From Micromonospora sp. WMMD1102 (GTDB lineage: Bacteria; Actinomycetota; Actinomycetes; Mycobacteriales; Micromonosporaceae): DNA of 64,000 nucleotides. The DNA is taken from NCBI RefSeq assembly GCF_029626265.1, contig NZ_JARUBN010000001.1, positions 6,885,001 through 6,949,000 on the forward strand, read 5' to 3'. Under the pieces are notes generated by a model, which saw nothing but the letters and a program-made list of their open reading frames with translations, made no database searches and had not been told where the DNA came from. Position 1 is the first letter of the stretch, and each line of letters begins with the position of its first letter. Shown in pieces: positions 1 through 64,000 of this stretch. Position numbers and translations under genes: made by a program.

Positions 1-1070
1 GCGATGGTGTCCAGCCAGCCGCCCCACGGGCTGAACTGCCTGGTGTACCGGGCGAGCTGCCCGTCGACGCAGTCGAGCACGAAGCCGAGGTAGAGCAGCA
101 CCGCGCCGGCCACCAGCGCCGGCCGGTCGCCGAACGCGAAGAGCGCCGCCGCCGCCACCGCGAAGGCGACCGAGATCGCGGTGACCCCGGTCGGGGTGAG
201 TCGGAGCCGGGCGCAGAGCTTGGTCACCCACGGGGACCAGGTGCTGACGAAGTACGTGGTGAAGAAGTCGTCCTTCTCCTTGACCGAGAGCCGCAGCTCG
301 GCCCGGTCGGCGTCCACGGCCGCCACCGCCGTCTCGGCCTCGGCCAGCCCGGTCGGGTCGGCGACCCGGCGGGCGACGAGCAGGCGCACCCGGTGGGCGA
401 AGATCGTGACGTCGCGGCCGGTCGCCGGATCGGGCCGGGTCAGCCCGGCGATCAGCCGGTCCAGCAGCGGCACGGAACCGGCCGGCCCGGTATCGCCGGG
501 CGCGGCGACGGCCTGCGCCACGCCGCCGTCGGCGACGACCTGGACCACGCCGCCGGCGGCGGCCGGCACCGCAGCCGCCCCGACGCCCGGGTCGGGCAGG
601 TCGGCGACGGCGGTCTCCGCCGCTGTCTGGTCGGCGACGGCGCGGGCGGCGGCGGCCAGGGCGGGCAGGTCGGCGACGGCGACGCGTACCGCTCCGCCGG
701 AGGCGCCGCTCGGGGCGGCGGCGCCGAGCGTGCCGGCCGGGCCGGCGGCGACCACCTGGTTGCGGTCCTCGACCACGCCGACCGGGCCGGCGCCCGGCTC
801 GGGCAGCACCAGGGCGACGGTGCCGGGCATCGGGCTGCTGGCCAGGTGCCGGAGCACGGCGCTGTGCGCGACCAGGTCGCCGGAGCAGAGCAGCACCGGC
901 TCCCGGGCGGTACCGGCCAGCACGGCGACCTGCCCCGGATCGTCGGTGAGTACGACGTCCCGGGCGCCGGCCGCGCGCAACTGGTCGCGGAGCCGGGCGG
1001 CCAGTGGCAGGCCGTCGGGCCGGGTCAGCGGGGCGCCCGGCCGGGTGGGGGTGAGCAGGATCGCCAGCAT
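1..1070 (-). CDS. CDP-alcohol phosphatidyltransferase family protein, 3' end outside window
   Basis: This frame runs from an ATG at 1070 off the left edge, giving 356 visible residues. The first ~250 residues start MLAILLTPTRPGAP and look like a nucleotidyltransferase/GT-A-like domain with degenerate motifs. The last ~110 residues enter a membrane domain. At the very edge they show the hallmark of CDP-alcohol phosphatidyltransferases, DCVDGQLAR followed by a Gly and a third Asp; these residues bind metal and the CDP-alcohol. The family moves a phospho-alcohol from a CDP carrier to a second alcohol in membrane lipid or wall-polymer synthesis. The start overlaps the stop of the ABC ATPase as TGATG, so it is co-transcribed with a polysaccharide exporter. 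The exact substrate cannot be told. Confidence 0.8.
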   Translation of the reverse strand, partial: MLAILLTPTRPGAPLTRPDGLPLAARLRDQLRAAGARDVVLTDDPGQVAVLAGTAREPVLLCSGDLVAHSAVLRHLASSPMPGTVALVLPEPGAGPVGVVEDRNQVVAAGPAGTLGAAAPSGASGGAVRVAVADLPALAAAARAVADQTAAETAVADLPDPGVGAAAVPAAAGGVVQVVADGGVAQAVAAPGDTGPAGSVPLLDRLIAGLTRPDPATGRDVTIFAHRVRLLVARRVADPTGLAEAETAVAAVDADRAELRLSVKEKDDFFTTYFVSTWSPWVTKLCARLRLTPTGVTAISVAFAVAAAALFAFGDRPALVAGAVLLYLGFVLDCVDGQLARYTRQFSPWGGWLDTI

Positions 1071-1816
1071 CACGGCCTGACCACGTCGTGGTATGCGTCA
1101 AGTGCCTCGCGTATGGTGCCGTCCACCCGTAATCGTCCTCCGTCGAAGTAGAGTCCCCGGCTACAGAACCGGGTGAGATCGTTCTCGTTGTGCGAGACCA
1201 GCATCACGGTACGGCCCTCGGCGATCAGCCGGTCGATGGTGTCGTAGCACTTCTTCCGGAAGTCGGCGTCGCCGACCGCCGTCACCTCGTCCATCAGCAG
1301 CACCGGGTGCTGGAGTTGGGCGATCACCGAGAAGCCGAGCCGGACCTTCATCCCGGACGAGTAGTGCCGGACCGGGGTGTCGATGGCCTTGGCGATCTGT
1401 TCGCCGGAGAACTCGATGATCTCGTCGAAGTGCCGGCGCAGGAAGCTCGGGCTGAGCCCGTGCAGCGAGCCGAGCAGGTGGACGTTCTCCCGCCCGGTCA
1501 GGTCGTTGGAGAAGCCGGCGGAGAGTTCCAGCAGCGGTGCGACGGCGCCGCCGACCCGGATCCGGCCCTCGTCCGGGATCAGCACCCCGGCGATCAGCCG
1601 GAGCAGGGTGCTCTTGCCGGTGCCGTTGCGGCCGATGATCCCGACGGTGTCGCCGGGGGCGACCGAGAAGGAGACGCCGCGCAGCGGCCAGAAGACCCCG
1701 GCGGCCGGCTGCCGGCGCCCCCGGTGGATAAACATCTCCCGCAGCCGCAGGTTGCGCCGCCGGTTGCGGACGAACCGGATGCCGAGGTTCTCCGCCTGCA
1801 CCATCGCCCCAGCCAC
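1070..1816 (-). CDS. ABC transporter ATP-binding protein, polysaccharide/teichoic acid export type
   Basis: A 248-residue ABC ATPase. The Walker A GRNGTGKST lies at about 62-70, the signature SSGMKVR at 153-159, Walker B LLMDE at 173-177 and the H-loop histidine at about 209. An SSGMKVRLGF signature and an N-terminal extension before the P-loop are typical of TagH/Wzt-type ATPases, which pair with ABC-2 permeases to flip lipid-linked wall polymers. The permease gene lies 43 bp upstream and the phosphatidyltransferase overlaps the stop. A second in-frame ATG at 1804 (MVQAENLG) may be the true start. Export of a glycopolymer is inferred from family and context; the polymer is unknown. Confidence 0.88.
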   Translation of the reverse strand: MAGAMVQAENLGIRFVRNRRRNLRLREMFIHRGRRQPAAGVFWPLRGVSFSVAPGDTVGIIGRNGTGKSTLLRLIAGVLIPDEGRIRVGGAVAPLLELSAGFSNDLTGRENVHLLGSLHGLSPSFLRRHFDEIIEFSGEQIAKAIDTPVRHYSSGMKVRLGFSVIAQLQHPVLLMDEVTAVGDADFRKKCYDTIDRLIAEGRTVMLVSHNENDLTRFCSRGLYFDGGRLRVDGTIREALDAYHDVVRP

Positions 1817-1859
1817 TACGGCTCCCCCGTCGCACCGGCCGGCACAGTTCCGCCGGCCA

Positions 1860-2687
1860 CTACAGCTCCTTCAGCACGGCGGGTTCGAGGCGGCGGAACA
1901 CCCACCAGCCGGCGAGCAGCACCAGCAGGCTGCCGCCGACCGACACCCCGAGCAGCCGGGCGTCCGGGAACTCGTCCGGGTACCAGACCGCGTGGTGGAG
2001 CTGGAAGATCCCGACCAGCGGGTTCAGCTCGTACCCGGTCTTGACCCAGTCCGGCAGCGACGAGTCCCGGACCAGGGTCAGCGGATAGATGATCGGGGTG
2101 GCGTAGAAGAGCACCCGGGTTACCAGCCGCATCAGCCGCTCGATGTCCCGCATCAGCACGTTGAGCGAGGAGAGCAGCAGGGCGATCCCGACCAGCAGGG
2201 TGGCCTGGATCAGCACGGCCAGCGGCAGGGCCAGCAGGGACACCCCGATCTCGATCCGGTCCAGCGAGGCGTAGACGATCGCGATGGTGGCCAGGATCGG
2301 CAGCCCGGCGACGTACTCGGCGAACCTGCCGGCGACCCGGCCGATCGGGAAGACCTCGCGGGGCAGGTTCATCGTGGTGATCAGCCGGGCCTGCCCGGTG
2401 AGTGCGGCGGTCGCCTCGCTGATCGCCGAACTCGTCCACATCCAGGCGAAGATCCCGGTGATCAGGAAGAGCGGGTACGACTCGGCGGCGTCCCCGAGGT
2501 GCCGGTCGGTGGCCGAGCGGTAGAGCACCCCGAAGACGAAGAAGTAGATGACGCCCATGCCGAGCGGCTCGATCAGCGACCAGAGGTAGCCCAGCACCGA
2601 CTGCTGGTATTTGACCGCCAGGTCCCGCCGGACGAGCAGCCGGAGCGTGTTGCGGTGCGACCACACCGCCACCACGCCAGACGTCAC
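1860..2687 (-). CDS. ABC-2 type permease, polysaccharide/teichoic acid export type
   Basis: A 275-residue integral membrane protein with about six hydrophobic segments. Its N-terminal amphipathic stretch LLVRRDLAVKYQQSVLGYLW is the conserved cytoplasmic entry motif of TagG/RfbA-type ABC-2 permeases. It is the first gene of a minus-strand cluster (permease, ATPase, CDP-alcohol phosphatidyltransferase), consistent with a wall-glycopolymer exporter in the plasma membrane. A 43-bp gap separates it from the ATPase. Confidence 0.87.
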   Translation of the reverse strand: MTSGVVAVWSHRNTLRLLVRRDLAVKYQQSVLGYLWSLIEPLGMGVIYFFVFGVLYRSATDRHLGDAAESYPLFLITGIFAWMWTSSAISEATAALTGQARLITTMNLPREVFPIGRVAGRFAEYVAGLPILATIAIVYASLDRIEIGVSLLALPLAVLIQATLLVGIALLLSSLNVLMRDIERLMRLVTRVLFYATPIIYPLTLVRDSSLPDWVKTGYELNPLVGIFQLHHAVWYPDEFPDARLLGVSVGGSLLVLLAGWWVFRRLEPAVLKEL

Positions 2688-2825
2688 GGCCGCCTCCCGG
2701 GGCTCGTCCTGGTCCGATCGCTCGGGCCCGACATAGGGTAACAGTCGGAAAAATCGCCCTAACAGGGATCGACCGGGATAGAACGTCTTCCCGGCTGTCC
2801 CGTCAACGCTACCCGACGGCCAGGG

Positions 2826-4196
2826 TCAGCACTCGATGACGTTCACCGCGAGGCCGCCCCGGGCGGTCTCCTTGTACTTGACCTTCATGTCGGCGCCGGT
2901 CTCCCGCATCGTCTTGATCACCTTGTCCAGGGATACCGCGTGCTCCCCGTCGCCACGCAGTGCCAACCGGGCCGCCGTGATCGCCTTGATGCTGGCCACC
3001 GCGTTCCGCTCGATGCACGGGATCTGCACCAGCCCGCCGACCGGATCGCAGGTCAGCCCCAGGTTGTGCTCCATGCCGATCTCGGCGGCGTTCTCCACCT
3101 GCGCCGGGGTGCCGCCGAGCGCCTCGGCCAGCCCGGCCGCCGCCATCGAGCAGGCGGAACCGACCTCGCCCTGGCAGCCGACCTCGGCACCGGAGATCGA
3201 CGCGTTCTCCTTGAACAGCACGCCGATCGCGGCGGCGGCGAGCAGGAAGCGCAGTACGCCCTCCTCGGACGCCCCCGGCACGAACCGGGTGTAGTAGTGC
3301 AGCACCGCCGGGATGATCCCGGCCGCCCCGTTCGTCGGGGCGGTCACCACCCGGCCGCCGGCCGCGTTCTCCTCGTTCACCGCCAGCGCGAACAGCGTCA
3401 CCCAGTCCATCACCCGCAGCGGGTCCGCCGAGCCCGGATCCGCCTCCAGGCTCCGCCGCAGCTCGGCGGCGCGGCGCCGGACCCGCAGCCCGCCGGGAAG
3501 CGTCCCGGCCCGCCGGCTGCCCCGGTCGACGCACTCGCGCATCACCCGCCAGATCTCCAGCAGGCCGGCACGGACCTCCGCCTCGCTGCGCCAGGAGCGC
3601 TCGTTGGCCAGCATGATCCCGCTGATCGACAACCCGGTCCCGGCGGTCAGCCTCAGCAATTCCGCCCCGGTCGTGAACGGGTACCGGACCCGGGTGCTGT
3701 CCGGCTTGATCCGGTCCGCGCCGGTCGCGGTCTCGTCGACCACGAACCCACCACCGACCGAGTAGTAGGTCCGGGTCCGCACCGGTTCACCCGACGGGGC
3801 GTACGCGGTGAACGTCATCCCGTTCGGATGGAACGGCAACGACCGGCGGCGGTGCAGCACCAGATCCCGGTCGGCGTCGAAGTCGACCTCGTGCACCCCG
3901 AGTACGGCCAGCCGGCCACCGGGCCGGATCGCCGCCACGGCGTCGGGAACCCCGTCCGGGTCCACCGTCTCCGGCGCCTCGCCGAGCAGCCCGAGCAGCA
4001 CCGCCGGGCCGCTGCCGTGCCCGTGGCCGGTGGCGCCGAGCGAGCCGAAGAGTTCGGCGCGTACCCGGGCCGTCTCGGCCAGCAGCCCGTCCGCCTTCAA
4101 CCCGGCCGCGAAGGTACGGGCGGCCCGCATCGGCCCGACGGTGTGCGAGCTGGACGGCCCGATCCCGACCGTGAACAGGTCGAAGGCGCTGATCAT
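2826..4196 (-). CDS. sdaA: L-serine ammonia-lyase (L-serine dehydratase), single chain, iron-sulfur type
   Basis: A 456-residue enzyme converting L-serine to pyruvate and ammonia. The N-terminal beta domain shows [13 protein letters not shown] at about 12-24, the substrate-contact motif of type II serine dehydratases. The alpha domain carries the [4Fe-4S]-ligand cysteines at about C340 (GCQGEVG), C383 (LTCDPVGG) and C394 (IPCIERN). The protein ends in Cys, as is usual in this family, where the C-terminal cysteine can occupy the active site. Length matches the fused single-chain form. It stands alone, with intergenic sequence on both sides. Confidence 0.95.
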
Positions 4197-4549
4197 CGAA
4201 AACTCCTCCCGGGCCGGCCCCGTTGCCGCCCACCGGCCGCCGGGCGGTCACCGGTATATCCGCCGAACCCGCCCCTGAGCTGCCGGTCCGCGAGCCTACC
4301 TCGGCCCGCTCCACCCCGCTCGGCACGCCCGACCTGCGGCGCTGGGCACGCCCGGCCTGTGCGCTCGGCGCGCCCGGCCTGCGGCGCGGGCTCCGCGCTC
4401 GGGCCGTCACGTCGGGTGTCCGGCTGGCCCGCCCGGGTAAGTACCTACGGGTACGGGGTGTCCGGATCCGTCTGGAGGCCGAGGGCGGCGCGCCCCCGCG
4501 TTCCTACCGTGGAATCAGCCGCCCGTTCCATCGCATCGAGGAGACGACG

Positions 4550-4756
4550 ATGAGCCGCAAGCTCACCCGCCCCCGGGACAACCGCATGATCGCCGGCGTC
4601 TGCGCCGGCCTGGCCCGCCGCTTCGGCATGTCCGCCGGAATGGTGCGGCTGCTCTTCATCCTGTCGCTGCTGCTTCCCGGCACGCAGGTAGTGATCTATC
4701 TGGCGCTCTGGATCATCATGCCGAACGAGGACCGCCACTACGTCGCGGCGCACTGA
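4550..4756 (+). CDS. PspC domain membrane protein
   Basis: A 68-residue protein preceded by GAGGAG at 4538-4543, which fixes the ATG. It is a single PspC domain: the LTRPRDNRMIAGVCAGLARRF motif region is followed by a hydrophobic segment and ends with the WIIMPNED pattern typical of actinobacterial PspC proteins. PspC proteins are small inner-membrane factors tied to envelope stress. No Psp partner genes are adjacent, so the role here is open. Confidence 0.88.
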   Translation: MSRKLTRPRDNRMIAGVCAGLARRFGMSAGMVRLLFILSLLLPGTQVVIYLALWIIMPNEDRHYVAAH

Positions 4757-4857
4757 CCGCCTCGCGGCGCACCACTGACCGCCTCGGGGCGCACCGACCG
4801 ACAGGCCCGGCCCGGCGTGCCGGCCCCGCTGCCGAACGCTCCGCCCCCGGCGGGTGT

Positions 4858-5757
4858 TCAGCTCCGGCGCCGCTGCCGGCCGGGCGGCACGGTCAACTCC
4901 CCGGCCAGGCCCAACCGCTGTTCGGTGATGCGCCGCCGAATGCCGCCGGCGGTCGCCTCGACCTCGTCGGCGAGCCGGGCGCACCGGTACCTACTGCGCC
5001 TGCGCAGCACCGTAAGCAGCCCGGCCTGGATGCCGGCGACCACGGCGGCGAAACCGGCCACGACCGCGACGATCCGCCAGGGCGGCCCGGCGAACCCGGA
5101 CCCGACCCCCACCGCGACGGCGACGATGGTCAGCCCGCCCCAGACTCCGAGCCCGGCGGCGACGACCGGGTGGTCAGCCAGCCACCGCCGCAGCCGCCGG
5201 TCACGCCGGGCGTGCAGCGCCGGCACCGTCTCCTCGCAGAGTCTACCCACCAACGCGCCGAACCGGTCGAGTTCCCCGGCCGGCAGGTCGGCGAGCCGGT
5301 CCGCGTCGGCACGTACCCGCCGCAGCACGTACCTGACCTTCACCCGGTCGTCGACCGGGATCGCCTCTGGTGGCCACACCTGCTCGAAGTCGGCCTGCCG
5401 TACCGCCTGCACGCCGGCCCAGGTGACCATCGCCAGCGGCAGCGGCAACGCCATCAGCAGGCCGAGGTACGCCAGCAGGGAGTCGGCGTCCCCGGTGAGG
5501 ATGTTGATGCCGTACCCGCTGGTGGCCGCGACGATCACCGCCGCCGCCGGCCCCCGGACGTGGGCCAGGTAGACGTCCTGTCGGGCCGCCTCCACCAGCC
5601 GGTCGAGGCGGCCGATCCAGTGCCGTAGCAGGTGCACGGCGAGGTTGGCGAGCAGGACCACCGCCATGACCAGGATGGACCAGACAGCGGCGGCGAACAG
5701 CAACGGTGGCTCGTCGGCGGGCGGCGCCGCCAGCGCGGACAGGCCCGCTCCGGTCAC
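4858..5757 (-). CDS. Membrane protein of unknown function, partner of DUF4230 protein
   Basis: A GTG at 5757 overlaps the TGA of the DUF4230 gene (GTGA), giving 299 residues; the open frame continues further upstream but has no better start. There are about four hydrophobic segments: near residues 15-35 and 68-108, and a pair near 200-245. The region between 110 and 200 is charged and Arg-rich, and the C-terminus is Arg-rich and probably cytoplasmic. I do not recognise the family. Overlap with the DUF4230 gene suggests that the two products work together at the membrane. Confidence 0.6.
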   Translation of the reverse strand: MTGAGLSALAAPPADEPPLLFAAAVWSILVMAVVLLANLAVHLLRHWIGRLDRLVEAARQDVYLAHVRGPAAAVIVAATSGYGINILTGDADSLLAYLGLLMALPLPLAMVTWAGVQAVRQADFEQVWPPEAIPVDDRVKVRYVLRRVRADADRLADLPAGELDRFGALVGRLCEETVPALHARRDRRLRRWLADHPVVAAGLGVWGGLTIVAVAVGVGSGFAGPPWRIVAVVAGFAAVVAGIQAGLLTVLRRRSRYRCARLADEVEATAGGIRRRITEQRLGLAGELTVPPGRQRRRS

Positions 5758-6578
5758 GGCTGGACGTAGCTGATGGTCACCTGCTCGTAGCCGAGCGAGC
5801 GGAGCATCTGGTCGAGCATCTTCCGGGTGTTCTCCTGGGCGCGCTCGCCGAGCCCGCTGCTCTTCGCCGAGTCGGCGATCTTCTGCTCGGCCTTGAGGTA
5901 GACCTCGCGCTGCCGGTTCGGGTCGCCGCCGAAGACCTCGCCGAGCTGGTTGAGGATGCCGCGCTTCTCGGCGAAGACGTAGCTGCGCTCCAGGTCCAGG
6001 TTGACCTCGCCGAGCTGCGGCGCCGGCAGCTTGATCTCGACCGACTTCCGGTCCTCCGAGACCACCACCGCGTCGTCGCGGAGCGCTCCGAAGTCGACGT
6101 ACGCGTCGACGGTGCCGGCCCCGACGAAGAGGGTGCGCTCGCCGAGCAGGAACTCCGGCACGTACTTGCGGTTGTTCTCCAGGTCGACGACGACCTCGAA
6201 GTTGCCCTCGGCGGCCACGTAGCGGCTGAGGTCCTGGATCGACTTCAGCAGCGGCGGCTGGCTGCGGTCGGTCTCCTCCTTCGTGAACGGGTTGCGCCAG
6301 TCCGGCAGGATGCCGCTGACCTGCACCCCGAGCACCAGCACGGCGGCCAGGCCGATGATGCCGACCAGCACGAACACGCCGCGTCCCCACCGCCCGCCGC
6401 CGGCACCGGCCGGCTCCGGGTCGGACCGCTCCGGCCGGGCCGGGTCGGCGTCGAACTCCCGGGTCCCGTCCGACGCGCTGTCGGACCAGGGGTCGGCCGG
6501 CTCCGGCGGGGTGGCCTTTCCCTTCGCGTAGCCGGGGAACTCACGAGTGGGCTGGTTGACATCGCCTTCTCGGGACAT
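5754..6578 (-). CDS. DUF4230 domain-containing membrane-anchored protein
   Basis: A 274-residue protein, starting MSREGDVNQP after a GAGGGCGAG stretch. It has a Pro/Asp-rich cytoplasmic N-terminus (~70 residues), one transmembrane helix at about 72-92 and an extracellular DUF4230 domain. That domain has the typical order: SIQDLSRYVAAEGNFEVVVD, then a beta-rich part with FVGAGTVDAYVDF, then a helical C-terminus. The family is widespread in Gram-positive bacteria and has no assigned function. It overlaps the downstream membrane gene. Confidence 0.8.
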   Translation of the reverse strand: MSREGDVNQPTREFPGYAKGKATPPEPADPWSDSASDGTREFDADPARPERSDPEPAGAGGGRWGRGVFVLVGIIGLAAVLVLGVQVSGILPDWRNPFTKEETDRSQPPLLKSIQDLSRYVAAEGNFEVVVDLENNRKYVPEFLLGERTLFVGAGTVDAYVDFGALRDDAVVVSEDRKSVEIKLPAPQLGEVNLDLERSYVFAEKRGILNQLGEVFGGDPNRQREVYLKAEQKIADSAKSSGLGERAQENTRKMLDQMLRSLGYEQVTISYVQP

Positions 6579-7100
6579 CTCGCCCTCACCGTCCTTGGTC
6601 GTCAGAGCACCTGAGGAAAACGGTACGGCCCCGGTACGACACCCGCGAGTCGAGTGGCACCGGCCCGGTTCGGCCGGACGTCTGCCCAGCTCAGCGACGT
6701 GTCGACGCACTGTGGCCGGCGCGTGACGGACCTGGAACAGGCTCGGCGCGGCGCTCGTGACTGGCGTCGGGTGGAGTGGTACCACTGGGAAGCACCCTGA
6801 TGGGATCGGCGCACCCGGCAGGCCGACGTAGTGGTCGCCGCGGTGGGACCAGACGGTTCCTCGGACGGAGACTGTCGAGCTGCCCCGCCTACGCGCCCAA
6901 CAGCTCCAACAGAATGCCCGGAATGTCGCGCCCCGCCTGTGCACCCAGCTCGACAGTCGTCGCGCGAGGTATGACCAGACCGGATCGTGCGGCCGGAACA
7001 CCTGCGGTCCGGCGCGGTCGCGGCTGGCGGCGGGACGCGCTATGCGGGTCGCCGGCTGCTGCCCGACCTGGACGAGTCGGGCGCGCGACGGTGAAGTGGG
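6579..7100. other. Intergenic stretch without a supported gene
   Basis: About 520 bp upstream of the DUF4230 gene. Several open frames cross it on both strands, but none has a family resemblance, a good start or actinobacterial third-position bias. The minus-strand frame 6889-7266 is rich in Arg/Pro/Ala and reads like a shadow. It may contain the DUF4230 promoter or decayed sequence. Confidence 0.5.
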
Positions 7101-7355
7101 TCAGTTGCGTCGGGGCACCCAGTGCAGGATCTGCCCGACGATCAATGCGGGGTGCCGATCGGGCAACGCTTCCAGGGCGCGGGCAAGACGGGCACCGAGG
7201 TAGATCATCAGTCCGACCCGGTCCCCGGCGAAGCCGAGGAGCAGGGCCAGACGAGCCTGCGGGCATGGCCAGGGGTACTCACATTTCAGGCAGTCGTACG
7301 TGTCGGCGGGGGTGTGTCCGTCGGCGTCGCTCGCGGTGGCGCTGTCGCGCGGCAA
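7101..7355 (-). CDS. Small cysteine-motif protein of the regulator-associated type
   Basis: An 84-residue protein with a short polar N-terminus, then DCLKCEYPWPCPQA, a CxxC followed by a third Cys. After this comes an amphipathic helical part (GLMIYLGARLARALEAL) ending HWVPRRN. This pattern resembles a family of small proteins often found beside XRE or GntR regulators in Micromonosporaceae and relatives. Function is unknown; the cysteines suggest metal binding. It lies in the divergent unit across the palindrome from the GntR gene. Its first 77 bp overlap the preceding small frame in another register, so the exact start is uncertain. Confidence 0.6.
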   Translation of the reverse strand: MPRDSATASDADGHTPADTYDCLKCEYPWPCPQARLALLLGFAGDRVGLMIYLGARLARALEALPDRHPALIVGQILHWVPRRN

Positions 7356-7482
7356 ACCGCTCCCAGCGCGCCCATGGGCCGATCACCGGTTCGGCCCATG
7401 GACCCGGCACCAGCGGCGACCGTCCCACCGGTAATCCCGGACCCGGCGTCGACGGTCGCGGCGGGTTCGCCACCGCTCCCAT
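7279..7482 (-). CDS. Small basic hypothetical protein, divergent from GntR gene
   Basis: A 67-residue frame starting MGAVANPPRP and containing RWERFAARQRHRERRRR. It overlaps the CxxC gene by 77 bp in another frame, so at most part of that overlap is coding in both. It is the first gene downstream of the palindromic operator candidate on this strand. The basic tail recalls short partner proteins found next to the CxxC family, but the match is weak and it could be a non-coding leader. Confidence 0.35.
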   Translation of the reverse strand: MGAVANPPRPSTPGPGLPVGRSPLVPGPWAEPVIGPWARWERFAARQRHRERRRRTHPRRHVRLPEM

Positions 7483-7676
7483 AGGTTCACGTTGACCTCC
7501 GCTCCTTTGGTCGTTGCGGCCCGTGATGGGCTCTTGGGACCGGCGACGTCAGGGCCATGGCGACGGCCGAACCCGACGTGGGCCAGTCGATGTCGTGCCA
7601 GCCTGAGGGACGACCGACCCAGAAGCGCCTACCCCTAGATCACTAACCGTGCCGGCCGCCCGGACAACAAGTTACA

Positions 7677-7690
7677 CCTATCTAGATAGG
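7677..7690. promoter_or_regulatory. Perfect 14-bp palindrome, candidate GntR operator
   Basis: CCTATCTAGATAGG is a perfect dyad in an unusually AT-rich patch between the GntR gene (start 7751) and the divergent small genes (first start 7482). A related half-site, GTTTAGAC, follows at 7693-7700. GntR-family repressors bind short dyads in their own promoter regions, so autoregulation and control of the divergent genes are likely but unproven. Confidence 0.6.
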
Positions 7691-7750
7691 CCGTTTAGAC
7701 AGGATCAATGCGAAGAGCGAGCGGCTACGACCACGTTGATCGGGGGTACG

Positions 7751-8536
7751 GTGACCGACGTGCCTACCCCGCACGACCGACCTCGTTATCGACGGGTTGC
7801 CGATGAGCTGCGCCGCCGGATCCTGTCCGGCGCGATCCCGCCCGGCAGCATCCTGCCGTCGGAGTCAGCTCTCATCGAGGAGTTCGGTGTCGCACGCGGT
7901 ACCGTCCGCGAGGCGGTCGCGCTGCTGCGGAGCGAGGGCTTGGTCGTCACCGAGATGGGCCGAGGAACCTACGCCCGCCCCGTCCTGCCGGTGCGGCGGC
8001 TCGGCTCCGAGCGGTATCGCCGGGAGTTGGAACAGGTTCGCACCGGCGAGTTGGGCACCTCGTTCACGGCGGACCAGCGGATCGGCTGGTCGGACTACCA
8101 ACTGGACAGGACGTTCCGAGAGGTGCCCGCGGATCCGACGACAGCCGAACTGTTCGGCGTCGACCCCGGGACAATGATCCTCGAGCGCCGGTTCGTGTTC
8201 AGGTCGCAGGGCGTACCGCAGCAGATGTCGACGTCGTGCCTGCTGCTCGACATGGTCGCGGGTACGCCGGTGGCCGACCCGGACCGGGAGCCCTGGCCGG
8301 CCGGCAACACGGGCCAACTCTCCAGCCTCGGCATCGTCGTCACTGGCGTCCGGGAGCGGGTTCGGGCAAGGATGCCGGTCCGGGACGAGGCCGAGACGTT
8401 GCGGATCCCCGGCGGCGTGCCCGTCCTGACGATCACCCGGCAGACGTACGCCGGGGACCGGGTGGTCGAGGTCGCCACCGACATCGTGATCCCGGCGGAC
8501 CGGGTCGAGCTGGACTACTTCATCGACCTCACCTGA
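7751..8536 (+). CDS. GntR family transcriptional regulator with UTRA domain
   Basis: The GTG at 7751 gives 261 residues; the frame is open further upstream, but that part would cover the palindrome and lacks family resemblance. The N-terminal winged helix (about 10-75) shows YRRVADELRRRILSG and ARGTVREAVALLRSEG and ends MGRGTYA. The C-terminal part, about 95-255, is a UTRA ligand-binding domain with LERRFVFRSQGVPQQMSTS. HutC/FarR-type members sense small molecules such as amino acids, sugars or lipids. The ligand cannot be read from the sequence. Confidence 0.88.
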   Translation: MTDVPTPHDRPRYRRVADELRRRILSGAIPPGSILPSESALIEEFGVARGTVREAVALLRSEGLVVTEMGRGTYARPVLPVRRLGSERYRRELEQVRTGELGTSFTADQRIGWSDYQLDRTFREVPADPTTAELFGVDPGTMILERRFVFRSQGVPQQMSTSCLLLDMVAGTPVADPDREPWPAGNTGQLSSLGIVVTGVRERVRARMPVRDEAETLRIPGGVPVLTITRQTYAGDRVVEVATDIVIPADRVELDYFIDLT

Positions 8537-8660
8537 TCCGGCGACCCCTCGGACCCGGACAAGGGACGACTGGCCGGCTGACCTGGCGACGTCGGCCGTC
8601 TATGTTCGGGATGCAGCGAATCGACGGCGGCCGGCGTCAGGAGCCCGGAGGAGGATCCCG

Positions 8661-9164
8661 ATGGCCCAGGGTGGGTTCAGCGACGCCGAGGAGTTCGCTC
8701 GGGCGCGCCTGGACGCCTTGCGGCGGTTCGCGTACCTGATCAGCGGCAGTGCGGCGGAGGCGGACGACCTGGCTCAGATCGCCGTGGTCGAGGTGTGGCA
8801 GCGGTGGCCGAAGGCCGGGCAGAACCCGGAGGCGTACGCCCGGCAGGTGATCGTGACCCGGAACGTGAGCCGGTGGCGGCGGTGGCGTCGCGAGGTGCCC
8901 ACCGACGAGGTGGACCACCGGCCCGACGACCCGGCCGCGACGGCGGTCGGCAACGGCGCGCTGTGGCAGGCGTTGCAGCAGCTCGGCAAGGCGGAGCGGA
9001 CCGTCGTGGTGCTGCACGTGCTCTACCGGTACACGTTCAGCGAGATCGCCGGGATCTGCGACGAACCTCCGGGCACGGTTTCCAGCCGGTACGCGCGGGC
9101 CAAGCGCGTGCTGCGGGCGCACCTGGCACCCGCGGAGTCGACGATTCGGAGCGGACGTGGTTGA
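8661..9164 (+). CDS. SigE-family ECF RNA polymerase sigma factor
   Basis: A 167-residue group 4 sigma factor. Region 2 occupies about 8-80 (LRRFAYLISGSAAEADDLAQ). Region 4 occupies about 105-155, with LGKAERTVVVLHVLYRYTF and a helix-turn-helix ending GTVSSRYARAKR. The length matches the actinobacterial SigE-like subgroup. The next gene starts inside its last codons (GTG at 9157), which is where an anti-sigma factor would be expected. Here the neighbour has a transmembrane segment but a solute-binding-protein exterior. Confidence 0.9.
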   Translation: MAQGGFSDAEEFARARLDALRRFAYLISGSAAEADDLAQIAVVEVWQRWPKAGQNPEAYARQVIVTRNVSRWRRWRREVPTDEVDHRPDDPAATAVGNGALWQALQQLGKAERTVVVLHVLYRYTFSEIAGICDEPPGTVSSRYARAKRVLRAHLAPAESTIRSGRG

Positions 9165-10608
9165 CGAGTGGGGTCCGGCGGAGGACCGGCGGCTGGCCCG
9201 GGAGCTGGCCAGCACCCTGAACCAGGCGCAGCAGGCCCTGCCGGCGGCCGGTCCCGGTGCGGTCGCCGCGATCCGCCGGCGCTACCGGCGCCGACACCGG
9301 CAGCGGGCCGGGCTGGCCAGCCTGGCGGTGGCGGTCCTGGTGCTGGCGGTGACGCTTACCGGGGCGGACCTGCTCCGGTCGGTACGGCAGGTGCCGCCGA
9401 CCGACGAGCGGCTGCCGGGGACGATCCGGGTCTGGGCGATCCACCAGCCGGGTGACGCGCCCGCGCTACAGAAACTGGTGAACCGGTACAACCGCGACGC
9501 CGAGGTCAAGGTGGACCTACAGACCTTCGGCAACGAGGAGTACAAGGAGCAGCTGCGTAACGCCGTGGGTTCGGCGGACGGTCCGGACGTCTTCGCCAGC
9601 TGGGGCGGCTCGACCCTGGCCGGGCTGGCCCGGGGCGGCCTGCTCGCCGACCTGACCCCGCTGCGGGACGAGCCCGGGGTCGGCGACCGGTTCCTGCCGA
9701 CCGCGCTGGCCGGCGGGGCGGTGGACGGCCGGCAGTACGGCATCCCGATGGGCGGTACCCAGCCGGTGGTGCTCTTCTACCACCGGGGGGTCTTCGCCGA
9801 CGCCGGCGTACGGCCGCCGCGCGACTACGCCGAACTGCTCTCCCTGGTGGACACCTTCAAGGCGCGGGAGGTCACGCCGATCGCGCTGGGCGGCGCACAG
9901 GGCTGGACCGAGTTGATGTGGGTGATGTACCTGGCCGAGCGGATCGGCGGCCCGCAGGTCACCGCCGACATCGTGGCCGGCCGCCCCGGTGCCTGGTCGA
10001 ATCCGGCGGTGTTGACGGCGCTGCGGGAGGCGCGCGCGCTCGTCGAGCGGGGAGCCTTCGGCACCGCGTTCTCCTGGACAAGCTACGACGACGGCACCGC
10101 GCCGGGCCGGCTGGCCAAGGGGCAGGCCGCGATGCACCTGATGGGCACCTGGGAATATCCGACCCAGCTCGCCCGGAACCCGGACTTCGTGGTCGACGGC
10201 GACCTGGGCTTCGTGCCGTTTCCGGCGGTCGCCGGCGGTGTCGGGGACCCGGCCGGCCTGGTCGGCGTGCCGACCCACTACTTCTCGGTACTCGCCGGCA
10301 GCCGCCAGCCGGAGGCGGCGCTGGACTTCGTCCGGGCGGTCGCCTCCGACGAGTACCTGGACGACCTGGTGGCCGACGGCGAGGTGCCGCCGGTGACGGA
10401 CGCGGCCGACCGGCTGCGGGGCACCGAGCACGGTGGCTTCACCTCCTCGGTGCACGAGCTGGTCAGCCGGGCCCCGTCGTACGGGCTGGCCTGGGACCAG
10501 GCGGTGGAGCCTGCGGCGGGTGCGGCGCTGGTGCGGGAACTGCGCCGGCTGTTCGAGGGGGAACTCACCCCGGAGCAGTTCGTGGCGATGATGGCACAGA
10601 CAGGCTGA
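9157..10608 (+). CDS. Membrane-anchored extracellular solute-binding protein, coupled to sigma factor
   Basis: A 483-residue protein whose GTG start overlaps the sigma gene by 8 bp. Residues 1-50 are charged and cytoplasmic. A single transmembrane helix lies at about 52-72 (GLASLAVAVLVLAVTLTG). The remaining ~400 residues are a family-1-type (sugar-type) solute-binding protein, with ALQKLVNRYNRD, GPDVFASWGGSTLA and AAMHLMGTWEYP. There is no lipobox, so it stays tethered by an uncleaved N-terminus. No ABC permease genes follow. I infer a ligand-sensing module that signals to the sigma factor, but an anti-sigma contact motif is not evident. Confidence 0.82.
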   Translation: MVDEWGPAEDRRLARELASTLNQAQQALPAAGPGAVAAIRRRYRRRHRQRAGLASLAVAVLVLAVTLTGADLLRSVRQVPPTDERLPGTIRVWAIHQPGDAPALQKLVNRYNRDAEVKVDLQTFGNEEYKEQLRNAVGSADGPDVFASWGGSTLAGLARGGLLADLTPLRDEPGVGDRFLPTALAGGAVDGRQYGIPMGGTQPVVLFYHRGVFADAGVRPPRDYAELLSLVDTFKAREVTPIALGGAQGWTELMWVMYLAERIGGPQVTADIVAGRPGAWSNPAVLTALREARALVERGAFGTAFSWTSYDDGTAPGRLAKGQAAMHLMGTWEYPTQLARNPDFVVDGDLGFVPFPAVAGGVGDPAGLVGVPTHYFSVLAGSRQPEAALDFVRAVASDEYLDDLVADGEVPPVTDAADRLRGTEHGGFTSSVHELVSRAPSYGLAWDQAVEPAAGAALVRELRRLFEGELTPEQFVAMMAQTG

Positions 10609-10813
10609 ACGGTTCTCTAACACCTCCACTGAGGTCATGAGAATACCCTGCGACTCATTCGAAGTGTCGGATCTCTGACAGTCCATTCGGCAGCAATCCG
10701 GGTCCGGTCGGCGTTCCGGTAGTGATCGCCGTGCATCCGTCCCCGTCGCGCGCCGGTCCCGCCGGCTCCGGCCGGCGGCGCAGCGTAGAACCCCACCCTG
10801 GAGGCCTTGCTCG

Positions 10814-11974
10814 ATGAGAAAGCTTCGGATTGCCCTGGTCGGCGTGCTCGCCGCTGGTGCCCTCTACCCGATCGGGCCGTCGACCGCCAGCGCGGGACCG
10901 GCCCAGGCGCCGGCCCCGGCACCGCAGGCCCTGGGCGGCCCCGCCGCGCACGGACCGGGCGGGACGTCCACCGACCTTCCGCTGCGGGTGCTGGCCCGCA
11001 AGCATGGCCTGGGCATCGGTACCGCGGTCGACATGGCCGCCCTGGAAGCCGACACCGAGTACCGCGAGCTGGCCGCCCGGGAGTTCTCCGCGGTCACCGC
11101 CGAGAACGTGATGAAGTGGGCCGAGCTGGAGCCGACCCGGGGAGAGTACAACTGGGGCCCGGCCGACGAGCTTGTCGAGTTCGCCCGGCGCAACGGGCAG
11201 AAGGTGCACGGGCACACGCTGCTCTGGCACAGCCAGCTCCCCGCCTGGCTGACCGACGGCGTCGCCGACGGCTCGATCGACTCGGCCGAGCTGCGTGACA
11301 TCGTCCGCAACCACATCACCACGGTGGTGAAGCGCTACCGGGGCAAGGTCCGGGCCTGGGACGTCGTCAACGAGGCGTTCACCGACGGCAACTTTCCGGT
11401 GCTCCGGGACACCATCTTCCACCAGCTTCTCGGCCCGGACTACATCGCCTACGCCCTGCGCCTGGCGCACGCGGCCGACCCGAAGGCCAAGCTCTTCCTC
11501 AACGACTACGCGATCGACAACATCAACCCGAAGAGCACCGCCTACTACGAGCTGGCCAAGCAGCTGCGCAAGCAGCGGGTGCCGATGCACGGCATGGGCT
11601 TCCAGGGCCACCTCGACCTCCAGTACCCGCTGCCGATCGACGCCCCGCAGAACCTGGCCCGGTTCGACAAGCTCGGCCTGGAGACCGCGTTCACCGAGGT
11701 CGACGTGCGGTTCTTCCTGCCGATCGACACCTACAAGGAGGCCGGGCAGGTGGGCAGCTTCAACACCCTGCTCACGGCCTGCCTGCTCACCCCGCGCTGC
11801 GTGATGTTCACCGTGTGGGGCTTCACCGACAAGTACTCCTGGGTCCCCGGCTTCTTCGACGGTCAGGGCGCGGCCACCCCGCTGGACGAGAACTTCCAGC
11901 CGAAGGCCGCCTACCGGGGTCTCCAGCAGACACTCGCCGTCGCCTCCGACCCGAACAGCAGGCGCGGCTTCTAA
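10814..11974 (+). CDS. Secreted endo-1,4-beta-xylanase, glycoside hydrolase family 10
   Basis: A 386-residue enzyme. A Sec signal peptide (MRKLRIALVGVLAAGALYPI) ends near ASA at about 25-27 and is followed by a Pro/Ala linker. The GH10 barrel spans about 55-375. Acid/base Glu187 lies in WDVVNEAF and nucleophile Glu295 in AFTEVDVR. ENVMKWAELEP and HTLLWHSQLP, which line the xylan cleft, are also present. No carbohydrate-binding module follows, so it is a single-domain secreted xylanase. It starts after GGAGG at about -15. Its stop overlaps a convergent minus-strand gene by 4 bp. Confidence 0.95.
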   Translation: MRKLRIALVGVLAAGALYPIGPSTASAGPAQAPAPAPQALGGPAAHGPGGTSTDLPLRVLARKHGLGIGTAVDMAALEADTEYRELAAREFSAVTAENVMKWAELEPTRGEYNWGPADELVEFARRNGQKVHGHTLLWHSQLPAWLTDGVADGSIDSAELRDIVRNHITTVVKRYRGKVRAWDVVNEAFTDGNFPVLRDTIFHQLLGPDYIAYALRLAHAADPKAKLFLNDYAIDNINPKSTAYYELAKQLRKQRVPMHGMGFQGHLDLQYPLPIDAPQNLARFDKLGLETAFTEVDVRFFLPIDTYKEAGQVGSFNTLLTACLLTPRCVMFTVWGFTDKYSWVPGFFDGQGAATPLDENFQPKAAYRGLQQTLAVASDPNSRRGF

Positions 11975-12306
11975 GAGGTCGGTCGGGAGCGGGTTCGGCC
12001 CGTACCCGTTCCCGGCCACCTCCCCCTCAGCCATCCTCCCACCACCCGGTCTCCGGCCGGCCCGGTTCCCACGTCGGGCCGGCCGGAGCCGAGTAGGGCC
12101 GCCGAGACGAGCTGGCGCAGCGCGATCACGATCGCGGCACCGGCGAGATCGGTCCAGTTCTCCAGGGTGGCCAGCCGGACCAGACCGGCCGCCACCAGCA
12201 GCTCCAGCAGCAACCGCAGCGCGGTACGCCACGATCTGGTGGTCAGCAGGGTCACCGTCGCCACCACCAGGGCGAGCGCGGTGAGCAGGGTGCCGAGCCC
12301 CCTCAC
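11971..12306 (-). CDS. Small hydrophobic membrane protein, unknown function
   Basis: A GTG at 12306 overlaps the stop of the DUF1622-like gene (GTGA) and gives 111 residues. Three hydrophobic stretches at about 5-20, 27-47 and 53-75 suggest a small integral membrane protein with a Gly/Arg-rich tail. It is translationally coupled to the upstream membrane gene. I do not recognise a family. Confidence 0.6.
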   Translation of the reverse strand: MRGLGTLLTALALVVATVTLLTTRSWRTALRLLLELLVAAGLVRLATLENWTDLAGAAIVIALRQLVSAALLGSGRPDVGTGPAGDRVVGGWLRGRWPGTGTGRTRSRPTS

Positions 12307-12740
12307 CGCCGGTTCCTTGCGCCGGCCGCTTCCCCGCCGCCGCCCGGTGCGGGCGTCCCCGCGCCCGGCCCGTGCCGGCCCGGTGGCGGCTCGGCCGGGG
12401 TGCCGAGCTGCCGCTGCTCCTGCCGGATCTCCCGGCCGAGGAAGTAGTTCAGCGCCGTCCGGATGGTGGCGATCGCGGCCAGCCGGCCGAGCTGCCCGAA
12501 ACTCGGCGAGACCGCGGTACGCAGGATGTCGGCGGCGAGCTGGAACTCCAGCCCCAGGGTGAGGAACCGGCCCAGCGACAGCCGGATCGGGGTGAAGACG
12601 GCGGCCGACCGGTAGCGGATGCCGGCCACCACGAACCGGCCGGCGGTCCACACCGCGCCGACGAAGATCACCGCCGCCCCCACCGCCTCCACGATGGTGA
12701 CCAGTACTCCGACGGCGCGGGCCAGCAGTTCCTCGGGCAA
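12303..12740 (-). CDS. DUF1622-like membrane protein
   Basis: A 145-residue protein. A hydrophobic helix at about 8-32 (VGVLVTIVEAVGAAVIFVGA) and a second hydrophobic region near 60-105 match the DUF1622 layout, including RLSLGRFLTLGLEFQLAADIL. The C-terminal 35 residues are Pro/Gly/Arg-rich. Function is unknown. It forms an overlapping pair with the small membrane gene downstream. Confidence 0.75.
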   Translation of the reverse strand: MPEELLARAVGVLVTIVEAVGAAVIFVGAVWTAGRFVVAGIRYRSAAVFTPIRLSLGRFLTLGLEFQLAADILRTAVSPSFGQLGRLAAIATIRTALNYFLGREIRQEQRQLGTPAEPPPGRHGPGAGTPAPGGGGEAAGARNRR

Positions 12741-12784
12741 ACCGGGCCGACCCTACCGCGACCAGCGGTTCTTCCGCTGCGGCA

Positions 12785-13564
12785 TCAGGCCCCCTGGCCC
12801 TGGTTCTGCATCAGGCCGCCGTCCATGAAGTAGGTCGACCCGGTCACGTAGTCGGCGTCGGAGCTGGCCAGGAAGACCGCCAGCCGGCCGATCTCGACAG
12901 GTTCGGCGGCCCGCTTGAACGGGATGCTCTGCACCTGCTCCTCCAGGTACTTCGGGTCGTCGATGGCCCGCTGGTTGAACGGGGTGAGCACCATGCCCGG
13001 CCCGATGTTGTTGACGTTGATCCCCATCGGGGCGAGTTCCAGCGCCATGCTCTTGGCCAGGTTGAGCAGCGCGCCCTTGCTGGTGTCGTAGTCCGAGCCG
13101 CCGGCCCGGGCCACCTCCTGGTGGATCGAGGTGATGTTGATGATCTTTCCCTTGCCGCCCTGGTCCCGGCGGTGCCGGGCGAACCGCCGCGAGCAGAAGA
13201 ACGCGCCGTAGACGTTGACCCGGATCGCCCGGTCCCAGGTCTCGGTGTCCAGGTCGATCACCGGGATGCCCGAGGCATCCACCCCGGCATCGTTTATGAG
13301 TACGTTCAGCTCGCCGAACTCGGCGAGCGCGGTGTCGAACATGGAGTCGACCTGCTCCTCGTCGCTGATGTCGCCGTGCACCACGACGGCCCGGCCACCG
13401 GCCTGTTCCACCTGCTCCCGGGTGTGCTGCGCGCCGTCGTGGTCGTGCAGGTAGTGCACCACCAGGTCGGCGCCCTCCTTGGCGAACTCGATGGCGGTGG
13501 CCTGACCGATCCCGGAATCCGAACCCGTGATCAGAGCCGTCGTTCCTTCGAGCCGTCCGGTCAT
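12785..13564 (-). CDS. Short-chain dehydrogenase/reductase, glucose-1-dehydrogenase-like
   Basis: The ATG at 13564 overlaps the stop of the GH15 gene (TGATG) and gives 259 residues. The Rossmann motif TGSDSGIG lies at 13-20, NDAG at 91-94, and the catalytic triad is Ser146, Tyr159 and Lys163 (YDTSK). The end, YVTGSTYFMDGGL, is typical of classical SDRs of the glucose-1-dehydrogenase group. Coupling with a GH15 enzyme suggests oxidation of a released sugar, but SDR specificity cannot be assigned from sequence. Confidence 0.88.
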   Translation of the reverse strand: MTGRLEGTTALITGSDSGIGQATAIEFAKEGADLVVHYLHDHDGAQHTREQVEQAGGRAVVVHGDISDEEQVDSMFDTALAEFGELNVLINDAGVDASGIPVIDLDTETWDRAIRVNVYGAFFCSRRFARHRRDQGGKGKIINITSIHQEVARAGGSDYDTSKGALLNLAKSMALELAPMGINVNNIGPGMVLTPFNQRAIDDPKYLEEQVQSIPFKRAAEPVEIGRLAVFLASSDADYVTGSTYFMDGGLMQNQGQGA

Positions 13565-15366
13565 CAGCTTCCTCCCCCTGTCTGCGCCGCCCCGTCCGAG
13601 GCGGCGGTGGTGAGTTCCCAGGCCGCGCTGATCAGTCCGATGTGCGAGAAGGCCTGCGGGAAATTGCCGAGCTGCTCGCCGGTGTGCGGGTCGACCTGCT
13701 CGGCGAGCAGCCCGAGGTCGTTGGCGACCGACACCACGTTCTCGAACATCGCCGCCGCCCGCTCCCGCTCGCCGGCCAGGACCAGGCACTGCACCAGCCA
13801 GAACGAGCAGAGCGTGAACGCCGCCGGGTCGCCGGCCCAGCGCCGGACCAGGCCGCCCCGGGAGAGCCGCTCCTCGACCAGCCGGATGGTGGCCCGCATC
13901 CGCTTGTCGGTGGCGGGCAGGAAGCCGGCGATCGGCATCAGCAGCACGCTGGCGTCGAGCTGGTCCGAGCCGAAGGCCCCGGTGTAGGCGCCGACGTCCG
14001 CGTTCCAGCCCTCCCGGAGCACCGTCTCGCGGATCTCGTCCCGGGTCGCCGTCCAGCGGGCCAGGTCGCCGGGGTCGCCCAGCCGGTCGCCGAACCGGAC
14101 CGCCCGGTCCAGCGCCGTCCAGCAGCCGACCTTCGAGGACACGTAGTGCCGGGCGGCGTCCCGGGCCTCCCACATCCCGGCGTCCGGCTCCCGCCACCTC
14201 CGCACCGTCTGCTCGGCGAGGCTGCGCAGCAGGTCGCGGACCTCGGGGCGCATCGGGTCGAGATAGTCCCGCAGCCGCCAGGCCGCGTCCAGCACCTCAC
14301 CGGATACGTCGAGCTGGTGCTGGCGCCACGCCTCGTTGCCGACCCAGACCGGCGAGCTGTCGGCGTAGCCGCGCAGCGTCTCGATGCGCCGTTCGGTCAG
14401 GTCCCGCTCCCCCTCGACACCGAACATGATCGGCACCGGTTCGTCGCCGATCCGGCCGACGGCCGAGGCGACCCAGCCGAAGAGCCGGTTCGCCTCGGTC
14501 GGGCAGGCCGCCACCCAGAGCGCCCGCAGGGTGAGGCTGAAGTCGCGCAGCCAGGCGTACCGGTAGTCGTAGTTGCGGTCGCCGCCGAGTTCCTCCGGCA
14601 GCGAGGTGGTCGCCGCCGCCACCACCGCACCGCTCGGCCCGTAGGTGAGTCCCTGTAGCACCAGGGCGGTACGCCGGACCAGCTCCGGGTATCGGCCCTG
14701 GTAGTCGTGGTGTGCCGCCAGGGAGCGCCAGCCGGCGACCGTGTCGTCGAGCGCGTCCGACCCGTCGACCGGCTGTGCCGCCGGCTCGTGGAAGGTCGGC
14801 CGGTAGGCCAGCACGAAGGTTTCCCGCTGCCCGGCACCGACGGTGAACCGGGCGGTCGCCTCGGCGCCGGAGACGGTCAACGGCATCGGGGCGGCCAGCG
14901 CCAGCGTCGTCGGCCCGGAGGTCGCCGTCAGCTCACCGTCCCGCCAGACCAGGTACGCGGTGCGCCGGCCGTACTCGAACCGGGGGCAGTAGGAGAGTTC
15001 CATCGGGACGGTGCCGGAGAGTCCCTGCACCGACCGGACCAGGATGCCGGGTGACCGGCAGCCGATCGCGTGCCCCCGGGAACCGTGCTCCAGCAGCAGC
15101 CCGTCGGTGAGCGCCACCTCGCCGTGCGCGGTCCGGAAGACGGTACGCAGCACCAGGCTGTCCGGCAGGTAGTCCCGGTGCACCTCGAAGTGTTCCGTCG
15201 GCCGGATCCACCAGTGCCCGCCGCCGACGTCGAGCAGCCGGCAGAAGACCGAGGGCGCGTCGAACCGCTCCGGGCACCACCAGTTGACCGAGCCGGCACG
15301 GTCGACGAGCGCGGCGCTGCGGCCGTCGGCCAGCAGTCCGTGCGCGGCGATCCCTCCGGCTTCCAC
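13564..15366 (-). CDS. Glycoside hydrolase family 15 protein (glucoamylase/trehalase-like)
   Basis: I choose a GTG at 15366, giving 600 residues and the expected N-terminus (AAHGLLADGRSAALVDRAGS); the longer open frame upstream would run into the iron box. An N-terminal beta-sandwich region (about 1-230) is followed by the (alpha/alpha)6 barrel. The barrel carries GGDRNYDYRYAWLRDFSLTL and later ERAAAMFENVVSVANDLGLLAEQVDP with its catalytic Glu region. Actinobacterial members of this type act on trehalose or maltodextrins. There is no signal peptide, so it is cytoplasmic. It is the first gene of a two-gene unit with the SDR. Confidence 0.9.
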   Translation of the reverse strand: MEAGGIAAHGLLADGRSAALVDRAGSVNWWCPERFDAPSVFCRLLDVGGGHWWIRPTEHFEVHRDYLPDSLVLRTVFRTAHGEVALTDGLLLEHGSRGHAIGCRSPGILVRSVQGLSGTVPMELSYCPRFEYGRRTAYLVWRDGELTATSGPTTLALAAPMPLTVSGAEATARFTVGAGQRETFVLAYRPTFHEPAAQPVDGSDALDDTVAGWRSLAAHHDYQGRYPELVRRTALVLQGLTYGPSGAVVAAATTSLPEELGGDRNYDYRYAWLRDFSLTLRALWVAACPTEANRLFGWVASAVGRIGDEPVPIMFGVEGERDLTERRIETLRGYADSSPVWVGNEAWRQHQLDVSGEVLDAAWRLRDYLDPMRPEVRDLLRSLAEQTVRRWREPDAGMWEARDAARHYVSSKVGCWTALDRAVRFGDRLGDPGDLARWTATRDEIRETVLREGWNADVGAYTGAFGSDQLDASVLLMPIAGFLPATDKRMRATIRLVEERLSRGGLVRRWAGDPAAFTLCSFWLVQCLVLAGERERAAAMFENVVSVANDLGLLAEQVDPHTGEQLGNFPQAFSHIGLISAAWELTTAASDGAAQTGGGS

Positions 15367-15523
15367 GCGACGGGCTACCCCCGGTCCGCCGGCTCTAATC
15401 CCCCGGGTCCGCCCGAGCCGTCGCCGACAAGGTCCGTCTCGTCCGACCCTGGGGCGGTCCGCAGGTGTCGACCGGCAGGTCAGGAACGGTTCGACGGTGT
15501 CGACCCGACTTGACAAAGGCAAT

Positions 15524-15542
15524 TTAGGTCAGGCTAACCTTA
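15524..15542. promoter_or_regulatory. Iron box (IdeR/DmdR/DtxR-type operator)
   Basis: The 19-bp site TTAGGTCAGGCTAACCTTA matches the actinobacterial iron-box consensus TTAGGTTAGGCTAACCTAA at 17 of 19 positions. A TTGACA-like -35 lies at 15510-15515, so a bound repressor would block the promoter. It lies 75 bp upstream of the siderophore-binding lipoprotein gene, predicting repression when iron is plentiful. Confidence 0.85.
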
Positions 15543-15616
15543 CGCCCGGCGACAATGGTTTGCCGACCCGAACACAGTTCCGCTCTGCGTAGCGGCCAGC
15601 CAAGGAGCAGCACGTC

Positions 15617-16636
15617 ATGCCGCACCCTCGTCAGTTCACCCGCCGGAACCTGCTCGGCGCGGCCGGCGCGCTCGGCCTCACCGCCCTGCTCGGCGCCTGC
15701 GGCCAGGACGACGGGCCGGGCACGGAGACCGGTTCCGGCGGTGCGTGGAGCTTCACCGACGACCGGGGCCAGACGGCCACCGCCGCCAGCCGGCCGAAGC
15801 GGGTCGTCGCGTTCGTCGGCACCGCCGCCGCGCTCTACGACTTCGGCGTCACCGAGGCGCTCGTCGGCGTCTTCGGCCCGACCAAGCGCGCCGACGGCAG
15901 CCCGGACGTGCAGGCCGGCGACCTGCCGGTGGCCGGGCTGACAGTCATCGGCAACACCTGGGGCGAGTTCAACATCGAGGCGTACGCCTCGGTCAGGCCG
16001 GAACTGCTGGTCACGCACGAGTACGAGAAGAACTCCCTCTGGTACGTGCCGGACGAGAGCAAGGACAAGATCGTGCCGTTGGCCCCGACGGTGGCGCTGG
16101 TCGCCTCCCGGGCTCCGCTGGACAAGGTGATCGGCCGGCACGCCGAACTCGCCGCCGCACTCGGCGCGGACCTGAACGCCACGAAGGTCACCGAGGCCAA
16201 GGCCCGGTTCGAGGCCGCCGCCGCGAGCATCCGGGAAGCCGTGGCGGCCAACCCGGGCCTCCGGGTGCTCGCCTGCTCCGCCGCCGAGGACCTCTTCTAC
16301 GCCTCCAACCCGGCCGTCAACTCCGACATCAACTACTACAAGTCGCTGGGTGTGGACGTGATCGTGCCGGACAAGCTCGACGACCTCGGCTACTTCGAGA
16401 GCCTGAGCTGGGAAAACGCCGACAAGTACCCGGCCGACGTGCTGCTGCTGGACAACCGCAGCTCGACGCTCCAGCCCAAGGACCTGACCAGGAAGCCGAC
16501 CTGGGCCCAGCTCCCGGCGGTGAACGCCAACCAGGTCGTCGGCTGGAACAGCGAACCCCGCTTCTCGTACGCCGGCAGCGCCGCCGCCCTGGAGACGCTG
16601 GCCGCCGCCCTCCGCTCCGCCCGCAAGCTGAGCTGA
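15617..16636 (+). CDS. Iron-siderophore ABC transporter substrate-binding lipoprotein
   Basis: A 339-residue FecB/FepB-type binding protein. The N-terminus carries a twin-arginine motif (TRRNLLG, Arg9-Arg10) and a lipobox ending at Cys28 (LLGAC), so it is probably exported by Tat and lipidated. The mature part has the PKRVVAFVGTAAALYDFGV and ADVLLLDNRS patterns of the class III binding fold. AAGGAG precedes the ATG. The iron box upstream ties it to iron limitation. No permease or ATPase gene follows; degraded insertion sequences begin just downstream, so partners may be elsewhere or lost. Confidence 0.92.
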   Translation: MPHPRQFTRRNLLGAAGALGLTALLGACGQDDGPGTETGSGGAWSFTDDRGQTATAASRPKRVVAFVGTAAALYDFGVTEALVGVFGPTKRADGSPDVQAGDLPVAGLTVIGNTWGEFNIEAYASVRPELLVTHEYEKNSLWYVPDESKDKIVPLAPTVALVASRAPLDKVIGRHAELAAALGADLNATKVTEAKARFEAAAASIREAVAANPGLRVLACSAAEDLFYASNPAVNSDINYYKSLGVDVIVPDKLDDLGYFESLSWENADKYPADVLLLDNRSSTLQPKDLTRKPTWAQLPAVNANQVVGWNSEPRFSYAGSAAALETLAAALRSARKLS

Positions 16637-16679
16637 GCCGAAGCGGGCCGCCGGGCTAGGGCGTGTCGAAGTCGATGTC

Positions 16680-16868
16680 ATGGCAGCTTCGAAGTGCCCC
16701 TGTGGTCAGCTCCGCATCGCGCTCAACGCCGGCGCCACCAAGGAACAGATCGCCGAAGTCTTTCTTCAGGTCGCGGCCTACGCTGGCGTAGCACGCGCGT
16801 TCGACGGCTACCAGGTCGCGGCCCAGGTCTTCGCAGAGAATCCGGAACGCTCAGACCCTGGTAAGTAA
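16680..16868 (+). pseudogene. Carboxymuconolactone decarboxylase-family fragment
   Basis: A 62-codon frame whose middle (LRIALNAGATKEQIAEVFLQ, then AYAGVARAFDGYQVAAQVF) matches the C-terminal half of the carboxymuconolactone decarboxylase family. The usual N-terminal half with the catalytic Cys-x-x-Cys-x-x-His region is missing. The break lies near 16665-16700, between the siderophore-binding gene and IS remnants, so this looks like a truncated relic. Its own ATG may be fortuitous. Confidence 0.7.
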
Positions 16869-16929
16869 GGGTGTCAGGGGTTTGGTGGCGGGCGAGGCGG
16901 CGGGTCATGACAATGATCATGGCCATTGG

Positions 16930-17816
16930 ACCATCGCGGCGTCGGGCCGGGATTACCGACGAGGTACGGCATCGGGAGAAGTGGCGCCTGGCCCTGAACA
17001 TGATCGATGAACTGACCGGCTGGGGTCTACGGGCGCCGCTGATCGTGGCCGACGCCGGCTACGGCGACGCGGCGGAGTTCCGCCATGGTCTGGCCGAGCG
17101 TGGCCTGTCCCACGTGGTGCAGGTGTCGATGCGCGTCGGCGTGTACCCGGGCGAGACCGTGCGCACGACCCCGCCGTACCAGGGCGTCGGACTGTATCCC
17201 CGACCCCGGTACCGGGAGCCCGCCACATCGGTGAAGGAACTCGTGCTGGCCGCCGGGCCGGGACAGGCGCGGACCGTCGCCTGGCGGACCGGCTCCCGCG
17301 TCCGGGCCGGAACACCAGTGACGATGCGGTCCCGCTTCGTGTTCCTCCGGGTCCGACCAGCCGAACGGAGACTCCTGGCCACACACACCGCGACCAGGAC
17401 CTTTCCGAGACGTGGCTGATCGCCGAATGGCCACCCGAGCAGGCCGAGTCGATCAGGTACTAGCTTTCGAACCTGCCCGCCACCACACCGCGACGCGCCC
17501 TCGTCCGATGGGCGAAACTCCGCTGGCGGATCGAACACGACTACCGCGAACTGAAGACCGGCCTCGGCCTGGACCACTACGAAGGACGCACCTGGCAGGG
17601 TTGGCACCACCACATCACCCTCGTCTCCGCCGTCCACGCCTTCCTCACCCTGCAACGCCTCAACCCAAAAGCGACGGCGCCGGCCTGACCCTCTACGCCG
17701 TACTCCGGCACCTGCAACACCTACTCGTCCGCCTGGCCGGGCCTGCCCACCTGCAAGACACGGTTCCCCACACGGAAACCCCGCTACCCAATCAGATCAT
17801 GACAAAGCACTACTAG
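16930..17816 (+). pseudogene. Degenerate IS701-family transposase
   Basis: The reading frame resembles IS701-type DDE transposases from DEVRHREKWRLALNMIDELT through VADAGYGD, which holds one catalytic Asp. A frame change near 17,380 leads into LSETWLIAEWPPE. An in-frame TAG stands at 17461-17463 where Trp would be expected. The C-terminal DDE part (WRIEHDYRELKTGLGLDHYE) follows, and a second frame change near 17,675 leads into LTLYAVLRHLQHLL. The N-terminal part with the first Asp is absent. It is clearly inactive. Confidence 0.85.
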
Positions 17817-18105
17817 TACTTGAGTGAGACACCGTTGAGTTGGGCGTCCCGCGTCCCGTTTCAGCAGCGCCATCGCCGGGGCGGCGCGTCCTGAAACGCC
17901 TAACCGGCCGCCGAGAGCTACTCCCGGCAATCCGCTCAGGGTGCTGGAGGTCGCGCGGCCCGCGTCTGAAGTCGACCTGAAACCGCGACCTGGCAGTGTG
18001 AGTTGTCGGAGCGGCGTGTCGCCGGACTGCCGCCGGAGATTGACGAAGGTGAGTCACGTAGCCACGGCCAGGGCAGCCGGCCAGCGTAGTGAAGATTGGA
18101 GATGC

Positions 18106-18435
18106 ATGATTCGCACACGAGCATCCAAGGCTGTTGTCATCGCGTTGACCGCAGCAGCCATGAGCGCCGGAGCTTCTTCCAGCGCATCGGCCTCCACGCA
18201 AGACTCTCCGTCGAACCCCTCCCTGCCGTGCGGCTTCTCCGAGGTGCCGGACGGCATGGGCAACACGCAGACCTACTACCGGAACTGTTCTTCCCAGGGC
18301 GTGCTGATCCGCAGTCTCTTGTACTACCCGGAACCGGCCGAGACGGTGGAGGCCTGCGTGCCAGCGCACCAGGCGGGTCTTGTGGCGTATCCCGCCTACG
18401 GGTTGCACAGCCCACGTATCATCGGTTCCTGCTGA
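18106..18435 (+). CDS. Small secreted four-cysteine protein, DUF6355-like
   Basis: A 109-residue protein from ATG 18106. The signal peptide (SKAVVIALTAAAMSAGASSS) ends near SASA at about 25-29. The mature part of ~80 residues has four Cys: PCGF, YRNCSS, EACV and a C-terminal SC, suggesting two disulfides. The Cys spacing and the TYYRNCSSQGVLIR segment resemble the DUF6355 group of small exported actinobacterial proteins, but that is a tentative match. It lies between two insertion-sequence remnants, so it may have moved with them. Confidence 0.7.
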   Translation: MIRTRASKAVVIALTAAAMSAGASSSASASTQDSPSNPSLPCGFSEVPDGMGNTQTYYRNCSSQGVLIRSLLYYPEPAETVEACVPAHQAGLVAYPAYGLHSPRIIGSC

Positions 18436-18469
18436 CGCCGGCGGCCTGCTTCACACGCTACAAAGTTGA

Positions 18470-18740
18470 GTGGTCAGGTTTGTCACCATAGCGGTGACGA
18501 GGCGGTTCGATCTGACCGACGCCCAGTGGGCAACGCTGGAGCCGTTGCTGCCAGCGGCGAAGCAGCCGGGTCGACCGTCCTTGTGGAGCAGACGGCGCTT
18601 GATCGACGGGATTCGGTGGCGGATCCGGGTCAGCCCCCCGTGGCGGGACGTGCCACCCCTGTACGGGTCCTGGCCGGCGGTGTACGCCCTGTTCCGACGT
18701 TGGCAGCGCAACGGGACCCGGCAGCGGATCCTCACCGCGA
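18470..18740 (+). pseudogene. IS5-family transposase N-terminal fragment
   Basis: The frame contains FDLTDAQWATLEPLLP, then GRPSLWSRRRLIDGIRWRIR and WRDVPPLYGSWPAVYALFRR. This is the N-terminal DUF4096-type domain of IS5-family transposases. After RQRIL the similarity stops and the frame continues as low-complexity Pro/Ala sequence to 18862. The DDE catalytic part is missing, so it is inactive. A GTG at 18494 may have been the original start. Confidence 0.85.
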
Positions 18741-18952
18741 CTCCGCCACGCCCAGCCGGCCGCCGATCCGCGCGGGTCCCCACCGCCGCTTCGCCCACCG
18801 GTGCAGCACCTTCCGCTCCAGCGGTGCCGGCGTACATCGCGGTGAGAGGACCTCCCGGGTGATGCGGAATCTTCGACAAGCTCCACACTTCACCCGGAGG
18901 TCCTCACCTATTTCAAGATCCCGCCCTGTCACCAACGCCCATGGCAGAACAC

Positions 18953-20152
18953 CTAGCCGCCGAACGCGGCGAGCCCGGTGAGCCGCTGCCCGATCACCAG
19001 CTGGTGGATCTCGGACGTCCCCTCGTAGGTCAGCACGCTCTCCAGGTTGTTGGCGTGCCGGAGCACCGGGTACTCCCCGCTGATGCCGTTCGCGCCGAGG
19101 ACGGTCCGGCACTGCCGGGCGATCGCGATCGCCTCCCGCACGTTGTTCAGCTTGCCGACGCTCACCTGCTCCGGCCGGAGCGTCCCGGCGTCGGCCAGCC
19201 GGCTCAGGTGCAGGGCCAGCAGATAGCCCTTCTGCAACTCGACAGCCATGTCGGCCAGCTTCGCCTGGGTGAGTTGGAAACCGGCGATCGGCCGGCCGAA
19301 CTGGGTCCGGCTGCCGGCGTAGTCGAGGGTGGCGTGCAGGCAGTCCCGGGCGGCGCCGAGGGCACCCCAGACGATGCCGTAGCGGGCCTCGGTCAGGCAG
19401 CTCAGCGGAGCCCGCAGCCCGGTCGCCGCCGGCAGCTGGGCATCGGCCGGCAGCCGGACCCCGTCGAGGGTGATCTCGCCGGTCGAGGAGGCGCGCAGCG
19501 ACATCTTCCGGCGGATCTCCCGGGCCGCCACCCCGGGCGTTCCCATGGGTACGACGAAACCCCGCACCCCCTCGTCGGTGCGCGCCCAGACCACGGCTAG
19601 GTCGGCCACCGGCGCGTTGGTGATCCACATCTTGCCGCCGGAGAGGACCCAGTCGGAGCCGTCCCGGCTGGCCCGGGTGGTCATCGAGGCGGGATCGGAG
19701 CCGTGGTCCGGCTCGGTCAACCCGAAGCAGCCGATCAGCTCACCGGTCGCCATCCGGGGCAGCCAGTGCCGTTTCTGCTCCTCGGAGCCGTACCGCCAGA
19801 TGGCGTACATGGCAAGCGATCCCTGCACCGACACCAGCGACCGTACGCCGGAGTCGCCGGCCTCCAACTCCAGGCAGGCCAGGCCGTAGGCGACGGCCGA
19901 GGCACCGGCGCAGCCGTACCCGGTCAGGTGCATGCCGAGCAGGCCCAGCCTGCCGAACTCGACGGCCAGTTCCCGCACCGGGGCCTGACCGGCCTCGTAC
20001 CAGTCGGCGACGTGCGGGCGTACCCGGGTGTCGACGAGCCGGGCCACGACGGACCGGATCTGGCGGTCCTCCTCGGAAAGCGTTCCGTCCAGGTCGAGCA
20101 GGTCGAGCGGGGGTGTCCCGGCCCGACCGGTTTCCTCGGTCATGGCCGCCAC
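18953..20152 (-). CDS. Acyl-CoA dehydrogenase, glutaryl-CoA dehydrogenase-like
   Basis: A 399-residue flavoenzyme with the complete acyl-CoA dehydrogenase fold. FGLTEPDHGSDP and WITNAPVADLAVVWA line the flavin. The C-terminal YEGTSEIHQLVIG carries the catalytic base Glu at about 377. Placement of the base and the N-terminal LDLDGTLSEEDRQIR favour the glutaryl-CoA dehydrogenase branch, which oxidises and decarboxylates glutaryl-CoA in lysine and tryptophan breakdown; other short-chain substrates are possible. An ATG at 20143 is an alternative start. It stands alone. Confidence 0.9.
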   Translation of the reverse strand: MAAMTEETGRAGTPPLDLLDLDGTLSEEDRQIRSVVARLVDTRVRPHVADWYEAGQAPVRELAVEFGRLGLLGMHLTGYGCAGASAVAYGLACLELEAGDSGVRSLVSVQGSLAMYAIWRYGSEEQKRHWLPRMATGELIGCFGLTEPDHGSDPASMTTRASRDGSDWVLSGGKMWITNAPVADLAVVWARTDEGVRGFVVPMGTPGVAAREIRRKMSLRASSTGEITLDGVRLPADAQLPAATGLRAPLSCLTEARYGIVWGALGAARDCLHATLDYAGSRTQFGRPIAGFQLTQAKLADMAVELQKGYLLALHLSRLADAGTLRPEQVSVGKLNNVREAIAIARQCRTVLGANGISGEYPVLRHANNLESVLTYEGTSEIHQLVIGQRLTGLAAFGG

Positions 20153-20237
20153 CCTAGTCAGCCGGCGGTCGCGGCGGCCCGGACGGGCGCACGGCCCCGC
20201 CGGCCCGGAGGTCGTCCGGTTCGGGCGGCCGTGCGAT

Positions 20238-20537
20238 TCAGGCAGCCGGCAGGATCAGGACCCGGGCGTGGATCTGGTTGCGCTGCTGGAGCGCGGCGCG
20301 CAGCGCGCGGTGCAGCCCGTCCTCCAGATAGAGGCCGCCGCTCCACTGCACCACGTGCGGGAAGAGGTCGCCGTAGAAGGTGGAGTCCTCGGCGAGCAGC
20401 TTGTCCAGCGCGAGTTCCCGCTTGGTCGTGATGAGCTGGTCCAGGCGCAGCGGGCGTGGCGGGATCTCTGCCCACTGCTTCAACGTGAGCCCGTGGTCCG
20501 GGTAGGGACGCCCGTCCCGAACCGCTTTGAAGATCAC
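20238..20537 (-). CDS. Small ParB/Srx-fold-like conserved actinobacterial protein
   Basis: A 99-residue protein. RPLRLDQLITTKRELALDKLL is followed by LYLEDGLHRALRAALQ and HARVLIL. This arrangement (target-binding strand, then DGxHRxxAA, then a final strand) is that of the ParB N-terminal/sulfiredoxin-like fold, although no partition or nuclease partner is present. The protein is widespread in actinobacteria and uncharacterised to my knowledge. Confidence 0.7.
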   Translation of the reverse strand: MIFKAVRDGRPYPDHGLTLKQWAEIPPRPLRLDQLITTKRELALDKLLAEDSTFYGDLFPHVVQWSGGLYLEDGLHRALRAALQQRNQIHARVLILPAA

Positions 20538-20724
20538 GACGGCACGCTCCTCCCCATGGCCGTGCTGGCCCGACCCCTCGCCCTGCTGCTCCGGCGGCCC
20601 GCCACCGACGCACGCCGCACGCTACCAACGACGCCCGTCAGCCTAGCGACCTCCGACTACCCCGTGGTTTGTCCGCCGATGTCAGTTTCGTTACTACTAT
20701 CGGTGACCTGTCGACGGCTTTCGG

Positions 20725-21357
20725 TCAGGATGTCAGTCCCCACCGCCCCCGGTGCACCACCTCGGCCGGCGGCCGGCGACCGCGACGCAGCGAAGCCGAG
20801 CGGTGGTCCGGGGCCGGGTAGCCGATGCTCAGCGCGCCGATCGGCACCAGCTCCGCCGGCACCCCGAACGCCGCCCGGAACGGATCGACCCGCTCCACCG
20901 GGATGCCGAAGAAGCAGGCGCCTAGCCCGGAGTCCACCGCAGTCAACAGCATCAGCAGCGCGGCGAAACCGGTGTCGACATACCAGTACGGCACCGGCCA
21001 GCGGGACTCGTCGCGGTCCGTCCAGCCCTTGTCCGGCTCGGCGTACCTGTCGAGATAGGCCGACCGGTCCGCCAGCGGTACGACGATCAGCGGCGCCCGG
21101 CGCATCCCGGTCAGCCACCGGCTCTGCCCCCGGCCGGCCGGGTCGGGCCGGCCGGTGTCCGGGGCGGTCGCCGTCCAGAACAGTTCCCGGTCCGCCGGCT
21201 CGGTCAGCACCAGGAACGCCCAGCCCTGGGAGAACCCGGCCGACGGGGCCCGGACGGCGTGCTCCAGCAACCGGTCCACCAGCTCGGCCGGCACCGGCCG
21301 GTCCGGGTCGTAGTTGCGGACCATCCGCCGGCGCCGGACCACCGTCGAGAACTCCAT
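20725..21357 (-). CDS. Nitroreductase family protein
   Basis: A 210-residue FMN-dependent oxidoreductase. The N-terminal RRRRMVRNYDPDRPVP matches the FMN-phosphate-binding motif of the family; APSAGFSQGW and the late GLGACFFGIPVERVDPFR region complete the fold. These enzymes reduce nitro groups, quinones or flavins with NAD(P)H. The stop of this gene and the start of the epimerase upstream are unlinked except for 21 bp, so co-transcription with the aldose epimerase is likely. Confidence 0.88.
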   Translation of the reverse strand: MEFSTVVRRRRMVRNYDPDRPVPAELVDRLLEHAVRAPSAGFSQGWAFLVLTEPADRELFWTATAPDTGRPDPAGRGQSRWLTGMRRAPLIVVPLADRSAYLDRYAEPDKGWTDRDESRWPVPYWYVDTGFAALLMLLTAVDSGLGACFFGIPVERVDPFRAAFGVPAELVPIGALSIGYPAPDHRSASLRRGRRPPAEVVHRGRWGLTS

Positions 21358-21378
21358 CGCGAGCGCCGCCTCTCCGCG

Positions 21379-22317
21379 TCAGGCGCCGGGCCGGATGCCC
21401 CAGCTGCCCTGCCAGGTCTGCCCCGGTTCGAGGACGATCACGTCCCGGCCGGACCGGAACCCGTCCGGCGGGCAGGTCATCGGCTCCACCGCCACCGACC
21501 GCCGGTAGCGGTCGCCGGTCAGGGTGTCCCCGGTGAAGACCTGCCACCAGCCGAACGACGGGTCGGCCCAGATGCTCACCGCCGCACCGTCGTCGGGAGC
21601 GGCCAGCGTGACGCTGGAACCCCAGTCGTGCACCAGCGTCGGGTCGAGGTCCCCGAAGGCCAGGTCCAGCACGGCCGGGCCGATCCGGCGCGGCTCGGTG
21701 AAGTCGTACTCCCCGCCGGTCACCTTCGCCGCCCCGATCGGCAGCAGCCGGCCGTCCAGCAGCAGCCGGCTGCGCCCCGGCACCCGCATCCGCAGGTCGT
21801 CCACGGCCACCCCGGGCAGCCGCAGGTACGGGTGCACCGAGAAGCCGAACGGGCAGGGCTCCCGGCCGACGTTGGTGGCCTCGTGGCTGACCCGCAGCCC
21901 GTCGGCGCCGACCTGCCAGCGCGCCCGCATCGACAGCGGCCACGGGTAGCCCACCTGGGCGGGCATCTCGCAGGCCACCACCACCTCGTCCGGCCGCTGC
22001 TCGACAAGCCGCCACGGCAGCCAGTTGACCAGACCGTGGATGGCGGTGTGCCGCTGCGGCTCGGTGAGCGAAAGTTGCAGCTCCTGCCCGGCGAAGGTGT
22101 ACTTCCCGTCCCGGATCCGGTTCGGCCACGGCGCCAGCACCTGACCCGCGCAGCCGGCCGGCAGTTCGTCCTCCGCGTACCCGTCCAGGTAGTCCACGCC
22201 GTTCGCCCGGTACGCCCGCAGGCCGCCACCGACCTCGACCACCACGGCCTGCTGGTCGCCCGCCGAGATGGTCCACTGTGCACCGGAGAGCGGCCGGGCC
22301 GCCTTGACGTTGTCCAT
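21379..22317 (-). CDS. Aldose 1-epimerase family protein
   Basis: The ATG at 22317 gives 312 residues; a longer frame upstream runs into the MFS gene. The protein is a galactose-mutarotase-like beta-sandwich: APWPNRIRDGKYTF, the TAIHGLVNW histidine motif, SVHPYLRLPG with the second His, and a late FTGDTLTGDRYRRSVAVEPM that includes the catalytic Glu region. It interconverts alpha and beta anomers of a sugar or sugar-phosphate; substrate unknown. Confidence 0.88.
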   Translation of the reverse strand: MDNVKAARPLSGAQWTISAGDQQAVVVEVGGGLRAYRANGVDYLDGYAEDELPAGCAGQVLAPWPNRIRDGKYTFAGQELQLSLTEPQRHTAIHGLVNWLPWRLVEQRPDEVVVACEMPAQVGYPWPLSMRARWQVGADGLRVSHEATNVGREPCPFGFSVHPYLRLPGVAVDDLRMRVPGRSRLLLDGRLLPIGAAKVTGGEYDFTEPRRIGPAVLDLAFGDLDPTLVHDWGSSVTLAAPDDGAAVSIWADPSFGWWQVFTGDTLTGDRYRRSVAVEPMTCPPDGFRSGRDVIVLEPGQTWQGSWGIRPGA

Positions 22318-22333
22318 GCCGGGACGATAGCCG

Positions 22334-23776
22334 TTACCCGCCGGTGGCGCCCGGCTGGCCGCCCGCCGCGCCGGGGTGCGGCGGCCGGTAGCGGACCAGC
22401 GCCGGGAAGAGGACCCCGAGCAGCAGCGCGAGTACCGCCGCGACCAGCCCACCGCCGACCCAGGCGAAGCCGACCCCGAAGGCGGCGGCGGTGCTGCCGG
22501 CCCGCAGGTCACCCAGCCGGGGACCGCCGGCCACCACCGTGATGTTCACCCCCTGCAACCGGCCGCGCAGCCGGTCCGGGGCGTAGACCTGCAACATCGA
22601 CTGCCGGAAGACCGCGCTGACCAGGTCGGCCGCCCCGGCCACCGCGAGCAGCACGACGGCCAGCCAGAGCTGCCGGGCCAGTCCGGCGGCGGCGATCGCC
22701 AGCCCCCAGCCGACCACCGCGCCGACCAGGGCCAGCCCCTGCCGGCGTACCCGGCTGATCCAGCCGGAGGTGAGGCCGCCGAGTACCGATCCGATGGCGA
22801 TCGCGCTGAACAGCCAGCCGACCGCCGAACCGCCGCCGAACCGCTCCTGGGCCACCTCGGGGAAGAGCGCCCGGGGCATCGCCAGCACCATCGCGATGAT
22901 GTCGACGGCGAAGGAGAGCAGCAGCACCGGAGTGGTGGCCAGATAGCGGAACCCGTCCACCACGCTGGCCAGGCCGACCCGCCGGGGCTGCCCGCCGTCG
23001 TCCAGCGGCGGCATCGGGGGCAGCCGGTAGGTGGCCCAGAGCGAGACGGTGAAGAGCAGCGCGTCCACCCCGTACGCCACCGGGAGCACCACCTCGACCG
23101 GGCCGGCCGAGAAGACCAGGCCGGCGGCGAGCGGACCGAGTACGCCACCGGCGGTCGACGTGGTGTAACCGAGGGTGTTCGCCGCCGGCACCAGCGAGGT
23201 GGGCACCAACCGGGCGATGATCGCCTGCCGGGCCGGTGAACTGATCGCGAACGCGGTGGTCTGCACCGCCACCAGCACCAGCAGCAGCACCGGGCTGCCG
23301 ACCCGGAACACCGCCTGGAGCAGCAGTCCGCCGGTGGAGAGCCACATCAGCACCGAACTGGCCAGCAGCAGCTTGCGCCGGTCCACCGCGTCGGCGACGG
23401 CACCGCCCCAGAGGCCGAAGACCAGTAGCGGGACGAATCCGGCGATGCCCAGCAGTCCGACCCAGAACGACTCCCGGGTCAGCGCGAACATCTCCACCGG
23501 TACGGCGACCGCGGTGAGTTGGAAGCCGAACATCGAGACGCCGTTGCCGATCCAGAGCCGCCGGTACGCCGGCACCCGCAGCGGTCGTACGTCCATCGCC
23601 CACCGGGCGAACCGCCCCCCGGACCGTGCCCTGACCGCGGCGGCGGCCGGCTCGGCGGTTCCGGCCAGCCCCGACGCGGCGGCGGCCTGGTTCGGTGCGG
23701 CGGAGCCGGTGGCGGCCTGGTCCGGTGCGGCGGAGTCGCCGTCCCCCCGTTCGGCGCCGGGATCAACGCCGGTCAA
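22334..23776 (-). CDS. MFS transporter, EntS-like exporter type
   Basis: A 480-residue protein with a ~60-residue Ala/Pro-rich N-terminus and then about twelve transmembrane helices. The loop [14 protein letters not shown] is the conserved motif A between helices 2 and 3, and the overall pattern fits the EntS/MFS_3 exporter group. Its ATG overlaps the PdxH stop (ATGA), so the two are co-translated, though no functional link is obvious. Substrate unknown. Confidence 0.88.
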
Positions 23777-24426
23777 GGTGCCAGCCGCTCAATGATCCAA
23801 TCGTCCGCACCGGTCCGACGGTAGCGCAGTCGATCGTGCAACCGGCTGGCCCGTCCCTGCCAGAACTCCACCGTCGCCGGCACCACCCGCAGGCCGCCCC
23901 AGTGCGGTGGCGGCGGCACCGGCACGCCGTCCGGAAACCGCTGCGCGACCTCCCGGAACCGGTCGTCCAGGGCGGCCCGGTCGGCGACCACCTCCGACTG
24001 CGGACTGGCCCAGGCGCCGAGCTGCGAACCACGCGGCCGGGTGGCGAAGTACTCCTCCGTCTCGGCCCGGTCGACCGGCCCGATCGTGCCGCAGACCACC
24101 ACCTGCCGCTGCATCGGAAACCACGGCAGCAGCAGGCTGGCGTACGGGTTCGTCCCCGCCTCGGTGCCCTTGCGCGACCCGTAGTTGGTGTAGAAGACCA
24201 GTCCGCGCTCGTCGTACCCCTTCAGCAGGACCGTCCGGGTGCTCGGCCGGCCCCGGTCGTCGGCGGTGGCCACCACCATCGCGTTCGGTTCGGGCAGCCC
24301 GGCGGTGACCGTGTCGAGGAACCAGCGGTGGAACTGGGTCCACCAGTCCGGCGCAAGATCCGCCTCGGTGAGCCCGTCGACCGACCCGTACTCCCGGCGC
24401 AGTCCGGCCGGCGGTGTGTCCCGCAT
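23773..24426 (-). CDS. pdxH: Pyridoxamine 5'-phosphate oxidase
   Basis: The ATG at 24426 gives 217 residues. The protein has the PdxH order: [16 protein letters not shown], then [35 protein letters not shown], and a C-terminal [20 protein letters not shown] that binds PLP and FMN. It oxidises pyridoxine or pyridoxamine phosphate to pyridoxal phosphate with FMN and oxygen. It is divergent from the citrate synthase gene and overlaps the MFS gene downstream. Confidence 0.94.
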
Positions 24427-24672
24427 CACGTCACATCCCTGTTCCTCGATCGAAGGCGGAGCGCCCGCGCCAACCCGCCCGCCGCCCGTGGACGTCCCCC
24501 CGTCGGGCACCTCCGGACCGCCTCGTGTCGCGTGTAGCACAACCGTGACCTCTCGCAAAGTTAGTTACCCAGCAGGCAAGATGGCACGAATACATCGCTG
24601 AGTACGCAAGGGCCCGCGCCGGGTACTGCCGGGCGGGCCCGCAACGCACGGACGACCGATCCAGGAGCGCGC

Positions 24673-25779
24673 ATGTCCGACTTCAAACCGGGGCTGGAAG
24701 GCGTGATCGCCTTCGAGACCGCCATCGCCGAGCCTGACAAGGAAGGAGGGGCGCTGCGCTATCGCGGGGTCGACATCGAAGACCTCATCGGCCAGGTTTC
24801 CTTCGGCAACGTCTGGGCGCTGCTCGTGGACGGCCGGTTCGGTCCCGGCCTGCCCCCGGCCGAGCCGTTCCCGGTGCCGGTGCACTCCGGCGACATCCGG
24901 GTCGACGTGCAGTCGGCGGTGGCGATGCTGGCGCCGTACTGGGGGCTGAACCAGTTCCTCGACATCTCCGACGAGCAGGCCCGGGAGGACCTGGCCCGGG
25001 TCTCGGTGACCGCGCTCTCCTTCGTCGCCCAGTCGGCGCGCGGGCTCGGGCTGCCGGCCGTACCGCAGAAGGAGATCGACAAGGCGGAGACGATCGTCGA
25101 GCGGTTCATGAAGCGCTGGCGGGGCGAGCCGGACCCGAGGCACGTGAAGGCGGTCGACGCCTACTTCATCTCCGCCGCCGAGCACGGGCTGAACGCCTCC
25201 ACCTTCACCGCCCGGATCGTCGCCTCGACCGGTGCCGACGCCGCCGCCTGCATCTCGTCCGGGATCGGCGCCCTCTCCGGGCCGCTGCACGGCGGTGCGC
25301 CGTCCCGGGTACTGCACATGATCGAGGCCGTGGAGCGCAGCGGCGACGCCGAGGGGTACGTCAAGGGCGTACTCGACCGGGGCGAGCGGCTGATGGGCTT
25401 CGGGCACCGGATCTACCGGGCCGAGGACCCGCGCGCCCGGGTGCTCCGGCGTACCGCCAAGGAACTCGGCGCACCGCGCTTCGAGATCGCCGAGGCGCTG
25501 GAGAAGGCCGCGCTGGCCGAGCTGCACGCCCGCAAGCCGGACCGGGTACTCGCCACGAACGTCGAGTTCTGGTCCGCCGTGGTGCTCGACTTCGCCGAGG
25601 TACCGGCACACATGTTCACCTCGATGTTCACCTGTGCCCGGATGGGCGGGTGGAGCGCGCACATCCTGGAGCAGAAGAAGCTGAAGCGGCTGGTCCGGCC
25701 GGCCGCCCGGTACACCGGCCCCGGCCCCCGCAAGCCCGCCGGGGTGGAAGGCTGGGACGCCGTCCCACACGACGTCTGA
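24673..25779 (+). CDS. Citrate synthase, citrate synthase 2 subfamily
   Basis: A 368-residue enzyme condensing acetyl-CoA with oxaloacetate. The histidine sites are AAEHGLNAS, GPLHGGAP and MGFGHRIYR. Where classical enzymes have the catalytic Asp in NVDFY, this one reads NVEFWSAVV; Glu there is usual in the actinobacterial citrate synthase 2 group as I recall it. The C-terminus (GWSAHILEQKKLKRLVRPAARY) is intact. AGGAG precedes the ATG. A strong hairpin follows the stop, so it is probably monocistronic. Confidence 0.92.
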   Translation: MSDFKPGLEGVIAFETAIAEPDKEGGALRYRGVDIEDLIGQVSFGNVWALLVDGRFGPGLPPAEPFPVPVHSGDIRVDVQSAVAMLAPYWGLNQFLDISDEQAREDLARVSVTALSFVAQSARGLGLPAVPQKEIDKAETIVERFMKRWRGEPDPRHVKAVDAYFISAAEHGLNASTFTARIVASTGADAAACISSGIGALSGPLHGGAPSRVLHMIEAVERSGDAEGYVKGVLDRGERLMGFGHRIYRAEDPRARVLRRTAKELGAPRFEIAEALEKAALAELHARKPDRVLATNVEFWSAVVLDFAEVPAHMFTSMFTCARMGGWSAHILEQKKLKRLVRPAARYTGPGPRKPAGVEGWDAVPHDV

Positions 25780-25785
25780 GGTGCA

Positions 25786-27118
<1,333 letters not shown>

Positions 27119-27308
27119 GCCCCGCCGCCACCCGGGTCGGGCCGGTCGGCCGGACCGCCCGACCCGAGTGGATCGAAAGACGCAGCTCACCCGCGACATG
27201 CGGGCGCGCCTCTCCCCAACGGGTGACCGAGCGGCGTACCGTGTGACGAGGACGCCCGGGTGGCTGACCCGTGGCGTGGGGCCAGCGAGGCGGGACGGAG
27301 GCAACGCG

Positions 27309-28379
27309 ATGCGGCCAGTACGCTTCGTCGCCCTCTCCGAGGACGGCCAAGCTATGGTGCTCACCGACGAGGTGGGCCGTCTTCTCGCGCTGCCGATCGA
27401 CGAGCGGGTCGCGACCGTCCTGCACAACGAGCCCGGCAGCGCTCCACTGGCCGTGGCCGGCCCCGGCACCGAACCGGCACCCTCACTGTCGCCAAGGGAC
27501 ATCCAGGCCCGGATCCGCTCCGGCGAGTCCGCCGAGGACGTGGCCCGGATCGCCGGGGTGCCGGTCGACCGGGTGCTGCGGTACGCCGGCCCGGTGCTCC
27601 AGGAGCGGGCGATGCTCGCCCAGCACGCCCGGCGGACCCGGCTGAAGAACGCCGAGAACCAGTCCCCGCTCGCCGAGATCGTCGACGGCCGGCTCTCCCA
27701 GCACGGCATCGACACCGAGAAGATCTCCTGGGACGCCTACCGGCGCGACGACGGCACCTGGCGGATCATCGCGACCTGGCCCTCCGGCAAGGCCACCGCG
27801 CAGGCGATCTGGGATCTCGACAAGGCCCGCCAGGCGGTGACCCCGCACGACGACATGGCGCAGTACCTGTGCGCCGAGCGTCCCGCGCCGCTGCTCGGCC
27901 AGGAGCCCGCGCCGGAACGCGGCGGCCACGCGCTGCCCGGTCCGTCCCGGGTGGAGCCGGGCCGTGGCGGGCACGGCCTGCCGGCCGCCGCCGGTGACCA
28001 TCCGCGCCCGAGCCGCGACCCGATCCGGGCCGGCCGGGACGCGCTGCTCGCCGGGCTGGACCGGCCGCTCGGCTCGACCGCCGGGCGCGGGCTCGACCCG
28101 GCGGCGTCGATGGCGTCGCCGGACGCGCCCCGGCAGCGCCCCGTCGCCGGTGGCGCCGCCGCACTGCTCGGCGGTGGTCCCGGCTCCGCGTTCGACGACG
28201 ACGCCGACGCGCCGAAGGAGGTCCCGGCGGTGCCGTCGCTGGCGGTGCTCCGGCCGCGCCGGGCCGCCGCAGCCGGCTCCGGTGAGTCCGGTGACGCCGC
28301 CGGCAAGCCGCGCAAGCGCCTGCCGAGCTGGGACGACGTCCTTTTCGGCGGCGGTCCCGCCGCCCGCGAGACCTCCTGA
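27309..28379 (+). CDS. sepH: Septation protein SepH (DUF3071)
   Basis: The ATG at 27309 gives 356 residues. The N-terminal ~190 residues form the DUF3071 domain, with VRFVALSEDGQAMVLTDE, a helix-turn-helix-like IQARIRSGESAEDVARIAGV, and ISWDAYRRDDGTWRII. The C-terminal half is Pro/Gly/Arg-rich and probably disordered. SepH binds FtsZ and promotes Z-ring assembly in actinobacteria. The longer frame starting at 27168 lacks family resemblance before this Met. Confidence 0.93.
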   Translation: MRPVRFVALSEDGQAMVLTDEVGRLLALPIDERVATVLHNEPGSAPLAVAGPGTEPAPSLSPRDIQARIRSGESAEDVARIAGVPVDRVLRYAGPVLQERAMLAQHARRTRLKNAENQSPLAEIVDGRLSQHGIDTEKISWDAYRRDDGTWRIIATWPSGKATAQAIWDLDKARQAVTPHDDMAQYLCAERPAPLLGQEPAPERGGHALPGPSRVEPGRGGHGLPAAAGDHPRPSRDPIRAGRDALLAGLDRPLGSTAGRGLDPAASMASPDAPRQRPVAGGAAALLGGGPGSAFDDDADAPKEVPAVPSLAVLRPRRAAAAGSGESGDAAGKPRKRLPSWDDVLFGGGPAARETS

Positions 28380-28396
28380 CCCCACCGGGTGCGCCG

Positions 28397-28966
28397 CTAC
28401 AACGGCCAGCTCGCCAGCCGGTCGTACGTCGGCCGGGGGCCGAGCTGGCTGCGCACCAGCACCAGTTCGGTCGCCGGCCAGGACGGTCCCAGATAGCCGT
28501 CGAGGGTGCTCAGGTCCTCGTCCAGACTTCCCGGATCGATCCGCTCGCCGGGGCGGGCCAGGGTGAGGTGCGGTCGCAGCGGCCGGACGTCGAACGGGAT
28601 CCTGGCCCGGCGCAACTCCCGGCGGACCGTCGCGCCCAGCCGGCGCAGTACGTCGACCTCGCCGCGCAGCCCCACCCAGAGCACCGTGAACCGTCCCCGG
28701 CCGAACCGCCCACCGCCGCCGAACCGGAGCCGGGGCGCCCGCAGTCCGCCGGACGTCTCCACCCGGGAGAGCGCCTCCTCGACCACGGGCAGCCGCTCGT
28801 CCGGCACCTCGCCGAGGAACGCGACGGTCACGTGCAGCGTCGACGGGGCGGTCAGCCGCACGTTGACCCCGGACCGGGCTGCCGCGCCGATCCGGAGCCG
28901 GTGGACCTGCGCGACGATGTCGTGCACGGCCTCCGGCGGTGGATAGACGGCCACGAAGAGACGCAC
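28397..28966 (-). CDS. thpR: RNA 2',3'-cyclic phosphodiesterase
   Basis: A 189-residue 2H phosphoesterase. The two catalytic motifs are HVTV at about 45-48 and HLTL at about 133-136, each preceded by the usual hydrophobic strand. It opens 2',3'-cyclic phosphates on RNA ends. It is convergent with sepH (18-bp gap) and runs with the membrane gene upstream on the same strand. Confidence 0.9.
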   Translation of the reverse strand: MRLFVAVYPPPEAVHDIVAQVHRLRIGAAARSGVNVRLTAPSTLHVTVAFLGEVPDERLPVVEEALSRVETSGGLRAPRLRFGGGGRFGRGRFTVLWVGLRGEVDVLRRLGATVRRELRRARIPFDVRPLRPHLTLARPGERIDPGSLDEDLSTLDGYLGPSWPATELVLVRSQLGPRPTYDRLASWPL

Positions 28967-29007
28967 CTAGCGCGCCTTTCGCCGGCAGCGGGTCGCGGGC
29001 CGGCGGC

Positions 29008-29517
29008 TCAACCGCTGCCCTGGCGCGGCCCGGCCTGCGGGGACGGCAGGACCAGGCCGGCGGCCTGCAACTCGCCCTCGACGCGTACCCGTTCGATCTC
29101 CAGGTCGATGCCGTCCAGGGCGCCGAGATGTTCGGCCACCCCGAGGCAGCGGCTGGCCAGGCGCAGCCGGTCGTCGTACGCCTCCAGCACCGCCGCCTGC
29201 CAGACCCGGGACCGGCCGGCGATGCTGAGCCGCTGGTCGCCCAGCCGGCGCAGGTCGGCGGCGATCCGTTCGATCGCCGGATGATCCACCCGCTCCAGTC
29301 CGGAAAGATCGATTTCGCCGGCCCGCGGGTCCACTTCGAACGCCTGGTCCAGTCGACTTATCGTCCGGCGTGAGCGGCGGTCCTCCCGGCGCTCGGCGAG
29401 CCAGCCGGCGAGCCGGTCGACCAGCTCGTCGGCGAAGATCAGCGCGGCCAGAGCGACCGGCAGGCAGATCGTGGCAAGCAGGGCCAGCGGCAGCGCGAAT
29501 GCATGCACGATGGCCAC
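29008..29517 (-). CDS. Membrane-anchored helical protein, unknown function
   Basis: A 169-residue protein with one strong N-terminal hydrophobic segment (AFALPLALLATICLPVALAAL) followed by a charged helical body, including LVDRLAGWLAERREDRRSRR and a long amphipathic region. I do not recognise a family; similar proteins seem common in Micromonosporaceae. It probably anchors in the membrane with the helices in the cytoplasm. Confidence 0.65.
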   Translation of the reverse strand: MAIVHAFALPLALLATICLPVALAALIFADELVDRLAGWLAERREDRRSRRTISRLDQAFEVDPRAGEIDLSGLERVDHPAIERIAADLRRLGDQRLSIAGRSRVWQAAVLEAYDDRLRLASRCLGVAEHLGALDGIDLEIERVRVEGELQAAGLVLPSPQAGPRQGSG

Positions 29518-29577
29518 GTTCTCCGACGCTAACCGGCGGCACCCCGGCCCGCTACCGGTTTTGCACGGAACGGGTAT

Positions 29578-30372
29578 TCACCGGGTCGCCGGGGCGAGGG
29601 CGAGGCGCAGCCGGTCGACGGCCGCCCGGTCGCCGGACCAGCCGATCGCGTCGTCGGCGCGGCGTCGCCAGAGCCAGAGCAGCATCCGGTCCGGACTAGC
29701 GCTGACGGTCGCCGCCGGACCGGCGGACGCGGATCTGGACGGGGCGGCCGGGATGGTGGCCCCGAGCGCCACCGCCCTGTCGGGGGCCACCGTCGCCCCC
29801 TCCGGGCCGAGCCGGACCAGCCAGCTCGCCGGCCCGGCGGCGGCCAGGATCTCGACCGCGGACTCGGGGAGCACCTCGGCGAAGTCCTCCGGCCAGCGCC
29901 GGGAGCGATAGCCCAGGAAGAGCCGCAACACCTCGTCGATGCCGTCGGTGGCGAGGTCGGCCGGGATCTCCGCGACCGACCGCCCGGTCGCCAGCTCCAT
30001 GTCCACCCGGTGGATGACCGTCTCCTGTGTCATCCGGCGGAGCCAGAATCCGACGGTCTGGTCCGGGTCGTACCAGGTGGGGGCGAGCGCGGCCGGGTCG
30101 CGGCCGTCGAACTCGGTGCCCAGCGCCCGGCAGGCCCGGTCGAAGAGCGGCAGCGGCTCCTCGGCGGAAACGTCCGGCGGCCACGACGAGGGGATCCGGC
30201 CCGTCCGCATGCACTCCACCTTGTGCAGGTAGGTCACGGCGACGTGCCGGACGAGGTCGGCAACTGTCCAGTCCGGACAGGCCGGCACGGCGGCCGCCAG
30301 GTCGGTGGCGGCGACCTGGCGCAGCCGCGCCTGGTCGGCGGCCAGGCACTCCAGAAGTCGCACACGCAGCAT
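29578..30372 (-). CDS. Maleylpyruvate isomerase family, mycothiol-dependent-type protein
   Basis: The ATG at 30372 gives 264 residues. The N-terminal DinB/MDMPI domain shows CPDWTVADLVRHVAVTYLHK, with a metal-binding His, and later MTQETVIHRVDME, with the Glu and second His of the metal site. The C-terminal ~80 residues match the MDMPI C-terminal domain. Family members use mycothiol as cofactor or have an unknown thiol-transfer role; the metal site is intact here. Confidence 0.85.
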   Translation of the reverse strand: MLRVRLLECLAADQARLRQVAATDLAAAVPACPDWTVADLVRHVAVTYLHKVECMRTGRIPSSWPPDVSAEEPLPLFDRACRALGTEFDGRDPAALAPTWYDPDQTVGFWLRRMTQETVIHRVDMELATGRSVAEIPADLATDGIDEVLRLFLGYRSRRWPEDFAEVLPESAVEILAAAGPASWLVRLGPEGATVAPDRAVALGATIPAAPSRSASAGPAATVSASPDRMLLWLWRRRADDAIGWSGDRAAVDRLRLALAPATR

Positions 30373-30407
30373 GGGGCCAGCTAACCAGAGGGGTCCGACG
30401 CCCGCAG

Positions 30408-30560
30408 GGCGCCGCGCCATCGACAGCCCTCGGGCGAGCGCGCCCCGCCATCAGCGGGCCAGAGGCGGACGCGCCCCGCCGTCAGCGGGTCCGACGGGCG
30501 GACGCGCCCCACCATCAGCCGCCCGACGGCAGGCGCGCCGCGATCGACGGCCCTCGCGGC
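30408..30560. repeat. Degenerate ~32-bp tandem repeat
   Basis: Between the MDMPI-family gene and the MFS stop, three good units and two weaker ones repeat with a period of about 32-33 bp. The core of each unit is GCGCCCCGCCRTCAGCGG followed by a CGACGG-like spacer; the clearest units are near 30437, 30465 and 30498. The stretch is non-coding. Its origin is unclear. Confidence 0.6.
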
Positions 30561-30588
30561 GAGTGCGCCGCGCGCCCCGGGAGGCGGT

Positions 30589-31908
30589 TCACGTGTCGGC
30601 CGGATGTACCACGTAGAAGCGGGGCAGCGGGAGGATGCGCAGCCGGAGTCGGGTACCGGTGCGGTGCAGTTGCCAGACCAGCGCCGCACCGGCGGCGGCC
30701 AGCGAGATCAGGCCGCCGATCCAGATGCTCGCCCCGGCACCGAAGCGCTCGGCGATCCAGCCGATGATCGGCGCACCGACCGGGTTGGAGCCGAGGAAGA
30801 CGAGCACCCAGAGTGCCATCACCCTGCCCCGGAAGGCCGCGTCGACGCCGAGCTGCACCCGCTGGTTGGACGCCTGGGCGAAGAAGACCGTGAAGAACCC
30901 GGTCAGCGGCAGCAGCGCCACCACCATCCAGTACGCGGGAGCGAGCCCGACCAGGGTGCCGCAGACACCCGTGGCCACGGCCGCGCCCAGCACCACCCAG
31001 ACCGACGGCCGGCTCCGCCGGCCGCTGCCGGCGAGCGCGCCGACCAGCGCACCCACCGCGAGCGCGGTGGTGAACAGGCCGAACGAGGCGGCCCCGGTGT
31101 TGAAGGTGGTCTTGGCCAGCGCCGAGAGGGTGAGCTGGAAGTTGAACAGGGCCAGCCCCAGCACCGACATCAGCACCATCGGCAGCACCAGGTCGGAGCG
31201 GCGGGCGACGTACCTGAGGCCGTCGATCACCCGGGCGGAGCCCCGCTCGGCGAGCGGCGGCAGCTCCTCGCGGTGCAGCTCGGCGGCGCGCATCAGCACC
31301 ACGCAGACCACCGGGGCGATCGAGCTGACCGCGCTGACCAGGAAGACCGGGCCGACGTCGAGGAGGGCGATCCCCAACCCGGCCACCGCCGGGCCGATGA
31401 TCCGGGCCGAGTTGAACGTCGCGGCGGAAAGCGCCAGTGCGTTCGGCAGCAGCGAAGTACCGACGAGTTCGGAGACGAAGGACTGGCGTACCGGGGTCTC
31501 GACCGCGTTCGCCACCCCGAGCAGGGCGGCGAAGACGAAGACGTGCCAGAGCTGGACGAGCCCGGTCAGCACCAGCACGCTCATGCCGAGCGCCAGCACG
31601 CTCCAGGCGCAGTTGGCGAGGAAGAGCAGCAGGCGCTTGTCGTACCGGTCGGCGAGCCGGCCGGAGAGCAGGGTGAGCAGGAGCACCGGGGTGAACTGGA
31701 GCGCGATCACCACGCCGAGCGCGGAGGCGGAGTTGTCCGAGAGGTCCAGGACCAGCCAGTCCTGCGTGGTGAACATCATCCACACCCCGATCAACTTGAT
31801 CAGTTGACCGGTGGCGAAGAGCCGGTAGTTGCGAACCGTCAGGGACTGGAAGGTGGTGCTCAGCTTTGCCCGCACTCGGGGTGCGCCTCCTCGGGTCGTA
31901 CGCGTCAT
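30589..31908 (-). CDS. MFS transporter, MarR-linked
   Basis: A 439-residue protein with about twelve transmembrane helices. NYRLFATGQLIKLIGVWM precedes the first helix, and SGRLADRYDKRLLLF is the helix 2-3 motif A. It belongs to the MFS_3/EntS-like drug-export group. It lies 71 bp downstream of a MarR gene on the same strand, a common arrangement for a repressor and its exporter. The substrate is unknown but likely a small toxic compound. Confidence 0.88.
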   Translation of the reverse strand: MTRTTRGGAPRVRAKLSTTFQSLTVRNYRLFATGQLIKLIGVWMMFTTQDWLVLDLSDNSASALGVVIALQFTPVLLLTLLSGRLADRYDKRLLLFLANCAWSVLALGMSVLVLTGLVQLWHVFVFAALLGVANAVETPVRQSFVSELVGTSLLPNALALSAATFNSARIIGPAVAGLGIALLDVGPVFLVSAVSSIAPVVCVVLMRAAELHREELPPLAERGSARVIDGLRYVARRSDLVLPMVLMSVLGLALFNFQLTLSALAKTTFNTGAASFGLFTTALAVGALVGALAGSGRRSRPSVWVVLGAAVATGVCGTLVGLAPAYWMVVALLPLTGFFTVFFAQASNQRVQLGVDAAFRGRVMALWVLVFLGSNPVGAPIIGWIAERFGAGASIWIGGLISLAAAGAALVWQLHRTGTRLRLRILPLPRFYVVHPADT

Positions 31909-31979
31909 CCCGACCGCCTGCCGCTACGTCGCGGCCGTACGGTCCTGGTGGACGAAGCGGACCCGGTGTGCTGCGGCGG

Positions 31980-32429
31980 TCAGGCGCGCGCCACCTTCTG
32001 CAGGATCTCGGCGGCACGGGCCAGCGTGTCGCGCTCCTCCGCGGTCAGCTCGGCGAGTCGGCCGGCCAGCCACTCGTTGCGGGCCCGGTCGAACTGGGCG
32101 AGCATCGCGCGGCCGGTGTCGGTGGTCGAGAGGATGACCTGCCGGCCGTCGGTCGGATGGGGGGTGCGCTGCACGAGACCGCGCTCCTCCAGCTTCGCGA
32201 CGATCTTGGTCATCGTCGGCGGTTGGACCCGTTCGGTGTCGGCCAGTTCGCGGGGGCTCAGCGCGCCGGCCAGCTCCAGGCTGGTCAGGGCGGAGAGCTG
32301 GGTCCCGGTGAGATCGCCGACCGGCCGGGTCTGCCGTACCCGTCGGTTGAGTCTGGTGATCGCGTCGCGCAGCAGCGTCGCGAGCTGCGCCGGTGGCGTG
32401 CGCTTCGCCATCACCGTCCACTCCGTCAC
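31980..32429 (-). CDS. MarR family transcriptional regulator
   Basis: A 149-residue winged-helix repressor. SALTSLELAGALSPRELADT, VQPPTMTKIVAKLEERGLVQR and the wing TDGRQVILSTTDTGRAML are the MarR core. It probably represses itself and the MFS gene downstream; a perfect inverted repeat sits directly before its start codon. Confidence 0.9.
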   Translation of the reverse strand: MTEWTVMAKRTPPAQLATLLRDAITRLNRRVRQTRPVGDLTGTQLSALTSLELAGALSPRELADTERVQPPTMTKIVAKLEERGLVQRTPHPTDGRQVILSTTDTGRAMLAQFDRARNEWLAGRLAELTAEERDTLARAAEILQKVARA

Positions 32430-32465
32430 GGTCGTTAGCCTAACTAATAAGCTAGGCTAACGACC
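32430..32465. promoter_or_regulatory. 13-bp inverted repeat, candidate MarR operator
   Basis: GGTCGTTAGCCTA (32430-32442) and TAGGCTAACGACC (32453-32465) are perfect inverted arms with a 10-bp AT-rich spacer. The element abuts the first codon of the MarR gene, so a bound dimer would block the promoter or the start. Autorepression is inferred from position. Confidence 0.75.
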
Positions 32466-32564
32466 ACCGACTATGACCACCGTCACCGCTGCCCGACGAA
32501 CTGGCGCACGGTCGGAACGGCTGCCGAACAGGTTAGAACAGCTGCCGCACGGGTCAGACACGGG

Positions 32565-33122
32565 TCAGAACAGCACGCTCTCGATCGGGCCGCGCAGGAA
32601 GTAGAGCACGAAGAGCGCGGCCACCCCGTACAGCAGCGGGTGCACCTCCCGGGCCTTGCCCCGGGCCAGCTTGACCACCACGAAGCTGATCACACCGGCA
32701 CCGATGCCGTTCGAGATCGAGTAGGTGAACGGCATCAGCACGATGGTCAGGAACGCCGGGATGGCGATCTCGTAGTCGGCCCAGTCGATGGTCCGCACCG
32801 CCGTCATCATCAGGAACCCGACGATCACCAGCGCCACCGAGGCCGCCTCGAACGGCACCACCACGACCAGCGGGGCCAGGAACATCGCCAGCAGGAACAA
32901 CCCGCCGGTCACCAGGTTGGCCGCCCCGGTCCGGGCACCCTCCGCGACCCCGGCGGCACTCTCGATGTACGACGTGTTGCTCGACGTGCTCGCCGCGCCG
33001 CCGGCCGCCGCCGCGATCGAGTCCACCAGCAGGATCTCCCGGGTACGCGGCGGCATCTTCTGCTCGTCGAGCAGGTCACCCTCCTGGCCGACCGCCACCA
33101 TCGTGCCCATGGTGTCGAAGAA
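32565..33122 (-). pseudogene. NCS2 family nucleobase permease, C-terminal part, disrupted by element insertion
   Basis: The frame reads FFDTMGTMVAVGQEGDLLDE just inside 33,122 and continues for about 180 residues to the stop at 32565, with about four transmembrane helices. This matches the C-terminal third of AzgA/PbuG-like NCS2 xanthine/uracil/purine permeases. The N-terminal helices and any start codon are missing: upstream of LVFFDT the frame hits a stop, and the sequence changes character. The first Met within the remnant is internal (MGTM). I infer that the integrated element split the gene here. Confidence 0.88.
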
Positions 33123-33141
33123 GACAAGTCAACATGCGCCT

Positions 33142-33161
33142 AGTAGCTCGGAGTAGCTAGG
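33142..33161. repeat. Tandem 10-bp repeat at element left end
   Basis: AGTAGCTCGG and AGTAGCTAGG are adjacent copies with one mismatch, 20 bp inside the permease break. They could be arm-type sites for an integrase or excisionase. The exact attachment core cannot be defined without the right end. Confidence 0.5.
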
Positions 33162-33252
33162 AGGTGCGCCCCGGGGTCCGGAGCAGGCACTCCTTCCCCC
33201 GGCACGACTTGACCCGCACCACTCGTCGTACACACGAGAGGAACGAACCCAG

Positions 33253-33543
33253 GTGTCATCTTCCACGACGCCCACCACGGGCAACAACACCGCCCCGCCG
33301 ACCGAGGTCGAGCGGATCGCCGCCACGATGCGGCAGACCATCACCGACAACGGCGCCGACCACGCCTACGTGTACGCCATGACCCTGATCCGCACCCTCC
33401 CCGCCGGGCTCACCGACGCCGAGCACCGGGCCAGGGTCGCCGACATCGTGGCCGGCATGGACCGGGCGTTCGCTGACCTGGCCCGTGAGCAGGACGAGCG
33501 GATCGCCGCCCTGGTCGCCGAGCGGTCGGGGGTGGCCCGATGA
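33253..33543 (+). CDS. Small phage hypothetical protein
   Basis: A 96-residue protein from GTG 33253, the first gene of the left arm. It is helical and acidic (EVERIAATMRQTITDNGADHA, then VADIVAGMDRAFADLAREQD). No recognisable domain. It overlaps the next gene by 4 bp, starting a tight string of at least eight overlapping genes. Confidence 0.65.
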   Translation: MSSSTTPTTGNNTAPPTEVERIAATMRQTITDNGADHAYVYAMTLIRTLPAGLTDAEHRARVADIVAGMDRAFADLAREQDERIAALVAERSGVAR

Positions 33544-33977
33544 CGAACCTCGTCCCCGCCAGCCCGGACCCGCGCGCCGAGCTGGTCGCCGGCCTGCGCG
33601 CCCTGGCCGACTTCTTCGAGGCCAACCCGGACATGCCGATCCCGTCGTCGCCGAAGTTCGAGCACATCGTGCTGACCGACAACGACCGGGACGGCCTCGC
33701 CGAGATGGCGCAGATCGGCCGCCTGCTCGACGTCGCCCCGATCACGTCGGCGAGCCTGCACACGAACGTCAACACCCGGTTCCGGGGTCTGGCGTACCGG
33801 GCGTTCTACGTCGCCCGTGACCGGATGGCCCAGCACCGCGAGGAACAGTCGTACGTCGACAACGTGCGGGCGGCCCGGCCGTCGGTGCTGGACGGTGAGG
33901 TCGTCACCCCGACCCGTGCCCTGCCCGCCCGGTCGTCGTCCGCGAACAGCGTTGCACTGCTGGGGGTGACCCGCTGA
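33540..33977 (+). CDS. Phage hypothetical protein
   Basis: A 145-residue protein coupled to its neighbours by ATGA-type overlaps. RAELVAGLRALADFFEANPDM at the N-terminus recalls small actinophage proteins of unknown role. There are no membrane segments or catalytic motifs. Confidence 0.65.
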   Translation: MTNLVPASPDPRAELVAGLRALADFFEANPDMPIPSSPKFEHIVLTDNDRDGLAEMAQIGRLLDVAPITSASLHTNVNTRFRGLAYRAFYVARDRMAQHREEQSYVDNVRAARPSVLDGEVVTPTRALPARSSSANSVALLGVTR

Positions 33978-34882
33978 TGGGCGTCTTCAGCGTCTCCTCC
34001 CGCGACCCGTACCCGACCGGCGGTGTGAAGCTTCCGGCGCCGCGTGCCGGTCAGCCGTCGCTGCACCAGGAGAAGACCGACGACCGGGGCCAGGGGGTCA
34101 CGGCGGACCGGCTCGTCGACCACGCCGCCGCCCTGGCGGCCGGGCACGCGATCACGTTCTCGAAGCCGGATCTCGACGTGGAGGCGTGGCACGACGCCCA
34201 CCCTGAGCAGACCGGCGACCGGCCGTCGTGGATGACCGTCCCGGACCGGCCGTGGTGCTGCGGCATCCACAACGAGACCGACAAGGGCGACGACCGCATG
34301 TGCGCCCGGACCCTGATCGAGGGTTTGCCGCTGCGGGCGATGCCGCCGATCCCGGCCGACGCCCACATGCCCCGACCGTGCCCGGCGACGCTGTCCGTCG
34401 AGGTGTGGCAGATGCCCGGCGCCGCCGAGCCGATGGTGATCCTGTCGGCGTCCCTCGGCCACTGGGAGCATCGGTCGCTGCGGTTGACGGTCGGTGAGGC
34501 TGTCGACCTGGCCGGGAAGATCCTCCGGCACGTCGAGTGGGGCGAGCAGCCGTTGCCGCTGTCCCCGCCGCCGGCCGGTTCGCCGTCGTGGCAGAAGACG
34601 GCGTGCCCGGTGTGGGCGGACTGTGACCACCGGGAGACCGAACTCGTCGGCGACCGGTTCCACCGCACGGCCGCCGGGTCGATGGTGAAGGTCGATCTGT
34701 CGCTGGACGGGTTCGACTCGTTCGTCGAGGTGTCGCTGGTGCAGGACGAGCAGTCGGCGGAGTCGAAGGTGGAGCTGTCGCACTGTGACCGGCAGTTCGC
34801 GGACCTGCTGACGGGTGAGGCTCGGATGCTGGCGGCGAACCTGCTGCGGGTGCCTGCCCTGATCGTTGGCGGTGCCCGATGA
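33977..34882 (+). CDS. Phage protein with two Cys/His motifs, DUF6907-like
   Basis: A 301-residue protein with two related segments. The first has a PWCCGIHN motif at about 93-100. The second has ACPVWADCDHRE at about 208-219, followed by VKVDLSLDGFDSFVEVSLVQ and a terminal helix ending the motif unit. The second resembles DUF6907, a small Cys-rich domain common in actinobacterial and phage hypothetical proteins. Paired Cys/His sites suggest metal binding. It overlaps both neighbours. Confidence 0.6.
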   Translation: MGVFSVSSRDPYPTGGVKLPAPRAGQPSLHQEKTDDRGQGVTADRLVDHAAALAAGHAITFSKPDLDVEAWHDAHPEQTGDRPSWMTVPDRPWCCGIHNETDKGDDRMCARTLIEGLPLRAMPPIPADAHMPRPCPATLSVEVWQMPGAAEPMVILSASLGHWEHRSLRLTVGEAVDLAGKILRHVEWGEQPLPLSPPPAGSPSWQKTACPVWADCDHRETELVGDRFHRTAAGSMVKVDLSLDGFDSFVEVSLVQDEQSAESKVELSHCDRQFADLLTGEARMLAANLLRVPALIVGGAR

Positions 34883-35226
34883 CGATCACGCCCGTTCGGC
34901 CCGCCGACCTGGCCACGCCGTGCCAGCCGTGGTGCGGGGACGACTGCCAGTCCCGGATTCCCGGAATCGAGCACCACACCGGCCCCGTGACGACCGTCAA
35001 CGGCGGCACCGACACCGACCCCGCGTTGGGTGTCTCGGCCCGGGTGGAGCGGTACGACCTGGCCGACGCCGAGGGCATCGACCCGGGAGAGCCGTACATC
35101 GCCGTACAGGTCGGCGAGTGGGACTTGCTGGCCGAGAGTGGCCTCCTGACGGCAACCCGGGCACGGATGTTCGCAGCCGAACTGCTCGCCCTGGCCGACG
35201 CCGCCGAGTCGGAGGCTGCGCGATGA
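34879..35226 (+). CDS. DUF6907-like small protein
   Basis: A 115-residue protein. CQPWCGDDCQSR, then IEHHTGP, then a beta region and the terminal helix TRARMFAAELLALADAA give the same layout as the C-terminal half of the preceding gene. It is probably a paralogue. Function unknown; possible metal site. Confidence 0.6.
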   Translation: MTITPVRPADLATPCQPWCGDDCQSRIPGIEHHTGPVTTVNGGTDTDPALGVSARVERYDLADAEGIDPGEPYIAVQVGEWDLLAESGLLTATRARMFAAELLALADAAESEAAR

Positions 35227-35801
35227 CGATCACCGTTACTCCGGTAACGGTCGGGCAGGCTGCCGTCGGGGCTTCGGTCCCGGCGGTAGCCGCCGCCCCG
35301 GCCCTGCCGGAACCCGACTGGTGCCTGTGGACCCCGTGCACCCCCGACCGGCACGACGGGTCGCGGATGCACATGTCCCCGGCGGTCGACGTGCCCACCG
35401 CCGCCGGAACCGGCCTGCTCGACGTGCGCCTCTGCCAACTCGACGAGGAGACCGAGGCCGGGCAGACGCAGGTGTCCCTGAACGTCGGCCGGAACCTCGG
35501 CAGCATGGCGGACCTGACGCCGGAGCAGGCGTTGGTGTTCATCGAGGTCGTCCGCGACCACCTGATGACCGCCGCCGGCCCGGCCGGTGTGCCGATGCCC
35601 GTCGAGCGGGTCCGGCTCGGTGACGAGCTGCTGACCCCGGACGGCAACTGGGAAGTCGTCGAGATCGTGGACGTGGACGGCTGGCTGTACGAGGGCCACC
35701 CGTCGGCGGTGTCGATCAACACTGCCGCGCACAGCGAGGACGAGGAGCACTACCGGTACCCGATCGGCACGCCGGTCCGCGTGCGTAAGGCGGTGTCGTG
35801 A
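35223..35801 (+). CDS. DUF6907-like protein with C-terminal extension
   Basis: The ATG at 35223 overlaps the preceding stop and gives 192 residues. DWCLWTPCTPDRHDGSRMHM is a variant of the Cys/His motif, followed by a beta region and a helix (LTPEQALVFIEVVRDHLM). About 70 more residues form a separate beta-rich domain with GDELLTPDGNWEVVEI. It is the third relative in a row. Confidence 0.6.
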   Translation: MTITVTPVTVGQAAVGASVPAVAAAPALPEPDWCLWTPCTPDRHDGSRMHMSPAVDVPTAAGTGLLDVRLCQLDEETEAGQTQVSLNVGRNLGSMADLTPEQALVFIEVVRDHLMTAAGPAGVPMPVERVRLGDELLTPDGNWEVVEIVDVDGWLYEGHPSAVSINTAAHSEDEEHYRYPIGTPVRVRKAVS

Positions 35802-36049
35802 TGACCGTCCTGATCAAGCGGCGGACGGTGAAGAACCGGGCGTACGAGCTGCACGACGCCGACCAGCCCAACGCGGGCGCTTTCGCTATCGCGATGCGCA
35901 GCGCCGATGGGTGGAAGGTCGCGGCCCGTGGCGGCCGGATGGTCGGCGAGCGGCTGGACGGCCGCACGGCGGCGGCTCTGGCGACGCGTACCGCGCACGA
36001 GCAGATCCACATGGGTGCGGTACGGGCTCTGCTGGGAGGTGCCAAGTGA
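35798..36049 (+). CDS. Small phage hypothetical protein
   Basis: An 83-residue basic protein; GTG 35798 or ATG 35801 can serve as start, and both overlap the preceding stop. It contains RTVKNRAYELHDADQP and a helical C-terminus. No domain recognised. Confidence 0.55.
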   Translation: MMTVLIKRRTVKNRAYELHDADQPNAGAFAIAMRSADGWKVAARGGRMVGERLDGRTAAALATRTAHEQIHMGAVRALLGGAK

Positions 36050-36468
36050 AGGTTCGGATCATCGGCACCGAGCGGGAGATCGAGGTCGGGGAGCACCTGC
36101 TCCGTGACGGCTTGGACGTCACCGACGTCCACCACCGGCAGTCCCGGAACCACGGCACCCCGATGGCGTACCTCCAGGCCGACATCCCGGCCGAGGCGCC
36201 GTACCTGGTCGTCACCCCGCCGTTCCGGATGAAGACCACGATCCCCGCCGAGCCTGTCGAGGCCCGGCAGGTCCGGCCGACCGACCTGGTCCGGGCTGAG
36301 GACGGCGGATGGATGCGGGTCGTGCGGGTCATCCCCGACCCGGTCAGCGAATCGACGGCGGCGGTGTTCATCGACGTCGTTCCGAACGTGCGGCCGACCC
36401 GGTGGGCGTTGAAGGTCGACGCCCTGCTGGTGCGGCGGCGTCTGCTCGATCGGGGGGACTGGGAGTGA
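36046..36468 (+). CDS. Phage hypothetical protein
   Basis: A GTG at 36046 overlaps the preceding stop and gives 140 residues, starting VKVRIIGTEREIEV. Beta-rich, with a late segment repeating the DLVRAEDGGWMRVVRV-type pattern also seen in the neighbour ending at 35801. No known function. Confidence 0.6.
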   Translation: MKVRIIGTEREIEVGEHLLRDGLDVTDVHHRQSRNHGTPMAYLQADIPAEAPYLVVTPPFRMKTTIPAEPVEARQVRPTDLVRAEDGGWMRVVRVIPDPVSESTAAVFIDVVPNVRPTRWALKVDALLVRRRLLDRGDWE

Positions 36469-36647
36469 GGCTCGTACTGAGTGGCCTGCCGTCGGAGGTG
36501 GCGGCGGCGAAGGAGCTGGTGAAGCGGACGTTCGTGGTGTGGCGGGCCGACTCCCGGCCGATCCGGTCGAGCAGTGCCGCCACTCCTGACTACGTGACCG
36601 TGTACCTGAACGTCAGCCTGCCCGGCGGGACGGGAGACAAGTCGTGA
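36465..36647 (+). CDS. Small phage hypothetical protein
   Basis: A 60-residue protein from GTG 36465, overlapping the gene before (GTGA) and after. It begins VRLVLSGLPSEVAAAKELV and contains VTVYLNVSLPG. The beta-alpha-beta feel is weak and no family is recognised. Confidence 0.5.
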   Translation: MRLVLSGLPSEVAAAKELVKRTFVVWRADSRPIRSSSAATPDYVTVYLNVSLPGGTGDKS

Positions 36648-37564
36648 CCGAGGAGGAGCCGAACTTCATCGCCCGGCACCTGCGCTGGCCGGCACTGGTC
36701 GCCGCCGTGGCGCTCACCGCGAAAGGTGAGTACGACCTGGCTCGGATGGCGCACTACGGCGAATGGATGGCAGTCCTATTCCCGATCTCGATTGATGTGT
36801 ATTCGGCGGCAGCATTCCTGCGCCACCGCACGGGGGATGTCCTCGCCGGGTTGGCGTTGATGATCGGCTGTCAGATTGCCGTTCACTTGCTCCCGCTCCA
36901 CATCACCGGCGAAGAGAAGGTGCCGTGGGGGTTGGTGATTGCGATCTCGTGCATTCCGCCGATCGTGGCGTGGCGGGCGCACGCGCTTGGCACCAAATCT
37001 CGGGCGGAAAAGACGAAGCCGGAACCGTCGATCGCCGAGCCCGTATCTGGCATGCCAGACATCGACGCGACGGACGTTGACGTACGTGATGCGTCGTTCG
37101 ATCCGTGGTCGCTCGCCGAGCCGGCTCGTGACGCATCCCTGCCAGTCCACGCGGATGCATCACTCGGTGACCCGTTCGACGTACCGGCGATGCGTCACCC
37201 GATGCCGGAGGTGACGCGTCACGACACGCCCGCCCTGCCGGCCAGTGACGCACGGCTGACGTACCCGGCACTGACGCATCCGGCCCGCCGGACGGTGACG
37301 CACCGGATCAACGGCAGTGACGCGTCACCCGGCGACGGTCCGGACGGGTCCGAGGTGACGCGTCAGCCGGAGCCGGTGAAGACGCGTCGCGGTCCGAAGC
37401 CGGGCAAGGACGAGCGGATGGCCGAGGTACTCCGGCTCGTCGAGGAGGACGGCATGTCCGCCCGTGCGGCGGCGAAGAAGGTCGGCATCGACGAGCAGGC
37501 GGCCCAGCGGTACGTGCGGAAGCACCGGACCAACGGCCACACGGTGGGAGGTCACGGTGCGTAA
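36644..37564 (+). CDS. DUF2637-like four-helix membrane protein with C-terminal helix-turn-helix
   Basis: A 306-residue protein from GTG 36644. The first ~110 residues hold four hydrophobic helices (WPALVAAVALTAKGEYDLAR, then WMAVLFPISIDVYSAAAFL). This resembles the DUF2637/Spd-type membrane proteins encoded beside tra genes on Streptomyces conjugative elements. The middle is Asp/Ala/Thr-rich and carries the TGACGC DNA array. The last ~50 residues include MAEVLRLVEEDGMSARAAAK, a helix-turn-helix. I infer a role with the translocase two genes on. Confidence 0.65.
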   Translation: MTEEEPNFIARHLRWPALVAAVALTAKGEYDLARMAHYGEWMAVLFPISIDVYSAAAFLRHRTGDVLAGLALMIGCQIAVHLLPLHITGEEKVPWGLVIAISCIPPIVAWRAHALGTKSRAEKTKPEPSIAEPVSGMPDIDATDVDVRDASFDPWSLAEPARDASLPVHADASLGDPFDVPAMRHPMPEVTRHDTPALPASDARLTYPALTHPARRTVTHRINGSDASPGDGPDGSEVTRQPEPVKTRRGPKPGKDERMAEVLRLVEEDGMSARAAAKKVGIDEQAAQRYVRKHRTNGHTVGGHGA

Positions 37565-38286
37565 CCTCAACCCCTTGAGGACTCAACCCCTTGAGTCCCC
37601 GGAGAACCCGCCTCAGACGGTCGCCAAGGACCGGGAGACGGCATCTCCCCCGGCATCAACCCCCTTGACTTCTCAACCCCTTGAGAGTCGACAGAGCGTG
37701 ACCGAGAAGGCGGCCGGAACCCGGCGGGGGAAGAAGCCGAACCCGCTGCTCGACCCGCCGATCCTGATGACCGCGATCATGCTCCTGGCCGTGCTGGAGA
37801 TGGCGCTGTGGGCCGGCGTCGGCTGGCTGTGGTGGGCGGTCATCAACGCGGTGGCGGCCGTGATCGTGTTCGCGGCCCTGTTGGCGTGGCGCCGTCGCGG
37901 GAAGGGCGGTCTTCTCGATCGTCTCCTCGGTACGTCACGTCGGCCGGGTGCGTCATCCCGGTCTGGTGCGTCACCCAAGGGCGCGTCATCGAAGAAGCCG
38001 GGCGGTGCGTCACGGAACCCGCTGAGTCGCCTCCTGAACCCCAAGGGTGCGTCACGTCCGCGCGGTGACGGATCGGGGAAGAAGCCGGGTCTGCTTGACG
38101 CACTGCGGGGCAAGCGGCCGGGTGCGTCACGAAAGCCGGCCGGGTCCGGTGATGCGTCACGGCGGAAGCCGGGCGGGTCGGGTGACGCATCGGGGACGCG
38201 TCCGAAGAAGTCGAAGCTGTGGCCGTTCGGTGGCAAGAACCGGCCGGGCAAGTCGGGCGGGTCGAAGCCGTCGGGTGACGCGTCAC
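37129..38286. repeat. Array of TGACGC/GCGTCA motifs, candidate translocase recognition locus
   Basis: I count 21 TGACGC or GCGTCA hexamers between 37129 and 38286, where random sequence at about 70% G+C would give roughly one. The first cluster (37129-37365) includes the 12-bp palindrome GTGACGCGTCAC at 37211 and 37317. The second (37948-38160) has seven co-oriented GCGTCA copies, most as GGTGCGTCA, and another palindrome lies at 38275. The copies fall in different reading frames of two genes, so they are not a by-product of one peptide repeat. Confidence 0.8.
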
Positions 38287-38963
38287 GGTCGGGGAGTTCT
38301 CCATCCGGCAACCGGAAAGGGCCGGGCCGGAAGAAGAAGCCGGGCTTCTGGGATGACCTCCGCAAGGGATTCAACGACAAGCGGACCGAGGACAAGAAAC
38401 GCGACGGAAAGCGCGACGAGAGCAAGAAGGAAAGGCCGGAGAAGGCGACCAACCCAACCCCCGCCGATCCGGAACAGGTGTCGGACAAGCCCGCACCGAA
38501 ACAGCACAACGAGAAGCGGGCCGCACCGGCGCCGCAGCGAGGAAAGGAGACACCCATGGGAGTTCGACACGAGGACGACGCCAGCCTTCAGAGGTGGGGC
38601 CGGAACCTGCGGTCCGTTGCCCCGTCGATCGACGAGCTGGCGACGACGGCCCGGCAGCAGGGCGACATCGTGGAGGCCATCGCTACCGGGATGAAGCGGC
38701 TCGCCGACCAGGGCGAGAACGACCTTCCGGCGAGCAAGGCGCTGACGTCGGAGGCCGAGGTGATCGCGGCCGAGCTGCGGAAGATCCGCGAGGAGGACGA
38801 CGATCGGGCGAACCGGCTGCGGGCGTTGGCGGCCCGGTCGGAGGCGCTGGCGGCCCGGTACGGCCAGGAACACGAGGTCGATGAGGCGCGGCTGGCCGGT
38901 GAGCGTGGCGGCCGGGCGCGGGAGAAGCGGGCCGACGTTTCGGCGGCCGAGCAGGACACCTGA
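37557..38963 (+). CDS. Spd-like membrane protein with basic low-complexity region
   Basis: A GTG at 37557 preceded by GGGAGG gives 468 residues and overlaps the gene before by 8 bp. Two hydrophobic helices lie at about 64-105 (LMTAIMLLAVLEMALWAGVG and WAVINAVAAVIVFAALLAW). A long Lys/Arg/Gly/Ser-rich basic stretch (about 110-270) follows, then a charged helical C-terminus with coiled-coil character (EAEVIAAELRKIREEDDDRA). The layout, helices then basic region, recalls SpdB-type spread proteins of Streptomyces conjugative elements, which bind DNA and partner TraB. That assignment is by architecture only. Confidence 0.65.
   Translation: MRNLNPLRTQPLESPENPPQTVAKDRETASPPASTPLTSQPLESRQSVTEKAAGTRRGKKPNPLLDPPILMTAIMLLAVLEMALWAGVGWLWWAVINAVAAVIVFAALLAWRRRGKGGLLDRLLGTSRRPGASSRSGASPKGASSKKPGGASRNPLSRLLNPKGASRPRGDGSGKKPGLLDALRGKRPGASRKPAGSGDASRRKPGGSGDASGTRPKKSKLWPFGGKNRPGKSGGSKPSGDASRSGSSPSGNRKGPGRKKKPGFWDDLRKGFNDKRTEDKKRDGKRDESKKERPEKATNPTPADPEQVSDKPAPKQHNEKRAAPAPQRGKETPMGVRHEDDASLQRWGRNLRSVAPSIDELATTARQQGDIVEAIATGMKRLADQGENDLPASKALTSEAEVIAAELRKIREEDDDRANRLRALAARSEALAARYGQEHEVDEARLAGERGGRAREKRADVSAAEQDT
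37566..37685. repeat. Three perfect CTCAACCCCTTGAG repeats plus one variant
   Basis: The 14-bp unit CTCAACCCCTTGAG occurs at 37566-37579, 37582-37595 and 37672-37685, with a variant TCAACCCCCTTGA at 37656-37668. Each unit has inverted arms CTCAA and TTGAG around CCCC. They lie inside the first codons of the Spd-like gene and look like binding sites for a regulator of this operon or for a replication protein. Confidence 0.75.
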
Positions 38964-38970
38964 CCTGTCC

Positions 38971-39006
38971 GGGGTGTCCCGTGGTGTACACGCTGCGGGG
39001 CACCCC
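38971..39006. terminator. Hairpin between Spd-like and translocase genes
   Basis: GGGGTGTCCCG (38971-38981) pairs with CGGGGCACCCC (38996-39006), 11 bp with one G-U pair, around a loop holding the palindrome GTGTACAC (38984-38991). There is no T-run. It could attenuate transcription into the translocase gene or be an operator. Confidence 0.5.
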
Positions 39007-39041
39007 TGCCGGGTTCGTGGCCAGGAAGTGAAGGGGGTTGG

Positions 39042-41192
39042 GTGATGCGGAGTCGAAGCGGCGCGGTGTGGGTGCCGATGTGGATGCTGTTGGCGGTGCT
39101 GCTGGTGGTGGCGATCCGGCTCGGGTTCGCCCCGGTCGAGTGGTGGATTTCGCTGGTTGCCGGTCCGGTGATCGGTGTGCCGGCGGCGGTGGTGGTGTCG
39201 TTCGCGACGGACAAGCCGTGGGCGTCCGTTCACCGGTCTGCCGTGGTGCTGGCCGGGTCGGTGTGGGTGGCGTTCGTGGCGAAGACGGGTGCGGTGCAGT
39301 GGGCGGCCGTCAGCCTCGGCGCCGTGGGTGCGTTGTTCGCGGCGCTTGAGTTCGCGGTCGCCCGGAACCGGGTGATCGTGGAGACGATCCCGAACCTGCC
39401 GGACGTCGACCGGCGGCCGTCGGCGGTCCGGGAGTGGGAGGCGATGCTTCAGCGTCTCACCAAGACGAGGAAGAAGAGGGGTGAGGCCGAGGAAGACTGG
39501 GAGTGGTCCCAGCTCCGGGTCTCCGCCGTGACGCCGTGGCCGGACCGGACCGCCGGGGAGCAGGTGCACCTTGATCTGCCGGAGGGAATGACGGTCAAGG
39601 ATCTGGCAGGGCAGACCGACAAGATCGCAGGCGCCCGACGTCTTCCCGCCGGCTGCGTCGTCCGCGTGTTGGACGGGCCGCACCAGGGCGCGGCGATCCT
39701 CGACGTGATGCTCCGGGACTGCCTCGCCGGTGACGGCCGGCGGATCTCGGAGCCAACCGACAAGGTGTCGATCTATGACGAGTTCGACATCGCGACGACC
39801 GCCCGGGGCGAGAAGCTGGACGTGTCGCTGCGGGAAGACTCGATGGTGGTCGGCGGCACCACCGGGTCGGGCAAGACGACGTTCCTACACCGGGTCATCA
39901 TGCGGATGGCCCGCTGTGTGGATGCCCTGATCTGGATCGTTGACCCGAACGGCGGCGGTGTCGCCGCCCCGTGGATCGGCCCGTGGGCGCGCGGCGAGGC
40001 GTCGAAGCCGACGGTTGACTGGGTGGCGGAGGACGAGTACGAGGCTGCTGCCCTGGTCGCTGTCGCTACCGCGATCGTGAAGGACCGGAAGACGAGCCCC
40101 GAGGCCACGGCTCGGATGCGGGCGGCGAACACGACCGTTCTTCCGGTCGACGCGAAACTCCCTCTGATCCTGGTAATCACCGACGAGGGCGGTGAGCTGC
40201 GGCAGATGGCCGGACTGATTTCCAAGATCGTGGATGAGGGTATCGCCCGGCTGGCGCAGATCGGCCGAGCCCAGGGCGGCCGGGTCATCATGTCGGTGCT
40301 GCGCGGCACCGGGGACCTGCTCGGGAAAGGGCTGCGCACCGTCGCTTCACTGCGGTTGTGTCTCCGCATGGACGAGGAGGACGAGTACACGTACGTCCTC
40401 GGGGTGAACCCGGGCCGTGCCCGGCTGCTGCACATGGGGTCGGCGTACGTGTACCGGACGAAGGTCGACTACCGGCCGGTTCTGGCCCGGACGGTGGACG
40501 TCGACATCGCCAGCATCGAGCGGCACGCCATCGCAACCGCGCACCTGCGCCCGGACCTCGACGACCGGGGCAAGCGGGTGGCGGCCGGGGTTCGGGTTCA
40601 GGATGTGCTCGGTGGTCGGGATGCCGACGGCTTCCCCGAACTGCGGCGACACCCGGTGTTCCGGGACCTTCGGGATGGGCTGGTGTACGCGAACCGGTGG
40701 AAGCGGAAGGCGGCGATGCTGGCCGAACTGCGCGGCGAAGAAGTGCCGGAGGATGACCGGCCGGCGGAGCCGCCCGCGTTGGAGCGGCCGACGGTGGCGC
40801 CGATCGGCAGCGCGACGGAGCGGTTCCTGATCGGTACCGGGGTGACGTTGGAGCGGCAGCGTGCGCGGGCCGAGGTGACGTCAGGCGTCCAGGATCGGGC
40901 ACCCGACAGTGGCATGGACGCGGAGGCGGAGCGGCTGCTGTCCGAGGCTCACCTGAAGCTGGACGGCGTACCGGGTGATCGCAGCAAGCCGGAGAACGCC
41001 CGCGAGTGGATCGAGCTGGTGTTGCGGGACGGGTACCCGGACATGATGACCGCCGCCCAGGTCCACGCGCAGATGGGCGAGCAGGGTGTCGAGGTGTCGT
41101 ACCAGCGGGTTTATGACCTGCTGAAGTCGATGGCGAAGGCCGGCGGCAAGGTGCGGCAGGAAGGGAACAGGTACGAGCTGGTCCGCGAGTAG
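39042..41192 (+). CDS. FtsK/SpoIIIE (TraB)-type DNA translocase
   Basis: A 716-residue protein. The N-terminus has about four transmembrane helices (residues 8-110). The motor has Walker A GTTGSGKTT with Lys278 and Walker B LILVITDEGG with Asp381-Glu382, and shows the FtsK-like segment VIMSVLRGTGDLLGKGLRTV. A C-terminal winged helix (about 665-714, AAQVHAQMGEQGVEVSYQRV) resembles the DNA-recognition gamma domain of FtsK and TraB. TraB proteins of Streptomyces elements move double-stranded DNA between hyphae after recognising 8-bp repeats. It follows two Spd-like genes. ATG 39045 is an alternative start. Confidence 0.85.
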   Translation: MMRSRSGAVWVPMWMLLAVLLVVAIRLGFAPVEWWISLVAGPVIGVPAAVVVSFATDKPWASVHRSAVVLAGSVWVAFVAKTGAVQWAAVSLGAVGALFAALEFAVARNRVIVETIPNLPDVDRRPSAVREWEAMLQRLTKTRKKRGEAEEDWEWSQLRVSAVTPWPDRTAGEQVHLDLPEGMTVKDLAGQTDKIAGARRLPAGCVVRVLDGPHQGAAILDVMLRDCLAGDGRRISEPTDKVSIYDEFDIATTARGEKLDVSLREDSMVVGGTTGSGKTTFLHRVIMRMARCVDALIWIVDPNGGGVAAPWIGPWARGEASKPTVDWVAEDEYEAAALVAVATAIVKDRKTSPEATARMRAANTTVLPVDAKLPLILVITDEGGELRQMAGLISKIVDEGIARLAQIGRAQGGRVIMSVLRGTGDLLGKGLRTVASLRLCLRMDEEDEYTYVLGVNPGRARLLHMGSAYVYRTKVDYRPVLARTVDVDIASIERHAIATAHLRPDLDDRGKRVAAGVRVQDVLGGRDADGFPELRRHPVFRDLRDGLVYANRWKRKAAMLAELRGEEVPEDDRPAEPPALERPTVAPIGSATERFLIGTGVTLERQRARAEVTSGVQDRAPDSGMDAEAERLLSEAHLKLDGVPGDRSKPENAREWIELVLRDGYPDMMTAAQVHAQMGEQGVEVSYQRVYDLLKSMAKAGGKVRQEGNRYELVRE

Positions 41193-41205
41193 GCGGAAAC
41201 GAGAG

Positions 41206-41237
41206 GAACCCCCGGCCCGATGTGGGCGCGGGGGTTC
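41206..41237. terminator. Terminator hairpin between translocase and convergent small gene
   Basis: GAACCCCCG (41206-41214) pairs perfectly with CGGGGGTTC (41229-41237) around a 14-nt loop, followed by TTCC. It lies 14 bp after the translocase stop and before a convergent gene, so it can end transcripts from both sides. Confidence 0.75.
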
Positions 41238-41251
41238 TTCCGTGTCTGGGG

Positions 41252-41515
41252 TCAGCCGACGGCCTTGAGGAACCTTTCGACGGCGCTGCCCGGCTTCGGT
41301 ACGAACTTCGGCCGGGGCTGGTCGGCGGCCGGCTGGTCGGCGGCAGCAATCCGGGCGTTGGCGCGTACCGCGTCGGCGATGCCCTCCTCGACGGCGGCAC
41401 GAACCGCGTCCGGGTCGGCGCCGAGCCGGATCGCGGAGTCGGCGGCGTCTCGTGCGCGCCGGGTGTACCGGGCTGCGATGGCGTCGTCGCTGTCCATGTC
41501 TCCACCATCGCACAC
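41252..41515 (-). CDS. Small acidic phage hypothetical protein
   Basis: An 87-residue frame; the more likely start is the ATG at 41497 (MDSDDAIAARYTRRAR, 81 residues). Helical, Ala/Asp-rich, with a Pro/Lys-rich segment near the end. It is convergent with the translocase gene. No domain recognised. Confidence 0.5.
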   Translation of the reverse strand: MCDGGDMDSDDAIAARYTRRARDAADSAIRLGADPDAVRAAVEEGIADAVRANARIAAADQPAADQPRPKFVPKPGSAVERFLKAVG

Positions 41516-41584
41516 GGGTGCGACCTCGATCCAGTACCGACAGAGGGGTGGGAGCTAATCTCCCACCCCTCTACGCTTGGAGGT

Positions 41585-41797
41585 ATGACGGTGGTGTCAG
41601 TCCACGACGTCGCGGCCGAGATCCGGCGGCGGCTGCCCGGTGTCGACGAGCAGAAGCTTCACGCCCTGCTGTACTACTGCCAGGGTCACCACCTGGCGCA
41701 CACGGGCGAGCCGCTGTTCCGTGAGGAGATCGTCGCCGCGCCGGCCGACTTCTGGGACACCGACCGGGCGTCACTCCCGCCCGTCGTCGGCGGGTAG
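41585..41797 (+). CDS. Truncated SocA/Panacea-like (DUF4065) protein
   Basis: A 70-residue protein from ATG 41585. VHDVAAEIRRRLPGVDEQKL, then HALLYYCQGHHLAHTGEPLF, is the N-terminal helical part of the Panacea (SocA-like, DUF4065) antitoxin domain. Full-length members have about 150 residues or more; here the frame stops after PADFWDTDRASLPPVVGG. It may be a decayed toxin-antitoxin or phage-encoded counter-defence gene. The last 27 bp overlap the convergent gene. Confidence 0.6.
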   Translation: MTVVSVHDVAAEIRRRLPGVDEQKLHALLYYCQGHHLAHTGEPLFREEIVAAPADFWDTDRASLPPVVGG

Positions 41798-42004
41798 CCC
41801 GGTACGCCGCACCTGTTCCGCCTCGGCCGGGGTGCCGTAGCAGTGCCCATGCTGACAGCCGTCGGGGTCACCGCACGGGTTCCGGATCAACCGGCCCGGC
41901 TGATCCCGCACGATCCCGACCAGTTCAGTCGTCAGCCGGGACTCGTCCACGATCCGCTGCGCTTCCGCCGCCTGCTCCGGGGTGTGCCTTCGTGGCCTGG
42001 TCAT
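41771..42004 (-). CDS. Small phage hypothetical protein with Cys motif
   Basis: An ATG at 42004 overlaps the stop of the XRE regulator (ATGA), giving 77 residues starting MTRPRRHTPEQAAEAQRIVD. It has NPCGDPDGCQHGHCYG, a Cys/His cluster able to bind metal. It is coupled to the regulator gene and overlaps the convergent Panacea-like fragment. Confidence 0.6.
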   Translation of the reverse strand: MTRPRRHTPEQAAEAQRIVDESRLTTELVGIVRDQPGRLIRNPCGDPDGCQHGHCYGTPAEAEQVRRTGLPADDGRE

Positions 42005-43206
42005 GAGCCCAACGCTACCCACGGCCCGTCACCGGCCGCCGCGTACCCGCGCAGCTCGTCCAACTCGGCCGACCGGTACTGCGCCGGGACGGCCCGGAGC
42101 AGGTCCGCGACAGCGACGCCGACCGTACGAACCGGCGTCGGGAGCGCCCGGACGGCTGTCAGTGCGTAGGCGATCCCGTCGGCGACGTCACCCCGCCGGA
42201 CCAGCGACAGGCCGTAGTACACCTGGGCTTCGCGCCACCACACCGGCACCGACCGAAGGATCGGCTCCGCCGTCTGCCACGCCTCGTCCGCCGTCGTCGG
42301 GGTGCCGACCCGGGCTTCCAGGTAGTGAGCGAAACTCACAGTCCGCGCCGTCGGCCCGTCCGGTCCGCTGTCCGGCAGCCGCTCGGCGACGTCCAGCATC
42401 CCGCCCAACGCCCGCCTACCGCCGGCCAGGTCCTCGGCGAGGGCGTGCACGTGCACCAGCGCCGAATGCGCTTCCAGGGCGCCGAGAGATGGCCGGTTCG
42501 AGATCCCCAACGCACCGTTGGCCCGGTCGATCGTCTCCCGCAGCGTGTACCCCTCGAAGATGCCCCGCGAGGCGGTCCGGGCTCGGACGAACACCCGCGA
42601 CGGGGTGTCGCCGGACCGGTCGGCGAGCATCGCCGCCGTTCGGTACCAGCCGTGCGCCGACGTGACGTCGTTCTGGTTGCCGCACCACAGGCCGTACAAC
42701 TGGGTGAGGAGTCCGGCCGCCCGCAGCAGCTCCGGCGTCGCACCCCTGGTGATGATCTGCTGCTGCGCTATCGCCATCTGACCGGCGAGCGCCACCCCGT
42801 ACGACGGGGACGGGTCGACGACGAGGCGCCGGGAGTAGTCGGCGACGACCTGGCCCCAGTCTTCGACGTTTCCGGACGCGTCGAGCAAACCCTGTCGGAT
42901 GAGTTCGGCGACGACGGTCGCCCCGGCGATCCCGACGGTTCCGGTCGCTGCGGTCAGGGTGGTCAGGAGTGCGCGTCGTCTCATGGCCTGGTCCTCTCCG
43001 TCGAGTGCGATGAGGACCGTGAGCAGCGGCGTTGTCCCCAACGCTCGGTCGCATGCTGCGGCGAACTCGGGTAACGGTCGCCGCTCCCCAGTCTCTACAT
43101 AGCTGATCTGCGACGTGCTGTAGTGGGTGCGGGCGGAGAGTGCGCGCAGGCTGACGCCTGCGGCCTCTCGTAGTGATTGCAGCACCTCTCCGAAGCTGTC
43201 ACCCAT
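42001..43206 (-). CDS. XRE family transcriptional regulator
   Basis: The ATG at 43206 gives 401 residues; the frame continues upstream without family resemblance. The N-terminal helix-turn-helix (about 4-60: FGEVLQSLREAAGVSLRALS, then HYSTSQISYVETGERRPLP) is followed by a hydrophobic stretch at about 75-100 and a long helical, TPR-like region. Actinobacterial regulators of this build are widespread and their ligands are unknown. It lies between the two arms, divergent from the next plus-strand genes, so it is a candidate lysis-lysogeny or transfer regulator. Confidence 0.85.
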   Translation of the reverse strand: MGDSFGEVLQSLREAAGVSLRALSARTHYSTSQISYVETGERRPLPEFAAACDRALGTTPLLTVLIALDGEDQAMRRRALLTTLTAATGTVGIAGATVVAELIRQGLLDASGNVEDWGQVVADYSRRLVVDPSPSYGVALAGQMAIAQQQIITRGATPELLRAAGLLTQLYGLWCGNQNDVTSAHGWYRTAAMLADRSGDTPSRVFVRARTASRGIFEGYTLRETIDRANGALGISNRPSLGALEAHSALVHVHALAEDLAGGRRALGGMLDVAERLPDSGPDGPTARTVSFAHYLEARVGTPTTADEAWQTAEPILRSVPVWWREAQVYYGLSLVRRGDVADGIAYALTAVRALPTPVRTVGVAVADLLRAVPAQYRSAELDELRGYAAAGDGPWVALGS

Positions 43207-43438
43207 GGTGCGGCCCTGTCTGTGGACGGTTGTGGACGCGGGGTGGCTCCCTACGCACGGTAAGTGCGTGAAGGCTGTTGGGCAAGGATGCGGGATCGTT
43301 CTCCCCCGGACAGGCCCGTATCCGGGTGGCGCTCCGTCCCCCGTGCGGGGTGCCACCCACCCCTAGCGGGTGCGGCGGCCGGTCGGCACGGCAGAGGGCA
43401 TCGGCCGTCGCACCTCCCCCGACTGGCAGGGAGGGACG

Positions 43439-43816
43439 ATGGGCGCGTTCGACAGGTGGCGGCCCGGTGACAACCGGCCCAACCGGGTCTTCGACCGGGG
43501 CCAGGTCGAGCAGAACGCGGAAGCGGACCGCGCCCGGCAGCGCGCTTTGGACGTGGCCCGGCTGCGCCGGGTGTGGCCCGGCCTGGTCGTCGACCTGGAA
43601 CCGGCGGACTGGCTGAGCAAGACGGCACCCGGCTTCGACCGGCGGGTGCAACTGGTGGTGGCGAAGGTCCACGAGCCGGTCGAGTACCGGCAGGGGGTCG
43701 GCTGGGCGCATGTGTGGGGTCACACCGTCCGCTGCGGCGCCCGCCCGGATCATGCCCCGTGCGTGGATGTGCTGGCCCGGCTCGACGCCCTGGTTGACGC
43801 ATTGGATCGGCAGTGA
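43439..43816 (+). CDS. Phage hypothetical protein
   Basis: GGGAGGG just upstream fixes the ATG at 43439; 125 residues. It starts MGAFDRWRPGDNRPNRVFDR and has a helical middle and two Cys near the C-terminus (VRCGARPDHAPC). Small proteins of this type are common beside XRE regulators in actinobacteria. Unknown function. Confidence 0.65.
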   Translation: MGAFDRWRPGDNRPNRVFDRGQVEQNAEADRARQRALDVARLRRVWPGLVVDLEPADWLSKTAPGFDRRVQLVVAKVHEPVEYRQGVGWAHVWGHTVRCGARPDHAPCVDVLARLDALVDALDRQ

Positions 43817-43986
43817 GCGCCGACCCGGAGCAGGTGCGGGCGGTGCTGCGGCGGGCGTACGCGTTGAAGCGCAGCCTGCCTGCGGGGTCGCTGGCCCGGC
43901 TGCTGATCGATGCTCTTGACCGGCAGTACGGCCCGCTGGCGCATCCCGAGCAGGAAGGGGCGGACGGTGACGTCGATGTTCGATAG
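43813..43986 (+). CDS. Small phage hypothetical protein
   Basis: A GTG at 43813 overlaps the preceding stop (GTGA) and gives 57 residues: VSADPEQVRAVLRRAYALKR, then a second helix SLARLLIDALDRQYG. The following gene begins 20 bp before its stop. It is too short for confident family assignment, but overlap spacing supports it. Confidence 0.5.
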   Translation: MSADPEQVRAVLRRAYALKRSLPAGSLARLLIDALDRQYGPLAHPEQEGADGDVDVR

Positions 43987-44245
43987 CTGGTCGACGACGT
44001 TGGAGGATCTGACGGCCCGCCGATTCCTCCACATGCACCGCAACGGCGCCCGCTGTTGGCAGTGCGACGACGACGGCCGCTGCCGGTACCTGACATGGGC
44101 TGTCGGCTACTTCGCCCGGATTGGTGATCCGGTGCCGGGGCAGGCTGCGGAGATCCTGGCCCGTGCCTGCCACCCGGAGCAGGTGTCGCCGGCCGAGCTG
44201 CGGCAGGTGGCGCAGACGTTGCGGGGGCGGGTCGGCCGTGACTGA
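43967..44245 (+). CDS. Small phage protein with Cys motif
   Basis: A GTG at 43967 (or ATG 43976) after AAGGGG gives 92 residues. It contains ARCWQCDDDGRCRYLTWA, a CxxC plus third Cys, and a helical C-terminus with HPEQVSPAELRQVAQTLR. It overlaps both neighbours. The Cys set suggests metal binding. Confidence 0.6.
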   Translation: MTSMFDSWSTTLEDLTARRFLHMHRNGARCWQCDDDGRCRYLTWAVGYFARIGDPVPGQAAEILARACHPEQVSPAELRQVAQTLRGRVGRD

Positions 44246-44453
44246 CACGACGATCTGTATGCCGTGCCGTCTCGGTGTCCGGCCGGCGTTGGCGAGCGAC
44301 ACGCCGCACGGCTGCCCGGGGTCGGTGATCATCGGTGAGGGTGCCGGGGTGGTGACCCTGCTGTGCGAGTGTCGGGTGTGCTGGCCGGATGGTCCGCCGC
44401 CGGCACCGCCGCCGCTGCGCCTCGGCCCTGGTGACGGGTCGCCGCTCGAGTAG
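44238..44453 (+). CDS. Small Cys-rich phage protein
   Basis: A GTG at 44238 overlaps the gene before and gives 71 residues. It carries CMPCRLG and CECRVCWPDG, two CxxC-like pairs, a likely zinc-binding knuckle. The tail is Pro-rich. No known family. Confidence 0.55.
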   Translation: MTDTTICMPCRLGVRPALASDTPHGCPGSVIIGEGAGVVTLLCECRVCWPDGPPPAPPPLRLGPGDGSPLE

Positions 44454-44529
44454 CCGATTTGAAGTGTCGTCCCCGCGACTTGAACGGCGGGGGCGAGAAT
44501 TCAAGTCCGGGTCAGGAAGGGGAGGCGGG

Positions 44530-44682
44530 ATGCCGAGGCGGCCGACGGTGAAGACGTGCGAGCGGTGCGGCGCCGGATACATGGGCCGGCACACCCGGGC
44601 CTCGTGTGACTGGTACCGGAGCATCCCACCGGATGGTGTCGAACCGGCACCGGCCAAGCCCGGCGAGGATTCCCCCAACTGA
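44530..44682 (+). CDS. Small zinc-ribbon-like phage protein
   Basis: GGAGG at 44521 precedes ATG 44530; 50 residues. It has KTCERCGAGYMGRHTRASC, a CxxC with a further Cys, in a basic N-terminal half. It is the last gene before the central terminator. Confidence 0.6.
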   Translation: MPRRPTVKTCERCGAGYMGRHTRASCDWYRSIPPDGVEPAPAKPGEDSPN

Positions 44683-44712
44683 GTTGATCGTGGGTTGTGT
44701 GGGAACACAAAA

Positions 44713-44749
44713 GAGCGGCCCGCCCCGGGGGTCTTGGGGCGGGCCGCTT
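44713..44749. terminator. Strong rho-independent-type terminator at end of left arm
   Basis: GCGGCCCGCCCC (44715-44726) pairs perfectly with GGGGCGGGCCGC (44736-44747), extended by A-T on the outside, with a 9-nt loop and CTTCTT after. It sits between the last plus-strand Cys-rich gene and the start of the lysis region. Confidence 0.85.
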
Positions 44750-44893
44750 CTTGGGGATCTTCCTGGCTGGGGAGTCAGGAACGCGTCAGATCGAGGACGA
44801 CGACAACCAGTGAAAGTGTCTCACAGGTGACATCTACCGTCACGCATGAGACAGCCGGTGGCTTGTTGCGCGCGGACGGTACGGTCATCGGCT

Positions 44894-45028
44894 GTGAGCA
44901 AAGTTCGCTGGAACTTCCGCCTTGGGCCTCTCCAGTTCACATCCCCGGTGACCCTAAGCGCCGTACTGATCTTCTTCGGCGTGCTCTCCATCTTCTGCTG
45001 CTGCGGCATCCTGAACACGCCGGAGTGA
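44894..45028 (+). CDS. Very small membrane protein
   Basis: A GTG at 44894 gives 44 residues: VSKVRWNFRLGPLQFTSPVT followed by a strong hydrophobic helix (LSAVLIFFGVLSIFCCCGIL). A single-pass peptide next to convergent lysis genes, possibly an antiholin-like or accessory membrane protein; this is a guess from position and hydrophobicity. Confidence 0.5.
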   Translation: MSKVRWNFRLGPLQFTSPVTLSAVLIFFGVLSIFCCCGILNTPE

Positions 45029-45032
45029 CCGG

Positions 45033-45395
45033 TCAGGATCGTGCGGCGGGCGAGGCGCTGGCGATTCCGTTGTCGGACACCGCCGGGGCGAACCCGACAC
45101 CAGCAGCGGTCAGCCCGGCGAGCAGAAGCGCGATCCACTCCTGCCCGTCGAGCCCACCGAGGATCGACGTCGCCAACACCTGCAACACGCCGAGCACCAC
45201 CGCCACCGCCGTCTTCGCCCACCGGTATTGGGGTGCCAGCGGCACCAGATACACCCCTACCGCCGTCGCGGCGGCAATCGCGATCTGTACGCCCTCTTCC
45301 GGGTCGACGTGCTGGTTGCCGTTCAACGCCCCGTACGCGGCCACCAGGGCAGCGCCCGCCACGGCGGCGAGCGCCTTACCGTACTTGCGGATCAT
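45033..45395 (-). CDS. Holin-like membrane protein
   Basis: A 120-residue protein with about three hydrophobic helices: an N-terminal one (KALAAVAGAALVAAYGAL), one near 38-55 (IAIAAATAVGVYLVPLAP) and one near 62-80. The size and helix count fit actinophage holins, which form pores that release endolysin. It is the last gene of the minus-strand late module, in the lysis cluster. Confidence 0.65.
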   Translation of the reverse strand: MIRKYGKALAAVAGAALVAAYGALNGNQHVDPEEGVQIAIAAATAVGVYLVPLAPQYRWAKTAVAVVLGVLQVLATSILGGLDGQEWIALLLAGLTAAGVGFAPAVSDNGIASASPAARS

Positions 45396-45410
45396 GTGAC
45401 CCTCCTCAGG

Positions 45411-45785
45411 TCAGGGTGCCCGGCCGTTCGACGACTGGCCGGGGTCAACAGATACGAGCTGCTTCAACCGCTCCGAAGCGCCCGGGTCGGCCAGGATCTC
45501 GGCACGCCACAACCGCATCCGGGCGATCAGCCCGTCCACCTCGTCGGACAGGATGCGGACCTTCATCCGCGCCTGGTCGGCGGCCTGTTCCGCCTCGGCC
45601 GCCCGACGTTCGGCAGCGGCGGTCCGCTCCTGTAGCTCGTCGACCTGCCGCACGGCGGACTCGGTCAGCTTCACCACCGCGTCGGCTCGAATCGACGGCC
45701 GGTTGAACAGGCCGGACAGCAGTGACCCGAGGAACCCGGAGATCCCGCCAGCGCCGAGAACCATGCCGACGATCTGCCAGTTCAC
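45411..45785 (-). CDS. Membrane-anchored coiled-coil lysis-region protein
   Basis: A GTG at 45785 overlaps the preceding stop (GTGA) and gives 124 residues. One N-terminal hydrophobic helix (VNWQIVGMVLGAGGISGFLG) is followed by a heptad-rich region (VDELQERTAAAERRAAEAEQ). This shape recalls phage lysis accessory proteins, but the identity is unproven. Confidence 0.6.
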   Translation of the reverse strand: MNWQIVGMVLGAGGISGFLGSLLSGLFNRPSIRADAVVKLTESAVRQVDELQERTAAAERRAAEAEQAADQARMKVRILSDEVDGLIARMRLWRAEILADPGASERLKQLVSVDPGQSSNGRAP

Positions 45786-46192
45786 GGCGTCTTCTCCATC
45801 CGCCGTAGCGACCGAATGTCCTGCTGCACCTGCCAGCAACGCCACCCCGAAGCCGCCGCCCAGGTGAGGCAGAACGCGCCAGCGAACAAGGCGGTCGCCT
45901 GGCCGGTCGCGAGCAGGGCCACCCCGTACATGGTCGGGGCGGTGACGTGGCCGACCATCGCCGCCCGCTCGTACACCAACGCCCGGTACAGGTCGGAAAG
46001 CAGGAAGCTGATCAGGCCGACGACACCGGAGGCCAGCAGCAGCCCATACCAGGTCCACAACACCCAGAGGTCCATGAGGCTTTCGAGGGTGCCGGGTGGT
46101 TTCGCGCCGGCCACGAACGCGGCGCCGGTCACGGCCGAGAAGCCGAGGAACAGCACCTCGTGTGGTCGGTGTCGGCCCGTGACGACGAGCAT
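45782..46192 (-). CDS. Multi-pass membrane protein, holin-like
   Basis: A 136-residue protein with about four hydrophobic segments, starting after a short polar N-terminus (MLVVTGRHRPHEVLFLGFSA). It lies between the endolysin and the coiled-coil gene, so it is a second holin candidate. No family recognised. Confidence 0.6.
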   Translation of the reverse strand: MLVVTGRHRPHEVLFLGFSAVTGAAFVAGAKPPGTLESLMDLWVLWTWYGLLLASGVVGLISFLLSDLYRALVYERAAMVGHVTAPTMYGVALLATGQATALFAGAFCLTWAAASGWRCWQVQQDIRSLRRMEKTP

Positions 46193-46195
46193 GGG

Positions 46196-47050
46196 TCAGT
46201 CCCGCATCCGTGCTGCGTGGTCGTCGTTGACGGCCTTCGCCAGGGCGTTGATGAAGGCGGTGTTCCCGGCGAGTTCGGCGGCGAGGACAGCGGCGTCGAC
46301 CGGCGCCGGCTGAACCTGCGGCCGGGCGGCGAGCGCGTCGATCCGGTCCGCGAGTGGCTTCAGGAGCGCGTCCACCGTGCGCTTCGCTTCGCGGGCAGTC
46401 GACTCGCCCATGCCGTAGTCGTTCGACGGTGGGGTGCCGGTCTGCGCGGCGACCATCCAGTCCCGCACGCCCAGCAGCGCGTCTCGTCTACTCATGTCGT
46501 CCTCTCCGGTCTTCGTCGAGTTGCCCAGCGCGGCATTGACCGAACTGAACAGCTTGTCCCACGGGAAGTTCGACCCCGGGTCGGTGTGGGTGGTGCCGCC
46601 CCAGGCGCGACGCATGTCGTCGTGGCCGTAGAACGCCCGAACCTTCGGGTTGTTGCGCATCTCGGCGACACTCGCCCGCCGGACCGCCACCCCGTACTTG
46701 CGGACGACGTGGGCCAGGGCGGCGCCGAGCTTGTCCCAGGCGACCCGGTCGAGCCACTGCTGTCGGGTCCAGCCGTTCACACCCGTGATCTCGACCGCGA
46801 CGGCGTGGTTGTTGCCCTCGCTGCTGCCGGCGTGCCCGGCCCGGTCCTCGGTGTCGAGAGACTGGACCACCGAGTCCCGGTCGACGTACAGGTGGGCCGA
46901 GATGCCGTCGGTGCGCCGGGTGGCGTAGCTGGCCTCCTGTTCGGCGGTGGCGTCGTTGCTGGTGTTGTGGATCGCGACGCCGTACTTGCGGCCGTCAGAG
47001 TCCGAGTAGTCGTTGCGGCCCTGCACGTAGGGCACCCCGGGGATACGCAT
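46196..47050 (-). CDS. Endolysin, N-acetylmuramoyl-L-alanine amidase (Amidase_2)
   Basis: The ATG at 47050 gives 284 residues. The N-terminal amidase fold (about 1-165) has the zinc ligands His28 (AIHNTSND), His155 and Asp157 (THTDPGSNF), and the catalytic Glu region VEITG near 88. The C-terminal third is helical and acidic, with no recognisable wall-binding repeat. It cleaves the bond between muramic acid and the stem peptide to lyse the host. It overlaps the toroid-like gene upstream by one base (TGATG). Confidence 0.9.
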   Translation of the reverse strand: MRIPGVPYVQGRNDYSDSDGRKYGVAIHNTSNDATAEQEASYATRRTDGISAHLYVDRDSVVQSLDTEDRAGHAGSSEGNNHAVAVEITGVNGWTRQQWLDRVAWDKLGAALAHVVRKYGVAVRRASVAEMRNNPKVRAFYGHDDMRRAWGGTTHTDPGSNFPWDKLFSSVNAALGNSTKTGEDDMSRRDALLGVRDWMVAAQTGTPPSNDYGMGESTAREAKRTVDALLKPLADRIDALAARPQVQPAPVDAAVLAAELAGNTAFINALAKAVNDDHAARMRD

Positions 47051-47991
47051 CAGAGGGCCGCCGTCATCGCTCGGGCGCCGTAGTAGGCGATCTGTGCCAG
47101 CCGGCCGCCCAGCGGTGCCGGCGGGTTGGCGATCCACGCGTCGAGTTCGGGCATCCACTGCTCGACCAGGTCCGCCCAGAGGGTTTGGCCGGTGCCGGTG
47201 ACCGACATCGCCGCCGGCCCGCTTGCCGGCAGGCTGACCAGTCGCAGCCGGGCGAGCGGCGCCATGGCGTTGTCGCTCTGCGGGTTTGCCATGTGGTTGT
47301 AGACCGCCTCCCGGCCGATCCAGTACGCCAGCCGGTACATGGACTCGGCGGAGTACGAGTTGTGGTCGACGTCCTGCCCACCGCCAGTGCTACCCGCGTA
47401 CGGCCACCACTTCGTCGCCGGCCGGTAGCAATCGACTTCGTGGCAGGTGATGTCGGCGATGAGTCGGTGCATCCCCGACTGCGAGATTCCGGCCTCGGCT
47501 GCCTGTGCGAGGAAGCTTCCGGCGCCCGCGTTGACGTTGTGGACGTTCTTGTTGGACCCGGTCCGGTCCGCGAGGGTGGTCGAGTAGGCGACACACTGGC
47601 CGTGGGTGACCGACACCCGAGGCATGCCGACGAGGAAGTTGACGCACTGCTGCACCAGGGCCCGGGGTACCACTCCGGCCTGCCAGCCGGCCAGCAGGGT
47701 CGGGCCGACGTGCCCCGCTACGGTGACCGCGTAGCTGGTGCTGGCCGGGTTGACCGACCCGTCCCCGAACGAGTCGGCGGGGCGGTTGAGTCCCCAGCCG
47801 CCGTCGGGGTTCTGCAAGGCGAGAACCTTGTCGAGGTAGCCGGCCGTCCAGTCGTGGTCCCAGCCGTACATCGGCCCACAGGCGCCCGCCATCAGGCTGT
47901 ACGCCATCACGCCCTGCGCGCCGTCGTCGAGCTGGCGGAACCGGCTGACCGCGTCATCGGTCCGCTCGTACCAGCCGTTCGCGTCCACCAT
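47050..47991 (-). CDS. Putative alpha/alpha-toroid protein in tail-lysis region
   Basis: A 313-residue protein. VLALQNPDGGWGLN, then VNPASTSYAVTVAGHVGPTL and AESMYRLAYWIGREAV, give the hydrophobic spacing and QNPDGGWG signature of alpha/alpha-toroid repeats found in terpene cyclases, protein prenyltransferases and some polysaccharide lyases. No catalytic DxDD motif is seen. It lies between tail-fibre genes and the endolysin, so a role in surface-polymer degradation or receptor binding is plausible. Such a fold in a phage tail region is unusual. Confidence 0.6.
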   Translation of the reverse strand: MVDANGWYERTDDAVSRFRQLDDGAQGVMAYSLMAGACGPMYGWDHDWTAGYLDKVLALQNPDGGWGLNRPADSFGDGSVNPASTSYAVTVAGHVGPTLLAGWQAGVVPRALVQQCVNFLVGMPRVSVTHGQCVAYSTTLADRTGSNKNVHNVNAGAGSFLAQAAEAGISQSGMHRLIADITCHEVDCYRPATKWWPYAGSTGGGQDVDHNSYSAESMYRLAYWIGREAVYNHMANPQSDNAMAPLARLRLVSLPASGPAAMSVTGTGQTLWADLVEQWMPELDAWIANPPAPLGGRLAQIAYYGARAMTAAL

Positions 47992-48003
47992 CAGTCCACC
48001 TCC

Positions 48004-48534
48004 TCACGCGCTGAAGTAGAAGCCGTACATGCCGAAGCTGTGCCCGTTGGCGAAGGTGACCGGGGCGGTCGGCGTCCAGCCGGACAGCGGCTCAGAGGTC
48101 AAGTTGTCGCGGTACACCGTCACCTCGGTTGCCGAGCCCGACACCGTGCTGACCCAGCCGACGAACCGGTAGAGGCTGCTGCCCATCAGCGCGGACGCCT
48201 GGAGCAGCGGGTGCGGGCCGCCGGAGACGGCGGCGACCGGGAGGGCGAACTTGTAGTTGCCGCTGCCGAAGGTGGTCGTCGAGCCGGGGACCAACTTGAT
48301 ACGGACGGCGACCATCAGCGGGTCGACCTGTCGCCACTTCCCTTCCAGGGTGCCGTTACCCAAGACGGGGTTGGTCAGTGACCCGGTCCAGGTCGGGGTG
48401 TACGTCGTCCAGGCCGGGTTGGCGATGTCGTCGACGTCGTCGTTGATGTCCTCGGCCAGCGTTTCCAGGTGCTCCCAGATCCGGGTATGTCCGGTGCTGG
48501 CCGGGTAGGTGTAGCCGCGTCCGGTGGTGGGCAT
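48004..48534 (-). CDS. Phage tail fibre/appendage protein
   Basis: A 176-residue protein beginning with the actinophage tail-appendage pattern (GRGYTYPASTGHTRIWEHLE, then LAEDINDDVDDIA). The rest is beta-rich with Gly/Ser/Thr repeats and ends GMYGFYFSA, typical of a trimeric fibre tip. It follows the two baseplate-region genes. Confidence 0.7.
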   Translation of the reverse strand: MPTTGRGYTYPASTGHTRIWEHLETLAEDINDDVDDIANPAWTTYTPTWTGSLTNPVLGNGTLEGKWRQVDPLMVAVRIKLVPGSTTTFGSGNYKFALPVAAVSGGPHPLLQASALMGSSLYRFVGWVSTVSGSATEVTVYRDNLTSEPLSGWTPTAPVTFANGHSFGMYGFYFSA

Positions 48535-48537
48535 CGA

Positions 48538-49257
48538 CTATCGCCTCCAGGTGATCGTGAGGGTGAACGCGGGCGACCAGGAACCCCGGCCGGCGAACCG
48601 GACGTACGGCGACCCGTCGGAGTCGTAGAACGCGATCCCACCGGCGGTGCCGTTGACGAACGCCTGCGCCCACGACGTCGGAATGTCGAACGCGGACGCG
48701 GTGGCACCGACCGCCAAAGACGGGCCGGCGGAACTGGACGTCAGGGTCGGCGACCCGGACGGGCGGGTCGCCTCCGTCATCAGCCGCATGCTGGTGGACT
48801 GGGCGGCGTAGGTGCCGGCCGAGATCCGGCGCACCCGGATACGGGCGTCGGTGACCGTGGCCCCGTCTAGGCTGCGCGGCTTGCTGCCGTAGAAGACGGC
48901 ACCGATGTGGTTGCCCCAACCGCCGTATTCGCCCTGGTAGACGTCGGTGTTGTCGGTACGCCATCCGTAGCTGCTGCGATACGAGCGGGTTTCCACCGGC
49001 GACACGACGAGCGTGCCGGTCGTGACCGACGGCTTCGGCTGCGGCGAGCCTTCGGGGTCGGTGGCGGCCGGGGCGGCAGAGTAGGCGCGGGCAAACGCGA
49101 ACCACTGCGCCCCGACCCGCTGCACGACGACAACGTCACCGGACGCGACGGTCAGATCCCGGGCAACCTGCACAGTGGTCGAGATGCCGTTGACGAGGGC
49201 GGTCACCGTCGACCCGGACTTGTTCGCGGTCGCGGTGGCCAGCAGTGCCCCGTTCAC
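48538..49257 (-). CDS. Minor tail protein
   Basis: A GTG at 49257 overlaps the stop of the gene upstream and gives 239 residues. An N-terminal OB-like beta region (VTALVNGISTTVQVARDLTV) is followed by a lectin- or fibre-like beta domain containing SYGWRTDNTDVYQGEYGGWG and ending FTLTITWRR. It sits between the baseplate gene and the tail fibre, so it is a structural tail component. Confidence 0.65.
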   Translation of the reverse strand: MNGALLATATANKSGSTVTALVNGISTTVQVARDLTVASGDVVVVQRVGAQWFAFARAYSAAPAATDPEGSPQPKPSVTTGTLVVSPVETRSYRSSYGWRTDNTDVYQGEYGGWGNHIGAVFYGSKPRSLDGATVTDARIRVRRISAGTYAAQSTSMRLMTEATRPSGSPTLTSSSAGPSLAVGATASAFDIPTSWAQAFVNGTAGGIAFYDSDGSPYVRFAGRGSWSPAFTLTITWRR

Positions 49258-50330
49258 GTCAGGCTCCGAACGGTGAGCTGCTGCGGCCCGTCGGCGGTGT
49301 ACGGCAGTGACAGGGCTTCGACGGAGCACAGCAGGTCGGGGTGGTCGACGGTGGAGACACGGACCGTGTCACCGGCCTGCAAGCCGGGGTGCGGCACCAT
49401 CTCGACGTTCAACTCGACGGCGGTCTCCCGCATCCGGCGGGCAAGGATCGTCGCGGCGGCCGAGCTGCACTGACCGGCCGTGGTCAGCAACGGGCTCTCG
49501 TAGTAGAACGGCACCGGGAGCGGGTTGAACGGGCCGGAGATGCGGGTCGGCCCGCTCTGCGCGTACGCGACGCCCTGGACCTGACCACCGTCGGAGGCGG
49601 TACCCCGGGCCACAACCACGCTCGCCGCGCCGTCACGGGACGATCCGCCGGTCGCCTCGATGATCGTGCCGCCAGCCAGGTCGGTGATCAGCAGCACCGA
49701 ATCCTGCGACTGGACGGCCGGAACAACCGACAGGTAGCCGTCCGGGGTCACCATCGCGTCCGCTGGCCAGGCGTCGAGGAGTTCCATGACAGCCCCGAGC
49801 CTGTCGTCGTCGAAGTTGAGGCCGGACGGCACGCTCCGGTCGGTCAGCGCGGGGTCGACCACGACCGTCAGGGCGGGTTCGACCAGGCCCCGCAGCGTCG
49901 ACACGAACGTCCCGGAAGGCTGGTACGGGGTGACCAGTCGCGCCTCGTCGATCAGGGCAAGCAGGCCGACCGCCTCGACGGACACCGAGTCCCCGTCGAC
50001 CGCCGACTCCTCGATCAGGAACCAGCCCCGTTGGAACCACTCCACCGTCCCGCCTGCCAGTTCGATCCCGAGCTGCACTCGCAGCCGTTGGCCGTTCGCG
50101 GCAAGCGGATGGTCGGCGGCGATGGGTGTCCACGACTCGCCCCGGTAGCGGCGCGGCACCGTCAATGTCACCCGCTCTGGCACGTTCGACGTGCGGTCGG
50201 TCTCCTCGCCGCCGCTGTCGACCGGCACCGCATCGGACAGCAGTTCGTCGCCGAGCCACGATTCGACGGCCAGGTGCATCCGGTACGACCGGGTCAGCAC
50301 ATCCTGGGCAGCCTCCGACAGTTCGATCAT
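49254..50330 (-). CDS. Minor tail (baseplate hub-like) protein, DUF5047-like
   Basis: A 358-residue protein. The N-terminal MIELSEAAQDVLTRSYRMHL, then RVTLTVPRRYRGESWTPI and a later VRVSTVDHPDLLCSVEALSL give the pattern of actinophage minor tail proteins of the DUF5047 type. Overlap with the Dit-like gene upstream by 4 bp keeps the tail order: tape measure, distal tail, this gene, fibre. Confidence 0.7.
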   Translation of the reverse strand: MIELSEAAQDVLTRSYRMHLAVESWLGDELLSDAVPVDSGGEETDRTSNVPERVTLTVPRRYRGESWTPIAADHPLAANGQRLRVQLGIELAGGTVEWFQRGWFLIEESAVDGDSVSVEAVGLLALIDEARLVTPYQPSGTFVSTLRGLVEPALTVVVDPALTDRSVPSGLNFDDDRLGAVMELLDAWPADAMVTPDGYLSVVPAVQSQDSVLLITDLAGGTIIEATGGSSRDGAASVVVARGTASDGGQVQGVAYAQSGPTRISGPFNPLPVPFYYESPLLTTAGQCSSAAATILARRMRETAVELNVEMVPHPGLQAGDTVRVSTVDHPDLLCSVEALSLPYTADGPQQLTVRSLT

Positions 50331-51106
50331 GAGAAGTCCGCCTGAGCAATGTCCAGCAGGGTGGCGAAGTCATCACTGACGTCGTCGAGGGTGAGCCCGT
50401 CGTACGCATCCGCGACGTCTTGGAGCGTGTAGCCACGGGCTTCCAGGGTCGGCGCCCACGGCTCCACCTCGACGACATCGAGGGTCCAACCCCGGCGGGG
50501 TGAACGGCTGTTGCTGGGCAGCAACCAGCGCATGCCGTAGCCGGTGACATTCAGGTAGGCGTCGATCTGCTCGTAACCGCCCGGCTGCCGGATCTGGATC
50601 GTGCCTTCGGTCGCGGCTTGGAGCAGCGCGACCAGGTTGTCCCGCTGCTCCGGCGACTCGGTGATCAGGTCCAGCGTGGTGGAGAAGCCGGCGAAGCCCC
50701 GGGACACGACAACGTTACGGCCACCGGCCCGCAGAACGCTCGCCCCCGCGTCGCGGGCCGGCTCACCGTAGCTGTAGATCAGCACCTCTGCGGACAGGCC
50801 GGTGATCGCATCGGACACGGCAACCTTCCCGCCGGGCAGGTCGTAGGTGGTGGCGCTGGTGGTGTAGGTACTAACGCCGTTGACGACGGCGACATAGGCC
50901 ACGGGTACGCCGTACGGGAGTTCCGCGTCGATCCGGAGAAAGCTGGTGTCGCTGACGGACAGTTCGTAGCCGTCGCGGATCTCGGTCCGTTCACCGTCAA
51001 CAGACCGGTACACGATGATCGTGTCCCCGAGCGTCAGGCCGGTGACGGAGACCAGGACGCGGGGCGGGTACGACGCCTGCTCGTCGGCGGTGATCGCGAC
51101 AGCCAT
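50327..51106 (-). CDS. Distal tail (Dit)-like protein
   Basis: An ATG at 51106 (MAVAITADEQ) overlaps the tape-measure stop (TGATG) and gives 259 residues. Beta-rich with two halves; the second half has TLDLITESPEQRDNLVALLQ and WLLPSNSRSPRRGWTLDVVE, as in actinophage distal tail proteins. Immediately downstream of the tape measure, as expected for Dit. Confidence 0.65.
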   Translation of the reverse strand: MAVAITADEQASYPPRVLVSVTGLTLGDTIIVYRSVDGERTEIRDGYELSVSDTSFLRIDAELPYGVPVAYVAVVNGVSTYTTSATTYDLPGGKVAVSDAITGLSAEVLIYSYGEPARDAGASVLRAGGRNVVVSRGFAGFSTTLDLITESPEQRDNLVALLQAATEGTIQIRQPGGYEQIDAYLNVTGYGMRWLLPSNSRSPRRGWTLDVVEVEPWAPTLEARGYTLQDVADAYDGLTLDDVSDDFATLLDIAQADFS

Positions 51107-52650
51107 CAGCGCCGTCCCACCCGAGCACGCCACGTCTGCCGGCGTTGCATCCGGCCTGCGACCCGGGCCGTCCGGGCGTCCAGTTCCTCCGTGCCGACGT
51201 AGACGCGGACCTCAGGCTGCATCATCGACTTCGTCTCCCGGTTGGAGTACACCCGGTCGGGGTTGTTGCCGCCGCTACCAGCCGCGATCAGCTCGGGGCC
51301 ATTCTCACCGGCGAGGTACATTCCGCGCGCCCAACCGCCGGTGGCGTATCCCTGCTTCCGCAGGGCGTGCGCGACAGCCGACGTGTTCTTGCCCTTGTAG
51401 CCGGTGACCCGGACGGCGACGTTGACGCCGACGGTCTTGTCATGAATCCCGTTCAACGCCTTGTTGACCTTGTTGCGGAACACCTCGAACTCGTTCGCGG
51501 CCTTGGTCAGCTTCGGGCCGAGGCCGGGTATCCAGCCGAACGCCTTCGCCGCCCCGGTGACCACCCAGTCGAGGGCGTCAAGCACGGTGAGGATCGCCGA
51601 CCGCACCAGTCCACCGAAGCCGATCCAGACCGTCCGCGCCCACGAGTAGAACTTGGTCAGCCAGCCGATCCACATGCCGAGCGTGGCCAGGCCAATCCCC
51701 AAAATGTTGACCATGTCGCCGAGGAACTGAGCCGACTGCGGCGCGTTCGCGGAGATGTTGTCGAAGAACTGGGAGATGTACACCCCGAACTGCGGCAACA
51801 CCTCGGCCAGCTTGTCGAACAGCGGACCTGCCCGCTCGACAGCGGCAGCGATCCCCGGAAGCGCCTTCTCCGCCATCGACGCGAGCGCCGGAGCGAGCTT
51901 GTCGATGTGCGGCGCCATCTTCTCGAACATGTCGGCGAAGACCGGCATCACCCGACCGGCCGCCTTCTGGAAGGTTTCCAGCGCCCGCGTGACCGGCTCA
52001 ATGAACGGGGCGGCGGCGTCGCGCAGGCTGAAGTTCTTCTTGTTGTAGGCGGTCGCCTCGTCGAGGGCCTTCTTCGCCTCCCGCAGTTCGGCGGCGGCCC
52101 GCTTCTTCGCCTCCCGGCCGGTGGCCTGCGACATCCGCTCCTGAGCGGCTTTGTAGTTCTCTTCCAGGTCCGCCGTGTCGATGTCCAAGAACCGGTTCTT
52201 CAGGTTCTCGGCGGCCGTCTTCACCTTCGGTGACTTGGCAACCAAGGCGATCCCGCCCGCGATGACACCGCCACCGAGGCCGAGCATCACCCCGGAGGAG
52301 ATCGCGGCGGCGATGACCGGTGCCGCCGCTGCCGCCGCCGTGGCGAGCACCGCGACCAGGGCGCCCTTGACCACCGGGCCGGCTGCCGAGACAGCGCCGG
52401 AAATCCCGGACATGATCCCGGAGCCGACCTTGCTGGCAACCCCCATCAGACCGGCGAGCGCCGATGCCGCCCGGCCCGCCCACTTCTTCGCTGCGCTGTC
52501 GGAATTCGACCACGCCTCGGCCTTCTTCCGAACCTTGTCGGTCTGCTTACTCCACGACCGCATGACCCGCTGGGCAACCCTCGCCGCCGCCGACAGGCCC
52601 TTGGTGGAGCCATCGAACTTGACCTTGACCGTCTTCTGTCCGGTGGCCAT
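51106..52650 (-). CDS. Tail tape measure protein
   Basis: An ATG at 52650 overlaps the preceding stop (TGATG) and gives 514 residues. N-terminal part is basic and helical; a long Ala/Gly-rich hydrophobic region follows (AAVLATAAAAAAPVIAAAIS), then coiled-coil-like stretches and helices, ending in a Gly-rich tail. Low complexity, hydrophobic patches and location make it the tape measure. At about 0.15 nm per residue this predicts a tail near 77 nm, short for a siphophage. Confidence 0.82.
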   Translation of the reverse strand: MATGQKTVKVKFDGSTKGLSAAARVAQRVMRSWSKQTDKVRKKAEAWSNSDSAAKKWAGRAASALAGLMGVASKVGSGIMSGISGAVSAAGPVVKGALVAVLATAAAAAAPVIAAAISSGVMLGLGGGVIAGGIALVAKSPKVKTAAENLKNRFLDIDTADLEENYKAAQERMSQATGREAKKRAAAELREAKKALDEATAYNKKNFSLRDAAAPFIEPVTRALETFQKAAGRVMPVFADMFEKMAPHIDKLAPALASMAEKALPGIAAAVERAGPLFDKLAEVLPQFGVYISQFFDNISANAPQSAQFLGDMVNILGIGLATLGMWIGWLTKFYSWARTVWIGFGGLVRSAILTVLDALDWVVTGAAKAFGWIPGLGPKLTKAANEFEVFRNKVNKALNGIHDKTVGVNVAVRVTGYKGKNTSAVAHALRKQGYATGGWARGMYLAGENGPELIAAGSGGNNPDRVYSNRETKSMMQPEVRVYVGTEELDARTARVAGRMQRRQTWRARVGRR

Positions 52651-53093
52651 CAGTCGGCCCACCTACGGATGACCCGGTCAGCAGCCTTGTTCCACTCACG
52701 ACTGATCCGGGGTTGCTCGTCGTCGACCGTGCGGAAAATCCAGTACGACCCGGAGCCAAGGTGCGGCTTGAACTGGCGGTAGAAGTTGGCACCGAACTCG
52801 GAGCCGAACAGCAGCTTGAACGCCGGCTTACGGTTCCGGCCGAGCCGGCGCGTACCACCTGCGACGATGACCGGCACCCGGTCCCGCTGCGCCTTCACGG
52901 TGCCGGCCAGCAACGCAGCCTGACGGCCTTCGGACCGGCCGGCGGCTGCGACCTTCGGGGCAAGGGTTTCGGCCAGCGCCAACGACGCGTTGCGCAGTTC
53001 GTTGTTCGCGTCCTTCGGCAGATCCCGGAACGCGCGGATCACGTCCCGGGCGCCGTCGAGCCGGAGGGTCACCACCAGTGAAGACTTGGCCAT
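52650..53093 (-). CDS. Phage tail/head completion protein, HK97 gp10-like
   Basis: A 147-residue protein. LVVTLRLDGARDVIRAFRDL, then ALAETLAPKVAAAGRSEGRQ and PHLGSGSYWIFRTVDDEQPR, give the HK97-gp10-like pattern of tail-completion proteins. Its position between the tail-assembly chaperones and the tape measure is unusual; this gene is more often upstream of the tail tube. Confidence 0.6.
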   Translation of the reverse strand: MAKSSLVVTLRLDGARDVIRAFRDLPKDANNELRNASLALAETLAPKVAAAGRSEGRQAALLAGTVKAQRDRVPVIVAGGTRRLGRNRKPAFKLLFGSEFGANFYRQFKPHLGSGSYWIFRTVDDEQPRISREWNKAADRVIRRWAD

Positions 53094-53102
53094 GACCCCC
53101 TC

Positions 53103-53396
53103 CTATCCACTCATCTGCCGGCCGTCGGGGTCCTCCCGGCTCCGGGTTCGACGGTCCGCCTGGTCGAGCAGGTGGAACGCCGTGTCGATCCCCCGCTGAC
53201 CCATCTCGATCCACGCCATCGGCGGAATGCCGGTCCGGATGGCCAGGGCGATTACGTCGTAGTGGAGGCTGCCTGCGGGGTAGGGTCCAGGCGGTCGCCT
53301 GCCTCGTCCTCGTCGTCGACCAGTTCGACTTCGTGGGCGGCCTCGAACTCGTCCAGCCGCCCGGCGAACAGCGACGCCCGCCGGGCGGCGATCCAC
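53103..53396 (-). CDS. Tail assembly chaperone, downstream frame
   Basis: The frame is open from 53396, in the -1 register relative to the upstream chaperone gene, and its recognisable part starts only near SLHYDVIALAIRTGIPPMAW (about residue 43). The sequence ending DTAFHLLDQADRRTRSRE has the length and look of the frameshift-made C-terminal part of siphophage tail chaperones (lambda G-GT type). I do not see a canonical slippery heptamer in the overlap. Confidence 0.55.
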   Translation of the reverse strand: MDRRPAGVAVRRAAGRVRGRPRSRTGRRRGRGRRPPGPYPAGSLHYDVIALAIRTGIPPMAWIEMGQRGIDTAFHLLDQADRRTRSREDPDGRQMSG

Positions 53397-53557
53397 GCGA
53401 GTTTGAACATGTCCGTCATCAGGAAGTTCTCCGGCTCCGACAGGGCGCCGACGGACTTGCCCTTGGTCGTCTTCTCCCAGTGCAGGATGTCCCGGCTGCC
53501 GGCGGTGACCTTGTACGGTTCGCCGTTGTCGGGCGTGACCTGGAACGTGAACACCAC
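53252..53557 (-). CDS. Tail assembly chaperone (gpG-like)
   Basis: A 101-residue protein starting MVFTFQVTPDNGEPYKVTAG, with DILHWEKTTKGKSVG and a helical LTDMFKLAWIAARR-like segment. Position after the tail-tube genes and a -1 overlapping frame downstream mark it as the chaperone that binds the tape measure during tail assembly. Confidence 0.7.
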   Translation of the reverse strand: MVFTFQVTPDNGEPYKVTAGSRDILHWEKTTKGKSVGALSEPENFLMTDMFKLAWIAARRASLFAGRLDEFEAAHEVELVDDEDEAGDRLDPTPQAASTTT

Positions 53558-53563
53558 GGCCTC

Positions 53564-53908
53564 CTAGAAGCTGACGACCGCGCGGTCGACGTCGGTCTGC
53601 GCGGAGTAGTTGACGTACGCCCGGCCGGCGTCGGCTGAGTCGCTGGCCTGGCCGAAGGTGCGCCGGGGCAGCGGGCCGATGAGGCGGGTGTCGCCGGCCG
53701 GCACCGCCACGATCAGGTCCTCCAGATCGAGGCCGTCTTGCCCGGCCGTGGCCAGGACGGTGACGTTGATCGACCCGCCGGAGCCGTTGACGACGTACAG
53801 CGCGACCTGGCCGCAGTCGACGATGTCCCCGTCAGCGGTCGGCTCGGTCAAGTCCGGCTCCAGGCCAGTCAGGACGATCCGCTGCGTGGTCTGCGATACG
53901 CGTGCCAT
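53564..53908 (-). CDS. Small structural tail protein
   Basis: An ATG at 53908 overlaps the tail-tube stop (TGATG), giving 114 residues. Beta-rich: VALYVVNGSGGSINVTVLAT, later VPAGDTRLIGPLP. Possibly an Ig-like decoration domain on the tail tube or a tail-tube variant. No firm family. Confidence 0.55.
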   Translation of the reverse strand: MARVSQTTQRIVLTGLEPDLTEPTADGDIVDCGQVALYVVNGSGGSINVTVLATAGQDGLDLEDLIVAVPAGDTRLIGPLPRRTFGQASDSADAGRAYVNYSAQTDVDRAVVSF

Positions 53909-54324
53909 CACGCACCGACCCGGGCATAGACGGGCTTGCCGGCGACCTGGAGGGTGACTTCGGTCTGCTCGGTGGCCCGGGACTCGCCGCCGACCGACGG
54001 CGCCCGGACGTAGAGCTGTCCAGTCCACTGGACGTGCTCGGCCGGGATGTTCGGGTGATGGTCGAGGGTGAAGTCGACCAGCTCCCCGTCGTGCTGGGTG
54101 AGCCAGTCGGAGATGCCGTTCTCCCGCCAGTCGGAGAAGAACGTCAGCTCCAACGCGTAGTCGGGGTCGGTCTCCTCGCGGAACTCCCCGTCGGGGCACT
54201 GGGTGTACTGCTTCTCGCCGTCTTCGGAGTTGTTCTGCATCGTCCAGTTCTGCACCTGGCACTCGAAGCTGACCGAGTCCAGGGCAAACTCGATTTGCTT
54301 AAGCCTGCGGTTGTGCGGTGGCAT
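53908..54324 (-). CDS. Major tail (tube) protein
   Basis: A 138-residue protein starting MPPHNRRLKQIEFALDSVSF. Beta-rich with SDWRENGISDWLTQHDGELV and QTEVTLQVAGKPVYARVGA, typical of small actinophage tail-tube subunits. It lies between the tail terminator and the chaperone genes in the right order. Confidence 0.7.
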   Translation of the reverse strand: MPPHNRRLKQIEFALDSVSFECQVQNWTMQNNSEDGEKQYTQCPDGEFREETDPDYALELTFFSDWRENGISDWLTQHDGELVDFTLDHHPNIPAEHVQWTGQLYVRAPSVGGESRATEQTEVTLQVAGKPVYARVGA

Positions 54325-54333
54325 CGGTGTCTC

Positions 54334-54714
54334 CTACAGGCCGACGTCGACTTGGATCTCGTAACAGGGCAGTTCAGCCGACGACGCCTGGTAGGCGCCC
54401 GGGTCGGCCTGGATGACGGCAGCGGACGGCACGCTGTCGATCGCCTCAGCGACCGCCGGCAGGTACCCCCACAACACTTCGAGAGCCCGCTCCCCGGCCG
54501 CCGCGATCACGTACACCAACCACCGCGCGTCGGTCGGCGCTCCCACACAACCGGTCTGCCAGGCGAAGCGGGGTGCGCTGAGAACGACCGCCGGAGGTTG
54601 AATGGCCGCGCCCGGACCGGCGATGTCCCGGTACACCCGCAACCCGGTTGTTCCCTCCAGCGCCTTCAGTGCGTCGTACAGGTCATTGGCCGCGTTCTTG
54701 ATCTCGTCACTCAT
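54334..54714 (-). CDS. Tail terminator-like protein
   Basis: An ATG at 54714 (or GTG 54720) gives 126 residues, starting MSDEIKNAANDLYDALKALE. A beta-rich body ends SSAELPCYEIQVDVGL, the pattern of siphophage tail-terminator proteins. It overlaps the connector gene upstream by 4 bp. Confidence 0.65.
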   Translation of the reverse strand: MSDEIKNAANDLYDALKALEGTTGLRVYRDIAGPGAAIQPPAVVLSAPRFAWQTGCVGAPTDARWLVYVIAAAGERALEVLWGYLPAVAEAIDSVPSAAVIQADPGAYQASSAELPCYEIQVDVGL

Positions 54715-55070
54715 CCGCACACCCACTGCTGGTGGCGGCCGATCTGCAATAACCGCTCGATGTCCGGATCGAAGGTCGGTACCCGGGACGCGCCCATCTC
54801 CGCCATCTGGATCAGCGCGTCCGGTGAGCGGCGGCGGGTGTGCCACCGGCTGGCCAGCCGTAGTGTGCCGAGGACCAGATCCGGCGAGACGTCTTCAAGG
54901 TCGGACCCGAGGTCACCGTCGAAGTTGACATCGGACCGGACTCGTTCGACGAAAGCCACCGACGCGTCGAGAACGAGTTGGAGACGGTCGTCATCCTGCC
55001 CGCCGTCGTCCTCGAACTCCGGCCCCATGTCCTGCTTGAGGTCGGTAAGCGTCGGTGGCCACGTCGTCAT
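54711..55070 (-). CDS. Head-tail connector protein (gp6-like)
   Basis: An ATG at 55070 gives 119 residues, starting MTTWPPTLTDLKQDMGPEFE. Helical, with LQLVLDASVAFVERVRSDVN and the RLASRWHTRRRSPDALIQMAEMG segment typical of actinophage head-tail connectors. Located just after the head genes. Confidence 0.7.
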   Translation of the reverse strand: MTTWPPTLTDLKQDMGPEFEDDGGQDDDRLQLVLDASVAFVERVRSDVNFDGDLGSDLEDVSPDLVLGTLRLASRWHTRRRSPDALIQMAEMGASRVPTFDPDIERLLQIGRHQQWVCG

Positions 55071-55071
55071 G

Positions 55072-55458
55072 TCAGGACTTCCGCGACCGGCCGGACGGCT
55101 TCGTCTTGGTGTCCGCCTTCGCCCGCTCCGGCGGCTTGGCCTTGTTGAACTCTTCCGCCGTCGCCTCACGGGCGTCGTCGACCCCGGTGCCAACGTACCG
55201 CTTGCCGGTGAACGGGCTCACCGTGCGGCCGGTCCGCTCCAGCTCGTCTCGCTGCCCCTCCGAAAAGGTGAACCTCGGCTCGCTGGAAACGGCAGACGTG
55301 ACCGGCTGGCCGACTTCGGCCAGTTGCTCCCGCAGTCGCGCGTTCTCGGCCCGCAACCGGTCCAGTTCGGTCTGCTCCGTGCTGTCCGGTGCAGACCCGG
55401 TCGGCGGCTGCTCCGGCGGATTCTGGTCGCCCGTCGGCTGAGTGGTCGTGGATGGCAT
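55072..55458 (-). CDS. Small head-region protein with coiled-coil
   Basis: An ATG at 55458 gives 128 residues. An acidic Pro/Gln-rich N-terminus is followed by a short coiled coil (LDRLRAENARLREQLAEVGQ) and a basic C-terminus. It sits directly after the capsid gene. It may be a head accessory protein; no family is recognised. Confidence 0.55.
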   Translation of the reverse strand: MPSTTTQPTGDQNPPEQPPTGSAPDSTEQTELDRLRAENARLREQLAEVGQPVTSAVSSEPRFTFSEGQRDELERTGRTVSPFTGKRYVGTGVDDAREATAEEFNKAKPPERAKADTKTKPSGRSRKS

Positions 55459-55481
55459 GTCGCCGCTCCCTCTCTGGTGGC

Positions 55482-58400
55482 TCAGGCCACCGGGTCGTAG
55501 GTGATCTCCCGGACGCCCGCGATGTCCGTGATCGCGGTGGCCTTGTAGCCCCAGATGGCGAGGTCGACGTACGCGACCCGGTACTGGAACTCCAACTGCT
55601 GCGGCGTGGTCGCCCAGCCGTGCACCGACTCCCGATCGAACAGGTAGCTCGACGCGACGACGCTGCCGGTCGCGGCCAGCGCCCACGCCGGAAGCATCAC
55701 CACGCCGTTGACGTCGATCGCCGAGTACCGGCTCGACGTGGTGCCGGACGCGTTCATCGGGCCGATTGCCGGGTAGAGGCGCCGGTTCTGGCTGTCCTTG
55801 GCGGCGACGAGCGCCTTGTACAGGTCGATCTGCGCGAATCCGGTGTCCATGGAGAACCCGCCCCGGATGAACTGGAGCGAGGCGAACGCGGCCGTGATCT
55901 CACTGTCGAGGGTCTGCCCGGTCGTGCCGCCACCGGCGGTCAGCGCGATGGCGGTCGGCGACGCCGCGTCGAGCACCGCCACGGCGGCGGCCTCCAGCGC
56001 CTCGTACCACGCCTTCTGCATCTGTCGCCAGATCAGGCCGGACAGTTGCGGGTTACCGCCCTGGTCCCAGGCCACACGGGTGATCTCCACCTTGCCGGAC
56101 ACGGGGGTCGGGGTGATCGTCTGCGAGGTGGCGGTGTACGTGCCGGGGGTCGGCTCGGTGTCCTCGGCGTGGTCGGCGACCAGGCCGGACGCCGAGTTGA
56201 ACTTGGGGATGACGAACGGGGTCGCGTCGGCGATCGTGCCCTTGCTGATCGCTTCCCACATCGGGTAGCGGTACGACCGCTGGTCGACGAACAGGTCCGG
56301 CCGGGGGCGGGCCGGGTTCAGGGCGGCGGCGTCGGCCTTGTCGACGTCGAACTGCGCTGCCGCTTCCTGCTGCTCGAACTGGTCCCGCATGAACTGCTCG
56401 GCCCGCTGCCACGCCGTCTTGTCGCCCTTGCTGCCGGCGATCAGGTCGGTGGAGAAGTCGAAGGCACCCTTGGTGAGGTTGCCCTGCCGGTCGAACGAAT
56501 ACGGCGCCGGCTCGCTGACGGTGACGGTGGTCCGGCGGGTCGGGTCGACGACCGCCCGCTGCTCCGGCGCCGGCTGGGCCGGCGGAGTCAGGTTCGGCAC
56601 GCCGAGCAGGGCTCCGAGCTGACCAGCCTTGATCAGACCGTCGACCTGCTCCGCCGACAGGGTCAGCGCACCCGACGGAGGTGCCGGCTGGTCCGGGCGG
56701 GGCGGCTGTTGGGCGGCGACGAGCGCCTGAATCGCGCCGGGCCGGGACAGGAGCGCGGTGATCTGGTCCTGGTTCAGGGCCAGACCCTCCGGCTGCTGGT
56801 TGGCCGGCGGCTGGTTGGTGGGAGCGGTGCACGCCACGCCCTCCGCGTGGACCTGCCCGCAGGTGGTGCATGGCATGGATCGGTCTCCGTTTCCTCGGGA
56901 GGCAGCCACTTTCGTGACCCTCGCGTCATCGAATGCGGGCAGCGGGGTCGACGACGTCTCGCGCCAGGTCGCGCGCAGCACGTCGTACACCTGGTCTTTC
57001 TCGTTCCACTCGACGTCGCCGTCGTCTGGGTTGAGCGAGAAGTCGACGCCGATTGAGAGGCCGTCGTACAGACCCTCTTGGGCGTCGTAGAGAAGCTGGT
57101 CTCGTTCCAGCCGGGCCGCTGACCCCTCGGGGCCACTGAGCACCGACAGCTTCACGATCGGGCCACGCTTGGTGTCCTGCACCGACAGCGTCACGCCGAC
57201 CGGAGTGTGGTGGTCCTTGAGGTGCTTCACCCGCGACACGTCGACGTACCGAAGCGACCCGGGCCGGAACCGGAACTTCATCCCGTACTTCTTGGCGATC
57301 TTGTTGTACGGGACGGCCAGGCCAGTGATCGTGCGCTTGTCGACGTCGACCTTCGGCGGCTCAACCCCGTCGGCGAAGTCCATGCCGGCGAACGTCATCG
57401 CCGCGCCCTGGTCGTCGGCGAAGGAAACCATCGTGTCGACCGACGCGTCGGCCCCGCTGCGGGCGGTAGCGGCGTCGGTGGCCGGAGCAGGTGTGACCTT
57501 CGGCTTCGGCGGCGGACCGGACAACCCTGCCAGCGTACGAACCTCGGCGCTGTCGATCGCATCCATGTCGTAGAGGCCCCTCCAGTACGCGACCTGGCCA
57601 GCCGGGTCCGGCTTCAGGTAGTCGGTCAGGTCGAACCGCACCGTGTAGCCGGGCCGAGTGACGTCGTCCATCGACAACCGGTCGGTGATCGCCCGCATGA
57701 ACGGGCCCAACACATCGTTGATCTTGTTCCGGCGGCGGTCGACGTCGTTCGCGTACGTGCGGCTGGTGGTGCTGATCCCCAGTTCCTCCGGGTCGACCCC
57801 CAACGCGTTCGCGATCTCCAACGCGGCCTGCTTCTGCAACTCGACCAGTTGCAGCTCAGCGGGCGACGGAGTGTCAACGGAGTGGTACTTCAACGCCCAC
57901 GGGATGTAGGCGGTGCTGCGCTTCTTCCGTGCCGCACGCCACTTGGTCAGGAACTTCTCGACCTTCGTGTCGTCGGCCGGATCAGCGCCCTCGGCGGGGG
58001 TGAAGTAGTCCAGCGGGCGCGGGTCGTCGGCGTACATGGCGGCGGCCTGGTCGAGCAGGATCGCCTTTCGGATCGCCCGACCACCCGCCTTGCGTACCGG
58101 CGGGTTCGGCGAGTCAAACCGAATGATCTTGCTGGCTGGTGTCCACGTCCCGTCAACCCACACACCCGGCGTTCGGGGGTCGTAGCCGGACGGCAGCGGG
58201 GCCGGTGAGCGACCCTTGGGCGGATCCACCGACACCGTGCCGACGTCGAGGTGCCGAACCTTCGTCGGGTAATCGTTCCACCCGGTCTCCAGCACCAACC
58301 ACCACGAGATGCTGTCGAACAGCAAATCCTCGATCGTCTGCGTCAGGGTGACAACGTTCGGCACGTCCGGATCAAGCTGGTCAAGGAGCGGACTTCGGAC

Positions 58401-58634
58401 CACCCGCCGGTCCGGGGCGTACTGCTGTAGCGGCAGCGTCGCCACCGCGCAGACCAGGTTGCGGCCCTTCTGAACCGCAGGCACCGACAGCGCCTCCGAA
58501 CGGCTGACCGCCGGGATCGCGCCCATGCCGGCCATCTCCATGATCAGCCGGTCGATTGGGCGTGGCTCCGACTCCTCGGCGGAGAACGCGTAGGGCAGCC
58601 CGAAGAACTGCCCGACCGCCCGCCAGAAGCCCAT
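55482..58634 (-). CDS. Portal-prohead protease-major capsid fusion protein
   Basis: An open frame of 1,050 codons from ATG 58634 (a TTG 24 bp upstream is less likely). Residues ~1-400 are an HK97-type portal (ALSVPAVQKGRNLVCAVATL, then SRTYANDVDRRRNKINDVLG). Residues ~440-585 are an S78-type prohead protease, with the HLKDHH site (His471/475/476) and catalytic Ser527 in LYDGLSIGVDF. Residues ~587-1050 are a capsid domain starting with a CTTCGQVHAEGVAC zinc-type knuckle and then an HK97-type fold (GGFSMDTGFAQIDLYKALVA). An internal ATG at 56876 with GGAG 8 bases upstream could give capsid alone. Confidence 0.85.
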   Translation of the reverse strand: MGFWRAVGQFFGLPYAFSAEESEPRPIDRLIMEMAGMGAIPAVSRSEALSVPAVQKGRNLVCAVATLPLQQYAPDRRVVRSPLLDQLDPDVPNVVTLTQTIEDLLFDSISWWLVLETGWNDYPTKVRHLDVGTVSVDPPKGRSPAPLPSGYDPRTPGVWVDGTWTPASKIIRFDSPNPPVRKAGGRAIRKAILLDQAAAMYADDPRPLDYFTPAEGADPADDTKVEKFLTKWRAARKKRSTAYIPWALKYHSVDTPSPAELQLVELQKQAALEIANALGVDPEELGISTTSRTYANDVDRRRNKINDVLGPFMRAITDRLSMDDVTRPGYTVRFDLTDYLKPDPAGQVAYWRGLYDMDAIDSAEVRTLAGLSGPPPKPKVTPAPATDAATARSGADASVDTMVSFADDQGAAMTFAGMDFADGVEPPKVDVDKRTITGLAVPYNKIAKKYGMKFRFRPGSLRYVDVSRVKHLKDHHTPVGVTLSVQDTKRGPIVKLSVLSGPEGSAARLERDQLLYDAQEGLYDGLSIGVDFSLNPDDGDVEWNEKDQVYDVLRATWRETSSTPLPAFDDARVTKVAASRGNGDRSMPCTTCGQVHAEGVACTAPTNQPPANQQPEGLALNQDQITALLSRPGAIQALVAAQQPPRPDQPAPPSGALTLSAEQVDGLIKAGQLGALLGVPNLTPPAQPAPEQRAVVDPTRRTTVTVSEPAPYSFDRQGNLTKGAFDFSTDLIAGSKGDKTAWQRAEQFMRDQFEQQEAAAQFDVDKADAAALNPARPRPDLFVDQRSYRYPMWEAISKGTIADATPFVIPKFNSASGLVADHAEDTEPTPGTYTATSQTITPTPVSGKVEITRVAWDQGGNPQLSGLIWRQMQKAWYEALEAAAVAVLDAASPTAIALTAGGGTTGQTLDSEITAAFASLQFIRGGFSMDTGFAQIDLYKALVAAKDSQNRRLYPAIGPMNASGTTSSRYSAIDVNGVVMLPAWALAATGSVVASSYLFDRESVHGWATTPQQLEFQYRVAYVDLAIWGYKATAITDIAGVREITYDPVA
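56874..56888 (-). promoter_or_regulatory. Candidate internal translation start for free major capsid protein
   Basis: Inside the fusion gene, GGAG (56888-56885 on the minus strand) is followed after 8 bases by an in-frame ATG at 56876. Translation from here would give a 464-residue protein that begins just before the zinc-knuckle segment and contains the whole capsid domain. It would solve the copy-number mismatch between 12 portal and hundreds of capsid subunits. Confidence 0.5.
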
Positions 58635-58713
58635 GTGTAGATCATTGCAGCACGGCAACTATCTGCCAAACAGATGATCCGGCCGGATGACCTTTTTTGA
58701 GCAAGACTTTCGG

Positions 58714-60357
58714 TCAGTCCTCGTCTTCGTCGGAAGCTGTCACGATCCGTAGACCACCGACCGGCGGCGGCAACGTCCGCGCCAGGTGGGCGGCACCAGC
58801 CGTCGCGTACAGGGCATCGACGTGTGACTCGCCACCACGGGCGAACACCCACACCCCGCCCCGCTTCAACCGCTCCGCGCCCGCCACCTGCCCGTTCAGC
58901 AGCGGATCATCCGACTGTGCGATCCGCTGCGACCGGATCTGCTCCTCGAAGCCCATGCACACCGCCGGCACCTCAGCCTTGATCGCCTCCACCTTCACGC
59001 CACGCGGCGGCCACCGCCGGCCGCCAGCATCGTTGCGTTCCGCCATGTCGGCCGTGAACGCCGCCGACGGGCCGTTCGGCAGCCAGCCGAGGACCTGCGG
59101 CCGCACACGGGCGATAACGTTCGGCAGCTCGCGGCGAAGGTCGTCCACACACGTCGGCCCGTCCCACGCCGCCACGACCTCGACCCGCACCCGATCGTCG
59201 AGCAGAACAGCGGCAGCGGCCAACGTGGCGTGCAAGCCATCGGGAGCGAGGTCCAGACACAGCGCGATCCGGGACCGGGCATCGTCGAGAGTGCCGACGT
59301 CGAGGCACGCCGACCACAACCCCGCGTTGATCGCCGGGTTAAGGATCTTGACCCTGATGCACATGACCTCGGTCTGGAACTCGGTCAGCGCCTTACCGCC
59401 GGTTTTCACCGCGCGACGGGCGTCGGCGAGCAGATCCCGGGCCTTCTGTCCGCGCCGGTTCATATTCGGGTTGGCCTGCCCCAACGCGAACACGTCCAGC
59501 GGGTCCGCGTCTGGCGCGGCGGAGTACTCGGCGAGGAACGTGTCGGTGTCCGGATCGTGCGGCACGTACTCGGTGCCGTCGGGCAACTCGTCAACCAGGG
59601 CGTCGCGAAGGTCGTTGAGCACCGCACTGCGGTCCGATCCGGCGTTCGACAACAGCCACGCCTGCGCGTCGTCGATCGACCCCATCGTGCGGACCGAGGC
59701 ACCCCACGCCGAGTAGTCGGTGTGCTGGCGCAGCTCGTCGAGAGCGAGCCGGTTCACCGACAGGGACCGGCCGCCCTCCTCGTTGCTGGCGTCGATCGCG
59801 TAGCTTGACCCCCACGGCTCACCGGCCGCCGTCCGGGCCGGGGCGAACATCTCGATCTCGCCATTCGCCTCCCGATACCAGCGCCGACCCAACATCTGGT
59901 CAAGCCCGGACTGCTCTATCAGCTTCAGGGACTTCTTCCACAGCTTCTTTGCCATCGGCAACTTCGTGCTGGTAGCGAGGATCTGCGGGACCCGCTCGAC
60001 GAACATCCAGTACGGCACCAGCACGACGACGATCTCGGACTTGCCGTTCTGCCTGGCCACGATGATCAGCCGGTACTTGAACCGCTCCCGGCCGTCGGGC
60101 AGCAGCTCCCCGGCGTGGATGACCGTCCACCGCTGCCACGGGTCGTACGGATGCGCCAACACATCCCGCGCGAAGTCCACCTGGTCAAACCCGATCGACG
60201 TCTCTGGGGTGAGCGGGCACCCGCACCCGCACGGACCGGGTGGACCGGTCACCAGCGGCGGGGTCCACAGACGCGGCGTGGTGCTACCCAGCACCTTGTC
60301 GACGTCGAGCGCGTCGCTTCGTGAACTCGTCGAGCTGGGCAGCGACAGGGTTCCCAC
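58714..60357 (-). CDS. Terminase large subunit
   Basis: I choose GTG 60357, 9 bases after AAGGGAG, giving 547 residues; the frame is open a few codons further. Motor domain: Walker A-like VARQNGKSEIVVV near 100, Walker B-like NRLALDELRQHTD near 205. The nuclease domain carries LCLDLAPDG and the late HVDALYATAGAAHL, supplying metal-binding Asp residues. It packages DNA into the prohead through the portal. The small terminase gene overlaps its 5' end. Confidence 0.9.
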   Translation of the reverse strand: MGTLSLPSSTSSRSDALDVDKVLGSTTPRLWTPPLVTGPPGPCGCGCPLTPETSIGFDQVDFARDVLAHPYDPWQRWTVIHAGELLPDGRERFKYRLIIVARQNGKSEIVVVLVPYWMFVERVPQILATSTKLPMAKKLWKKSLKLIEQSGLDQMLGRRWYREANGEIEMFAPARTAAGEPWGSSYAIDASNEEGGRSLSVNRLALDELRQHTDYSAWGASVRTMGSIDDAQAWLLSNAGSDRSAVLNDLRDALVDELPDGTEYVPHDPDTDTFLAEYSAAPDADPLDVFALGQANPNMNRRGQKARDLLADARRAVKTGGKALTEFQTEVMCIRVKILNPAINAGLWSACLDVGTLDDARSRIALCLDLAPDGLHATLAAAAVLLDDRVRVEVVAAWDGPTCVDDLRRELPNVIARVRPQVLGWLPNGPSAAFTADMAERNDAGGRRWPPRGVKVEAIKAEVPAVCMGFEEQIRSQRIAQSDDPLLNGQVAGAERLKRGGVWVFARGGESHVDALYATAGAAHLARTLPPPVGGLRIVTASDEDED

Positions 60358-60691
60358 CCGAGGCACCTCCCTTCACCGTACGGCCGGCGGCGGTCATCCC
60401 CAACGCGGTCAGCGCGGCCAGCAGCTTCGGGCCAAGGTCCGATGCGACGCTGTGTGCCGCCAACGCCTGCTCGATCTTCGCCATGTGATCCGGCGCCTTC
60501 GGATCACTCGACTCGGTGACGGCCAGCCGCAACGCCCGCAACGGCGCCTCATACTTCGCCAACGGCACCGCGTCATCGATCAGCGCCGCATACCGCTTCG
60601 CGAGCGCCACCGCCCCGCCGTCCTGCTTCTCCGGCTTCGCCTCCCGCAACGCAGCGGCGAGCGCGCGTGCCATAGGCCCCTGTGTCGTCAC
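60284..60691 (-). CDS. Terminase small subunit-like protein
   Basis: A 135-residue helical protein directly upstream of the large terminase. It has ALRALRLAVTESSDPKAPDH and LGPKLLAALTALGMTAAGRT, then a basic tail. The pattern recalls actinophage small terminase subunits, which recognise the packaging site. Overlap with the large-terminase start is 74 bp, larger than usual, so one of the boundaries may be slightly off. Confidence 0.7.
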   Translation of the reverse strand: MTTQGPMARALAAALREAKPEKQDGGAVALAKRYAALIDDAVPLAKYEAPLRALRLAVTESSDPKAPDHMAKIEQALAAHSVASDLGPKLLAALTALGMTAAGRTVKGGASGGNPVAAQLDEFTKRRARRRQGAG

Positions 60692-60856
60692 GCTGCGTCC
60701 CTTCCTTACTTACTAGTCACTTAGCGTCGCTAAGCGACCCCGGGGAGAGAGAGGACAGAGGGACGTGGATGTCCCCACCCCATCTGACCAGGGAAAACTC
60801 AGTCTCGCTTGCAAGCCTCTGACCTGCGGATATGTAGGGTGTCTTCATGTCCATGG

Positions 60857-61159
60857 TCACCATTGTGTCCTTGGTCGTGGTGGTGGGTCGGGTGCGGCGA
60901 GTGGGTCTCCGACCTTGAGGTTGCATGGGGTGCAGGCGGCCATGGCGTTGTCCCAGGTGTCGCCGGCTGCTTTGCCGCGTGGGTGGTGGAGGCAGTCGGC
61001 TTGGCCGAGGCAGTGGCGGGGTTCCCCTCGGCGGGTGTACCAGGTGCCGGGTAGGGCGAGTTGGCACCGGCCGCCGTTCACCTGCTGGTTGTGTAGGAGG
61101 ACGGCGGCACGGAAGCGCCGGTAGCGCCTGGTGCTGCCGCCCTTCCATCCGTGGGACAT
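60857..61159 (-). CDS. HNH endonuclease
   Basis: An ATG at 61159 gives 100 residues, starting MSHGWKGGSTRRYRRFRAAV. The fold has CLGQADCLHHPRGKAAGD, then DNAMAACTPCNLKVGD: the HH motif, the Asn, and a CxxC pair, in the order of small phage HNH nucleases. HNH genes next to terminase are common in siphophages and act in packaging. The start overlaps the next gene's stop (TGATG). Confidence 0.82.
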   Translation of the reverse strand: MSHGWKGGSTRRYRRFRAAVLLHNQQVNGGRCQLALPGTWYTRRGEPRHCLGQADCLHHPRGKAAGDTWDNAMAACTPCNLKVGDPLAAPDPPPRPRTQW

Positions 61160-61365
61160 CAGCCGAGTTCGCAGGCGAAGATGTCGGGGTGCTGGTCGAT
61201 GAACTCTTGTCCGGCTTTGTGCATGGCTTCTTCGAGCTGGTTGAAGATCCAGTCGTGGTAGCTGTCGGCGCCGGATGCTTCGGCGGCGGCGAGTTGGTCG
61301 GCGGGCCAGTGGTCGATGTCGCGGGTGGTGGCGCCGAAGGTGAGTACCCGTAGTTCTCCGCTCAT
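61159..61365 (-). CDS. Small phage hypothetical protein
   Basis: A 68-residue acidic protein starting MSGELRVLTFGATTRDIDHW, with a helical DWIFNQLEEAMHKAGQEFID. It overlaps HNH and the tiny membrane gene at its ends. Unknown. Confidence 0.6.
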   Translation of the reverse strand: MSGELRVLTFGATTRDIDHWPADQLAAAEASGADSYHDWIFNQLEEAMHKAGQEFIDQHPDIFACELG

Positions 61366-61448
61366 CGTGGTGGCCTTTTGTCGAGCCAGGCATACCAGCC
61401 GGCGAGGGTGAGGATGGCGAGGTAGACGATGGCGTCAGGCCAGGTCAT
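61362..61448 (-). CDS. Tiny single-pass membrane peptide
   Basis: An ATG at 61448 overlaps the stop of the gene upstream (ATGA) and gives 28 residues: a hydrophobic helix (WPDAIVYLAILTLAGWYAWL) and a basic tail. Short, but overlaps on both sides and the helix support it as a gene. Confidence 0.4.
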   Translation of the reverse strand: MTWPDAIVYLAILTLAGWYAWLDKRPPR

Positions 61449-61804
61449 GACGGGTTCTCCTGGGTGTACCGGCGGTAGGCGTCTGCGAGGGCGTCGGTGG
61501 CTTGGGTGGCGAGGTTCATCCGGTCGATTTCTTCGGGGCCGACGGTGACGGTGTAGGTGAGCGTCTGGGGGGTGATGCCGCGTCGGGTGAGGAGTTGGAG
61601 TGCGGCGGCGAGGTGTTCGAGGCACAGCTCGATTTCGGCGCCTTCTTCGGCGACTTGGGCGGTGCACCTGTCGAGGGCGCCGGTGGTGCGGCGGCTGAAG
61701 GTACGTCGGGTCAAGTAGCGGCAGGTGGATCGGCGGCCGATCTGGTGGCCGGGTCCGGTGGTGTCGAGTTCGGGGCCGTGTTCGGTCATGAGTCGGACGG
61801 GCAT
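61445..61804 (-). CDS. Phage hypothetical protein
   Basis: A 119-residue protein. Basic N-terminal third, then a helical region (EEGAEIELCLEHLAAALQLL) and a beta segment (LTYTVTVGPEEIDRMNL). It overlaps neighbours by 4 and 19 bp. No family recognised. Confidence 0.55.
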   Translation of the reverse strand: MPVRLMTEHGPELDTTGPGHQIGRRSTCRYLTRRTFSRRTTGALDRCTAQVAEEGAEIELCLEHLAAALQLLTRRGITPQTLTYTVTVGPEEIDRMNLATQATDALADAYRRYTQENPS

Positions 61805-62259
61805 CGGTTCTCCTTGGGGGTGGGTTGCCAGCCGTGTTGTGCGGCTCGGCGTAGGCGTGCGAGTGCGGCGGCGTGGTGGTCGACCGCCGTGGGTGTCTCG
61901 GGTGAGACGGTTTCGCCGGCTGGTGTTGAGCCCGTCGCGGTGACGGTCTCACCCTGAGACCCGGACGTGTCGCCTGTAGTGGGTCCCTGGTCGTCCGGGT
62001 TGTGGCGACGGAGTTTCGTCGCGTGCCGCTGGGTGAGACCGTGGTCGCGTCGTTCGGCGAGCTGGGTGCGTTGGTCGCGTCGGGCTTCCCGGGCGGCGAT
62101 CGTCGCGGCGACGGCGCGTCGGAGCCGGTCCGGCCAGTCGTCTGCCGACTCGGTGTGCGTACCGGGTTGGAGTTGTGGGGCGTCCACATCCGGTCCGCAC
62201 GGGGACAGGGTGTCCCTCTGTGGCTGGTCGCACTGGGTGCGATCGGGGCGGGATGTCAT
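61786..62259 (-). CDS. Phage hypothetical protein
   Basis: A 157-residue protein, charged and polar. RLRRAVAATIAAREARRDQR is a basic helix; the second half is Thr/Gly/Pro-rich and ends with another helix (HHAAALARLRRAAQHGW). It may be a DNA-associated protein. It overlaps the gene downstream by 19 bp. Confidence 0.5.
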   Translation of the reverse strand: MTSRPDRTQCDQPQRDTLSPCGPDVDAPQLQPGTHTESADDWPDRLRRAVAATIAAREARRDQRTQLAERRDHGLTQRHATKLRRHNPDDQGPTTGDTSGSQGETVTATGSTPAGETVSPETPTAVDHHAAALARLRRAAQHGWQPTPKENRCPSDS

Positions 62260-62507
62260 GACACCGCCTCGGGGGTTAGTTCGCGGGTTAGTTCGCGGAT
62301 GGTTCGCAGGGTGGGTTTTGGCGTGGATATACGGGGTGACCTGCGCTGTTGCGGCTCCAGCGAGGGGTTAGTTCGCAAGTTCGCATAGTTCGCAGGGAAG
62401 AGAGGGTGACGGGGGGTGGGCACAAGGCTCTGAGAACCGGGGACAGGCCCTATAAGCAGTAGATATACAACATCATCAATATAATCTCCGTACGTCATAG
62501 TGATCAC
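62256..62507 (-). CDS. Doubtful small frame inside the origin-like repeat region
   Basis: An 83-codon frame. The N-terminus (MITMTYGDYIDDVVYLLLIG) is encoded by the AT-rich stretch and the rest by the TTAGTTCGC repeats, giving low-complexity Arg/Thr/Pro sequence. It overlaps the next gene by 4 bp, which is the only support. I think the DNA repeats are more likely the functional content. Confidence 0.3.
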   Translation of the reverse strand: MITMTYGDYIDDVVYLLLIGPVPGSQSLVPTPRHPLFPANYANLRTNPSLEPQQRRSPRISTPKPTLRTIRELTRELTPEAVS

Positions 62508-62645
62508 CCCTCACACACCTTTCCCTGCGAACTAAGCGAACTAAGCGAACCAATGCCTTAGTCGATCTACATCTGTCCTGCTCATCCCCCATCTGCTGCC
62601 ACTGGCCACCTCGGCGAACTAACTGCGAACCAACTCGCGAACTAA
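62276..62645. repeat. Inverted clusters of TTAGTTCGC repeats around an AT-rich core, candidate replication origin
   Basis: TTAGTTCGC occurs at 62276, 62288 and 62368 with variants at 62302, 62378 and 62386. The reverse complement GCGAACTAA occurs at 62527, 62536, 62614 and 62637 with variants GCGAACCAA at 62545 and 62625. The two clusters face each other almost symmetrically around 62460, where an AT-rich stretch (about 62451-62492) stands out. Repeats plus an easily melted region next to the DUF3987 replication gene match the plan of an iteron-type origin. Confidence 0.75.
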
Positions 62646-64000
62646 CCCCCGGACCGCACCCGGTAGTACGTCGCTGCCGGCGCCCCACCGTTCGGACCGA
62701 CCTGCCGTGAGCAGGCGTAGCCACCGAGGTTGAGCAGCTTGTCGAGCAGTTCGTCCAGCTCCTTCTTGGTCTTGTGGCGCTGGAACAGCTCAACCGAGAT
62801 GGCCTTGCGGGTACGCCCGGTCTCCGACTCGTCGATGAACTCCATGAGCCGACCCAGGTCCCGGTCTCCGGCGGCCGACCCGAACACGTAGCGGGTGCTG
62901 GCCTCGACGTAGTCCCAACATGCGAGGGCGGCCCGTACGTGCCGCTCGTCGACATCGAGCGTGCCGTCCAGGAGGGCGTAGATGACCGACAGTCGGGCAC
63001 TGTTGGCGTGCCAGCGAGCGAGCAGCGACTTGACCGGCGACTCGGCCTCGTCGCGTCGCTGGTTCATCCGCTTGTGGTACTCCGATGCCCACAGCTTCCG
63101 CGCTGCCGCCGTACGGCGGAGTTCACCACGGTCGTGATAGGCGCGGAACAGGGCCCCGGTGACCTCGTCCAGCCGACGGCTGAAGTCGCGTACGTCGTCC
63201 GGATCGGGCGCCGACCCTTCCGGCAGGGTCTTACTCATCCGGGAGCAGACAGTCATGAACCGGTTCGCGAGCCCGTTCGCCACGTCGGTAGCGGTGAGCT
63301 TCCCGACCAGTTCGGTCGGCGTGATCTGCGGAACGATGACAACGTGAGAGCCAGTAGCCCGTAGCGGCGAGCCGCTGGTCATCGTCTGCAACGGCAGGTC
63401 GTCGTACGCCTCCCGGAGGGTCCCGGAGAGGGAGTTCCCCTCCCGTCGGGCGCGCTCCAAGACGCTGGCGAACTCGGGGGCGTCGACCCACAACCGCTTG
63501 TCGTGCACACCCTCGTCGAACCCGGGCGCTGACGGGTCGTCGCCGTTCGCGTCTCGGACGATACGGATCAAGCCTTCACCGGTCGACAGGCCGGTGGCGG
63601 TGTTCATCTCCACGAACTGTTTGTCATGGGTTCGCCAGAAGGATCGGACGACTGCTACGGCGGTGCCCTTGGCGCCGGTTGCGGTGTCGCCGCAGAGGAT
63701 GGGCCACACCTTGGGTGCGTGCCGGGTGTTTCCGCCGGTGATGTAGTAGCCCGACCCGAAGCGACAACCGGCCGTGGCTAGGAAGGTCAACATGACGGCG
63801 GCCGGATCGGCTTCAGTGTGCGGGTCGTAGAGGTTCACGAGGTCGGCGGCTAGACCGTAACGGGCGTCCTCGTGAAGCACCGGCCAGGCGGGACCAGCCG
63901 TCGCCGCCCGCTTCTGCGGCGACTCGGTCCGGGCCCTGCCCTGTCGGTGCGGTTCATTGACTGGCCACCGGTCACCACCATGCCCAGCGGCCCGTAGCGC
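62642..64000 (-). CDS. DUF3987 replication protein (primase-helicase type), 5' part outside window
   Basis: The frame stays open to the right edge: residues ahead of the first visible start (GTG 63880) read TAGPAWPVLHEDARYGLAAD, the usual lead into this domain, so the N-terminus lies outside. The visible part is a DUF3987 ATPase-like domain with a Walker A-like CGDTATGAKGTA and the segment RLWVDAPEFASVLERARREG, ending in a winged-helix-like tail (KKELDELLDKLLNLGG). Full-length relatives often carry a primase-polymerase domain at the N-terminus. It probably starts replication at the adjacent repeat array. Confidence 0.8.
   Translation of the reverse strand, partial: ALRAAGHGGDRWPVNEPHRQGRARTESPQKRAATAGPAWPVLHEDARYGLAADLVNLYDPHTEADPAAVMLTFLATAGCRFGSGYYITGGNTRHAPKVWPILCGDTATGAKGTAVAVVRSFWRTHDKQFVEMNTATGLSTGEGLIRIVRDANGDDPSAPGFDEGVHDKRLWVDAPEFASVLERARREGNSLSGTLREAYDDLPLQTMTSGSPLRATGSHVVIVPQITPTELVGKLTATDVANGLANRFMTVCSRMSKTLPEGSAPDPDDVRDFSRRLDEVTGALFRAYHDRGELRRTAAARKLWASEYHKRMNQRRDEAESPVKSLLARWHANSARLSVIYALLDGTLDVDERHVRAALACWDYVEASTRYVFGSAAGDRDLGRLMEFIDESETGRTRKAISVELFQRHKTKKELDELLDKLLNLGGYACSRQVGPNGGAPAATYYRVRSGG

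Follow-up and report, generated by a model that had tools for sequence, protein, structure and literature searches.

Short repeats beside genes for FtsK-type Tra translocases are known from the clt or TRS loci of the Streptomyces TraB plasmids pSVH1, pJV1 and pWTY27, where Tra itself binds the repeats: TraA of pWTY27 was demonstrated to footprint a clt with four TGACACC copies, and TraB of pSVH1 is cited as reading 8-bp repeats through its helix alpha-3 (excerpts of PMC3583192). Another kind of target belongs to the Spd region of pIJ101, whose DNA-binding protein SpdA2 recognizes sps, two to three copies of the 12-bp palindrome CGTCACGTGACG inside its own coding region; this small protein (~14.7 kD), for which the excerpted text mentions no membrane anchor, affects plasmid stability, not transfer (PMC4170104). 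According to the introduction of the same paper, SpdB2 of pSVH1 is an integral membrane spread protein that binds DNA, reportedly non-specifically, and interacts with TraB; the introduction adds that none of the predicted Spd proteins is similar to any protein of characterised function (PMC4170104). What Spd proteins do in Streptomyces-type conjugation, and how the plasmid reaches the pore, is largely open.

The locus described here lies in a 64-kb stretch of Micromonospora sp. WMMD1102 DNA (the window hereafter; positions 6885001-6949000 of an 8.67-Mb contig, in an 8.92-Mb genome of eight contigs). Like the clt/TRS loci, it holds a cluster of short repeats near the gene of an FtsK/SpoIIIE-type Tra; unlike in those plasmids, the repeated word is untied to the Tra C-terminus, and judging from a comparative test only, the winged helix of Tra probably does not set repeat specificity. 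As with sps, the proposed targets lie inside the coding region of an Spd-region protein, which, going by covariation, may bind them, but they amount to 22 short sites over two genes, and the protein is a predicted membrane protein with a C-terminal helix-turn-helix (HTH). The sites are 8-mers, and the 12-bp palindromes that some of them form differ in sequence from CGTCACGTGACG. The likeness to SpdB2 is drawn from its description, not from homology, and it ends where we propose an HTH with a matching array in place of non-specific binding.

The mobile element and its transfer genes

Judging from a contig junction and an integrase gene near its right end, the locus belongs to an integrated mobile element of 37 kb, which begins at 33118, runs to the end of the window at 64000 and continues for 6.3 kb to ~70344 (extended numbering), and which encodes an integrase, an FtsK/TraB-type transfer module and a phage head-tail module. 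Contig C3 (20,191 bp) consists of extended positions 59040-70344 followed by 33118-42009, at 100% identity and with a 6-bp overlap. It thus holds the end-to-end junction that either excision of the 33118-~70344 element as a circle or its presence in tandem copies in the sequenced culture would produce; since C3 is possibly just a contig of reads spanning the junction, we claim no 20-kb plasmid. The right-end ORF matches an integrase at 2.2e-62 and is read as serine type because it also matches a DNA invertase (4.2e-14). Together with Tra and a primase/polymerase (2.6e-69), the element thus encodes the genes by which actinomycete integrative and conjugative elements (AICEs) are defined, namely an FtsK-type Tra, a prim-pol/replication protein and a site-specific integrase (excerpt of PMC3218068). 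On the minus strand at 45033-60180, six genes match PHROG families (terminase at 7e-43, portal and major head in one ORF, tape measure, two tail proteins and endolysin), and the terminase, portal, capsid, tail and lysis genes of a prophage are present, as judged from genes alone. Its gene content suggests a combination of an integrative conjugative element and a prophage.

The presence of an FtsK-type conjugation module and of phage head, tail and lysis genes within one element (33118-64000 of the window) is an observation in its own right, as is a single 1050-aa ORF (55482-58634) with hits to the PHROG families of both the portal and the major head protein. Eight phage records encode distant relatives of Tra, including Streptomyces phages ZL12 and Hiyaa and Thermobifida phage P1312; searches of viral contigs with the window Tra and with that of another locus, L068, found no relative.

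Three plus-strand genes make up the region around the repeats. Gene 1 (36644-37564), whose product we propose as reader of the array, is predicted from Pfam, an AlphaFold model and hydropathy to encode a membrane protein. In the model (eight-sequence alignment; mean pLDDT 54), membrane-like helices at residues 8-123 are followed by an unstructured stretch at 124-254 (pLDDT <50 at 119-249) and a C-terminal three-helix HTH at 255-298 (pLDDT ~85 over 261-290), the codons of which occupy 37406-37537 according to the structure models and an alignment with the HTH of locus L118. Predicted alone from the single sequence, the HTH reaches a mean pLDDT of 78; its match to Pfam HTH_23 (9e-5, 22.6 bits) falls under the cutoff of 24.6, and a fold search with its model returned no match at E 0.001, the best matches (E >0.1) including homeobox, DeoR-like, sigma-factor and KorA HTHs. 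Two relatives taken from protein sequence alone, P0122 (86%) and P0123 (67%), retain the HTH of the window. Gene 2 (37557-38963, with an uncertain start at 37557 or 37698) encodes hydrophobic segments at residues ~62-113 and then a very basic linker. Downstream, 39042-41192 encodes Tra, an FtsK/TraB-like translocase with N-terminal hydrophobic segments by hydropathy, which matches PF01580 at 1.3e-6 (28.5 bits, above the cutoff of 24) and NCBIfam plasmid_TraB at 4.3e-5, far under that model's cutoff. The initial annotation had taken this product for a TraB-like protein whose winged helix recognizes the repeats; the FtsK/TraB-like assignment held, as did a winged-helix-like C-terminus (40995-41189, its fold and limits judged by eye on an alignment), and the part of the claim that found no support is the reading of the array by that helix, as detailed below.

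An array of TGACGCRY sites under DNA-level selection

Between 37129 and 38285 we counted 22 TGACGC/GCGTCA hexamers (10 TGACGC and 12 GCGTCA) in 1.16 kb, against 28 in the remaining 62.8 kb of the window and 4190 in the whole 8.92-Mb genome (0.47 per kb). At this density ~0.5 hexamers would be expected, so that the array is ~40-fold enriched; the observation of a dense array, first put at ~21 copies, is confirmed, and the counts in the window and genome-wide rule out chance or a general property of the genome as its origin. All 22 sites extend to TGACGCRY, compared with 6 of the 28 hexamers elsewhere in the window; with the flanking bases taken in, the consensus becomes GTGACGCRYC (17 of the 22 have G at -1, and 20 have C at +8). 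Singly the 8-mers are non-palindromic, and three pairs of them make the perfect 12-bp palindromes GTGACGCGTCAC that the initial annotation had also reported (37211-37222, 37317-37328 and 38275-38286); the genome holds seven, three in the array, three on C3 (the same element) and one elsewhere.

The sites form two clusters of 11, ~0.59 kb apart and opposite in majority orientation. Array A (37129-37365, plus strand; TGACGC prevails 7:4) covers approximately codons 162-241 of gene 1, and array B (37950-38285, minus strand; GCGTCA prevails 8:3 on the plus strand) lies in gene 2, where the encoded residues comprise 27 K+R vs 5 D+E; with A in the disordered linker and B in the basic one, both arrays occupy linker codons. 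Altogether the sites lie ~0.76-1.9 kb upstream of tra. By position, the longest co-oriented run comprises six sites (37360 to 38049), five of them within the second cluster, and not seven as had been claimed. A pattern of three TGACGC in a row matched 23 times in the genome, 14 times in the element or its C3 copy; the other nine matches fall at five chromosomal places, three of which read as tandem repeats. In a blind search for three TGACGCRY in a row, 70 of 354 family genomes matched; among the matches listed, most are short tandem repeats by eye, and five non-tandem-looking stretches taken from four of the genomes hold at most five TGACGCRY per 1.5 kb.

An array inside genes might be the by-product of repetitive linker peptides, and there are indeed signs of this: 8 of the 11 gene-2 sites read Ala-Ser in one frame, and every site falls in one frame at the related loci L069, L106 and L108. 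The sites of gene 1, however, occupy all three frames (as Asp-Ala, Val-Thr, Leu-Thr, Thr-Arg, Arg-His and Ala-Ser), as do those of gene 1 in L118, and the remaining three sites of gene 2 read Asp-Ala in a second frame. Synonymous-codon shuffles that kept the peptide gave means of 3.9 sites in gene 1 and 2.9 in gene 2, compared with 11 observed in each, and none of 5000 shuffles per gene reached the observed count; because the word was chosen from the same DNA, these shuffles test a peptide origin, not the discovery itself. Retention of RY in every site also speaks against a peptide repeat, as does the use at frame-0 sites of TCA, a rare serine codon (3% of serines across the remaining predicted genes). 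On the shuffles and the frames we reject a peptide-level origin, which we hold to be very improbable, and the data support selection on the array at the DNA level, as the initial annotation had argued from the different frames. In 23 gene-1 ORFs of relatives, the ORF's own word, picked from the same DNA and then shuffled, likewise lay above synonymous shuffles, and in 20 of the 23 none of 2000 shuffles reached it.

Array word, gene-1 HTH and Tra among relatives

Searches with Tra provided 53 further loci, or 54 including the window, with some duplicates or near-duplicates (L033=L043, L034=L067, L035=L071, L049=L050, L054=L056=L085). A strong word cluster near tra (best 1.5-kb stretch, log10 p < -20) was present in 19 of the 54, the window among them, and stretches far from tra, in loci long enough, went no lower than a log10 p of -14. 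The words vary by element (CCGTACG, CGCCCCG, CCGCTAC, AAGCCGAA, CGGCTCA, GCGGAGA and others). A separate search with gene 1 found its membrane domain in 18 of 354 family genomes (our own and 17 others); among the 20 loci fetched from it, 12 (L106-L117) have GCGGAA- or CGGAAG-type words. Seven more (L119-L125) lack an array, their best log10 p ranging from -2.7 to -5.9, and their gene-1 relatives end in what by eye resembles an HTH. The remaining locus is L118, described below.

Several of these loci are worth recording in themselves. The genome studied here encodes a second, distant Tra (27% identity) at L076 (C2:68001-88000, on a 131-kb contig), with its own word array, GCGGAGA, in the gene upstream. 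In Thermobifida phage P1312 (L054, L056, L085), an ORF downstream of tra, with hydrophobic stretches at its C-terminal end by eye, carries a CCGGACC-type array of nearly uniform orientation. At L048, ~20 word copies between -948 and -447 relative to the Tra ORF mostly keep a tandem register of 15 bp, which sets this repeat apart in kind from the dispersed arrays.

We compared 40 loci, 32 of them with a usable Tra C-terminus, for whether the word follows Tra or the gene-1 HTH. No Tra end was entered for L035 (truncated), L080 (frame lost), L051 and L058 (unclear ends) or L115-L118 (none taken), the gene-1 C-terminus of L114 was unreadable, and for the first 28 loci HTH boundaries and words were chosen by hand. 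Ends were called similar at z >12 and words shared at a cross-enrichment S >7 (looser, S >5). Among pairs similar in HTH and dissimilar in Tra, 18 of 32 shared the word (19 at the looser cut-off), compared with none of the 40 pairs similar in Tra and dissimilar in HTH (two, L068/L074 and L044/L045, at the looser one). Pairs similar in both shared it in 10 of 11 cases at either cut-off, and pairs similar in neither in 5 of 413 (11 at S >5). In 1000 label permutations the HTH-only shared pairs reached 11 at most, and the Tra-only shared pairs averaged 2.7 and were zero in 57; as permutation yields as many of the latter, Tra similarity carries no excess over chance. Thirteen of the 18 HTH-only sharing pairs fall inside L106-L113, where the word is often single-frame, and without L106-L117 the counts are 2 of 4 for HTH-only and 0 of 40 for Tra-only pairs. 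The positive signal therefore leans on the L106-L113 cluster and has few independent lineages, and since the gene-1 HTH is physically linked to array A, part of the covariation can be plain inheritance.

Individual loci illustrate the pattern. L038 and L059 have CGCCCCG and the gene-1 HTH in common and differ in their Tra ends, the Tra helix of L038 being that of L036, L037, L061 and L089-L091, whose word is CCGCTAC. The same word and HTH type with different Tra ends recur in L076/L081 (GGCGGAG) and L077/L109 (CGGAAGA), and GCGGAAA tracks the HTH in L112 and L113 vs L106-L108 and L111, again with different Tra ends. A further candidate, L069/L077, has words that align (z 12.0) but stays under both cut-offs (z 11.6, S 4.0), so that L077/L109 was taken instead. 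Conversely, near-identical Tra helices go with different words in L053/L055 and in L076, L077 and L078 (GCGGAGA, CGGAAGA and CCGACCG, the L078 cluster being weak). There are exceptions: similar HTHs with an unshared word at S >7 in L040/L037, L046/L082 and several pairs of L069 or L077 with L106-L112; a low sharing score for L050/L084, although their words had aligned; and CCGTACG shared by L047/L057 and L075, where no HTH gene 1 was identified.

The window had fixed the word beforehand for L118, a locus from another genus. Its gene 1 is homologous to that of the window, since the membrane-domain codons can be aligned as DNA (73% over 125 bp), and its HTH is related (SARAAA..AVQR; z 12); among the readable HTH ends of the fetched loci (all except L114), this HTH type is confined to the window and L118. 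Gene 1 plus 1.6 kb of L118 holds 30 TGACGC hexamers, 24 of them TGACGCRY, out of 38 in its 15 kb, and among the loci compared only the window and L118 elements have at least six TGACGCRY in 1.2 kb. Array B of L118 lies not in a relative of gene 2 but in a MobF/TrwC relaxase gene (TrwC 2.7e-48), the ORF directly after gene 1, and a 12-protein Tra panel gave no match to an FtsK-type Tra in the 15 kb at 1e-3. Gene 1 has 17 sites vs a shuffled mean of 5.2, and the first 300 relaxase codons 13 vs 3.3, none of 5000 shuffles reaching either count. Word and HTH thus stay together while the adjoining transfer enzyme is exchanged, and array B has a different host gene in each element, which simple inheritance of gene 1 does not account for.

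These comparisons bear on who reads the array. If it were a clt/TRS locus, the C-terminal winged helix of Tra would read it and Tra would load there to pump double-stranded DNA, as the oriented short repeats near an FtsK/TraB gene, the pWTY27 and pSVH1 precedents and the frequency of word clusters near tra would all suggest; yet no Tra-only pair shares a word at the stricter cut-off, near-identical Tra helices stand beside different words, and L118 carries the same array with a relaxase in place of Tra. On this covariation we reject the Tra winged helix as reader, a role that it probably does not have and to which we assign a low likelihood. A search for the same motif beside homologous translocases, as the initial annotation had proposed, shows a word that differs between Tra loci and does not track the Tra C-terminus; of the proposed recognition locus of the translocase, what survives is the resemblance of the array to a repeated site for protein recognition within a module of conjugation type. 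A third protein might instead read the array, be it the gene-2 product, an XRE-type regulator or a host factor, with the gene-1 HTH merely travelling along. Gene 2 hosts array B within its very basic linker, an XRE-type regulator is encoded at 42001-43356, and the ORF at extended 67893-68813 is XRE-like by eye; against such a reader, L118 keeps word and HTH with array B in the relaxase ORF, and a repressor operator would not be expected to consist of dozens of sites inside genes and in both orientations. We consider a third reader unlikely, and favour the gene-1 protein.

Two further features of the loci concern layout. Opposite orientation of arrays A and B is a tendency and not a rule: of 30 loci, 11 have no array B, and of the other 19, 13 are opposite and six are not, the 13 including several close relatives and L118, which is barely opposite (12:5 vs 6:7). 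Between the arrays, at the start of gene 2, lies a second cis element of four TCAACC(C)CCTTGA palindromes in a 2+2 arrangement (37567-37578, 37583-37594, 37656-37668 and 37673-37684). L042, L064 and L046 show this quartet pattern too, and L033 has three copies; the Tra helices of these loci are alike by eye, and their array words, where found, differ. L068, L073, L074 and L035 (the last with a truncated Tra end) have four GGTGACTCACC-type sites spaced by 14/68-69/14-15 bp, and L038, whose array differs from that of the L037 group, nevertheless has that group's GACTGCAGTC blocks. By sequence comparison, the central palindromes thus appear to go with the gene 2/Tra group, not with the array word, and they may be the operator of the tra operon or the true Tra site, a clt candidate; as an operator explains the Tra-group pattern equally, we do not take them for an established Tra site.

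A putative docking site at the membrane

The array is probably a set of binding sites for the gene-1 membrane HTH protein, a docking element at the membrane. The TGACGCRY sites of array A sit in linker codons of gene 1 and those of array B in linker codons of gene 2, stretches whose peptides would tolerate them; many copies of the gene-1 protein would bind the 22 sites through their C-terminal HTHs and hold a 1.2-kb stretch of the element against the membrane. The docked DNA would then adjoin the transfer enzyme encoded alongside, the FtsK-type Tra here and the MobF relaxase in L118, and docking may place the element for transfer, spread or segregation. RacA and Noc are DNA-binding proteins that tie clustered chromosomal sites to the membrane or pole. 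We use them as a working analogy only and claim no sequence relation; their sites are chromosomal, whereas here the protein is element-encoded with sites in its own gene.

More tentatively, and with somewhat less than even confidence, we suggest that self-addressed docking proteins may be widespread in actinobacterial plasmids, integrative elements and phages. Each would carry its own HTH and a matching array in its own linker codons, with a word that diversifies together with the HTH as an identity tag, in a cassette portable between FtsK-type and relaxase-type transfer; two arrays, often inverted, would flank paired palindromes in one membrane nucleoprotein complex that presents the element to the transfer machine. 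Judging from titles and the beginnings of abstracts, we found no description of such arrays in the open-licence papers searched. Repeats beside tra genes should accordingly not be called clt before their reader has been checked. A membrane HTH protein with a matching DNA word would offer a direct test of DNA docking in a process where the part played by Spd proteins is still to be defined, and the naturally diversified protein-word pairs would form a set for studies of recognition.
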